Source: Reichenbachiella agariperforans
GTDB lineage: Bacteria > Bacteroidota > Bacteroidia > Cytophagales > Cyclobacteriaceae
Reading direction: 5' to 3'
Length of the DNA: 39,968 bases
Assembly: GCF_900142205.1 (NCBI RefSeq)
Contig: NZ_FRAA01000015.1
Coordinates: 1-39,968, forward strand
Under the pieces are notes generated by a model that worked only from the letters and a program-made list of their open reading frames with translations, was not told the origin of the DNA and did no database searches. This document shows, piece after piece, positions 1 through 39,968 of the stretch; the stretch's first letter is position 1, and the number at the start of each line of letters is the position of its first letter. Made by a program: the position numbers and the translations under genes.

Positions 1-90
<90 letters not shown>

Positions 91-98
91 TTTTTATC

Positions 99-133
99 AA
101 AACCTTGATTACAGTGTAGTCAAGGTTTTTTTT
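99..133 (+). terminator. Terminator of the ribosomal operon
   Basis: A 10-bp perfect stem, AAAACCTTGA (99-108) with TCAAGGTTTT (120-129), is followed by a T run. It starts about 9 bases after the 5S rRNA, a classic position for an rrn terminator. Confidence 0.9.
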
Positions 134-340
134 CGTCTATACTTTTTTGATCCATAAATATTAGCTCAAAGACTGGATCAGTCGGTAAAGTTGGAGAGAT
201 AAACTCGGTAGACAAGTTCGATATTTTTTATTCCAATCATTCAAATTAACCTCAAGGACTTATAAGAGATGGTTATTCACGAAAAAAAATAATGAATTTC
301 GAACAATGAATCTTGAATCACGAAGTGATCTACTACCTCT

Positions 341-364
341 CCCCCAGAAATACGGAGCGATCTG
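341..364 (+). repeat. Imperfect direct repeat, left copy
   Basis: The 24 bases here match 718-741 at 19 of 24 positions in the same orientation (shared core CCCCCAGAnATAC). The two copies flank the decayed transposase fragment at 384-686. They could be traces of the insertion or an unrelated dispersed repeat. They are too long and too divergent to be a plain target-site duplication. Confidence 0.4.
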
Positions 365-383
365 TTTTATGTACGTTTATTAG

Positions 384-686
384 CTATCTCATCAATGACA
401 TTCTCCAACCCCTGTTTTCATTCTTACCCGTGTCTTTATTGAGTCATTTCCTGCATTTTACCCTCAAGTAACATGGCTTACCACGGATTGGAAAATCCTG
501 AATCGTAATCTCATCATAAAAGCCTTTGGAGGTCAACTTATCCCCTTTAAACTGTTCGGGGTGAATATTCTTCTCTTCTAGGTAAATGAAATATTGCTTC
601 TCCCTTAGCTTCATCGAAACCACTTCGAAATAATCCAACATACCCTCGGCAACAACAAACTCAATAACTCCTTTTCCAATGCTCAT
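384..686 (-). pseudogene. Decayed ISAon1-family transposase, N-terminal fragment
   Basis: Reading from the ATG at 686, 80 codons resemble the N-terminal region of ISAon1-type (ISL3-related) transposases: EGMLDYFEVVS near the start, IYLEEKNIHPEQ, KLTSKGFYDEI and the hallmark DFPIRGK. The frame stops at TGA (444-446) just after CRK, where relatives, as I recall them, continue RRRRW. The same frame goes on past the TGA with LNKDTGKNENRGW, which again looks like the family, before a TAG at 384-386. This suggests a Trp codon turned into TGA, followed by loss of the rest. The catalytic part is not in the window, so this is a relic next to the ribosomal operon. The family call rests on memory of its conserved motifs. 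Confidence 0.65.
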
Positions 687-1064
687 TTTTCTGGCAAAGA
701 AAATTAATTATAACATCCCCCCAGAGATACAGACTGATCCGATACGAGCTGTACTGTCCTCCGAGATAGAATGCTAGGTTTTGTTTTGGTGTTAATTTCT
801 GAGGTATACTATTTCGATATTTGCCATAGTCAAATAACTGGCTGGATACGCTGAAACACTGGTTTCTAAGTCGGATACACTAAAGTAAAAACCTACACTC
901 CAGAGTGTTATTAGAAGGAAGGTTATATTGTGTTTTTTATTTTGTATTGGCATTGGTGGTGCGAACCATTTCTTAACAAGATGATCGTGTGTTTTTGATA
1001 TTATTTTGCAAGAAGAGGTGTGCTAAATTAACCACGTGTCTTTTTAAGATAATTACATCTGTAG
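687..1064. other. Intergenic stretch without a recognisable gene
   Basis: These 378 bases lie between the transposase relic and the end of the minus-strand glycogen operon, and I see no credible coding frame. The right copy of the direct repeat is at 718-741. A short inverted repeat at 895-908 (ACACT/AGTGT around a 4-base loop) is followed on the minus strand by five T (complement of 887-891). It could be a weak terminator for the operon ending at 1065, but the stem is only 5 bp. Confidence 0.4.
718..741 (+). repeat. Imperfect direct repeat, right copy
   Basis: Partner of 341-364 (19 of 24 bases identical, same orientation), on the other side of the transposase relic. See the left copy for interpretation. 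Confidence 0.4.
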
Positions 1065-2111
1065 TCATTTGATCAGTCGTAGGGTAAAGTCGTTGAGGAT
1101 ATTCATGTAGATATTGTAGTAGTCGTAGGGGAGAAGGTGTTGGTCTTCGTCTTTAGACATCTGTAGAAAATACTGGATGTTGCCGAGTGACGCCCAGTCG
1201 TGGAGCATGTCTGGGCCTTTGGTTTTTTTGACAGGGTCTTCGAGTTTGTAGTATTCTTTGAGGGCGCGATTTTGTAAGGCATTGCTATGGAATGACTCTA
1301 GGCTAAGTCCTCGTACACTTCCCATGACGGGGGATTTGATATTGTAGGGAGTAGTGTCTTGGGTATTGATTACTTGCTCATCGAGGGAGAGGATTTTGGC
1401 TTTCTGTCTGGCTTTTTGCACGATGCTTTTCAGGCCACCAAAGGAATTAATTGTCTGCGGATCGAACTGTAGAAAATGTGTGTGTCTATCGGGATCGGAA
1501 AAGAGACTGTCTCCTCTGTCATTGTCCAGTAGGAAAACTGACTGTTCGGGCTGGTTCGTGGCATGGAAGAGGCGCATTTCTTTATTTTTCCATAGGTACC
1601 ACTCTATCGTTCCTGCAAATAATCCTTTGTAACCTAGCTCATGGAGTGTGTCAGCGATATCGTTGCAGTATATGTTTTCGGTATTGTAAAAGTAGCTGGT
1701 ATGGTAATCAAAGGTAGATTTGAGTAGTTTTTGGTGTGTTTTGATATCCGAGATGAACTCTTTAAAGGAGTAGATAGAAGCGAGGCTGTGATGGTAGGTG
1801 CCTCCCAGCAGGGATAGTTTGCCTTGTTTTAAGGCTTTTTTGATCAGGGTGATGGTTTCTGGGTCGAATTTAGACATCAGCGTGATGAAAGAACCTGACA
1901 AGTAGAGTGAGATCGGCGTGTCATCCTGAGTAGTTAGCTGAACTGCCTCATGGAGGGTCTCACGATGTTGCCCCTGATAGGCAATCATGAAATTCTCTTC
2001 TGACTGGATGGGTTTGAAGTAGGGGTTTTGATGCCCTATATCAAAAAGGGTAAATGACTCCAGAGAGTAGGTGAAATCAAAAATCAGTGCTAGGGATAGT
2101 GTTTTGTTCAT
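1065..2111 (-). CDS. GH57-like protein, probably inactive
   Basis: The 348-residue protein aligns in order with the ~400-residue GH57 alpha-amylases common in Bacteroidota glycogen loci. LFDIG stands near residue 22, TYHHSLASI near 105, the nucleophile region NTENIY with Glu145, and the C-terminal block HDWASLGNIQYF near 304, ending in YMNILNDF. Other catalytic motifs are eroded. The N-terminal HQP motif is replaced (around FDFTYSLESF), and the DYETFGEH proton-donor motif is reduced to LSLDEQVI with at most Asp244 left. The following ~50 residues are shortened. Its start overlaps the end of the GT4 gene by 4 bp, so the two are translationally coupled, and it is the last gene of the operon. 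A regulatory or glucan-binding role is possible; activity is doubtful. No signal peptide is seen, so it should be cytoplasmic. Confidence 0.75.
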   Translation of the reverse strand: MNKTLSLALIFDFTYSLESFTLFDIGHQNPYFKPIQSEENFMIAYQGQHRETLHEAVQLTTQDDTPISLYLSGSFITLMSKFDPETITLIKKALKQGKLSLLGGTYHHSLASIYSFKEFISDIKTHQKLLKSTFDYHTSYFYNTENIYCNDIADTLHELGYKGLFAGTIEWYLWKNKEMRLFHATNQPEQSVFLLDNDRGDSLFSDPDRHTHFLQFDPQTINSFGGLKSIVQKARQKAKILSLDEQVINTQDTTPYNIKSPVMGSVRGLSLESFHSNALQNRALKEYYKLEDPVKKTKGPDMLHDWASLGNIQYFLQMSKDEDQHLLPYDYYNIYMNILNDFTLRLIK

Positions 2112-3322
2112 GAGGTGGTAGACTCAATGATACGCATTATTTTTTTGTTGGAGTTATCCCATGTCAGTGTATCAAGTAGCGATTTGTTTTCGCTAGCGAT
2201 ATGGTGCGCTACTTTTTCGTTTTTGAGCAGGGATACGATGTGTCTGGCGAACTTGTCACTGTCGTCGAAATCTGCTGTGAGCGCGCTGGTCAGTACCTCA
2301 GACGCACCAGAGTTTTTGGACAGTACCATGGGGACTTTGGCAGCAGCGGCTTCTAGCGCTGTGAGACCAAACGGTTCGGATACCGAAGGCATGCAGTATA
2401 CATCTGCCATGGCGTAGGTCTTGATCATATCTGGTTCCTGTAGGTAGCCTGTGATGTGAAATCGACTGGCGACTGCTGAGTGTGCGCCTGCTTCGATGAG
2501 AGATTTGTATAGGTCACCTTCTCCTGCCATGATAAAGCGGCTGTTAGGGTAGAGCTCATCTACTTTTTCGGCGATTTCTAAGAATTTAGTAGGTCCTTTT
2601 TGTCCGGTCAATCGACCAACGAATAGGACGATTTTTTCTTTGAATGGACTTTTGTATGATGGGTAGTCTTGCTGTTTGCATCCATTGTGTACTACTTCTA
2701 TTTTGTCCTCAGGGATCCCATAGTGGCTATTGATGATGTCTTTGGAGTAGTGACTGACGCAGATGATCTTGTCTGCTTTTTGGAAGGCTTCTTTTTCCAA
2801 GTCAAAAACCCATGATCCTGCATTTCCGCAGTTACGGTCATAGTCCAAGGAGTGTACATGTAGGATGAGTGGTTTGCCGAGTTTACGTTTTATGTCTATG
2901 GCTGCTCGGAAGGTGATCCAGTCGTGTGCATAGACCGCATCATAGTCTACTTGGCCAGCAGCCTCTGCGATTTGATTCGAAAAATCATTGAGTTGGTTTT
3001 GCAGTTTAAGGGCTTCTTGTTTGTTGGGTGTACGACTGGTGTTTTGATCACTCCAGTAGGGAGAGATAGCCGTCTCGATGTTGACTTTAGAGATTTCGGA
3101 GATAACGTTGAAATCGCTGAAGTCCGCTAGGTTTACTCTTTGTTTGGAGAGGGAAATATTGTTCTCGATAGCGTCTAACGCTTCCATGTCATCTGGCTGT
3201 ATAATGGTTAGCGTGCTGTGATGCGAGAGGTATTGGGAGATTTCATGAGCGGCGATACCGAGACCGCTATTTTTAGCGCTAGGCTCGCCAGGTCCTAGCA
3301 TAAGGATTTTTAGTTTATTCAT
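2108..3322 (-). CDS. GT4-family glycosyltransferase of the glycogen locus
   Basis: A 404-residue GT-B glycosyltransferase. The N-terminal Rossmann domain carries the donor/acceptor loop GPGEPSAKNSGLG (residues ~11-23). A central AHDW and LHVHSLDYDR stretch follows, and the C-terminal domain has FVGRLTGQKGP and the EX7E motif in SEPFGLTALEAA. Bacteroidota commonly encode such a GT4 next to a GH57 and a GT3 glycogen synthase, so a role in glucan chain initiation or elongation is a reasonable inference, but donor and acceptor cannot be read from sequence. It lies 71 bp downstream of the CBM48 gene and overlaps the next gene by 4 bp. No signal peptide is seen, so it is cytoplasmic. Confidence 0.88.
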   Translation of the reverse strand: MNKLKILMLGPGEPSAKNSGLGIAAHEISQYLSHHSTLTIIQPDDMEALDAIENNISLSKQRVNLADFSDFNVISEISKVNIETAISPYWSDQNTSRTPNKQEALKLQNQLNDFSNQIAEAAGQVDYDAVYAHDWITFRAAIDIKRKLGKPLILHVHSLDYDRNCGNAGSWVFDLEKEAFQKADKIICVSHYSKDIINSHYGIPEDKIEVVHNGCKQQDYPSYKSPFKEKIVLFVGRLTGQKGPTKFLEIAEKVDELYPNSRFIMAGEGDLYKSLIEAGAHSAVASRFHITGYLQEPDMIKTYAMADVYCMPSVSEPFGLTALEAAAAKVPMVLSKNSGASEVLTSALTADFDDSDKFARHIVSLLKNEKVAHHIASENKSLLDTLTWDNSNKKIMRIIESTTS

Positions 3323-3393
3323 GAGATGGTTTGGTTGAAGGTGGATAACCTTGGCAGAAAAGTCCGTTTATCTGCCAAGGTTAGGATTAGTTT

Positions 3394-3702
3394 TTAGAGC
3401 GTTAAAACACAGTTTTGCTCATTGGAGACGCGATTGTCAACATAGCGATCCGCTTCTTCTTCGTTGACCCACTGTGTCCCGTTGACCAAATAGCGGTACT
3501 CGTAGCTAACGTCTTTAGGTAGTTCCATGACGAGTTTGAAGTTGCCATTTTTCATTTTTGTAAAAGGATTCTCTTGTAGGCTCCAATTGTTGAAACTGCC
3601 AGAGAGTGAAATGTTCTCTATGCCTTTTGCTTCTTTTTTGTTGATCGTCCAAGTGACCTTGCATAGATCCTTGGATTTGAAAAATTGCTTTTTAATACTC
3701 AT
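3394..3702 (-). CDS. Stand-alone CBM48 glycogen-binding protein
   Basis: The 102-residue protein is essentially one carbohydrate-binding module of the CBM48/AMPK-beta type. NISLSGSFNNW (~29-39), YEYRYLVNGTQW (~67-78) and the acidic end EEADRYVDN are the usual signature, with the aromatic residues that contact glucan. No catalytic domain is attached, whereas CBM48 is normally the N-terminal part of branching or debranching enzymes. It lies 13 bp downstream of the GH31 gene in the same operon. It could tether partner enzymes to the glycogen granule (inference). It is a complete gene rather than a fragment: it has its own start and stop, and no catalytic remnant lies on either side. Confidence 0.88.
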   Translation of the reverse strand: MSIKKQFFKSKDLCKVTWTINKKEAKGIENISLSGSFNNWSLQENPFTKMKNGNFKLVMELPKDVSYEYRYLVNGTQWVNEEEADRYVDNRVSNEQNCVLTL

Positions 3703-3715
3703 GATAGAAGAGGGT

Positions 3716-6160
3716 TTAGTTTATAAGTACTTCGTTGAAATTGATCGAAAGTTTCAGTTGTAGCACGCCGTTTACCATTTCGCTATCTGCAAGACATTCC
3801 TTGCCATCTACCATGATGGAGTTGGGTTTGTCATCCAGTCCATGGAACCTGCCAATGTACTGGTGGTATTCCGTATCAAACTGTCCTTCGCAGGATTGTT
3901 TGATTTTCCATTTGCTCATGTCCGATGGGGTAGAGACGAATGTCTTGACAGAGCACTGTCCGTCTTTGTATTCATAGCCGTCGCCTTTGTCTTCGTAGAG
4001 TTTCGATATTGTTTCTACAAAAGGTTTGTAGAAGTTGAGCGTGAGCTCCTCGACGATAATCTCACCGACATATTGCATGGTAGGTTGTTCAGGAATCATG
4101 GCACCTGCACGTACAAATAGCGGGATCTGGTTAAGTGGGGCAGATACTTTGATTTCTCGCTGTCCTTCTTCGATCGCACCTGTCCAGTAGTTGTACCAGT
4201 GACTTTTAGGTAAGTACATGAGTCTACTGACAGCTTTCTCCTCAGAGATCGGACAGATCAAAAGATGATCACCCAGCATGAATTCTTCTTCCCTGTAGAA
4301 GGTCTCAGGATCGATGTGCGCCTCCATGTGTAGCGAGCGTAACATTGGTATGCCTGAAGTACTGTACTGCCAAAAGGTCGTGTATATGTAAGGCAAGATA
4401 CGGTAACGCATCTCGATGAACTGGCGGACGATATCTACATATTGCGCATCGAATTTCCAAGGCTCTTTGTCTCCATGGTCTCCAGAAGAGTGGGTACGAA
4501 AGAAGGGGTGGAAAACCGCCATCTGTATCCATCGCGTAAAGAGCTCGCCGTTGGGTGAGCCGATGAATCCGCCTACATCTGATCCCGCAAAAGAAATCCC
4601 TGATGAACTGAGTCGCTGACATTGAATGTTGGCTAGTTTGAGTTGTTCCCAGCTGGCAGAGTTGTCTCCTGTCCAGACCGATGCATACCGTTGTACACCC
4701 GCATAGGCTGATCTAGTGATGGTAAAGGCTCTTTTGTTGTCTAGGTAGCGTTGCTGTCCTTCGCAGGTAGCCTGTGCCATCAATGACCCATAAACGTTGT
4801 GTGCTTTGCGGTGGCTACATGGGTGTCCATCAAAGTCGAAGCGAACATCATTAGGAAAGGTGCCATCCTCGAAAGTCGCAGGTTCGTTCATATCGTTCCA
4901 TACCCCGTCTACTCCGTCATGGACGAGTCCTTCGTAGAGCGTACCCCACCATTTTCGCGTGAGTTTTCTCGTGAAATCAGGGAAGTGACATGGTCCAGGC
5001 CATACACTCGCTTTGAGGAGTGCGCCATCCATGCGTTTGCAAAAGTGATTGCCTTTTCTACCTTGTTGGTAGACTTTGTATTTCTTGTCGATTTTGATAC
5101 CTGGATCGATGATCACGACAGTTTTGAATCCATCTTTTTTCAGGTCAGCGATCATTTTTGTTGGCTTAGGAAATTTCTGCTTATCCCAAGTAAAGCACCT
5201 GAAGCCATCCATGTAGTCTATGTCTAGGTGAATGACATCACAGGGAATTTTGCGACTTCTGAATTCCTCGCCCAGTTTTCGCACGACGGATTCTGGATAA
5301 TAGCTCCATTTACTCTGGTGGTAGCCTAGCGCCCATTTAGGTGGTAATGCTGCTGTACCTGTGAGGAGAGTGTATTTCTGCGCCACATCTATGAGTTTTG
5401 GCCCATAGATGAAGTAGTATCGCATCTCCCCACCCTGTGCCCAAAAGCTACAGGCATTGTCCCTTTCCTTACCGAAATCAAAAAAGCTGCGGAATGTATT
5501 GTCCATGAATATGCCATAACCTATTTGGCTATGCTGGCCCATATAGAAAGGGATGTTCTTGTAGACAGGGTCCGTATCATTGCCATAGCCATAGCAGTCC
5601 GTACCCCACAGTTCGCGTTTGGTACCGATCAAGTTTAGCTTGCCAGTCTTGTCTCCGAGCCCGTAGAATTTTTCTCCTTTGTGGAGCACTTTCGTGCAAA
5701 TATTGATGGTGCCCCCGTGGTACTTGTGATCTTGCCAGTGGTAGCCTTTTTCGTCTTGGAAGACTACGGTGCCTACTAGGTTGGTGATTTTGACGGAGAG
5801 GTTTTCTTTATTGATATAGCAGCGGAGCGTGGTAGTTTTGATAAGGAAACTTGCCTTGAGTTCCTCAAATTTGTATTCGGTACTACTAGGCTCGAATGCA
5901 GGATCTATCGCATAGGAAAAGTCATCTTCGAAATAGCCGTCATTACCATGTCGAAACTTGATGATGTCCTGATGCACTACCGTAACCTCTAACGAAGCAC
6001 CCGTGCCATGGATGATGAAAGCGTCATTCTTCTTTTCCCAAGAGGCGTATTTGCCTGAGTAAAACTCCTCTGCATCCTTGCCTTTGAAATTGTCAATATA
6101 GTTGCCTGAAAAATCACTTGATTTATCTACAGGTATGGTTCCCCCTGAAATTTCTTCCAT
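3716..6160 (-). CDS. GH31 alpha-glucosidase, cytoplasmic
   Basis: The protein (814 residues from the chosen start) is a full-length family 31 glycoside hydrolase. It has an N-terminal beta-sandwich with KFYGLGDKTG, then the barrel with HLDIDYMDG. The nucleophile Asp423 is in DGVWNDMNEPA, the acid/base Asp499 in WTGDNSASW, and FAGSDVGGF follows, with C-terminal beta domains (LPLFVRAG-like QIPLFVRAG). It should release alpha-glucose from the non-reducing end of maltodextrin or glycogen-derived chains. There is no signal peptide, so it acts inside the cell. The frame can be extended to a TTG at 6184, but that codon lies inside the -7-like TATATTTG element at 6182-6189, so I start at the ATG at 6160. 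It is the first gene of a four-gene minus-strand operon. Confidence 0.93.
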   Translation of the reverse strand: MEEISGGTIPVDKSSDFSGNYIDNFKGKDAEEFYSGKYASWEKKNDAFIIHGTGASLEVTVVHQDIIKFRHGNDGYFEDDFSYAIDPAFEPSSTEYKFEELKASFLIKTTTLRCYINKENLSVKITNLVGTVVFQDEKGYHWQDHKYHGGTINICTKVLHKGEKFYGLGDKTGKLNLIGTKRELWGTDCYGYGNDTDPVYKNIPFYMGQHSQIGYGIFMDNTFRSFFDFGKERDNACSFWAQGGEMRYYFIYGPKLIDVAQKYTLLTGTAALPPKWALGYHQSKWSYYPESVVRKLGEEFRSRKIPCDVIHLDIDYMDGFRCFTWDKQKFPKPTKMIADLKKDGFKTVVIIDPGIKIDKKYKVYQQGRKGNHFCKRMDGALLKASVWPGPCHFPDFTRKLTRKWWGTLYEGLVHDGVDGVWNDMNEPATFEDGTFPNDVRFDFDGHPCSHRKAHNVYGSLMAQATCEGQQRYLDNKRAFTITRSAYAGVQRYASVWTGDNSASWEQLKLANIQCQRLSSSGISFAGSDVGGFIGSPNGELFTRWIQMAVFHPFFRTHSSGDHGDKEPWKFDAQYVDIVRQFIEMRYRILPYIYTTFWQYSTSGIPMLRSLHMEAHIDPETFYREEEFMLGDHLLICPISEEKAVSRLMYLPKSHWYNYWTGAIEEGQREIKVSAPLNQIPLFVRAGAMIPEQPTMQYVGEIIVEELTLNFYKPFVETISKLYEDKGDGYEYKDGQCSVKTFVSTPSDMSKWKIKQSCEGQFDTEYHQYIGRFHGLDDKPNSIMVDGKECLADSEMVNGVLQLKLSINFNEVLIN

Positions 6161-6181
6161 TTTCAATTCATTTAATTGAAA

Positions 6182-6189
6182 CAAATATA
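6182..6189 (-). promoter_or_regulatory. -7 element of the GH31 operon
   Basis: On the minus strand this reads TATATTTG, a full match to the Bacteroidota -7 consensus TAnnTTTG, about 20 bases before the GH31 ATG. No good -33 TTTG is seen at 19-21 bases upstream, so the promoter is either weak or activated. Confidence 0.45.
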
Positions 6190-6319
6190 CTTTTTCCTCA
6201 ACTCTATCTCTTTGATTTAGTTGCCGCCCAGATTAATAATGTGTGAAATTTTCACTTCTCATAAAAAGAGCTTTTCTAATCCTCCATCTTGCATTAAAAA
6301 GATAGTAGATATAGGGTAA

Positions 6320-6338
6320 CATTATTAAAATAATAATG
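6320..6338. promoter_or_regulatory. Inverted repeat between the divergent glycogen operons
   Basis: CATTATT (6320-6326) and AATAATG (6332-6338) form a perfect 7-bp inverted repeat with a 5-base spacer. It stands roughly in the middle of the divergent region. The dyad symmetry and location suit a dimeric regulator, but the AT-rich sequence makes chance more likely than usual. Confidence 0.35.
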
Positions 6339-6456
6339 GAATAAACAGGGATTGACAGAATAAGAAGAAGTGTCGGTGGTATTTTGATGCTTTGAAACTG
6401 TCAAACCGCATATAAATTACAAATAGTGCCAGTGCAGGGAAAAATGTAAGGCAAAG

Positions 6457-6489
6457 TTTCTGCCTGTCCGGGAAGACTTATTATCTTTC
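6457..6489 (+). promoter_or_regulatory. Possible glycogen synthase promoter
   Basis: TTTC (6457-6460), 21 bases, then TATCTTTC (6482-6489) differs from the TTTG/TAnnTTTG consensus by one base in each box. The -7 box ends 21 bases before the ATG at 6511. Confidence 0.4.
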
Positions 6490-6510
6490 CCAAATCTCAA
6501 ACAAAGAAGC

Positions 6511-8352
6511 ATGAGCGGGAGAATCCAACAAAGCAAAGAACCAAAACTAGAAGATAAAATGCTCACCGAAGTGGCTTGGGAGGTGTGTAATCAAGTCGGA
6601 GGCATATATACGGTCATCCGATCCAAAGCACCTGTGATGGTCGATAAGTGGAAGGATAACTATCTCCTGCTGGGGCCAAAGATCAACTCTAACGTTAGTT
6701 CTGATTTCGAGCCAGATCCATACTCTAATAGCCCGATAGCACAGGTAGCGCGTGAACTCAGAGAGATGGGCTGGGATGTGGAGTTCGGGACATGGCTGGT
6801 GTCAGGTAGGCCACAGACTGTTTTGTTGAATCCGCATAGTGTTATGCACGAGTTGGGAAATATCAAATATTACTATTGGCAAAACCATCACATCGAGTTT
6901 TCTCATCACGATTCTTTGATAGATGAGGTGATGGCCTTTGGGTATATGGTGCATGAGTTCCTTTCCCGTTTTGCTAGAGTATGTTTGGAGCAAGGGGTGG
7001 AGTTGCTGGCACACTTTCACGAGTGGATGGCTGGGACTGCTATTCCTGATATTCGCCGAGAGCAGATTCCTATCAAAACGATTTTTACGACTCATGCAAC
7101 TTTGCTGGGGCGGTATTTGGCGATGAATGATCCGTATTTTTATGATCATTTGCCATATTTGAACTGGGAGACTGAAGCACGGAACTTTAATGTAGATACT
7201 ATCGCTCGGCTGGAGCGAGCCTGTGCGCATGGTGCTAATGTGCTGACGACAGTGAGTGAAGTGACTGCCAAAGAATGTGTGCATTTGCTAGGCAGGAGTC
7301 CGGAAGCTATTTTGCCGAATGGCCTCAATATAGACCGCTTCTCAGTGGTTCATGAGGTGCAAAATCTACATCACCGTTACAAGGAACAGATCAACCATTT
7401 TGTAATGGGACACTTTTTTCAGTCCTATTCTTTTGATCTGGATAATGTCATTTACTTTTTTACTTCAGGACGTTTTGAGTTTAAAAATAAGGGATATGAT
7501 CTAACCTTGGAGGCACTGGCTCGCCTCAATCATAAGATGAAAGAGCAAAACGTCAACAAGACGGTGGTGATGTTCTTTGTGACCAAGCAGCCTTTTCATA
7601 GTATTAATCAGGAAGTAATGACTTCTAGAGCAGTGATGGAGGAGATTGATCACAACTGTGAGTCCATCATGCAACAGTTGAAAAGGCGTCTGTTCGAAGC
7701 TGCTGCGGTGAATTCCGATCATCGATTGCCAATACTCAATGAGCTAGTAGATGACTATTGGAAACTGCGCTACAGACGTACCATACAGTCGTGGAAGTCT
7801 GATCGACTGCCTAGTGTTGTGACACATAATCTGATCAATGATGGAAATGATCAAGTGCTTAGTTATCTCCGGAGTGCCAATCTACTTAACTATGAGTCTG
7901 ACAAGGTGAAAATCGTTTATCATCCAGATTTCATTTCCTCTACTAGTCCACTGTTTGGGATGGATTATGGTCAGTTCGTGAGAGGGTGTCATATGGGGAT
8001 TTTTCCTAGCTACTACGAACCGTGGGGCTATACTCCAGTCGAGTGTCTGGCACGGGGAGTATCTGCTGTGACCTCCGACCTATCTGGGTTCGGGGACTAT
8101 GTCAAGGGACTACCGATGGGGGATGAGGAACATGGCCTCTATATGATAGAGCGTGCCAATCAAGACTATGATACTGCAGCGGAGCAACTGTCCGAAAAGA
8201 TGCTCACTTTCGTGATGAGTAGTAGTAGAAAACGAATAGAAACAAGAAATAAAGCAGAGGATCTTTCTGAAGCGTTTGACTGGGTCAACCTGATCAAGCA
8301 CTATGAGCATGCCTATGACCTGGCATGTGAGAAATTTCCAATAGAAAACTAA
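6511..8352 (+). CDS. Glycogen synthase, GT3 (eukaryote-like) family
   Basis: The 613-residue protein has the layout of family GT3 glycogen synthases, not the bacterial ADP-glucose GT5 type. AWEVCNQVGGIYTVIRSKA (~22-40) is the N-terminal glucan/donor-binding signature. HFHEWMAG and IFTTHATLLGRYL follow, and the C-terminal domain has FFTSGRFEFKNKG and the EX7E motif in YEPWGYTPVECLARG. GT3 enzymes extend alpha-1,4-glucan, usually from UDP-glucose; donor use here is unproven. The length matches shorter bacterial GT3 members without the eukaryotic regulatory tails. The DUF4301 gene begins 24 bp after the stop, so the two form an operon, divergent from the GH31 operon. It is cytoplasmic. Confidence 0.93.
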   Translation: MSGRIQQSKEPKLEDKMLTEVAWEVCNQVGGIYTVIRSKAPVMVDKWKDNYLLLGPKINSNVSSDFEPDPYSNSPIAQVARELREMGWDVEFGTWLVSGRPQTVLLNPHSVMHELGNIKYYYWQNHHIEFSHHDSLIDEVMAFGYMVHEFLSRFARVCLEQGVELLAHFHEWMAGTAIPDIRREQIPIKTIFTTHATLLGRYLAMNDPYFYDHLPYLNWETEARNFNVDTIARLERACAHGANVLTTVSEVTAKECVHLLGRSPEAILPNGLNIDRFSVVHEVQNLHHRYKEQINHFVMGHFFQSYSFDLDNVIYFFTSGRFEFKNKGYDLTLEALARLNHKMKEQNVNKTVVMFFVTKQPFHSINQEVMTSRAVMEEIDHNCESIMQQLKRRLFEAAAVNSDHRLPILNELVDDYWKLRYRRTIQSWKSDRLPSVVTHNLINDGNDQVLSYLRSANLLNYESDKVKIVYHPDFISSTSPLFGMDYGQFVRGCHMGIFPSYYEPWGYTPVECLARGVSAVTSDLSGFGDYVKGLPMGDEEHGLYMIERANQDYDTAAEQLSEKMLTFVMSSSRKRIETRNKAEDLSEAFDWVNLIKHYEHAYDLACEKFPIEN

Positions 8353-8376
8353 TAAAACCAATAACCAACAATAACA

Positions 8377-9849
8377 ATGTTGAACGAAGAAGATAAGATA
8401 TTTATAGCGGAGAGAGGGAGTGATTTGAGCAATGTCGAGCGTCAAATCGAAAATTTCAAGAAAGGGTTTCCCTATCTGGATGTCCAACGTGCAGCTGCTG
8501 TGGGGGATGGAATTATTCATCTTTCGGAGGCGCAGGTCGAGGCGTTGACTAAGGAATATCAGGAAGCAAAGGCTGATAAAAAGGTACTAAAGTTCGTGCC
8601 AGCATCAGGTGCAGCGACACGTATGTTCAAAGATCTTTTTGCCTTCGTGGCGGATCAAAACCTAGCAGAAAATAAAGCCGCTCAGGTTTTTATGGACGGG
8701 TTGGCCGATTTTGCATTTTATGATGAGCTCTCATCGTATTTTGAAGATATCAATGCTGCGCCAGCGCACGAAGTAGTGGACAAATTACTGTCTGATGAAG
8801 GAATGGAATATGGCTCTTTGCCCAAAGCACTTTTGCAATTTCATCCATACGAAAAAGGTGCTCGCACACCACTGGAAGAGCATTTCGTGGAAGGCGTGCA
8901 CTATGCACAGTCAGGAGATGGAGTGGTGCATTTGCATTTCACGGTATCGCCGCAGCATTTGCCCAAGTTTGAAGATTTGGTCGGAAAGGTAAAGCCCGGG
9001 TTTGAATCAGCGTTTGGGGTTACTTTCGACATTACGTTTTCACAGCAAAAGGCATCTACCGATACCATAGCTGTAGATCATGCCAATGCGCCATTCCGTG
9101 AGGATAACGGCACGATACTGTTTCGTCCTGCCGGGCATGGAGCCTTGCTAGAGAATCTTAATGATCTGGATGCAGATATTATTTTCATTAAAAACATAGA
9201 TAATGTAGTACCTGATCGTCTCAAGGCGGATACTTATGCATATAAGCAGGCCTTGGCAGGACTACTCGTAGGCTATCAAAACGAGGTTTTTGGTCTATTG
9301 AAAGATGGTATAAATGATCCTGTAGCAGTCGCCAAACAGTTGGATGAAAAATACTTCTTGAAAACAAGTGTTGGGTTTGCTGATCTGTCAAAGGATGAGC
9401 AAGTTGCTGAATTGAAGACCAGACTCAATCGGCCGATTCGGATCTGTGGAATGGTCAAGAATACGGGAGAACCAGGCGGAGGGCCATTCTGGGTCAAAGA
9501 GTCCGACGGTAGTGCATCGCTACAAATCGCGGAGACTGCACAGATTGATTTGGAAAATGCAGAAAAGTCTGCCATGCTTAAGAATTCTACACATTTCAAT
9601 CCTGTAGATCTTATCTGTGCGACCAAAGATTATCAAGGGAAGAAATTTGATTTGCTACAATACCGTGATGACGAAACGGGCTTTATTACGAGCAAGTCAA
9701 AGAACGGTAAAGATCTGAAAGCGATGGAGCTACCAGGTCTATGGAATGGAGCGATGGCGAAGTGGAATACGTTGTTTGTCGAGGTTCCGATCTCTACCTT
9801 TAACCCCGTCAAAACGGTCAATGATCTACTCAAAGAAACCCATCAATAA
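8377..9849 (+). CDS. DUF4301 family protein, nucleotidyltransferase-like
   Basis: The 490-residue protein matches the DUF4301 family of Bacteroidota, whose function is not established to my knowledge. FVPASGAATRMFK (~73-85) resembles the glycine-rich G-x-G-T-R-M-x-K loop of sugar-phosphate nucleotidyltransferases, with Ala replacing some Gly. Later parts include LFRPAGHGALLENL, DIIFIKNIDNV and CGMVKNTGEPGGGPFW, which look like substrate-binding loops of the same fold. It starts 24 bp after glycogen synthase in the same operon, which fits a role in making or controlling a nucleotide sugar for glycogen (inference). A terminator-like hairpin follows at 9901. No signal peptide or membrane segment is present. 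Confidence 0.85.
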   Translation: MLNEEDKIFIAERGSDLSNVERQIENFKKGFPYLDVQRAAAVGDGIIHLSEAQVEALTKEYQEAKADKKVLKFVPASGAATRMFKDLFAFVADQNLAENKAAQVFMDGLADFAFYDELSSYFEDINAAPAHEVVDKLLSDEGMEYGSLPKALLQFHPYEKGARTPLEEHFVEGVHYAQSGDGVVHLHFTVSPQHLPKFEDLVGKVKPGFESAFGVTFDITFSQQKASTDTIAVDHANAPFREDNGTILFRPAGHGALLENLNDLDADIIFIKNIDNVVPDRLKADTYAYKQALAGLLVGYQNEVFGLLKDGINDPVAVAKQLDEKYFLKTSVGFADLSKDEQVAELKTRLNRPIRICGMVKNTGEPGGGPFWVKESDGSASLQIAETAQIDLENAEKSAMLKNSTHFNPVDLICATKDYQGKKFDLLQYRDDETGFITSKSKNGKDLKAMELPGLWNGAMAKWNTLFVEVPISTFNPVKTVNDLLKETHQ

Positions 9850-9900
9850 GATTTAACAATTTTTAACCGCCAGATGGAAGGGATGGTTTTTGGCTGATTG

Positions 9901-9920
9901 AGCCCTGTGGAGGGCTTTTT
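9901..9920 (+). terminator. Terminator after glycogen synthase-DUF4301
   Basis: AGCCCT (9901-9906) pairs with AGGGCT (9911-9916) around GTGG, followed by a T run. It stands 51 bp after the DUF4301 stop and before the MoxR promoter. Confidence 0.65.
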
Positions 9921-9986
9921 GTCGTGTTTTGAGATGAAGTCTATTGTCGTGTAGGGTGAAAGTCCTTGGTCAAGGCGGGCAATGTA

Positions 9987-10017
9987 TTTCAAAAAATAGC
10001 CAAGTCTTTTACATTTG
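9987..10017 (+). promoter_or_regulatory. Promoter of the MoxR gene
   Basis: TTTC (9987-9990), 19 bases, then TACATTTG (10010-10017) fits TTTG-N19-TAnnTTTG except for one base in the -33 box. The -7 box ends 34 bases before the ATG. Confidence 0.6.
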
Positions 10018-10051
10018 TTGAGTTTTGAAGAAAATAGTGAATAGCTAAATA

Positions 10052-11041
10052 ATGGAAACAAGCGCAAGTACAGAAGAGAAGAAAGATCTACAGCAGAAAG
10101 TAAAACAAGTTTATGATGAGGTAGGTAAGGTCGTGGTAGGACAGCAGTACATGGTTAACCGCCTAATGATAGGACTGTTTACCCAAGGGCATATTTTGCT
10201 CGAAGGTGTGCCTGGTTTGGCCAAGACTCTTACAGTCAATACCCTCGCCAATGTCCTGCATTTGGACTTCAAAAGGATACAGTTTACGCCAGACTTGTTG
10301 CCAGCGGACTTGATCGGTACGATGATTTACAATCAGAAGGCGTCTAACTTCGAAGTGAAGAAAGGGCCGATTTTCTCAAATCTGATTTTGGCAGATGAGG
10401 TGAACCGGTCTCCTGCCAAAGTGCAATCTGCACTCCTAGAGGCGATGCAAGAGAAGCAAGTAACGATAGGTGAGACTACTTTTCAGTTAGATAGACCGTT
10501 TCTAGTGCTAGCAACTCAAAACCCGGTAGATCAGGAAGGGACGTATCCACTGCCAGAGGCACAGGTCGATAGATTCATGATGAAAGTCCATGTAGATTAT
10601 CCATCCAAAGAAGATGAGCTAGAAATCATGCGTCGTATGTCGAATATGAAGTTTGATAATAAAGTAAACACCGTCCTATCGAAAGAAGATATTTTTGAAA
10701 TCAGAAAGGCGATTAATGAAGTTAACCTTTCAGAGTCACTAGAGAAATATATCATCGAATTGATTTTTGCGACACGTGATCCTAAAGCGTATGGCATGGA
10801 GCAGGAGGCGAACTATATCCAGTTTGGTGCTTCACCACGTGCATCGATCAATTTGAATCTAGCTGCTAAAGCGGTAGCTTTTTTGGACGGGAGAGATTTT
10901 GTATTGCCAGAGGATATCAAAGAGGTAGCAGGTGATGTGCTTAATCACCGTATCATTCTTAACTACGAAGCAGAAGCGGATGGAGTCACGACTCAGGCGT
11001 TGATAAAAACACTACTGAATAAAATCAACGTTAATCGATAA
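10052..11041 (+). CDS. MoxR-type AAA+ ATPase
   Basis: A 329-residue MoxR ATPase. Walker A is GVPGLAKT (52-59), Walker B LILADEVNR (111-119), sensor 1 ATQNP (154-158), and the C-terminal lid follows. The spacing is that of the family. MoxR proteins act as chaperone-like ATPases, often together with DUF58 and von Willebrand A-domain proteins encoded immediately downstream. Here no such partner follows: a strong terminator closes the transcript at 11094-11120, and the gene has its own promoter. Its partner is therefore either elsewhere or absent. Cytoplasmic. Confidence 0.92.
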   Translation: METSASTEEKKDLQQKVKQVYDEVGKVVVGQQYMVNRLMIGLFTQGHILLEGVPGLAKTLTVNTLANVLHLDFKRIQFTPDLLPADLIGTMIYNQKASNFEVKKGPIFSNLILADEVNRSPAKVQSALLEAMQEKQVTIGETTFQLDRPFLVLATQNPVDQEGTYPLPEAQVDRFMMKVHVDYPSKEDELEIMRRMSNMKFDNKVNTVLSKEDIFEIRKAINEVNLSESLEKYIIELIFATRDPKAYGMEQEANYIQFGASPRASINLNLAAKAVAFLDGRDFVLPEDIKEVAGDVLNHRIILNYEAEADGVTTQALIKTLLNKINVNR

Positions 11042-11093
11042 AAATAAAGCAATATGGAGAGTTGATAATACTCTCGAATGATATGAAATAACG

Positions 11094-11120
11094 AAGCGCC
11101 TCCTTGGAGGCGCTTTTTTT
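11094..11120 (+). terminator. Terminator of the MoxR gene
   Basis: A 10-bp perfect stem, AAGCGCCTCC (11094-11103) and GGAGGCGCTT (11106-11115), runs into a T tract, 53 bp after the MoxR stop. The loop as drawn is only 2 bases, so the last base pair or two probably stay open. Confidence 0.9.
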
Positions 11121-11181
11121 ATGATCGCTTCACAAATTCTTAACACACGTAAAGAAGCCGTCACAATGCATCAACCTTCTT

Positions 11182-11196
11182 TAACATAAACATAAC
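11182..11196 (+). promoter_or_regulatory. Direct TAAC repeats, 11 bp apart, before the lipoprotein gene
   Basis: TAAC at 11182-11185 and again at 11193-11196, with an AT-rich spacer, gives an 11-bp period like that of PhoB/OmpR-family boxes. It lies about 90 bp upstream of the lipoprotein start. The next gene, its receptor partner, has the same motif on the other strand at 12689-12705. Confidence 0.35.
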
Positions 11197-11285
11197 CAGT
11201 TCGTGCATCATGGTCTGGTCGTCCTGATTCAGTTTTGCGAAACAAAATTGAAACTATACAATTGGAATATTTAAAAATTAAAACA

Positions 11286-12569
11286 ATGAAAAAGTTATTA
11301 TCTCTTTTAATGATGGGTGGTGTCATGGGTTCTATGATCTCATGTTCTGAAGACGATTCTCCGAGCTTGACTCCTGAAGAGAAACAAACAGAAGTGATTG
11401 CTGCTTCACAAGCTGCTGTTGATGCTCAAGCTACTTCTGATGCAACTGCAACAGGTGCTAGCGATTTGACAGTATTTGACGGATGGACATTGGCATATAA
11501 TGCAGGGCAAATGGGGTCAGCTCGAAAAGCAGCTGATGCGATCAAAGTAGTTGAAGTTACTACAGTTGATGTGACTGCAAACATAAGCGAAGATGTAACG
11601 TGGAGTGCAGATGTTATTTATGTGTTGAAAGCGAGAGTAACTGTCCTTGATGGTGCTACATTGACTATCGAACCAGGTACTGTTATAAAAGGAGATGCGT
11701 CTTTAACAGGGGCGAATGCTGCTGTATTAATGATCGCTAAAGGTGGTAAAATCATGGCAGAAGGAACTGCTGAAAACCCAATTATCATGACTTCTTCTGA
11801 TGATGATATCACTCCAGGTCAAATGACTGGAACTACCCTTGATCAAGATGACAAAGGGAAATGGGGTGGACTCGTGATCCTAGGTAAAGCACCTGTAAGT
11901 GCTAAAACGGATAATCCACAAATCGAAGGTGTAGATGCAGAAGATACCAACGGTCAGTATGGTGGAGACAACGCTGCTGATAACTCAGGCGTAGTGAAGT
12001 ATGTGTCTATCAGACATGGTGGTGCTCAAATTGCTGAAGGTAGTGAAATCAACGGGTTGACACTCGGTGGTGTAGGAAACGGTACTACTATTGAAAACAT
12101 AGAAATCTATGGTAACTCTGATGATGGAGTTGAATTTTTCGGTGGGACTGTTGATGCGACTAATGTTCTAGTATACGCTGTAGGTGATGATGGATTGGAT
12201 GTGGATCAGTCTTACGCTGGTACTGTTGACAACTTCGTAGTGTATGTAGATGGAAATTCTGATGAAGGATTGGAAATCGACGGTAGAGAGGGAGCAATGG
12301 ATGATACATTTGTATTGAAAAACGGTTCAATCTTGTCTATTGGAGGCGCATCTACGACTGCTGATTTCAAATCGAAAGCAAAAGGATCTGTCACTAATGT
12401 AGTATTCGAAGACGGTAAAGTAAAACTTTCTGCTTCTTTCGATGTAGATACTGAGGATTACGAAGAAGAAGAAGATGCTGCTTACAATGTAGCGATGGGA
12501 GACTTGACATTCTCTAAAGTAAACACTTCCTCTTTTGAAGTTTACACTTCAAGCTTTGATGAAGAGTAA
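11286..12569 (+). CDS. Surface lipoprotein with beta-helix-like repeats
   Basis: The frame opens earlier, at a TTG (11235), but the lipoprotein signal peptide begins at the ATG at 11286, which I take as the start (427 residues). A lipobox MISC with Cys20 is followed by SEDD, which resembles the acidic lipoprotein export signal that sends Bacteroidota lipoproteins to the outer face of the outer membrane. The middle holds beta-helix-like turns: LTIEPGTVIKGD, KWGGLVILGKAP, IENIEIYGNSDDGVEFFGG and GDDGLDVDQSYAG. There is no T9SS-type C-terminal domain. The TonB-dependent receptor follows 243 bp downstream, so a SusD-like partnership in substrate capture is likely, though this is no SusD homologue. 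Related proteins are often annotated with uninformative names; the substrate is unknown. Confidence 0.8.
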   Translation: MKKLLSLLMMGGVMGSMISCSEDDSPSLTPEEKQTEVIAASQAAVDAQATSDATATGASDLTVFDGWTLAYNAGQMGSARKAADAIKVVEVTTVDVTANISEDVTWSADVIYVLKARVTVLDGATLTIEPGTVIKGDASLTGANAAVLMIAKGGKIMAEGTAENPIIMTSSDDDITPGQMTGTTLDQDDKGKWGGLVILGKAPVSAKTDNPQIEGVDAEDTNGQYGGDNAADNSGVVKYVSIRHGGAQIAEGSEINGLTLGGVGNGTTIENIEIYGNSDDGVEFFGGTVDATNVLVYAVGDDGLDVDQSYAGTVDNFVVYVDGNSDEGLEIDGREGAMDDTFVLKNGSILSIGGASTTADFKSKAKGSVTNVVFEDGKVKLSASFDVDTEDYEEEEDAAYNVAMGDLTFSKVNTSSFEVYTSSFDEE

Positions 12570-12597
12570 GAATATTTAAAATCATTTTCTGAATTAG

Positions 12598-12629
12598 AAA
12601 GGCGCTTATACTTTGGTATGGCGCCTTTT
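12598..12629 (+). terminator. Terminator after the lipoprotein gene
   Basis: AAAGGCGC (12598-12605) pairs with GCGCCTTT (12621-12628), with a further ATAC/GTAT inner stem and a TTTG loop, followed by T. It may attenuate rather than block transcription into the receptor gene. Confidence 0.75.
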
Positions 12630-12688
12630 GTCGTTTGGATGCTCTGACCTCTTCCGTACGTTACCTGTGTTATCGTATTTTATTTAAT

Positions 12689-12705
12689 ATGTTATGTTAA
12701 TGTTA
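12689..12705 (-). promoter_or_regulatory. TAACAT repeats before the TonB receptor gene
   Basis: On the minus strand TAACAT occurs at the complements of 12700-12705 and 12689-12694, exactly 11 bp apart, with a third copy between them at 12694-12699. The 11-bp period matches the TAAC pair before the lipoprotein gene and the usual spacing of PhoB/OmpR-type sites. Confidence 0.4.
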
Positions 12706-12780
12706 TCTAGAGTCGCTTTTGCTTTTCATATCATAAATAATTGATAAACTGTAAAGCTGATTCTCAGAGACGTCTCCCTC

Positions 12781-12788
12781 TAAATTTG
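12781..12788 (+). promoter_or_regulatory. -7 element of the TonB receptor gene
   Basis: TAAATTTG matches TAnnTTTG exactly and ends 24 bases before the ATG. No -33 TTTG is found at the usual distance, consistent with an activator-dependent promoter. Confidence 0.5.
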
Positions 12789-12812
12789 CGGCAGATTTAG
12801 AAAATTCAGAAA

Positions 12813-15620
12813 ATGAAAAAGATTTTATTAGCAACGCTTTTGGTATGCCTAGTTAGTATAGCCTCAGCGCAGAATGGTTTCCTTAGAGGTAAGATTATTG
12901 ATGGAGAGACGGGAGAAGGGCTATTTGGAGCGACCGTTACGAAACAAGGAACTACACAGGGTTCTGTCGCTGATTTTGATGGTAACTTCTCTTTGAGTCT
13001 ACCAGCGGGTACGCACACAGTAGTGGTGCAGTTTATTTCCTACCAATCAAAAACCATAGAAGGAGTAGAGGTCGTAGACGGAGAGGTGACAAATCTCGAT
13101 GTGACTATCTCAGAAGATGTACAGCAGCTAGAATCTGTAGTCGTGACCGCAGAGCAGATTAGAGACAATGATGTAGCATTGCTTTCTGTTCAAAAAAAAT
13201 CAGTAAACACAGTGGATGGTATTTCTTCTGCGGCTTTTAAGAAAGTAGGAGATAGTAATCTGTCATCTGCTATGAAAAGGGTGACTGGAGTGACTGTGCA
13301 GGGAGGAAAATACGTCTACGTAAGAGGTTTGGGAGATAGATATACCAAGACCTCTCTCAACGGTATGATGATCCCAGGGCTTGACCCAGATCGGAATGAT
13401 GTCCAGATCGATATTTTTCCTACAGGCGTTCTTGAGAACGTTATGGTTTATAAGACCTTCACGCCTAACCTCAATGGTGATTTTGCAGGCGGGTTGGTAG
13501 ATATACAAACCAAGGCATTTCCAGATGAGGAGTCAACATCCATTTCTGTCTCAATGGGTTACAATCCTGATATGCACTTCAAATCAAACAGCGTGAGTTA
13601 TAATGGGTCATCTACTGATTTTTTAGGATGGGATAATGGACAAAGAGAGTTGCCTATCGCTAAAGGTACAGAGATACCTACATTGCCAAATGACTTTGTA
13701 GCAGAGACTACTCGAAAGTTTGATCCGACACTGGGAGTAAGTAGATCAACTAGTTTTATGAATACTGGATTATCATTTTCTCACAGAAATCAGATTCAAA
13801 GAGAAAAACTGACATGGGGATATAACGCAGTATTGAGTTATAAAAACACGAATATTTACTATGAAGGTTTTACTAGAAAAAGGTATGAAAAGGATCGCAC
13901 CTCTAGTGAAGTGTCTTTGGAAAGAGACTTTAGTGCAGTGGGAGACTTGAGTGCTAACAATGTGCTATGGAGCGGTTTGCTATCTTTGGCTGCTAAAACT
14001 GATAATCATACGATTGGGACTAATCTACTGCACACGCAAAATGGTGTTTCGACAGCACTGGAGAGAGAGATGAGGTTTACAGCACTAAACAATCCTACCA
14101 ATATCAACAATGATATTTTGGCTTACACCCAGCGTTCAATGACTAACAATATCACCTATGGTAAGCATCAGTTTAATAAGTTGAGAGTCGATTGGTCTAA
14201 TTCACTTTTGTATTCTAAAATAACAGATCCAGACTATAGAGACACGAGAATCAATGAGGATGATGGTTCTTATGGTTTTAGTAATGGGGGTGCAATGAAT
14301 CGATTTTGGAGAGGTTTGACCGAAGTTAGTGAAAGTTTTAAATTAGACTTTACTTATGAACTCAACGAAAGTAATAAAATAAAATTTGGAGGACTAGGGA
14401 CGGTTAGAAGTCGTGAATTTAAGGTGTATAGCTATGATTATGATCCTTTGGAGGCGTTCCAAGTAGAGTACAATGACCCTAACTGGTTGTTGCATGAAGA
14501 GAATCTATATTCATCTAGCAACCCTGATGGATTGTATATTCAGGATAATAGTAATGAATATAATAACTATGAAGGGAAGCAAACAATCCTTGCAGGGTAT
14601 TTGATGAACGAGATGCAAATTACTACTAAGCTAAAGTCGATTTATGGCGTAAGAGTCGAAAACGCAAGGATGTATTACACAGGTGTGAGATTGCTAGAGG
14701 ATAATTCGCAGAAACTCGAAGAGAATACTGAGACGCTGAACGAAACGAATTTGCTACCTTCAGTGAATTTTGTATATGCTTTACAAGATGATATGAACTT
14801 GAGAGCTTCTTTTAACAAAACATTGGCTAGACCTTCTTTTAAAGAAAAGTCATCTGCATTTATTGAAGATCCAATTACTAGAACACAGTTTTCAGGGAAT
14901 CTGGATGTGAAACAAGCGCAGATATATAATTATGATCTTCGCTGGGAGTACTTCTTTTCTGCCAATGAGATGGTGTCTGTATCTGCCTTCTATAAGGATT
15001 TTACGGATCACATTGCTTTGGTTTTCTTCCCTAATAACCCAGGTCAGTTGAAACCGAGAAATGTGGGTGAAGCGGCAGTATATGGTACTGAACTTGAGTT
15101 GAGAAAGAATTTGATGTTTATCAGCCCAGTGTTAGAAAACCTATCGGTAGGGTCGAATCTCTCACTGATTGTGTCAAAGGTCAATAGACAAACAGTAGTT
15201 GTCAATGAAAATGGTGATTCAGAATATGATACTGAGGTTTCATATCAAGGGTCAGAAGATGGCGTGGAAAAGTATAGAGATATGACAGGTCAATCTCCAT
15301 ATGTCGTTAATGCCTATATGAGTTATGAAAACAATAGACTCGGCTTATCAGCTAACGTGTCTTACAACGTTCAAGGGGAAACGCTTACCTTTATTGGAAT
15401 ATCTAATGTGCCTAATGTTTATACTAAACCATTCAATAGTTTAAACCTTAAAGTATCAAAGGATTTAGGTAAAGATAGAAAATCAACTATTAGCTTAACG
15501 GCTAAGAATCTTTTGAAAGCTGAGAATAAGATGGTGTACCAGTTTGGTAATGAGGAGGAATTGTTTTCTCTCTACAAGCCAGGAAGATTGTTTAATCTAA
15601 AGTATACCTACAACTTCTAA
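12813..15620 (+). CDS. TonB-dependent outer-membrane receptor
   Basis: The 935-residue receptor has a signal peptide (cleavage after Ala19), then a CarboxypepD_reg-like domain (~23-105: LRGKIIDGETGEGLFGATV, FDGNFSLSLPAG, VQFISYQSK). A plug domain follows (LESVVVTAEQ, KRVTGVTVQGGKYVYVRGLGDRY split over ~150-185), then a long beta-barrel ending in LKYTYNF with the C-terminal Phe needed for BAM insertion. The shape is full length. It should import an unknown ligand across the outer membrane with TonB energy, fed by the lipoprotein encoded upstream. It has its own -7 box and the TAACAT repeats. A terminator follows at 15655. The substrate cannot be read from sequence; phosphate-related uptake is a guess from the upstream motif only. 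Confidence 0.93.
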   Translation: MKKILLATLLVCLVSIASAQNGFLRGKIIDGETGEGLFGATVTKQGTTQGSVADFDGNFSLSLPAGTHTVVVQFISYQSKTIEGVEVVDGEVTNLDVTISEDVQQLESVVVTAEQIRDNDVALLSVQKKSVNTVDGISSAAFKKVGDSNLSSAMKRVTGVTVQGGKYVYVRGLGDRYTKTSLNGMMIPGLDPDRNDVQIDIFPTGVLENVMVYKTFTPNLNGDFAGGLVDIQTKAFPDEESTSISVSMGYNPDMHFKSNSVSYNGSSTDFLGWDNGQRELPIAKGTEIPTLPNDFVAETTRKFDPTLGVSRSTSFMNTGLSFSHRNQIQREKLTWGYNAVLSYKNTNIYYEGFTRKRYEKDRTSSEVSLERDFSAVGDLSANNVLWSGLLSLAAKTDNHTIGTNLLHTQNGVSTALEREMRFTALNNPTNINNDILAYTQRSMTNNITYGKHQFNKLRVDWSNSLLYSKITDPDYRDTRINEDDGSYGFSNGGAMNRFWRGLTEVSESFKLDFTYELNESNKIKFGGLGTVRSREFKVYSYDYDPLEAFQVEYNDPNWLLHEENLYSSSNPDGLYIQDNSNEYNNYEGKQTILAGYLMNEMQITTKLKSIYGVRVENARMYYTGVRLLEDNSQKLEENTETLNETNLLPSVNFVYALQDDMNLRASFNKTLARPSFKEKSSAFIEDPITRTQFSGNLDVKQAQIYNYDLRWEYFFSANEMVSVSAFYKDFTDHIALVFFPNNPGQLKPRNVGEAAVYGTELELRKNLMFISPVLENLSVGSNLSLIVSKVNRQTVVVNENGDSEYDTEVSYQGSEDGVEKYRDMTGQSPYVVNAYMSYENNRLGLSANVSYNVQGETLTFIGISNVPNVYTKPFNSLNLKVSKDLGKDRKSTISLTAKNLLKAENKMVYQFGNEEELFSLYKPGRLFNLKYTYNF

Positions 15621-15654
15621 ATAAAACACCAAAAACCAATCTACCCTAAGATAG

Positions 15655-15685
15655 GCCGATTCATCTCTGATGGATCGGCTTTTAT
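15655..15685 (+). terminator. Terminator of the TonB receptor gene
   Basis: GCCGAT...ATCGGC with an inner CATC/GATG stem (15655-15679) is followed by TTTTATTTT. It overlaps the last codons of the convergent gene; the minus-strand side lacks a T run, so it mainly serves the receptor transcript. Confidence 0.8.
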
Positions 15686-16278
15686 TTTATCTGCTTGAGA
15701 GAGGTTTTGAGTGCATCGAGTTGGCGCTGACCTGCTTCTAGCTGTGCGGCTAGCTTATCCGCATGAGGAGAGTTTCTACGCCTGAGGCGGTGGAGGTCTT
15801 TGCTAGTTTTGCGATTGGCTCGTTCCTGTTTGTCGATTTGATTCTGTAGGATAGTTGTGTAGTATTCTATTTTGAAATCAATCAAGAGGAACTTCAAATC
15901 CTTCTTTAAGGCAGTACTTTGTTGGGGATTCAAACTCTCGTCTGCTGGTGCGACCATGAGTAGTGGTCCGCGGTAGTCTCCCTTTTCCAGTTTGGAGACG
16001 AAGGTTACAGGTGTGTTTGCATCTCCTTTGGCAGGTAGTGTGAGGGTGTAGTGTGTCTTGTGGTTGTATATGTAGGTTTTTGCTTTAATATAGCGCCACC
16101 ACACTTTTTTGACTTGCTTGTAGGGGAGGGTAAATCGAGTACTGTATCCTTGATAGTTTTGACCTCCTACTGTGAAGTGGCTCTCCGTGACATTGAGGGA
16201 GTAGTTTTGAGCATTCAGACTCGTCGAATGGGAAGCTATCAGTAAAAGAGTTAGCGATAATAAATATGTAGCTTTCAT
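15682..16278 (-). CDS. Secreted protein of unknown function
   Basis: I do not recognise this protein. From the ATG at 16278 it has 198 residues, beginning with a clear signal peptide (hydrophobic LLSLTLLLIAS, cleavage near NAQ). A longer frame to 16320 would put 14 residues before the signal and is less likely. The mature part starts with a beta-rich domain of ~110 residues containing QVKKVWWRYIKAKTY and YTLTLPAKGD. It ends in a basic, predicted coiled-coil tail from about residue 130 (LQNQIDKQERANRK, KLAAQLEAGQRQLDAL). It should be periplasmic or outer-membrane associated. It stands alone, convergent with the TonB receptor gene. Confidence 0.7.
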   Translation of the reverse strand: MKATYLLSLTLLLIASHSTSLNAQNYSLNVTESHFTVGGQNYQGYSTRFTLPYKQVKKVWWRYIKAKTYIYNHKTHYTLTLPAKGDANTPVTFVSKLEKGDYRGPLLMVAPADESLNPQQSTALKKDLKFLLIDFKIEYYTTILQNQIDKQERANRKTSKDLHRLRRRNSPHADKLAAQLEAGQRQLDALKTSLKQIK

Positions 16279-16651
16279 TCGTGAGATCATTACAGAAATC
16301 GTGCCTAGGTGTGGATTCAAATATAGAGTGCAATTGTATAATTCAAGTTCTATTGATCCATTTTATACGTGGTTGACTAATAAACTACTGCTGAGAGTGC
16401 ATAAATATTGTCTTATTTCACTATTAGCCAATATCCTATTTTAGGATGTACAGATAGCTTTTGGTATAGGTGAAGCAAGGGATTAGAGTTAGATTAGAAT
16501 GCAAAGATATAATTTGATTAAAGTCCTGATAATTCCAATATTGAACTATTTTTGCCACTTGTCAAACCTGCATTGCTTAGTGTATTTCTGCTTGGCTTTG
16601 AGTGGTTTATGGAAAATTATTTGATTTAAATATTTAGATACGTCTGAATAC
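16279..16651. other. Divergent intergenic region
   Basis: About 370 AT-rich bases separate the minus-strand secreted protein from the channel gene. One short perfect palindrome, ATCCTA-TTT-TAGGAT, lies at 16433-16447. I find no full promoter consensus and no convincing gene; a 41-codon frame from 16499 lacks support. Confidence 0.5.
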
Positions 16652-18571
16652 ATGAGTAAAACAGCTCCCTTAACAGCTAGATTGAAATATGCTTTTGATA
16701 ATTATATATCAAAAGGTACAGGTACATTGATAGGAGGATTAGCTCTTCTTACGTTGGTATTAGTATTTATTCTAGCCGTGATCCTCATTCTTTCGGGGAT
16801 ACATCCTGACCAATCTATTTCGTTCACCATCTTTGATTCCTTATGGGAAAACATGATACACATGCTGGACCCTGGTACACTAGGGGATACAGATAGTGAC
16901 TGGGGTATGCGTAGTTATCTGCTCTTCGTGACACTGATTGGGGTAGTGGTATTGTCTACACTTATTGGTTTGGTGTCCAATGGTATCCTGACCAAAATAG
17001 AGGAGTTAAGAAAGGGACGTTCATTTGTTATAGAAAGAAACCATACACTGATCTTAGGTTGGTCTTCTAAAATATTTACTATCATTTCGGAGCTGATTGA
17101 AGCAAACGAAAATTTGAAAGAAGGCGTCATTGTTATCCTTGCAGACAAGGATAAGGTGGAGATGGAAGATGAGATCAAATTGAAAGTCGGAGATACACGT
17201 AATACACGTGTGATCTGCAGAACGGGTGATCCTATTGATATAGATGATATTCATATTGCGAACCCGTTCGATTCTAAGTCTATCATCATCCTAGATAAGG
17301 ATAACGAGAACTCTGATTCACAAATTATAAAAACGATCGTAGCGATCGTGACAAACCCTAGGAGAGAAGAGTTGCGTTCTGAGCCATACCACATTACTGC
17401 GGAGATTACTGATAGTAAAAACCTTGAGGTGGCTAAGATGGTAGGTAAGGATGAGGTCGAGTTGATTTTGTCAGATGATTTCATCTCTAGAATCATGGTA
17501 CAGACTAGTAGGCAATCGGGACTGAGTGTAGTCTATATAGAGCTCATGGATTATGATGGTGACGAGATTTACTTCACAGACGAAAAGACAGAAGTGCTGG
17601 TAGGTAAGACCTTTAGAGACATCATATTTGCTTATGAGAAATCTGCCATCATGGGGATTCAGTTTGCAGATGGTACAGTGGCTATTAACCCACCGATGGA
17701 TACGGTTTTTAACGATGGAGACAAAGTTATTGGTATCACTGAAGATGATGATACGCTAATTCCTTCTGGGCGAACTGACTATGAGATTGATGAGTCTCGT
17801 GTCGTACACCCTGATGACCCGAGTCAAGCAGATGAAAAAATTCTTATTATCGGATGGAATGATCGTGCAAAGAACATTATTAGTGAGCTCGATCAGTATG
17901 CACCGTTTGGTTCTACGCTGAAGATCGTGTCAAAATTTGAGGATCCTATTCCTGTCATAGAGAAGCTCAAATCAAATTTGAAAAATTTGTCTGTTGAGTT
18001 TGTCAAAGCAGAAACTACGGAAAGAGAGACGCTCGAAAACCTTAATATCCCTAGTTTCGATTATATCATGTTGCTATGTTATGAGCAGCATTTCCCTGTA
18101 CAAGAGGCGGATGCACAGACGTTGATTACCCTGCTTCATATCAGAAGTATAGCAGAGCGTACGGAGAAACATTTGAATCTCGTGAGTGAGATGATCGATA
18201 TGAAAAACCGTCAGCTCGCAGATATTACCAGTGCGGATGACTTTATTGTTAGTGATAAGCTACTTAGTCTATTGATGACTCAGGTGTCTGAGAACAAGTT
18301 TTTGATGCGTGTGTTCGAGGATTTATTCGATGCAGATGGTTCGGAGATATACATCAAGCCTGCCAAGGAGTATGTGACTCCTGGTAAGCCTGTCAATTTC
18401 TATACTGTGCTTGAATCTGCTGCCCAGCTCAATCAAGTAGCAATAGGCTACAGAATCTTAGCAAACAGCAGGAACGTCGAGAAGCAGTATGGTGTAGTTG
18501 TCAATCCTGACAAGGCAGAATATATCAACTTTACTGAGAAGGACGAAATAATAGTTCTATCCGAGGATTAA
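16652..18571 (+). CDS. CASTOR/POLLUX-type ion channel with RCK-like domains
   Basis: The 639-residue protein begins with a transmembrane helix (~25-48), a pore-like loop (IHMLDPGTLGD near 70-80) and a second helix (~89-112). The remainder is cytoplasmic: two Rossmann-type RCK/TrkA-N units (HTLILGWSSK near 131 and KILIIGWNDR near 398) and a TrkA-C-like end. The combination with the DPGT pore signature fits the CASTOR/POLLUX/DMI1 family, plant nuclear-envelope channels for symbiotic signalling with many bacterial relatives of unknown role. It probably forms a tetrameric K+ or Ca2+ channel in the inner membrane gated through the RCK ring (inference). Monocistronic; the 56-aa gene converges with it 3 bp after the stop. 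Confidence 0.85.
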   Translation: MSKTAPLTARLKYAFDNYISKGTGTLIGGLALLTLVLVFILAVILILSGIHPDQSISFTIFDSLWENMIHMLDPGTLGDTDSDWGMRSYLLFVTLIGVVVLSTLIGLVSNGILTKIEELRKGRSFVIERNHTLILGWSSKIFTIISELIEANENLKEGVIVILADKDKVEMEDEIKLKVGDTRNTRVICRTGDPIDIDDIHIANPFDSKSIIILDKDNENSDSQIIKTIVAIVTNPRREELRSEPYHITAEITDSKNLEVAKMVGKDEVELILSDDFISRIMVQTSRQSGLSVVYIELMDYDGDEIYFTDEKTEVLVGKTFRDIIFAYEKSAIMGIQFADGTVAINPPMDTVFNDGDKVIGITEDDDTLIPSGRTDYEIDESRVVHPDDPSQADEKILIIGWNDRAKNIISELDQYAPFGSTLKIVSKFEDPIPVIEKLKSNLKNLSVEFVKAETTERETLENLNIPSFDYIMLLCYEQHFPVQEADAQTLITLLHIRSIAERTEKHLNLVSEMIDMKNRQLADITSADDFIVSDKLLSLLMTQVSENKFLMRVFEDLFDADGSEIYIKPAKEYVTPGKPVNFYTVLESAAQLNQVAIGYRILANSRNVEKQYGVVVNPDKAEYINFTEKDEIIVLSED

Positions 18572-18574
18572 TTC

Positions 18575-18745
18575 TCAGATAGAACTTAGTGCCCTTCTGA
18601 TTTCTCTAATAGCCTTATTTCTATAGCTCTCCTTGGTGGTAGTACCTGCTATACGGTTGATGTATTGCATGATGTCTACTTTTTGATCTACATTCAACGT
18701 GTGGATCTTTTTTGCAATTTCTGATTCTAATGCCGGAAGATTCAT
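18575..18745 (-). CDS. Small 56-residue protein, unknown function
   Basis: The frame from ATG at 18745 to TGA at 18575 encodes 56 residues starting MNLPALESEIAKK and ending AIREIRRALSSI. It reads as a compact, charged, largely alpha-helical protein with a basic C-terminal helix (KAIREIRRAL). No signal peptide or membrane segment is seen. The spread of charged and aliphatic residues in helix-like periods, and a stop just 3 bp short of the convergent channel gene, make it more credible than a random frame. A near-consensus -7 (TTTATTTTG, one base short of TAnnTTTG) lies upstream. A small DNA- or protein-binding role is possible; I cannot name a family. Confidence 0.55.
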   Translation of the reverse strand: MNLPALESEIAKKIHTLNVDQKVDIMQYINRIAGTTTKESYRNKAIREIRRALSSI

Positions 18746-18833
18746 CTTTTTAGTTGTTTTTGGTGGTCTTCAAAATAAACGAGAAATAAGGGAATTTGTC
18801 TGTCCACCGTGATTATCAATGTATTACAAAATA

Positions 18834-18865
18834 ATGTTCAATATTAGGCTAAAGCGATGTTCAAT
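18834..18865 (+). repeat. ATGTTCAAT direct repeat
   Basis: ATGTTCAAT occurs at 18834-18842 and 18857-18865, 23 bp apart, between the small minus-strand gene and the 35-aa gene. It could be a regulator site for either. Confidence 0.3.
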
Positions 18866-18957
18866 TACATCAGTGAATTACCTAATTATAAGTTTACTGA
18901 ATACCACTTATTTAGCAAGGTTTCATTCGTAATGATGAAATAATGATAGGTAGTTTC

Positions 18958-18988
18958 TTTGTCCAGATAAGGAATGGATATATCTTTG
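18958..18988 (+). promoter_or_regulatory. Consensus promoter of the 35-aa membrane protein
   Basis: TTTG (18958-18961), exactly 19 bases, then TATCTTTG (18981-18988) is a perfect match to the Bacteroidota TTTG-N19-TAnnTTTG promoter. The ATG follows 26 bases after the -7 box. Confidence 0.8.
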
Positions 18989-19014
18989 AAGCTCAACTAA
19001 AACACTACAGAGTT

Positions 19015-19122
19015 ATGGCAATGTTAGGCTTAATCATCGTGTTGTTTGTGGCGGCAATTGTATGTGCATTTGTCCTGCCAAACGAAAAAGTAAGTAACCA
19101 CGAAAAAGACTGGGACGTTTGA
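19015..19122 (+). CDS. 35-residue single-span membrane protein
   Basis: The frame from ATG at 19015 to TGA at 19120-19122 encodes 35 residues. One strongly hydrophobic span (LGLIIVLFVAAIVCAFVL, residues 4-21) is followed by a short polar tail ending EKDWDV. It would be a single-pass inner-membrane peptide, probably N-out or N-in with no cleavable signal. Its reality is supported by the perfect promoter at 18958-18988 and by a strong terminator (19103-19139) that begins within its last codons. So a dedicated, short, monocistronic transcript exists here. The family is unknown; such peptides often modulate a larger membrane complex. Confidence 0.7.
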   Translation: MAMLGLIIVLFVAAIVCAFVLPNEKVSNHEKDWDV

Positions 19123-19140
19123 TACTTTCCAGTCTTTTTT
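19103..19140 (+). terminator. Terminator of the 35-aa gene
   Basis: An 11-bp perfect stem, AAAAAGACTGG (19103-19113) and CCAGTCTTTTT (19129-19139), ends in a T run. It overlaps the last codons of the small gene. Confidence 0.85.
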
Positions 19141-19222
19141 ATTTCCCTTCCCTTTAGTCTTTCTAGTGTTTTCTCATATCTTTTTTTGGAGTAAATTCGT
19201 TTTACTTTCAAAATAGTATTCT

Positions 19223-20845
19223 ATGAGTATCAAAAACACTACCTCCCAGATTCGTCTTCCTTTGTTATTATGTGTGGCCATTGCTGCAGGTATCTTTATA
19301 GGTGCTAATGTTACAGGGGGTAGTAATGATACGGTCAACTCTCGAAAGAGTGCTTTCAAGTTTCGAGAGATACTCAACTATATCGACGAGAACTATGTAG
19401 ACGAAGTAGATCAAGATGAACTAGTCGATGATGCGATTGTTGCAATGCTCAAAGATCTCGACCCTCATACCGTTTATATCCCAGCAGAGGAGCAAGAGCT
19501 GAGCCACTCTCAGTTACAAGGTAACTTCGAAGGAATAGGGATTGAGTACAATATTTTTAGGGATACAATCTATGTCGTAGCACCCCTCAGTGGAGGTCCC
19601 TCAGAGGCTGTAGGGCTGATGACGGGAGATAAAATTATCAAGGTAAATGAAGAGCTCGTAGCAGGTATAGGTATTAGAACGAGAGGTGTGTTAGATAGGC
19701 TCAGAGGGCCAAAAGGCTCTCTGGTAACTGTGACTGTGCTACGAAAAAATGTCGATGAGCTTTTAGATTTTGAAATTACGCGTGATAAGATACCTCAGTT
19801 TTCTGTGGATGCAGATTATATGATAGATGCGCAGACTGGATATATCAAGGTCAATCGATTTACGGCTACTACATTTGATGAATTTCAGCTGGCTATGTCT
19901 CGACTGGAGGAGCAGGGTATGACACAGCTTATTTTGGATCTGACAGGTAACCCTGGGGGATACATGGATAGAGCGATCAAAATGGCGGATGAATTTTTGG
20001 CAGGTGATCCTATGATTGTGTTCACGAAAGGAAAGGAGTTTAGATACAATCAAGAACATAGAGCAGGTACAACAGGATCGTTCGAAAAGCAGCCTTTGAT
20101 CGTACTGATAGACGAAGGGAGTGCGTCAGCTTCGGAGATCGTGTCAGGAGCTATTCAGGACAATGATAGAGGACTGATCGTAGGTAGACGGTCTTTTGGT
20201 AAGGGACTCGTACAGATGCCGATCGATCTGAGTGATGGGTCGGAACTGAGGTTGACAATATCCCGCTATTACACCCCTAGTGGACGATCGATCCAAAAGG
20301 CATACACGGACGGGATCGATGATTACTACCACGATATCTACGGTCGCTATGAGTCTGGTGAGATGTATAACGCAGATAGTGTCAGTGTGATTGATTCTCT
20401 AAAATTTAAGACGGCCAAAGGGCGAATCGTGTACGGAGGCGGTGGTATCATTCCAGATGTCTACGTGCCATTGGATACGGTGGGTAATTCCCCGTATCTA
20501 AATAAGCTTTTTACCTCTAACTCTATAAGAGAGTATGCGCTACAGTATTCGGAAGATCACAAGGAGAGACTGACTGATATGGGATATGATTATTATTTTA
20601 AGTCTTTTGCTATTAACTCAGCGATGCTCAATGAACTGATCCAAGTAGCGGAAACCAACGATATTAAATACAATGCCAAGCAATTTGGACATTCTAAGGA
20701 ACTGATAAAGCTCTATGTCAAAGCACAGATAGCTCGTGGTATTTGGAACAACAACGGGTTCTATCCTATTTGGAATCAAACGAGTGAAATATATAATGAA
20801 GCCCTTGGCTTGTTTGATAAGGCCAAATCCATAGAGGCTATGTAG
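19223..20845 (+). CDS. S41 C-terminal processing peptidase (CtpA-like)
   Basis: A 540-residue tail-specific protease. It has an N-terminal membrane anchor or signal (LPLLLCVAIAAGIFIG, ~12-27), an N-terminal helical region (ILNYIDENYVDEVD), then a PDZ domain (~95-180, GIGIEY...GLMTGDKIIKVN). The peptidase core follows, with the catalytic Ser in EGSASASEIVSG (~299-309) and the Lys in RRSFGKGLVQ (~329), the usual Ser-Lys dyad. A C-terminal extension of ~170 residues is typical of Bacteroidota members. It should cleave C-terminal tails of periplasmic proteins. A near-consensus -7 (TAAATTCG, 19192-19199) precedes it. Its last 8 bases overlap the convergent NRDE gene. Confidence 0.93.
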   Translation: MSIKNTTSQIRLPLLLCVAIAAGIFIGANVTGGSNDTVNSRKSAFKFREILNYIDENYVDEVDQDELVDDAIVAMLKDLDPHTVYIPAEEQELSHSQLQGNFEGIGIEYNIFRDTIYVVAPLSGGPSEAVGLMTGDKIIKVNEELVAGIGIRTRGVLDRLRGPKGSLVTVTVLRKNVDELLDFEITRDKIPQFSVDADYMIDAQTGYIKVNRFTATTFDEFQLAMSRLEEQGMTQLILDLTGNPGGYMDRAIKMADEFLAGDPMIVFTKGKEFRYNQEHRAGTTGSFEKQPLIVLIDEGSASASEIVSGAIQDNDRGLIVGRRSFGKGLVQMPIDLSDGSELRLTISRYYTPSGRSIQKAYTDGIDDYYHDIYGRYESGEMYNADSVSVIDSLKFKTAKGRIVYGGGGIIPDVYVPLDTVGNSPYLNKLFTSNSIREYALQYSEDHKERLTDMGYDYYFKSFAINSAMLNELIQVAETNDIKYNAKQFGHSKELIKLYVKAQIARGIWNNNGFYPIWNQTSEIYNEALGLFDKAKSIEAM

Positions 20846-21593
20846 TCAGTATCGTCTCAGTGATGAGTCTTTCTACTTGCGTTTCTAGTGAGTAAGATTT
20901 TTCTGTAAATAGCGTCTCCTTTTTGTTTCTCATGATGATGGTAGAGCAGCGTGTGCCATAGCCTGCTAGCTCTATAAATAGTGCAGAGAGCGCTTTCTCC
21001 ATACCATAGGGCACTCCAGTTTTTGGAAGTAGGTTGTCAGCAGCTACTGCTTTGTTTTGGAGTATACTTAATAACTCATCTTGGGACGGCATGTTAAGTG
21101 CCTGTATAAACTCTTTTTTTCCTTCGGTTACTTTAGGCCAAGGGGCATCTAGGTACCCATTACTCAATCCATAAATTCCAGGTTCTAGGTGGATGATTTT
21201 TTTGGACATGTTGCTATAGTAGCAAAGGGTATCTTTATCTCCCACCAATAGGTTGTATGGATTGTGGTTGAGGTCTTCGCGTTGAATGTTAGCTAGGTAA
21301 TCCTGAGGGCTGGTGGTGCTATTGAGAAAATCGCTGGTTAGGCCACCTCGTGAGGGGGCATTGTCGGAGATAGCATCCAAATTACGAAAATTCGTGAGTG
21401 CTGCAAATCTTCTGTTCGTTGTGGCACCCATCCACGTGCCTCTACCTATGTCGTCTCGTCCGGCAAAGACATGTGGAGCATCTTGCCAGTAGTGTGCGGG
21501 TGTTGTGGGGCGTCTGTAGTATTCGTCACGATTGGCAGCTACTATGAGATCAAACTGCGGATGTTGCTGCCAAGAAAGGAAAATTGTGCACAT
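20838..21593 (-). CDS. NRDE (TANGO2-like) family protein
   Basis: The 251-residue protein starts with MCTIFLSW, so Cys2 is at the mature N terminus, and has the name-giving AANRDEYYRRPT (~19-30) and GRGTWMGAT (~50-58). These are the hallmarks of the NRDE/TANGO2 family, whose N-terminal Cys and fold recall Ntn hydrolases. In eukaryotes TANGO2 is linked to Golgi organisation and lipid or heme handling; the bacterial role is unsettled. No signal peptide is present. The gene follows the lolA terminator, so it probably has its own promoter near the end of lolA. Full length for the family. Confidence 0.9.
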   Translation of the reverse strand: MCTIFLSWQQHPQFDLIVAANRDEYYRRPTTPAHYWQDAPHVFAGRDDIGRGTWMGATTNRRFAALTNFRNLDAISDNAPSRGGLTSDFLNSTTSPQDYLANIQREDLNHNPYNLLVGDKDTLCYYSNMSKKIIHLEPGIYGLSNGYLDAPWPKVTEGKKEFIQALNMPSQDELLSILQNKAVAADNLLPKTGVPYGMEKALSALFIELAGYGTRCSTIIMRNKKETLFTEKSYSLETQVERLITETILTT

Positions 21594-21616
21594 GGAATGT
21601 TTTTTCTAAAACCAAT

Positions 21617-21645
21617 AAAAAAGGCTCTGCGTTCCCACAGAGCCT
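21617..21645 (-). terminator. Terminator of the ftsK-lolA operon
   Basis: On the minus strand AGGCTCTG...CAGAGCCT (complement of 21638-21645 and 21622-21629) forms an 8-bp stem followed by TTTTTT. It lies 23 bp after the lolA stop. Confidence 0.9.
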
Positions 21646-21667
21646 AGTATCTAAATACCGCATGTGG

Positions 21668-22306
21668 TTATCTGAAATCGATTACCTCTACGTTTGGATT
21701 CTTTGCTTTGTTGAAAGTAAAGTCTGCGTCCGTAAGGGAACTGTCCTCTTGGAACGAAACGATGGTGTATACATATCTACTACCTGACTTGTCAAACACT
21801 TTGAATGTCTTGAGTTCTTTAGTAGCAGCATTGATTTGCATTCTGATTTTGAAATAGTTTTTGTTCAAATCTTCTGGTACGAGATCTACTACATCCGTTT
21901 TTCCACCATCTCTAGATTCTAGGTATAGGTACTTGAACCCGCTTTGGTAGAGTGTGAAGATGTTGGAAAGTGATATTTCTTCTTCTGACTCTTCGAATGG
22001 AGCAACAGTAACTTCTCCGTCTTCTTTGAGATAAGTCCAAACGTTCTCTCCATCGAACATAATGTCTTGGCCTTCCATACTGATTTTGTATTGCTCTCCT
22101 TTGACACTTACTTTTCCTTTGAAGCCTTCATTGATGTCCGCTTCTGGGTTTTCCATGTTGTAAGTGAAGTCAGCCTTGAAGGATGGGATGTTTTTATATT
22201 TGTTACTCATCTCGTCCAAAATGCTTTTGGCTTTAGGGTCTTTTTGTGCAGAAGCTTGCCCTATGAAGAGTACTGACAGCAGTAGGCTAGTGATGATAAA
22301 TTTCAT
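21668..22306 (-). CDS. lolA: LolA-like outer-membrane lipoprotein carrier
   Basis: The 212-residue protein has a signal peptide (cleavage after AQASA-like QASA, ~20) and the LolA fold pattern: ILDEMSNKYKNIPSFKADFTY, FKGKVSVKGEQYKISM, ENVWTYLKEDGEV and a C-terminal SRYVYTIVSFQ strand. It should shuttle lipoproteins through the periplasm toward the outer membrane. It starts 22 bp after ftsK on the same strand, the pairing usual in Bacteroidota, and the two end in a shared terminator. The length is normal. Sequence identity to the E. coli protein is low, as usual for this phylum, so the assignment rests on pattern and context. Confidence 0.88.
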   Translation of the reverse strand: MKFIITSLLLSVLFIGQASAQKDPKAKSILDEMSNKYKNIPSFKADFTYNMENPEADINEGFKGKVSVKGEQYKISMEGQDIMFDGENVWTYLKEDGEVTVAPFEESEEEISLSNIFTLYQSGFKYLYLESRDGGKTDVVDLVPEDLNKNYFKIRMQINAATKELKTFKVFDKSGSRYVYTIVSFQEDSSLTDADFTFNKAKNPNVEVIDFR

Positions 22307-22328
22307 TGTTTTTTTGGTTTATTTTTTA

Positions 22329-24914
22329 TTATCCGTTCAATTCATTCAATAACTGTTCCAAACTGTATTCGTCGCTAACGAGGACTTCTCGGGCTTTGCT
22401 ACCTTCGAATGCTCCGACGATACCTGCTGCTTCTAATTGGTCTATTAGGCGGCCTGCTCGGTTGTAGCCTAGTTTGAGTTTTCTTTGGATCAAAGATGTG
22501 CTGCCTTGCTGATGCATGACGATTAGTCTGGCTGCATCGTCGAATAGTACGTCACGGTCTTTGAGGTCGACTTCTCCTACCGCACCGCTGTCACTGTCCT
22601 CGCCCACGAACTCTGGTAGCATATAGGCAGATTCGTATCCCTGCTGGTCACCGATGAACTCACAGATTCGTTCGACCTCTGGTGTATCAACAAACCCACA
22701 CTGTAGACGGATCATGTCAGAACCTAGTGATAGCAACATGTCTCCCATACCAATGAGTTGCTCTGCTCCACCTGCATCTAGAATCGTTCGTGAGTCAATC
22801 TTGGAGGTTACTCTAAAGGATAACCTTGCCGGGAAGTTGGCTTTGATAATACCCGTGATGACGTTGACAGATGGACGCTGTGTGGCTACTACTAGGTGTA
22901 TGCCAATGGCACGCGCTAGCTGTGCGAGCCTAGCGATAGGGGTCTCCACTTCCTTACCAGCGGTCATCATGAGGTCTGCTAACTCATCGATGACGAGTAC
23001 AATGTAGGGTAGAAATTTATGTCCTTTGTTAGGGTTTAGTCTCCGCTCGACGAATTTGTTATTGTATTCTTTGAGGTTTCTACATCCCGCATCTTTGAGC
23101 ATGTCATAGCGGTTGTCCATCTCGATACAGAGAGAATTGAGCGTATGGATTACTTTTTTAGTGTCTGTAATGATGGCATCTTCTGTGTCTGGTAGCTTAG
23201 CCAAGAAGTGTTTCTCGATTTTGTTGAACAGTGTGAGTTCCACCTTTTTTGGGTCTACCAAAACAAACTTGAGTTGTGAAGGGTGTTTTTTATAGACTAG
23301 AGAGGTCAGTAGGATGTTCAATCCGACAGACTTACCTTGTCCAGTAGCCCCTGCCATCAATAGGTGAGGCATTTTGGCTAAATCCGTTACGAATACCTCA
23401 TTGGAAATGGTTTTTCCTAACACTACAGGTAGCTCTGCTTTGCTCTTCATGAACTTTTCAGTGAAGAGTACGGATTTAACATCTACCATTTCGCGGTTAG
23501 TGTTTGGTACCTCGATACCTATTGTGCCCTTGCCAGGGATAGGTGCGATGATACGTATCCCTAACGCAGCTAAACTTAGTGCAATGTCATCTTCTAAGTT
23601 CTTGATCTTTGAGATTTTAACACCAGCCTCAGGTATGATCTCGTAGAGGGTTACAGTAGGGCCAATGGTCGCTTTGATACTGGAGATACCGATTTTGAAG
23701 TTGATCAGTGTCTCGACGATTTTGTCTTTGTTTTCCTCTAGCTCCTCTTTGGTGACTTGCACGCCGTTGTTAGGGTAGTCGGTGAGTAGGTCTGGAGTAG
23801 GGTATTGGTAGTTGCCTAGATCTAAGGTGGGGTCGTAGTTCTCTAGTTTGTCAGCAGACTTTTCAGGTGTTTTGTTAATCTCTGCCTCGAATGCTATTCC
23901 TTCTTCTTTTGGTTTTATAGGAGAGGGAGGTGTTTTGCTCTGAGGGGTCTCTGGAATATTGACATCTAGAACTAGTCCTGGCTTGTCCTCTTTCTTTGGA
24001 GGTGTTTTTGGTTTGTTTACGGACCAGCTTTCCTCATTTTCTTTTTTGAGTTGTGCTTCTTCTTCCTCTACTTCTTCTTTAATAGAGGCGACCATGGCAG
24101 CTATGTCGTCAGGATTGGTATCGTCCTCTGATTTTTTCTCCTTTCTGATCAATACCATGTCATCGGACTCTTCGTCTGGTAACGTGTCGTAGTTTTCGTC
24201 ATCCATGACCGAATCAAGCGCTTCCTCTTCGTCGTTCGATTCTTCTGCTGACTTCTCTTCCTTTATTGCGTGATCTTTGGGGAGTTTAATACTAGATAAC
24301 CCCGTCATTTGCGTGATGTTCAAGAAGTAGATGGTGAATACGACAAAGGTTAAGATCAAGAATAGCAGTGTACCCCAGCCCATGAGGCTATCCATGAGTG
24401 CTGCGAGTTCGAATCCTATGCCACCTCCGAGAAAGCCCCATTCATAGATGGATTCAGAGTTGATCATAAAGTAACCAATGAGGATGCTGATCCAGATCAA
24501 GAAGAATAACACGAAATAAAATGACTGAGAGATAGGTAGAATCTCTCGTCTAAAGACGGTTTTGTATCCAATAAGGAAGAGAAATGGCGGGATGAGAAAT
24601 GATGCAATCCCAAAGTAGTTGTATATAAAGTAATGAGAGGCATAGGCACCAAATAGTCCAAGCCAATTCTCGGCTTCTATACCAGATGCTTTGACCCCGG
24701 TATCGATGACATTGCCGATGATGCTCTGATCAGCTTTGCCAGTGAATAGATAAGAAAAGAATGCAGTTAGTAGAAATAAACTGGATACGAGTGCTAAGAA
24801 ACCTAGAGATAAATGCAACCGTCGATCTTCCAAAAAACCAAGGTTTAGTTGAGGTAGATTGAGCTTAAAGGACTTTTTGTCTTCTTTCTGATTCTTAAAT
24901 GTGTTCTTAGCCAT
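22329..24914 (-). CDS. ftsK: DNA translocase FtsK
   Basis: The 861-residue protein begins with a membrane domain of about four helices (~35-200). A poorly conserved acidic and Pro-rich linker (~205-350) follows, then the alpha/beta motor with Walker A GATGQGKS (~520) and Walker B LVIDELADLMM (~645). It ends in a winged-helix gamma domain (LKLGYNRAGRLIDQLEAAG) that reads the polar KOPS sequences. It pumps chromosome DNA through the closing septum and activates XerCD recombination. The linker is shorter than in E. coli, typical of this phylum. First gene of the ftsK-lolA operon. Confidence 0.96.
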   Translation of the reverse strand: MAKNTFKNQKEDKKSFKLNLPQLNLGFLEDRRLHLSLGFLALVSSLFLLTAFFSYLFTGKADQSIIGNVIDTGVKASGIEAENWLGLFGAYASHYFIYNYFGIASFLIPPFLFLIGYKTVFRREILPISQSFYFVLFFLIWISILIGYFMINSESIYEWGFLGGGIGFELAALMDSLMGWGTLLFLILTFVVFTIYFLNITQMTGLSSIKLPKDHAIKEEKSAEESNDEEEALDSVMDDENYDTLPDEESDDMVLIRKEKKSEDDTNPDDIAAMVASIKEEVEEEEAQLKKENEESWSVNKPKTPPKKEDKPGLVLDVNIPETPQSKTPPSPIKPKEEGIAFEAEINKTPEKSADKLENYDPTLDLGNYQYPTPDLLTDYPNNGVQVTKEELEENKDKIVETLINFKIGISSIKATIGPTVTLYEIIPEAGVKISKIKNLEDDIALSLAALGIRIIAPIPGKGTIGIEVPNTNREMVDVKSVLFTEKFMKSKAELPVVLGKTISNEVFVTDLAKMPHLLMAGATGQGKSVGLNILLTSLVYKKHPSQLKFVLVDPKKVELTLFNKIEKHFLAKLPDTEDAIITDTKKVIHTLNSLCIEMDNRYDMLKDAGCRNLKEYNNKFVERRLNPNKGHKFLPYIVLVIDELADLMMTAGKEVETPIARLAQLARAIGIHLVVATQRPSVNVITGIIKANFPARLSFRVTSKIDSRTILDAGGAEQLIGMGDMLLSLGSDMIRLQCGFVDTPEVERICEFIGDQQGYESAYMLPEFVGEDSDSGAVGEVDLKDRDVLFDDAARLIVMHQQGSTSLIQRKLKLGYNRAGRLIDQLEAAGIVGAFEGSKAREVLVSDEYSLEQLLNELNG

Positions 24915-24994
24915 TCAGTATTTTTTCAGAGCGTAAAATAAACAATTTGACAACAAAATTTCTCGGTATCTAGTCTGCTAGACGAGTCAATGCT

Positions 24995-26014
24995 CTACAG
25001 CTTTTGGCTAATGTCTTTGATCAGCTGAGGGCCTTCGTAGATGAAGCCGCTGTATAGTTGTACCATACAGGCGCCGGCTTGGATTTTTTCTTCGGCACGT
25101 GCTGCGGAGTTGATACCACCTACGCCTATGATTGGGAACGCTCCTTGCGAATGCTCATATAGGTAGCGGATGACAGCTGTGGATTTTTCATGGACTGGGC
25201 TTCCACTGAGTCCCCCGTTTCCTATCGTCTCGATGGTGTCTGAGTCCGTCTTGAGGTTTGATCGGTCGATTGTCGTATTAGCGGCGATGACACCAGCGAT
25301 TTTGGTCTCTTTGATGATCTCGATGATATCGGTCAGCTGGCTATCTGTTAGATCTGGAGCGATTTTGAGAAGGATAGGTTTCTGTTCTTTCTTTTTCCGA
25401 TTCTCGATCATCAGTCTTGATAGCAGATCTGTCAGTGGTTTTTTTTCTTGGAGTTCTCTCAGCCCAGGCGTGTTGGGTGAGCTTACATTGATGACAAAGT
25501 AATCCACGACTGGATATAGCTCTTTGAAGCAAATCAAGTAATCATTGACCGCTTCTTCGTTCGGGGTGACCTTGTTTTTGCCAATGTTGCCCCCGACGAT
25601 CACTTTGGATTTTCTTTTTTTGAGTCTCTCTTTGATGACTGCCACGCCATCGTTGTTGAAGCCCATGCGGTTGATGAGTGCTTCGTCTTCCTTGAGTCTA
25701 AACAGTCGTGGTTTAGGGTTTCCTGCCTGTGGTTTTGGGGTGACCGTACCGATCTCTACAAATCCGAATCCAAGCGCAGCAAAAGCGTCAATAGCCTCAG
25801 CATTCTTGTCCAGTCCAGCGGCTAGGCCGATCCCGTTTGGAAACTTGAGACCAAAATGCTCCTGAGGGGTAGACTTCACTCTTGGGCTAAAGAGTTTGAT
25901 CAAGCCAATCCCGAAAGGAATGTTTTTAGCCAGTTTGAGAAAGAAGAAGGTCAGATGATGAGCCTTTTCTGGATTGAAATTGAAAAGTAAGGGGCGTAAA
26001 ATGGACTTGTACAT
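24995..26014 (-). CDS. pyrD: Dihydroorotate dehydrogenase, quinone-dependent (class 2)
   Basis: The 339-residue protein has the N-terminal membrane-associating helices of class 2 enzymes ([18 protein letters not shown]), [21 protein letters not shown] and the catalytic Ser region [16 protein letters not shown]-binding GNGGLSGSP and GVGGI motifs follow. It oxidises dihydroorotate to orotate with FMN and passes electrons to the quinone pool at the inner membrane, the fourth step of pyrimidine synthesis. The gene stands alone on its strand, 80 bp from ftsK, with a -7 box close upstream. Confidence 0.96.
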
Positions 26015-26033
26015 AGATATGAATATTGGATCG

Positions 26034-26041
26034 CAAAACTA
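26034..26041 (-). promoter_or_regulatory. -7 element of pyrD
   Basis: On the minus strand TAGTTTTG matches TAnnTTTG, 19 bases before the pyrD ATG. No clear -33 box is seen at 19-21 bases upstream. Confidence 0.4.
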
Positions 26042-26150
26042 ATTTTTTATCTGCTATTCTTAGGGGTCAATTGTCCTTTTTACTTGACTATATGAGACGG
26101 GGAAATCAAATGATCAGAGTCGTCAATGACGGATGGAATAGAAAACCTCA

Positions 26151-29100
26151 ATGAGGAGCATCGATTTCTTATTATTATATAAATTAGGGTTAATCAACCC
26201 AAGACACTCTATGACTGTACCTGAAATTAACCACCAAGTTGAAAATCAATATCCTTGGTTATTAAGGCGAACATCACTACACATTTCTTATGCCACTTTT
26301 GCAGTAGGTGCGTTAGTTATGTTAGGCTGGATATTTGATGTGGAGTTTTTGAAGCGGCCTATTTCTGGACTGGTGGCAATGAACCCTTTGACTGCTTTTT
26401 GTTTTATGCTATCAGGTATAGGTCACTCTCGTTTGTGCAAGAGGCAAGTGCCTGACCAGTCCAAGGATTTAGGAGTCATACTCATCGTAGGTCTCATGAT
26501 CTCGATAAGTGTAGCAAAGTTGATAAGTGGTTTTCTGAATTCTGATTTTCAAATAGATCAGGTGTTGTTTGCTCGAGTACTAACCACAGATATGGTAGGT
26601 AATGTTTCTAACAGTATGGCACCCAATACTGCTGTGGGATTTCTATTACTTGGGGTTTCTATTTATTTGTCAGGAATCGAGAAATATAAGAAAATAGCCA
26701 ATGCCTTGCTGCTCGGGGTGTTTATTGTAGGTTTTTTCTCAGTTCTGGGGTATTTGTATGGGGTAGGAGAGTTTTTTGGAGTATTGACAGAGCTGCCTAT
26801 GTCACTGCACACAGCAGTAGGCTTTATATTGGCAGCAGTGGGTATACTGTTGCTCAATTCTGAGAGCGGTTTCATGAAAGTCATTGTGAGCCGACATTCG
26901 GGTGGTAGAGTAGCCAAGATTATGATTCCTCTAGTCATAATTATTCCAGTCTTCTTTGGTTACTTACGATTAATGCTAGCACCGAGAACAACGATGAGTT
27001 CGGAGCTAGGTATTTCTATTCTGATTACTGGGATCATCATTGCTTTCTTGATCACTACTTGGTTCTTAGTACGCACACTCAATAGAAATGATGAGGTAAA
27101 AGAAAATCTGGAACAAAGCCAAGGACAATTTCAGCAAGCATTCGAATATTCAGCTATAGGAATGGCATTGGTCTCTACTTCGGGAAAATGGCTTAGTGCT
27201 AATCGACAGTTGTGTGAGATGCTAGGCTATAGTAAAGAAGAATTAGAACTATTGACCTTTCAGGATGTTACTCACCCAGACGATCTAGAAAGAGATATTA
27301 ATCAGTTACATGAATTAATAGATGGCGTTATTGATAGCTATCAAATGGAGAAGCGGTATTTCCGCAAGGACGGAAAGATTTTGTGGGTCTTGCTGAGTGT
27401 CTCTTTAGTCAAAAGTAGTAATGGGCAGCCACTACATTTTGTGTCTCAGATTGAGAACATAACGCAAAGGAAAGAAGTAGAAGACGCATTGAAAAACGCC
27501 TCAGATAGACTAACGCTCGCAACTCAGGCCGCTAAGGTGGGGATTTGGGAGTATGAAATAGCAGATAATGAGCTGATATGGGATAGTATTATGCACGATC
27601 TCTATGGTTTGAAGGAAGGACAATTTACTAATCAATATGAAGACTGGCGAAAAACACTGCACCCAGATGATGTAGTGCGCCTAGATGAGGGGGTAGCAAA
27701 TGCCATATCGGGGGCGGTAAAATTTGATATAGAATTCAGAGTAATATGGCCAGACCAATCTGTTCGTCACATTAGAGCGTTGGCTTTGGTAGAGCGAAAC
27801 GATAAAGGGCAGCCGCTACGGATGATAGGGACTAATTGGGATATTACCGTGGACAAAAATTACAAAGAAGCGCTTAGAGAAACCACCGAGTTGGCTGAGG
27901 TAGCTAAGCAGGAAGCGGTAGCTTCGGCGAAGGCCAAGGAGAATTTCCTTTCCAATATGAGCCATGAAATCAGAACCCCACTCAATGCCATACTGGGAGT
28001 TACTAATCTCTTATTATCCGAGGATATGAAAAGGGAACATATGGAGCATATAGAGCTATTGAAGTTTTCTGGAGAAAACCTCCTTGCACTGATCAATGAT
28101 ATCCTTGATTACAATAAGATTGATGCAGGGAAAATAGAGTTTGAGGAAGTTGATTTTGATCTTAAAGAACTATTGATCCGTATAAAACAAACTTTGTCCA
28201 CCAAAATAGAAGGGAAGGAATTAGAGCTAATATTGAGGTATGATGAGTCATTGCCATACGTCTTTGTAGGGGATTCGGTTAGAGTTGCTCAGGTGATCAA
28301 CAACCTGATGAGCAATGCCATCAAGTTTACCGAAGAGGGTTTTGTCAAGCTTGATGTGTCATTGGTGTCTCGTGATGATGAACAAGCAACAATTCATTTC
28401 GAAGTGCAGGATACGGGGATTGGTATCCAAAAGTCCAATCAGTCGATGATTTTTGAGAATTTTTCGCAAGCGAGTAGTGATACCACTAGAAAGTTTGGAG
28501 GGACAGGGTTAGGGCTGGCTATTACCCAAAAACTACTTGAGCTGATGGGAAGTGAGATTCGACTTGATAGTGATTTGGGCTTAGGATCTGTATTCTCTTT
28601 TGATGTGACTTTTCCTATCGGGAACAATGAGTCCATCTCATCCCAGAATCGACCTACCGAAATGATATTTGCCAATGTAGCAGATAAAAACATCAAAGTA
28701 TTAGTTGCGGAGGACAATCGAGCCAATCAAATTGTATTGCAGAAATTTTTGGATAAATGGGGCGTTAAAACTGATTTCGCTGAAAATGGAATGGTAGCCA
28801 TGGAAAAGGCTAAGTCCGAAGCATACAATTTGATTTTGATGGATTTGCAAATGCCAGAAATGGATGGCTATCAAGCAACAACAGCTATTAGAGATATGGA
28901 CACTGTCTATGCCAAGCAGGTGCCTATTGTTGCGCTTAGTGCTTCAGCGATGATGGAAGTGAGAAAAAAGGTGAAGGAACTAGGTATGACAGATTTTATA
29001 ACCAAACCCTTCAATCCAGAAGAACTGTACAAGAAGATTATTAAATATCATCATGTGGTGAATGTCAAAAACCTTATAAGCTTACCTGAGAATGCTATTT

Positions 29101-29423
29101 ATCAGCAATTGATGAATTATGCTGAGGGGGACGCGAGTTTTGTAAGCGAACTGGTAGGGCATTATTTGGACCACTATAAGGCATTTCGAATTCAGTTTTC
29201 AGAAGCCGTGATCCGTGACAATATGCCCCAACTAAAAGAAGCTTGCGAAAAAATCAGTAAGAGCAATGAGGCACTGTCCATTACTAGTATGGATGCCTTT
29301 TTTGATAAAATTGACACCTTGGAATCTACCAAAACGGAGGAGCGAAAGATGTTCGACGAGATCAAAGTTACTTGTCACGAAATCCTCGAAGATTTGAATG
29401 CCATAAAAGCGGCCTTGAATTGA
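26151..29423 (+). CDS. Membrane-bound hybrid histidine kinase
   Basis: 1090 residues. About eight transmembrane helices (~40-325) form a membrane sensor module; two PAS domains follow (~330-445 and ~455-575), then HisKA with SHEIRTPLNA (His605). The HATPase has N-box Asn722, DTGIGI and GGTGLGLAI, and the REC domain has phospho-acceptor Asp898 in LMDLQMPEMDG. A C-terminal HPt-like domain (~980-1085) has Cys1032 where the His should be (LKEACEKIS). It autophosphorylates and can pass phosphate to its own REC, but the last His step must occur elsewhere, probably on the next gene's product. The first ATG is used here; a second in-frame ATG at 26211 is equally possible. The kinase-to-end half is paralogous to the gene at 31844. 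Confidence 0.93.
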   Translation: MRSIDFLLLYKLGLINPRHSMTVPEINHQVENQYPWLLRRTSLHISYATFAVGALVMLGWIFDVEFLKRPISGLVAMNPLTAFCFMLSGIGHSRLCKRQVPDQSKDLGVILIVGLMISISVAKLISGFLNSDFQIDQVLFARVLTTDMVGNVSNSMAPNTAVGFLLLGVSIYLSGIEKYKKIANALLLGVFIVGFFSVLGYLYGVGEFFGVLTELPMSLHTAVGFILAAVGILLLNSESGFMKVIVSRHSGGRVAKIMIPLVIIIPVFFGYLRLMLAPRTTMSSELGISILITGIIIAFLITTWFLVRTLNRNDEVKENLEQSQGQFQQAFEYSAIGMALVSTSGKWLSANRQLCEMLGYSKEELELLTFQDVTHPDDLERDINQLHELIDGVIDSYQMEKRYFRKDGKILWVLLSVSLVKSSNGQPLHFVSQIENITQRKEVEDALKNASDRLTLATQAAKVGIWEYEIADNELIWDSIMHDLYGLKEGQFTNQYEDWRKTLHPDDVVRLDEGVANAISGAVKFDIEFRVIWPDQSVRHIRALALVERNDKGQPLRMIGTNWDITVDKNYKEALRETTELAEVAKQEAVASAKAKENFLSNMSHEIRTPLNAILGVTNLLLSEDMKREHMEHIELLKFSGENLLALINDILDYNKIDAGKIEFEEVDFDLKELLIRIKQTLSTKIEGKELELILRYDESLPYVFVGDSVRVAQVINNLMSNAIKFTEEGFVKLDVSLVSRDDEQATIHFEVQDTGIGIQKSNQSMIFENFSQASSDTTRKFGGTGLGLAITQKLLELMGSEIRLDSDLGLGSVFSFDVTFPIGNNESISSQNRPTEMIFANVADKNIKVLVAEDNRANQIVLQKFLDKWGVKTDFAENGMVAMEKAKSEAYNLILMDLQMPEMDGYQATTAIRDMDTVYAKQVPIVALSASAMMEVRKKVKELGMTDFITKPFNPEELYKKIIKYHHVVNVKNLISLPENAIYQQLMNYAEGDASFVSELVGHYLDHYKAFRIQFSEAVIRDNMPQLKEACEKISKSNEALSITSMDAFFDKIDTLESTKTEERKMFDEIKVTCHEILEDLNAIKAALN

Positions 29424-29570
29424 TGTGAATTTCACCTTAAATAAGAACGCATTCGACTACAAAGAGAGGGCTTTGACCGAGAAAATAAATATGAAGTGTA
29501 ATCATTTGATACCTTGTAGCCTTAGTGAATTTCAATAAGGTCAAGAGCAATATAGTTTAGAATAGATAAC

Positions 29571-30938
29571 ATGGAATATTCCCAATACAAATCGGAGCTT
29601 ATAGCTAATGAGACGCAATTGGTGGTCTTAGACCAAGATGGAAGTTTTATTGGCTCATGTGATACATTGGAAAAACTCTCTGGTTTTGAAGGACTCATAT
29701 TCAAGGAAAGCCAATTTTTAAATAGTAAAAGAGAGCAAATATTGGCTTTACAACAGGGAGAGATTATTAATTACTTCCGTGTTTCAGATTCCTTTTTTAA
29801 AGGAGCCCTCATTAGTGACTACCGCATAGAAAAGGTACTTGTTGAGGGACAACTCCAATTGCATTGGCTGATATATGATCGCACACAGATGTACGAAAAG
29901 ATGACGGAACGAGAATTAGACGAAAAAGGAGTGATGAAGCAGAACAGTGACTTGCGTCAACTGGTGCGAGTACTCGAGAAAGAGAAGGATACAAATCAGA
30001 CTGTTAATAGCAGGTTACATCACGAGATTAAAATGCCGATTTCGGGGCTAAAATTTTTGTCTAAATCAAGTAGTGAGCATTTAGATCCCGAGACTAAAAA
30101 GAGGCACCAGTTGAGCATGGGTGTCATTACAGGGTATCTGGAGTATGCCGTCAACCAACTGGTAGCTACTGAGTTCAAAGAAACAAATATACCTTTCAAG
30201 ATAGACCAAATTATAGCGGCGGTAGAGGACACTTTTCTTGGTGAGTCAGATGCTCATTTGGTTTTTGAGAAAGAGTTCGAATCATCTATCGTGATTGGAA
30301 ACAAGCATAAGTTTTATATCGGTATTGTTCGTTTACTCAGTATTATCAACGATGGGCAACCTGATGGTCGAGTACGAGTGACTTTTGCTTATGACGAGCC
30401 TGCCAGATCAATTAGGCTTACTTTTAAGTCTAATCACCTGCCTGATGCACTACAGCGGATAGTACGCAAATACATAGGAATAAATGGTGCTTTTGATCTT
30501 AAGATCGAAGGTGGTGTACTGGTAATGATATGCCCTATCGAAGAGATAAAAATGCTCGAACCTATACCTACGAAAAAAAAGTCGAATGCTGAGGTGAAGC
30601 AAATCTCCAGAGCACAATTTCCATATTTGTATCAGATAACCAATCAGGATGATGAAATGGTGCGGGACATCATCGAAGGAGTGTTGGATGTGGTGCCTTT
30701 TGAATTGGAAAAAATGATGAAGCAATACCAAGCCAGAGACTATGATGCTCTAGCACGTACTTCGCACAAGGTCAAACCTAATTTTGAAAACCTAGAACAA
30801 AAGCAGTTTATCTCCAAAATATTTGAGATAGAAGCAGCAGCGATCAACAAGGATGTTGATTTTCTTCAAGCACATTTGGAGCCATTTGTCACCGAAGCGA
30901 GTGCCAAAATAGAAGAATTGAAAAGAATCTATACCTAG
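29571..30938 (+). CDS. Kinase-like phosphotransferase with HPt domain
   Basis: 455 residues. An N-terminal PAS-like region (~15-110), then a coiled coil. A HisKA-like segment has LHHEIKMPISGL (His151 in an H-E-x-K-x-P box). The ATPase-like part (~195-330) lacks the N, G1 and G2 boxes (RLLSIINDGQPDG stands where the N-box Asn should be), so ATP binding is unlikely. The C terminus (~352-455) is an HPt domain with SHKVKPNFENL, His399. An inactive kinase fold serving as phosphotransferase recalls ChpT and Spo0B; here an HPt is added. It lies between the hybrid kinase, whose own HPt-like domain lacks His, and the LytTR regulator, so it is the natural phosphate carrier of the cluster (inference). 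Confidence 0.8.
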   Translation: MEYSQYKSELIANETQLVVLDQDGSFIGSCDTLEKLSGFEGLIFKESQFLNSKREQILALQQGEIINYFRVSDSFFKGALISDYRIEKVLVEGQLQLHWLIYDRTQMYEKMTERELDEKGVMKQNSDLRQLVRVLEKEKDTNQTVNSRLHHEIKMPISGLKFLSKSSSEHLDPETKKRHQLSMGVITGYLEYAVNQLVATEFKETNIPFKIDQIIAAVEDTFLGESDAHLVFEKEFESSIVIGNKHKFYIGIVRLLSIINDGQPDGRVRVTFAYDEPARSIRLTFKSNHLPDALQRIVRKYIGINGAFDLKIEGGVLVMICPIEEIKMLEPIPTKKKSNAEVKQISRAQFPYLYQITNQDDEMVRDIIEGVLDVVPFELEKMMKQYQARDYDALARTSHKVKPNFENLEQKQFISKIFEIEAAAINKDVDFLQAHLEPFVTEASAKIEELKRIYT

Positions 30939-30986
30939 ATAGGGTATATCCGAGATGTGTTATTTTGAATTACTTTGAAAAGTCAA

Positions 30987-31015
30987 TTGATTTAACTGCG
31001 GTTTTAGTAACTTTT
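30987..31015 (+). promoter_or_regulatory. Possible promoter of the LytTR regulator
   Basis: TTG (30987-30989), 18 bases, then TAACTTTT (31008-31015, one mismatch to TAnnTTTG) could start a transcript about 60 bases before the regulator ATG. The match is imperfect. Confidence 0.3.
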
Positions 31016-31080
31016 AGAAATATGATCCATCTTGATTTTAAAGACTAAAAGAAGAAATTTAACTAACCAAAACAACAACC

Positions 31081-31782
31081 ATGCTTAAGAAGTTAACATG
31101 TGTCGCTATTGATGATGAATTTATTGCATTAAAAATCATTACATCACTCATAGATCAAACAGGTTTTTTGACCTTACTGGGGTCATATCAGAGTGCCGTA
31201 GAGGGGACCAATGCCATCATAGAATTGGAGCCAGATATTGTTTTTCTAGATGTGCAAATGCCAGAGATTAGTGGTTTGGACATTATCAAGTCATTGAACA
31301 AAAAGCCAGAAATTATTCTCATCACATCGCAGGTAAAGTATGCAGTGGAAGCATTCGAATTTAACGTTACAGATTATTTGGTGAAGCCGATTGAAAGTTA
31401 TGCGCGCTTTATGAATGCCGTAACCAAGGCGAAGGACAACATAGCGCTGAAGGAGAAAAATGTAACGGGTAGTGATGCAGTTTTTATGAAAATAGATTTT
31501 CTACTTACCAAGGTGCAATTTGAGTCTATTTTGTATGTAGAAGGGTATGGAGATTATATCAAAGTACATACTACAGATAAGACCCACGTCGTGTATTACA
31601 AGTTGAGTAGTATAGAGGATAAGTTACCAAAGGATCTGTTTATGAGAGTGCATCGGTCTTACCTTGTTCAGATTAATAAAATTGATAATATCGATCAAAA
31701 TAGTCTGGTTATAGGAGATAATGTAGTACCCGTAAGTGCTAAATACAAACCAGAACTACTGAATAAAATCGAAATGCTCTAA
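31081..31782 (+). CDS. LytTR-type response regulator
   Basis: The 233-residue protein has an N-terminal receiver domain with acidic pocket DD (11-12), phospho-acceptor Asp57 (FLDVQMPE), Thr82 and Lys102 (LVKP). A LytTR DNA-binding domain (~135-233) shows ILYVEGYGDYIKVHT and LFMRVHRSYLVQINKI, the family's core. LytTR proteins bind pairs of ~9-bp direct repeats spaced by about 12-13 bp. In Bacteroidota they are usually paired with membrane LytS-type kinases; here they sit in a cluster with two HisKA hybrid kinases and an HPt protein. A candidate site lies at 34735-34764 before the giant surface protein gene. The HK gene follows 61 bp downstream. Confidence 0.93.
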   Translation: MLKKLTCVAIDDEFIALKIITSLIDQTGFLTLLGSYQSAVEGTNAIIELEPDIVFLDVQMPEISGLDIIKSLNKKPEIILITSQVKYAVEAFEFNVTDYLVKPIESYARFMNAVTKAKDNIALKEKNVTGSDAVFMKIDFLLTKVQFESILYVEGYGDYIKVHTTDKTHVVYYKLSSIEDKLPKDLFMRVHRSYLVQINKIDNIDQNSLVIGDNVVPVSAKYKPELLNKIEML

Positions 31783-31843
31783 AACGGGAATATGGGAGGT
31801 TTTAGATAGATCGCACCGTTTATTAAAGTCAGAAAATGAATTC

Positions 31844-34663
31844 ATGATATCGCCAAAAAAACCAACTAATGAGAAACAAAGGCTGGATGAGTTATACTCG
31901 TATCAGATTCTCGACACGGCCATAGAGCAGAGTTTTGACGATATTACGAAGATTGCAGCCCAGATATGTGACTCGCCGATTTCATTGGTGAGTTTGATCG
32001 ATCAAGATCGGCAGTGGTTCAAGTCGCATCACGGGTTAGATGTGTCAGAGACACCGAGAGATTTGGCTTACTGTGCACATGCGATTCATTCACCTCAGGA
32101 TTTGCTCGAAGTGTCAGACGCTTTCAAAGATGAGCGATTTCATGACAACCCATTGGCGACAGGAGCGCCTCATGTAAGGTTTTATGCGGGTGCGCCACTG
32201 GTATCATCCAGTGGCTATGCACTAGGGACTCTTTGTGTAATAGATCATCAGCCTAAATCTCTAACTGAGGGACAAAAAGAAGCACTTTGGGCTTTGTCTC
32301 GACAGGTGAGTGCGCTTTTGGAATTAAAGAAATCTAATAGAATACTCGAAGAAACTAGAGTCGCTCAGTCTCAAACGGAGCAGACTTTTAGAGATCGACT
32401 GGAGAGAATTGGAGACATGGTATATGAGCTTGATCCGAAGGGTAAGTTTATTTATGTCAACCCTGTACTGATACGTATTTCTGGTTTCCCAGAGGATGAG
32501 CTACTCAATATGCATTTTTCAGAATTGGTTTACGAATCTGATATTGAGCGAGTGACGGAGTATTACATTCGAATACTTAAGAACAAAGAAGTTTCTTCCT
32601 ATTTGGAGTTTAAAATGAAAGGTGTCAATGGACCTGTTTGGGTAGGACAAACTGTAGAAATAGAGTTTGATGATTGGCAAGGTGTACACATATATGGTGT
32701 AGCTAGAAATATCCAAGAACTGATGGAAGCCAGAGACCGGATGGAAAAAAGTGAGGAAAAGTATAGATGGCTCTCAGAGTACTCCGCAGACATGATTTGT
32801 CTGCATGAGCCCGATGGTAGATATAAATATTTATCGTCATCAGTCAAAGACTTGTTAGGTTATGAACAAGATGAATTGATAGGGGTAAGTCTCTACGATT
32901 TGATTCATCCAGATTTGATTAAGAGTCAGGTAGATGTTAAATCATTGAATGAGTATGGTTTTTCGGGCATAGAATCGAGGTTGCGTAAGAAGGACGGTAG
33001 TTATGTTTGGGTGGAATTTTATGCTAAGCCTATTTATAATGAGAAACAAGAAGTCGTCTCGATACAGTCCTCCACCCGAGATATCTCTAAACGGAGGAAG
33101 TTTGATGAAGCCATCCAACGAGCCATGCGGCTTGCAGAAAATGCCAAGCAAGAAGCGATAGCATCAGCTAAAGCGAAGGAGAATTTTCTCTCGACAATGA
33201 GTCATGAAATTAGAACACCACTGAATGCTATTCTGGGTGTAACAAATCTTTTGCTCATGGAAGAATTGGAGCAAAAACATCTTGACCATCTCAATTTATT
33301 GAAATTTTCTGGTGAAAACCTCCTTTCGTTGATTAACGATATTTTAGATTATAACAAGATAGAGTCTGGCAAGATTGATTTTGAAAAGGTAGATTTTAAC
33401 CTGAGAGAAGTGTTGATCAATTTGAAGCAGTCGGTCATGCCAGAGGTGGACAAAAAAGGCCTAGAGTTAGTCTTGAACTATGATGAGCAGTTGCCAAATA
33501 TGTTTGTAGGAGACTCAGTTCGAATCACTCAAATTATCAATAATCTACTCAGCAATGCCGTCAAGTTTACGGAAGAAGGGTTTATCAAGTTGGATATATC
33601 CTTGATAGAGAGGAAAGGGAGTGTGGCGCAAATCCGATTTGAAATACATGATACAGGTATCGGTATAGCGTCAGCCAATCAGTCCGTGATTTTTGAAAAT
33701 TTTGCACAAGCCAGTGATGACACTACCAGAAAATTCGGTGGAACAGGTTTAGGGCTTGCTATTACCAAAAAGCTCCTGTTGCTTATGGGGAGTAAGATCA
33801 GTTTAGACAGTGAGCTAGGGTATGGTTCTATATTCTATTTCGATATTGAACTGCCGATAGGCAATGAGTTAGAAGCTCTCCCTGATACTAAAAGTGGGTC
33901 GTCTGTTTTTGAAAGCGTAGCGGATCGAGACATTCATATACTTGTCGCTGAAGACAACCGAGCCAATCAAATCGTACTCGAAAAATTCTTGCAAAAATGG
34001 GGGATGAAGGTGGAATTTGTAGAAAACGGACGATTGGCATTGGAGAGATCAAAGATCGAGTGCTATGATCTAATCTTGATGGATCTTCAAATGCCGGAAA
34101 TGGATGGGTATCAAGCGACACAAGAGATCAGAAAGCTGTCTACTACCTACGGACAAAACCTGCCTATCATCGCACTGACGGCATCTGCACTGCTGGATGT
34201 ACGAAAAAAAGTGAAGGAGTTAGGGATGACAGATTATATAACTAAGCCTTTTAATCCAGAAGAATTATATAAGAAAATTCTGAAAAATGCTGGTAAAGTC
34301 CTTAAGCGACTAGTAAGCCCTATTAATGATCCAATTAGTCTTCGTCTACACGAGTTGTCAGAAGGAGATCCTGATTTTAAAAAGGAACTGACTCAGCATT
34401 ACCTAGATCAGTATGAGGGTTTTATGAGCAGTTTCTCAAAGGCAATGAAGGAACTTGACGAAAAAATGTTGAAGGAGGCTTGTTATGGAATCAAAACGAG
34501 CAATGAAGTTTTGGAATATACAGCTTTGGATCAAGTGATCGAAAGTGCACAGCAAGCCATGCTCGGTCAGGGCATATCTAAAGAGCAAAGTATCGAAGAA
34601 GCGACTAAAGCATACGAATCGATTACAGCTACACTTAGGGATATACTATCCCATGAACTTTGA
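31844..34663 (+). CDS. Soluble hybrid histidine kinase (GAF-PAS-PAS)
   Basis: 939 residues, no membrane segment. GAF domain (~25-165, with LIDQDRQWFKSHHGL and GTLCVID), two PAS domains (~180-300 and ~305-425), then HisKA with SHEIRTPLNA (His454). The HATPase has the N-box in NNLLSNAVKF, then DTGIGI and GGTGLGLAI. The REC domain has Asp747 in LMDLQMPEMDG, and an HPt-like end (~825-935) carries Cys880 in place of His (LKEACYGIK). From the linker before the H-box onward it is closely similar to the kinase at 26151, while the sensor half is unrelated. It should respond to an internal signal and feed the same relay. Last gene of the signalling cluster. Confidence 0.93.
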   Translation: MISPKKPTNEKQRLDELYSYQILDTAIEQSFDDITKIAAQICDSPISLVSLIDQDRQWFKSHHGLDVSETPRDLAYCAHAIHSPQDLLEVSDAFKDERFHDNPLATGAPHVRFYAGAPLVSSSGYALGTLCVIDHQPKSLTEGQKEALWALSRQVSALLELKKSNRILEETRVAQSQTEQTFRDRLERIGDMVYELDPKGKFIYVNPVLIRISGFPEDELLNMHFSELVYESDIERVTEYYIRILKNKEVSSYLEFKMKGVNGPVWVGQTVEIEFDDWQGVHIYGVARNIQELMEARDRMEKSEEKYRWLSEYSADMICLHEPDGRYKYLSSSVKDLLGYEQDELIGVSLYDLIHPDLIKSQVDVKSLNEYGFSGIESRLRKKDGSYVWVEFYAKPIYNEKQEVVSIQSSTRDISKRRKFDEAIQRAMRLAENAKQEAIASAKAKENFLSTMSHEIRTPLNAILGVTNLLLMEELEQKHLDHLNLLKFSGENLLSLINDILDYNKIESGKIDFEKVDFNLREVLINLKQSVMPEVDKKGLELVLNYDEQLPNMFVGDSVRITQIINNLLSNAVKFTEEGFIKLDISLIERKGSVAQIRFEIHDTGIGIASANQSVIFENFAQASDDTTRKFGGTGLGLAITKKLLLLMGSKISLDSELGYGSIFYFDIELPIGNELEALPDTKSGSSVFESVADRDIHILVAEDNRANQIVLEKFLQKWGMKVEFVENGRLALERSKIECYDLILMDLQMPEMDGYQATQEIRKLSTTYGQNLPIIALTASALLDVRKKVKELGMTDYITKPFNPEELYKKILKNAGKVLKRLVSPINDPISLRLHELSEGDPDFKKELTQHYLDQYEGFMSSFSKAMKELDEKMLKEACYGIKTSNEVLEYTALDQVIESAQQAMLGQGISKEQSIEEATKAYESITATLRDILSHEL

Positions 34664-34734
34664 TTTTCTAAGAGTCAGTTAGAGTCACGTAGCAATTACA
34701 TGTAGGGATAGTCCGATCTGGAGGGTGTTTGATC

Positions 34735-34764
34735 TCACCGAGTAATCCTCATCGTTCAACGAGT
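34735..34764 (+). promoter_or_regulatory. Candidate LytTR operator before the giant surface protein
   Basis: TCACCGAGT (34735-34743) and TCAACGAGT (34756-34764) are 9-bp direct repeats with a 12-bp spacer (21-bp period, two helical turns), the arrangement bound by LytTR regulators. The second copy's complement has the GTT core typical of such sites; the rest does not follow the published consensus well. It lies just upstream of the likely -33 region. Confidence 0.4.
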
Positions 34765-34772
34765 CCTCCCAT

Positions 34773-34799
34773 ATAGGGAGTGTCCCTATGCTAATATTG
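34773..34799 (+). promoter_or_regulatory. Hairpin and -7 box of the giant surface protein gene
   Basis: ATAGGGA-GTG-TCCCTAT (34773-34789) is a perfect 7-bp inverted repeat sitting in the promoter spacer, followed by TAATATTG (34792-34799), one base off TAnnTTTG. The ATG is 22 bases further on. A repressor bound at the palindrome would block this promoter. Confidence 0.4.
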
Positions 34800-34821
34800 A
34801 TTGTTCATAAATACGAAGACT

Positions 34822-37800
34822 ATGAAAACTCATTTCTCTACCAAAGAAAATCATTCAAAAATTAATAAGAGGGCATTTTTTGCGAAGGGGTCATTTTGCA
34901 TGTTCCTATTGTATGCCGGACTCAGACTCAATGTGATGGCTCAAGCCACTATTGATGATGGAAGCGCAGGCGCTAACGCTCTGATGAGCCGAATAGAAGG
35001 CACAGGTGTTACTTTGGCTAACGGAACTTTCCCTAATCCTGGTGATGCGGGAGCCCAATATGGTACCTTCTCTAATGGTATTAGCGGAGCTAACCTGAGT
35101 GTAGATTCGGGGATAATTCTAGCTACTGGAAGTGTCACGACAGCTCTGTCGTCCAATGATGCAGCGAACTCGTCTGAGAATACGGGTAATACCTATAGTG
35201 ATTCGGATTTGGTAGCGATAAATGCGAATGGCATATATGACGCAGCGATTTTTCAGTTTGAAATTACTACTGGGAGCGATGTGGACGCTATTATTATTTC
35301 GTATCAGTTTGGGTCAGAAGAATATCCGGATTATGTATGTTCTCAATACAATGATGTCTTTGGTTTTTTTGTCTCAGGACCAGGAATTACAGGTACCCAG
35401 AATATTGCGCTTGTACCAGAGTCTGGCAATGTCGTAGCAGTCAATTCTGTAAATGGGGGAGTTTGTGGGAGTGCCCAGGATGGCACTGCGGCTGATTTGA
35501 CTAAATCCAATTATTATATAGATAATAATGAAGGTGTACCAGGACCATTGTATATAGAGTTTAATGGAGTGACCACTTTACTCAATGGTCGTATAGATAA
35601 CCTGACGCCAAACACGACTTATACTTTCAAAATTGCAATTGCGGATGTTGGTGACGGCACTTATGATTCGGGGGTTATTATCAATCAAGTCATTGGTTAT
35701 AAATCAAACTCTGATAGTGATGGGCTCGACGATACAGCAGATTTGGATGATGACAATGATGGAATAGATGACATAGTCGAGGCAGGAGGTAATGAACCTA
35801 ATGGAGATGAGGATGGTGATGGATTAGAAAATTGGAGAGACGTATTGGACAACAATGGTTTAGGGGATGGATCTACAACTGTCTATACTGATAGTGATAA
35901 CAATGGATTTCCAGATGTGTATGATACTGACGGTGATGGGATTCCTAACCACCAAGATTTAGACAGTGATGATGATGGCTGTTATGATGTCGTCGAAGCA
36001 GGACATGCAGATTCGGATAATGACGGTATTTTGGGCAGTTCGCCTGTAGCATCAGATGGTGACGGTAGGGTAGATGGTCAGGGAGGTTATACTGGTACCA
36101 ATAGTTACGTAACCACTGCTGGTGTAGCTGGTAACATTACTGGAGAGCCTGTAGCAGAGAGTACAATGAAAAATGGAGATGCTACATTTTCAGTATCAGC
36201 TACGGGCGATGACTTGATCTATCAATGGCAAGAATTTAATGGCTCTGTATGGAACGATATAACCAACGGCGGATCTGCTCCTGGTTACTCTGGTGCGACT
36301 ACTAGTAGTCTGTCTATTACCAACTTGCCACTGACGTACAATGGATATGATTATCGAGTAGTAATTACTAGTACGTCGTATGCTTGTACAGACCTGACGT
36401 CTGATGAAGTGAATTTGGAAGTATTGGCGCCTCCTTCAGATGCACCAGTGATTACAGATGATTTTTGTGTAGTCGCAGCAGGTGCCGTTACTGAAGTGAG
36501 CGGATCTACTACTGAAAGCACAACTAACCTCGTCATAAGAGTTTATGTAGCAAGTACCGAAACAGGTACTAAAAGTGAAGTCACTCCTAGTCAAGTAGTT
36601 TTCTCTTCAGGGTCTTGGACGGCCGAAGGACTATCTATCAATGCAGGTCAGTGGGTATTTGCCACGGCAGAAAATGTAGACTTAAGTGAGCCAGAAGGAG
36701 ATTTTTCGGCAGGCGTGATGGTACGTACAAAAACACCTGACCCTACTAACTCATTAGTAATCACATCTGACCCTGTTGCAGGAGATGCTACACTAGAAGG
36801 TGAAGTTCTTGTCTCTACTACATCCGCATATGTCATTCAACTGTATATAGATGGAGTGAAAATTCCAGGAGCGGTGGCTTCTGTTCCGCAGGGTGCATTG
36901 GCAGCTATTGGCTCTTGGATCATAGAGGATTTAGATGTGCCTTCCGCAGTATTGTATGCTAATGGGATAGCTACTGTCACCATGGATAATCCTGACATAG
37001 CATTTTGTGAAAGTGATCCCTCTGCAGGGGTGCTTATCGCTTGTAATCCTAGCAATACTATCGCGTTAGATATGAGTCAAAGCCCTAGTGGTTGTGATTT
37101 AACTGATGGTTCTATTCAGATTAGTGGTTTGGGAGCTTCTCAAGCCTATACGATTAAGTACAAAAAAGACAATGTGGATGTGTCTACTAATGTGAATTCA
37201 AATGCGAGTGGAGAAGCGATCATCTCTGGCCTCAATGATGGATCATATACTGATATTTATGCAGATTTGCCTTCCTGCCCATCCAATGTGCTGGCAGGCC
37301 CCGTGGTTCTTACTGAGCCAACACCCGTTACTATTTCTCATCAGCTATCTTTCAGCCCTACCACATGCGGAGGAACTGACGGATACATCAGATTGGGAGG
37401 TTTGTCAGGGTCTACTTCTTATACCGTTGACTATAAGAAAGACGGGACACCTGTTAGCCGTACTATTGCTGCTTCTGCCGGCCAATTGACTATCAACAAT
37501 TTATCAGCGGGTAGTTATACAGATATTTCTGTAACCTCATCTAGCTGTACTTCTAATGTGTTAGCTGGTCCTTATAGTCTTAGTGACCCTTTGGCTCCTA
37601 CCATTATATATGATACGGAGACAAATCCTTCTTCATGCTCTTCTACGGATGGATATATTCGCTTGAGTGGACTGATTTTCAACAATGACTATGATTACCA
37701 ATATACCAAAGAAGGGATCTTGGTCAGTTCTGCTACCCCTTTGACGGCTGATGTGACAGGAGCTATTCAGATCAATAATTTGGGCGCAGGTACATACATA

Positions 37801-39968
37801 AATGTTAGCGTTATCGAAACGGGGAGTAATTGTCAGTCGAATACCATACCAAGTATAACGTTGAACCCACCAGATATAGAGTTGGGTACAGTAGCATCAC
37901 CTACGACATGTAGTGGTGTAGATGGTTCCATTGAAATAATTAATTTGGCTGAAAACACTACGTATGACTTGGATTATCAAATAGGAGGCTCTCCAGTTGC
38001 TACGTCAACTTTTACAGCGAGTAGTACAGGTGAGCATACTATTTCGAGCTTATCAGAGGGAGTATATACAGATATTACTGTGACCAACAATTCTTGTGTA
38101 TCCAATGTTTTGTCCACGACCTTGACTGATCCTGCCAACCCAGTTATAGCTGAAGGAACTTTAGTAAATCCTAGTACCTGTGGAGGGGCAAATGGTAGTA
38201 TTCAGTTGACAGGTTTGAATGTCTCAACTACCTACACGGTGGACTATACTTTGGGTAGTTTGGTCTCCCAAACATTGGCTTCTGATGGGAGTGGGAACTT
38301 AACAATTTCAAATCTTGCAGCAGGTGCTTATACTGACATTAGCGTCACGTTAAATAACTGTTCTTCTAATCAGCTGGCTTCTGTTACTTTGAGTGATCCT
38401 GCTAGTCCTACGATCACATTAGGGCAAAACCCAGAGGTGTGTGCGGGAGAGACATCTGGCGACTTGGTATACAGCGCCACGACTAATTCTCCTGATACTT
38501 ATAGTATTGATTTTGATGGTGTAGCTGAAGCTTTTGGTTTTGTGGACGTATCAGGAGCACCACTTTCAAGTAGTCCTATTACGATTGACATACCAACAGG
38601 TGCTGATCCTGATGTTTACAATGCAACCATTACTGTCACAAATTCATCAACATCTTGCTCAAGTATTGGCGAGGGTTTTACAATTTCAGTGATTGGGTTT
38701 CCTTCGGTACCTACTGTTCAAAACATAGTGACTAATGATCCAACACCTATCATTTCTGGCAGTGCAGATGCAGGCGTGTCTCTTGAAGTAGAGGTGGCAG
38801 GTGCTACATACAACTTGTCAGCAGACGGAAGTGGCAATTGGAGTATTGATACAGAGTCAGTGACTCCCGATGCTGGTACTTTTAATCCAGACGTGAATGG
38901 AGTCAATGAAGTGTTGGTTACTGCAGGAGTCTCTGGGTGTGAAGTGTCAGATGTTACTTCTAACGAACTGACTATAGATACTACACCTCCTACGGTAGAT
39001 ATTCAAAATGAACCATCAGTGATTTCTAGTTCTTCAGCTTTTACGGTCACAATTAGTTTTGACGAGGATGTTTTCAATTTTGTGCTGACTGATGTAGTCA
39101 TTAGCAATGGGTTTGGGTCCAATTTTCAAGTCGTTGATGGGAGTACTTATACCCTTGATATTACACCAAATATGTCTGATGATGTAACGATTGATGTACC
39201 AGTTTCAGTAGCCAATGATGAAGCAACTAATGATAATACTGCAGCTATTCAGGCTGTGGTGCCTTTAGCACCAACGTCACCTACAGTTTCGAGCCAAATA
39301 ACCAATGATCTGACTCCTGTTATCACAGGTACGACTGGTACTGGTGTAGAACTTGACGCTGACGAATCTATGACTGTTGAAATCAATGGTGCGACTTACG
39401 CAGTGATCCCAGACGCAAGTGGCAACTGGAGTGTAGACACAGAGACGGCAACTCCATCGAGTGGCACTTTGGGTACATTTTCTAATGGAAACAGTTATGA
39501 AGTGATAGCTATTGTAGAAGATGGAGGAGGAAATCAAGCAACGGACATAAGTTCCAATGAGATAATAATAGATACAGTAGCTCCCACTGTACCAACCGTA
39601 GTTAGTCAAGTTACTAGTGACACGACACCTGTTATCAGTGGAACGACAGGTACAGGCGCAGCTTTGTCTGGAGATGAAAATATGAGAGTGACTGTTAATG
39701 GCGCAACGTATAATGTAACTCCCGATGCAAGTGGTAACTGGAGTATAGATACAGAAACGGCTCCTGCTATATCTGGTACTTTGGGAACATTCACAGATGG
39801 CAACACTTACCAAGTTGTAGCGACTGTGACTGATGTAGCAGGTAACACAGCAACAGATGCGAGTACCGACGAGTTAGTGATAGACACGACGGATCCAACC
39901 GTACCAACTGTAGTAAGTCAAACGACCTCAGACACAACACCAGTGATCACAGGAACGACAGGCACAGG
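34822..39968 (+). CDS. Giant secreted repeat protein (adhesin-like), 5' part
   Basis: Open from the ATG at 34822 to the window end (1715 codons seen, no stop). Signal peptide (~1-40, cut before Gln41), then a choice-of-anchor L domain (~42-292, with FGSEEYPDYVC and YNDVFGFFVSGPG). An acidic thrombospondin type 3-like Ca-binding stretch follows (~297-423, e.g. DSDGLDDTADLDDDNDG). Next come Ig-like domains (~449-745), five 90/91-residue repeats with paired Cys (first Cys at 758, 849, 939, 1030, 1120) and an Ig-like stretch (~1207-1486). From 1487 on there are 103-residue bacterial Ig-like repeats. The C terminus is outside; in this phylum a T9SS signal or gliding-type C-terminal domain would be expected there. 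Likely a cell-surface adhesin or matrix protein, possibly under the control of the upstream relay. Confidence 0.9.
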   Translation, partial: MKTHFSTKENHSKINKRAFFAKGSFCMFLLYAGLRLNVMAQATIDDGSAGANALMSRIEGTGVTLANGTFPNPGDAGAQYGTFSNGISGANLSVDSGIILATGSVTTALSSNDAANSSENTGNTYSDSDLVAINANGIYDAAIFQFEITTGSDVDAIIISYQFGSEEYPDYVCSQYNDVFGFFVSGPGITGTQNIALVPESGNVVAVNSVNGGVCGSAQDGTAADLTKSNYYIDNNEGVPGPLYIEFNGVTTLLNGRIDNLTPNTTYTFKIAIADVGDGTYDSGVIINQVIGYKSNSDSDGLDDTADLDDDNDGIDDIVEAGGNEPNGDEDGDGLENWRDVLDNNGLGDGSTTVYTDSDNNGFPDVYDTDGDGIPNHQDLDSDDDGCYDVVEAGHADSDNDGILGSSPVASDGDGRVDGQGGYTGTNSYVTTAGVAGNITGEPVAESTMKNGDATFSVSATGDDLIYQWQEFNGSVWNDITNGGSAPGYSGATTSSLSITNLPLTYNGYDYRVVITSTSYACTDLTSDEVNLEVLAPPSDAPVITDDFCVVAAGAVTEVSGSTTESTTNLVIRVYVASTETGTKSEVTPSQVVFSSGSWTAEGLSINAGQWVFATAENVDLSEPEGDFSAGVMVRTKTPDPTNSLVITSDPVAGDATLEGEVLVSTTSAYVIQLYIDGVKIPGAVASVPQGALAAIGSWIIEDLDVPSAVLYANGIATVTMDNPDIAFCESDPSAGVLIACNPSNTIALDMSQSPSGCDLTDGSIQISGLGASQAYTIKYKKDNVDVSTNVNSNASGEAIISGLNDGSYTDIYADLPSCPSNVLAGPVVLTEPTPVTISHQLSFSPTTCGGTDGYIRLGGLSGSTSYTVDYKKDGTPVSRTIAASAGQLTINNLSAGSYTDISVTSSSCTSNVLAGPYSLSDPLAPTIIYDTETNPSSCSSTDGYIRLSGLIFNNDYDYQYTKEGILVSSATPLTADVTGAIQINNLGAGTYINVSVIETGSNCQSNTIPSITLNPPDIELGTVASPTTCSGVDGSIEIINLAENTTYDLDYQIGGSPVATSTFTASSTGEHTISSLSEGVYTDITVTNNSCVSNVLSTTLTDPANPVIAEGTLVNPSTCGGANGSIQLTGLNVSTTYTVDYTLGSLVSQTLASDGSGNLTISNLAAGAYTDISVTLNNCSSNQLASVTLSDPASPTITLGQNPEVCAGETSGDLVYSATTNSPDTYSIDFDGVAEAFGFVDVSGAPLSSSPITIDIPTGADPDVYNATITVTNSSTSCSSIGEGFTISVIGFPSVPTVQNIVTNDPTPIISGSADAGVSLEVEVAGATYNLSADGSGNWSIDTESVTPDAGTFNPDVNGVNEVLVTAGVSGCEVSDVTSNELTIDTTPPTVDIQNEPSVISSSSAFTVTISFDEDVFNFVLTDVVISNGFGSNFQVVDGSTYTLDITPNMSDDVTIDVPVSVANDEATNDNTAAIQAVVPLAPTSPTVSSQITNDLTPVITGTTGTGVELDADESMTVEINGATYAVIPDASGNWSVDTETATPSSGTLGTFSNGNSYEVIAIVEDGGGNQATDISSNEIIIDTVAPTVPTVVSQVTSDTTPVISGTTGTGAALSGDENMRVTVNGATYNVTPDASGNWSIDTETAPAISGTLGTFTDGNTYQVVATVTDVAGNTATDASTDELVIDTTDPTVPTVVSQTTSDTTPVITGTTGT
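37084..38430 (+). repeat. Five tandem ~271-bp repeats in the surface protein gene
   Basis: Five in-frame units of 90 or 91 codons (first-Cys codons at 37093, 37366, 37636, 37909, 38179). Each has CxxTDGSI-like start, a Tyr-rich strand, GxYTDIxV and a second Cys in CxSN, ending in a SDP-type turn. They vaguely recall SprB repeats but I cannot assign them to that family. Confidence 0.85.
39280..39968 (+). repeat. Tandem 309-bp Ig-like repeats, continuing past the window
   Basis: Units of exactly 309 bp (103 codons): the same segment (VSQ..SDTTPVI.GTTGTG) recurs at 39295, 39604 and 39913. Each contains DASGNWSIDTET and ends IIDT.APT. A degenerate earlier copy starts near 38704. The array is cut by the window end. 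Confidence 0.9.

What the first reader, a model, noticed from the sequence alone, without database searches (positions are those of the whole stretch)
26151..34663. Self-contained multistep phosphorelay with a separated HPt step
Four co-directional genes encode two hybrid kinases (membrane-bound and GAF/PAS soluble), an ATPase-dead kinase-like protein with an HPt domain, and a LytTR regulator. Both hybrid kinases have an intact H-box, N-box and REC, but their terminal HPt-like domains lack the His. The only HPt His in the cluster is on the middle protein. The simplest reading is His-Asp (on the kinase), His (on the shared carrier), Asp (on LytTR), with two different sensors feeding one carrier. 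LytTR regulators usually pair with LytS-type kinases, so this wiring is unusual.
Basis: partly seen in the sequence, partly recalled or inferred. Interest (0 to 1): 0.78.

Follow-up and report, generated by a model that had tools for sequence, protein, structure and literature searches.

The report
Kinase remnant as probable phosphorelay carrier
A marine bacterium carries a gene cluster in which a former sensor kinase seems to have lost its enzyme parts and probably now only passes phosphate from neighbouring sensors to one gene regulator, and its relatives suggest that it came from a module driven by a Ras-like switch protein.

Summary
Four co-directional genes in a Reichenbachiella genome encode hybrid kinase HK1 (26151-29423), a kinase-like protein "P2" with an HPt domain (29571-30938), a LytTR regulator (31081-31782) and hybrid kinase HK2 (31844-34663). 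HK1 and HK2 keep all kinase and receiver residues, but their HPt-like tails have Glu/Tyr instead of His. The cluster's only HPt His is H399 of P2.

Comparison supports HK-His > HK-Asp > P2-His399 > LytTR-Asp57. In 10 of 10 P2 loci found (Reichenbachiella, Marinoscillum) P2 and LytTR are neighbours (7 directly, 3 with a small receiver gene between) beside a hybrid kinase without HPt His. H399 is invariant (10 of 10); P2's other candidate His is not. Sensors are exchangeable.

New: P2's N-terminal domain matches, besides P2, only partners of Rup-like (Ras-type) GTPases among the sequences searched, and its LytTR is sister to LytTR regulators of such loci. P2 looks like a Rup-module hybrid kinase that lost receiver and ATPase; no Rup GTPase was found in these genomes. 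In logic it resembles RcsC-RcsD-RcsB. Phosphotransfer is inferred, not measured. New variant of a known kind.

The parts
26151..29423 (+). HK1: membrane hybrid histidine kinase, 1090 aa
   Evidence: ORF; Pfam; candidate membrane segments residues 49-306 (nt 26295-27068)
27933..28130 (+). HK1 HisKA (H605 at 27963-27965)
   Evidence: Pfam; residue
28269..28607 (+). HK1 HATPase, N-, G1-, G2-boxes intact
28698..29039 (+). HK1 receiver (D898 at 28842-28844)
29040..29420 (+). HK1 tail: degenerate HPt, E1033 (29247-29249) at the His position
   Evidence: hhalign; model; weak fold matches; least conserved part of HK1 (39% mean identity in 4 genomes)
29571..30938 (+). P2: kinase-like protein without ATP-binding motifs, with HPt, 455 aa
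   Evidence: no meaningful Pfam match; found in 10 loci
29571..29906 (+). P2 N-terminal Rup-partner-like domain (Gln16 at 29616-29618)
   Evidence: profile matches, besides P2, only Rup-locus proteins among ORFs searched; Gln in 24 of 24 aligned
29907..30170 (+). P2 remnant of the dimerisation/His domain (H151 at 30021-30023, not conserved)
30171..30575 (+). P2 remnant of the ATPase domain; N-, G1-, G2-boxes absent
   Evidence: alignment with intact hybrids; no HATPase match
30603..30935 (+). P2 HPt domain (H399 at 30765-30767)
   Evidence: RcsD HPt region in NCBIfam, E 0.00022, far below that model's cut-off; only solved-structure hit 1SR2, E 0.71
31081..31782 (+). LytTR response regulator, 233 aa (REC 31105-31395, D57 at 31249-31251; LytTR 31507-31770)
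   Evidence: tree
31844..34663 (+). HK2: soluble GAF-PAS hybrid histidine kinase, 939 aa
   Evidence: no membrane segment over threshold
33173..33370 (+). HK2 HisKA (H454 at 33203-33205)
33938..34279 (+). HK2 receiver (D747 at 34082-34084)
34280..34660 (+). HK2 tail: degenerate HPt, Y881 (34484-34486) at the His position

Best explanation
This is a four-step phosphorelay with two alternative sensors and one shared, separate phosphotransfer protein. HK1 (membrane) and HK2 (cytoplasmic GAF/PAS) autophosphorylate on H605/H454 and pass phosphate to their own receivers (D898/D747). Because their own HPt tails have lost the His, phosphate leaves to H399 of P2 and then goes to D57 of the LytTR regulator, which acts on DNA. 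P2 is a former hybrid kinase of a Rup-type (Ras-like GTPase) module: it kept the Rup-partner N-terminal domain, a kinase-shaped scaffold and an HPt, and lost its ATP-binding motifs, receiver and (in some lineages) the kinase His; the GTPase was lost and ordinary hybrid kinases took over the kinase role. Shown: gene content, residues present and absent, conservation, relationship of the LytTR regulators, specificity of the N-terminal domain within the sequences searched, no Rup GTPase found. Inferred: each transfer step, the direction of flow, that HK1 and HK2 both feed P2, the evolutionary order of losses, and the target genes.
For: (1) H399 and HKxKPNF in 10 of 10 P2 proteins; the alternative H151 is His in 4 of 5 Reichenbachiella and 0 of 5 Marinoscillum-type proteins. 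(2) 13 of 13 neighbouring hybrid kinases keep H-box His, N-, G-boxes and REC Asp; 0 of 13 have His at the aligned HPt position. (3) P2 and LytTR neighbours in 10 of 10 loci (7 directly, 3 with one receiver gene between), each with an adjacent hybrid kinase, while HK1 or HK2 is missing in some. (4) Conservation: in 5 Reichenbachiella, P2's HPt 79% mean identity against 51, 57 and 66% for its other parts; HK1 tail 39% (4 genomes) and HK2 tail 50% (3 genomes), each the lowest in its protein. (5) LytTR tree: the 10 P2-linked regulators form a clade (100/98) sister to 10 Rup-locus LytTR regulators (99/97), apart from 21 other rows. (6) P2's N-terminal profile matches, besides P2, only Rup-locus proteins among the ORFs searched. 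(7) Rup GTPase query: 0 of 8 Reichenbachiella, 0 of 6 Marinoscillum-type, 5 of 5 genomes chosen as positive controls; a second Rup-locus protein of 268 aa: 0 of 14 against 3 of 3. (8) P2's model resembles PAS/LOV histidine kinases in the PDB (low-confidence model).
Against: No transfer, expression or interaction data. Intergenic gaps of 147, 142 and 61 bases do not prove one transcript. The genome has a stand-alone HPt protein that HK1 and HK2 could use. P2's HPt scores better against stand-alone HPts and hybrids without the Rup N-terminus (56-39 bits) than against Rup hybrids (39-16 bits); HPt trees group P2 with most Rup hybrids at 82/81, with three Aquimarina HPts among them and one Rup hybrid outside, or at 89/94 after six rows were dropped, and do not reject grouping with stand-alone HPts (p-AU 0.115). 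The Marinoscillum-type kinase tails are not recognisable as HPt by profile (1.3-6.9%), only through the Reichenbachiella tails (90%), and one of them (G116) has a His four columns before the aligned position. Two of the ten P2 proteins (G224, G187) were not found by the N-terminal profile, and G205 only at E 3.6e-6. The other LytTR rows in the tree come from Reichenbachiella (20) and one other locus, so a closer non-Rup relative in another genus is not excluded. Three congeners without P2 also lack Rup, so loss of Rup is not tied to P2.
Confidence: 0.74

Rival explanations
1. HK1 and HK2 hand phosphate to a stand-alone HPt encoded elsewhere (G000:C8 near 1080390-1080701) and P2 serves as a sink or phosphatase route for the LytTR regulator.
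For: The stand-alone HPt is a clear Pfam Hpt match (31.6 bits) in the same genome. Reverse flow through an HPt is known from other relays (recalled).
Against: Small HPt frames of 126-150 aa also occur in the three Reichenbachiella genomes without P2 (G003, G005, G007), so they are not tied to HK1/HK2, whereas kinases without HPt His sit beside P2 in 10 of 10 loci.
Confidence: 0.12
2. P2 works like Spo0B or ChpT (recalled): the acceptor is H151 in the His-box remnant, not H399.
For: H151 lies in a well-formed H-box (HHEIKMP) in the window protein; ChpT is a dimeric phosphotransferase resembling histidine kinases (abstract, PMC3433190).
Against: H151 is Asn in G006 and not His in 5 of 5 Marinoscillum-type P2 proteins, where the domain is eroding; H399 is present in 10 of 10.
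Confidence: 0.04
3. The LytTR regulator is phosphorylated by one of the 13 LytS-type kinases elsewhere and the cluster's hybrid kinases and P2 act on something else.
For: 13 PF06580 matches in the genome; LytS-LytTR is the usual pairing.
Against: No PF06580 match is on the window contig, while 12 of 20 LytTR matches have one within about 1.2 kb; P2 and LytTR neighbours in 10 of 10 loci; LytTR relatives at Rup-type loci are next to hybrid kinases with an HPt.
Confidence: 0.05
4. P2 is a chimera: Rup-type N-terminus and kinase remnant joined to an HPt from another protein, rather than a deletion product of one hybrid kinase. The relay logic is the same, so this rival is compatible with the relay.
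For: HPt profile scores favour stand-alone HPts and non-Rup hybrids; p-AU 0.115 does not reject P2 with stand-alone HPts.
Against: The best HPt trees place P2 on the Rup side (82/81, 89/94); several Rup HPts are long-branched, which can lower scores; the same domain order N-terminus, His domain, ATPase, (REC), HPt in both.
Confidence: 0.3

Closest known systems
Rcs phosphorelay (RcsC hybrid kinase, RcsD, RcsB) of enterobacteria
   Same: Hybrid kinase; separate protein without kinase activity carrying the HPt; then a response regulator (passages of PMC5651002). P2's HPt gives the RcsD model as sole NCBIfam hit (E 0.00022, far under its cut-off) and 1SR2, titled yojN (RcsD, synonym recalled), as sole solved-structure hit (E 0.71).
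   Different: P2 has no predicted membrane segment, the output is LytTR rather than a FixJ/NarL-type regulator, there are two sensors, and P2's N-terminus is of the Rup-partner kind. Similarity to RcsD is confined to the HPt, so convergence is likelier than common descent.
Lux quorum sensing relay (LuxN, LuxQ, CqsS to LuxU to LuxO)
   Same: Several hybrid kinases converge on one HPt protein and one regulator (abstract of PMC5394107).
   Different: LuxU is a small HPt (recalled), here the HPt is part of a 455-aa kinase remnant.
ChpT and PhyT phosphotransferases
   Same: ChpT resembles a histidine kinase (abstract of PMC3433190); PhyT transfers phosphate from SdrG to PhyR via a conserved His (abstract of PMC5898713).
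   Different: There the acceptor His is on the kinase-like domain (recalled); in P2 it is on a C-terminal HPt, and the kinase-like His is not conserved.
Group 1 Rup GTPase modules
   Same: P2's N-terminal domain with an invariant Gln, as described for Rup output proteins (sections 16 and 18 of PMC4316618; here 24 of 24); LytTR partner is sister to LytTR regulators of such loci.
   Different: No Rup GTPase found, and the output kinase is no longer a kinase by sequence.
LytS/LytTR two-component systems
   Same: LytTR-type response regulator.
   Different: No LytS-type (PF06580) kinase in the cluster; input probably by hybrid kinases through an HPt.

Membership tests
Rcs-type phosphorelay (works like) | Hybrid kinase with intact HK and REC but no functional HPt | tested here: met
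   13 of 13 kinases in P2 loci
Rcs-type phosphorelay (works like) | Separate protein with inactive kinase module and C-terminal HPt | tested here: met
   P2: no HATPase match, boxes absent in alignment, HPt H399
[quoted passage not shown]
   No hydrophobic segment over the 1.6 threshold in P2 (maximum 1.29)
Rcs-type phosphorelay (membership) | RcsB-type regulator with FixJ/NarL DNA-binding domain | tested here: not met
   LytTR domain instead
Rcs-type phosphorelay (membership) | Homology to RcsD outside the HPt | tested here: inconclusive
   NCBIfam RcsD match covers only residues 367-411
Group 1 Rup module | Output protein with N-terminal region bearing an invariant Gln | tested here: met
   Gln16; 24 of 24 aligned proteins; profile specificity
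Group 1 Rup module | Rup GTPase gene | tested here: not met
   0 of 8 Reichenbachiella, 0 of 6 Marinoscillum-type, 5 of 5 positive controls; Ras family search agrees
Group 1 Rup module | Two further conserved partner proteins (a coiled-coil protein; a membrane protein with a peptidoglycan-binding domain) | tested here: inconclusive
   Only the 268-aa protein of one Rup locus was searched: 0 of 14 genomes against 3 of 3 controls; which of the published partners it corresponds to was not tested, and the peptidoglycan-binding protein was not searched for
LytS/LytTR system | LytS-type kinase (PF06580) beside the LytTR regulator | tested here: not met
   None of 13 PF06580 matches lies on the window contig
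Phosphorelay (His-Asp-His-Asp) | Phosphate transfer along the four sites | not testable with these tools
   Needs biochemistry

The most novel reading that the evidence does not exclude
P2 is an allosterically gated phosphotransfer hub: its Rup-partner N-terminal domain still senses something (another G protein, a ligand or a membrane partner) and opens or closes the HPt step, so the relay integrates HK1, HK2 and a third input. The retained Gln where no Rup GTPase is found would then mean that the Gln domain is a sensor in its own right and not simply a catalytic Gln lent to the GTPase, as had been speculated.
Probability: 0.3. Interest if true: 0.7.

Novelty: new variant of a known kind. Interest (0 to 1): 0.52.

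Why it matters
It offers a stepwise series that could show how a phosphotransferase of the RcsD sort arises from a kinase: intact hybrids at Rup-type loci, P2 with a kinase His but no ATPase boxes, P2 without the kinase His, and shorter P2 proteins (373-400 aa) with the His domain largely gone. It also makes a testable link between the Rup GTPases, none of which had been characterised experimentally by 2014 (PMC4316618), and LytTR gene regulation, including four loci where the Rup-partner domain is fused straight to a LytTR DNA-binding domain.

Tried and rejected
Chance or artefact was rejected: the cluster recurs in other genomes. H151 as the acceptor was judged unlikely for lack of conservation. 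A Rup GTPase elsewhere in the genome was sought and not found (controls). The AlphaFold model of P2 with three sequences was poor outside the HPt (mean pLDDT 58), so its whole-protein fold matches are supporting evidence only. HPt trees did not settle where P2's HPt came from (six of 35 rows, three Rup and three Aquimarina, were dropped). Co-evolution analysis of REC-HPt interfaces was not run: ten P2 loci are too few. Promoter and LytTR-site searches in the gaps were not run; the gap sequences were only printed. The genome-contig scan returned 5 loci, of which 2 held full-length P2 and 3 (Aquimarina) only a small HPt. Literature: 10 searches. Among the titles and abstract openings listed I saw no paper on this cluster, on Reichenbachiella relays, or on Rup GTPases with LytTR; some searches listed only part of their hits (12 of 21, 15 of 137, 13 of 14), and the library lacks most subscription journals. 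The one Rup paper does not contain 'LytTR' or 'HPt' in its main text; its supplements were not read. For PMC4558063 only passages were seen.
Full report
WHAT IS THERE. The window is a whole contig (C12, 39,968 bases) of a 5.03-Mb draft genome. The genus is Reichenbachiella: a congener, G004, has a contig of the same length as the named R. faecimaris DSM 26133 contig returned (1,101,025 bases). HK1 has PAS, HisKA, HATPase and REC; HK2 has GAF, PAS, HisKA, HATPase and REC; the 233-aa protein has REC and LytTR. P2, 455 aa, matches nothing meaningful in Pfam and only the HPt region of the RcsD model in NCBIfam, far under that model's cut-off.

ACTIVE-SITE INVENTORY. HK1: H605, N722, D754, G783, D898; HK2: H454, N571, D603, G632, D747; regulator: D57; P2: H399 in its HPt and H151 in an H-box-like motif. 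The kinase tails are degenerate HPt domains. A profile of eight Reichenbachiella tails matches the HPt profile of nine related hybrid kinases with 94% probability, a stand-alone HPt with 82%, P2's HPt with 53%, and three control domains with at most 3.3%. A model of the tail (mean pLDDT 84) has three chains of one HPt entry as its first PDB matches, at weak E-values of 0.17 to 0.21. At the His position the eight tails have E, E, D, G (HK1) and Y, N, D, E (HK2), never His.

RELATIVES. In 390 genomes of the family I found ten P2 proteins without a receiver domain: in five of eight Reichenbachiella (own genome included) and in five genomes of a second genus (G014, G116, G205, G224, G187); a sixth genome of that genus, G160, gave only a weak match that I did not examine. 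The second genus holds Marinoscillum: G014 has the contig length of M. furvescens DSM 4134. A draw of 390 genomes of the order gave three matches at E 1e-15 or better: the own genome, G014, and one 659-aa frame matching residues 1-227 only. Gene order: G000, G002 and G004 have HK1-P2-LytTR-HK2; G001 lacks HK2; G006 lacks HK1 and its HK2 is split into two frames; all five Marinoscillum-type loci have one 1312-1332-aa kinase of the HK2 kind, then P2, then LytTR, with a single receiver-domain protein between P2 and LytTR in three of five. So the four-gene order is kept in 3 of 10, and P2 with LytTR plus at least one neighbouring hybrid kinase in 10 of 10 (P2 directly next to LytTR in 7).

CONSERVATION SPEAKS FOR A MOVED HPt STEP. 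H399 and the pattern HKxKPNF are present in 10 of 10 P2; H151 is His in 4 of 5 Reichenbachiella (Asn in G006) and in none of the 5 Marinoscillum-type proteins, where that domain is eroding. All 13 neighbouring kinases keep their kinase and receiver residues and none has His at the aligned HPt position (for HK2 of G006 only the C-terminal piece was used). In Reichenbachiella the HPt is the most conserved part of P2 (79% mean pairwise identity in five genomes; 51, 57 and 66% for the rest), while the tail is the least conserved part of HK1 (39% against 59-79%, four genomes) and HK2 (50% against 72-88%, three genomes). Against this: the Marinoscillum-type tails are related to the Reichenbachiella tails (90%) but match HPt profiles at only 1.3-6.9%, so their aligned position is uncertain, and the tail of G116 has a His four columns earlier.

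WHERE IT CAME FROM. The best matches to P2 outside these two genera include intact hybrid kinases of about 640 aa (N-terminal domain, HisKA, HATPase, REC, HPt). In 11 of the loci fetched for them (chosen among top hits, not at random) the gene directly upstream is a Ras-like GTPase (Pfam run on one; the others by alignment); further upstream lie proteins of about 270, 120 and 210 aa, the last with a peptidoglycan-binding domain in the one tested. A LytTR regulator of 42-48% identity to the window's follows directly in 9 of 11 and after one gene in one (L068); in L063 only a distant one (26%) follows after one gene. The layout fits the Group 1 Rup GTPase neighbourhoods described by Wuichet and Sogaard-Andersen (PMC4316618, sections 16 and 18 read), who noted an invariant Gln in the N-terminal region of the output proteins and no catalytic Gln in the GTPase. 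Both hold here: Gln in 24 of 24 N-terminal domains, P2 included, and Glu at the Ras Gln61 position (numbering recalled) in 12 of 12 GTPases. P2's N-terminal profile, built from seven P2, matches besides P2 only such Rup-locus proteins among the ORFs searched; it missed the P2 of G224 and G187. The P2-linked LytTR regulators form a clade (100/98) that is sister to ten Rup-locus LytTR regulators (99/97), apart from 20 LytTR proteins of Reichenbachiella and one other; some long branches are flagged in that tree, and relatives from other genera were not added.

THE GTPase WAS NOT FOUND. A Rup GTPase query finds nothing in 8 Reichenbachiella and 6 Marinoscillum-type genomes, and finds it in 5 of 5 genomes picked as positive controls. 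A search with the Pfam Ras family gives only matches of E 6e-8 or weaker, in frames of about 300-1000 aa (other GTPases, my reading), in those 14, against E 1.3e-30 or better in 3 of 3 controls. The 268-aa protein of one Rup locus is missing in 14 of 14 and present in 3 of 3. This also holds for the Reichenbachiella genomes without P2.

WHAT IS UNRESOLVED. P2's HPt scores higher against stand-alone HPts and hybrids without the Rup N-terminus (56-39 bits) than against Rup hybrids (39-16 bits). Trees of the HPt put P2 with ten of eleven Rup hybrids and three Aquimarina HPts at 82/81, and with the remaining Rup hybrids at 89/94 after three Rup and three Aquimarina rows were dropped; P2 with stand-alone HPts is not rejected (p-AU 0.115). 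So P2 may be a chimera in its HPt. This does not change the proposed relay.

HOW IT MOST LIKELY WORKS. Shown by sequence: kinases that look competent, with receivers and no HPt His; one conserved HPt on a protein without ATP-binding motifs; a LytTR regulator with its Asp. Inferred: flow HK-His, HK-Asp, P2-His399, LytTR-Asp57, either sensor being able to drive it. The retained kinase-shaped scaffold probably serves for dimerisation and docking. The retained Gln domain without a GTPase is the real puzzle.

COMPARISON. In logic it is an Rcs-like relay (passages of PMC5651002) with converging sensors as in Lux (abstract of PMC5394107). It is not an Rcs member: no membrane segment in P2, LytTR output, RcsD similarity limited to the HPt. 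It is not a full Rup module: no GTPase found. LytTR matches in this genome lie near a LytS-type kinase in 12 of 20 cases (counted by position), so the wiring is a minority one here.

VERDICT. Observation confirmed, interpretation supported with the correction that the unit is P2+LytTR with exchangeable sensors, and extended by a probable origin in a Rup-type GTPase module. New variant of a known kind. On re-checking, the neighbour count (7 direct, 3 with a gene between) and the G116 tail were added; the confidence was lowered by 0.01 for that.

Noticed in passing
L036:1492-2259, L044:1501-2274, L048:1192-1968, L052:1168-1938: In four loci a Rup-like GTPase gene is followed by a protein that joins the Rup-partner N-terminal domain directly to a LytTR DNA-binding domain, without kinase or receiver: a possible direct GTPase-to-promoter link.
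   Followed up: partly
L022:10368-10739, L054:8607-8972, L055:10160-10519: Three of five Marinoscillum-type loci have a single receiver-domain protein between P2 and LytTR, resembling the LytTR regulator's receiver (33-37% identity); possible phosphate sink or extra step.
   Followed up: no
window 34801-39968: A large protein with an Ig-like Big_12 match runs off the contig; a large protein matching it lies beside the cluster in the four congeners with P2 too, at 83, 80, 32 and 33% identity. Possible target of the regulator.
   Followed up: no
L069:2829-3530 and 4442-4810 (G000:C8): A stand-alone HPt protein lies one gene away from the LytTR regulator that scored best among this genome's paralogues (38% identity), hinting at a second LytTR-HPt pairing in the same genome.
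   Followed up: no
L021:4760-7580: HK2 of G006 is split into two overlapping frames (594 and 348 aa); natural frameshift or sequencing error not decided.
   Followed up: no
window 29040-29420 and 34280-34660: The dead HPt tails keep a Cys one residue before the lost His position and an S-N-E motif after it in 8 of 8 Reichenbachiella kinases, so the tail may have a non-transfer role.
   Followed up: no
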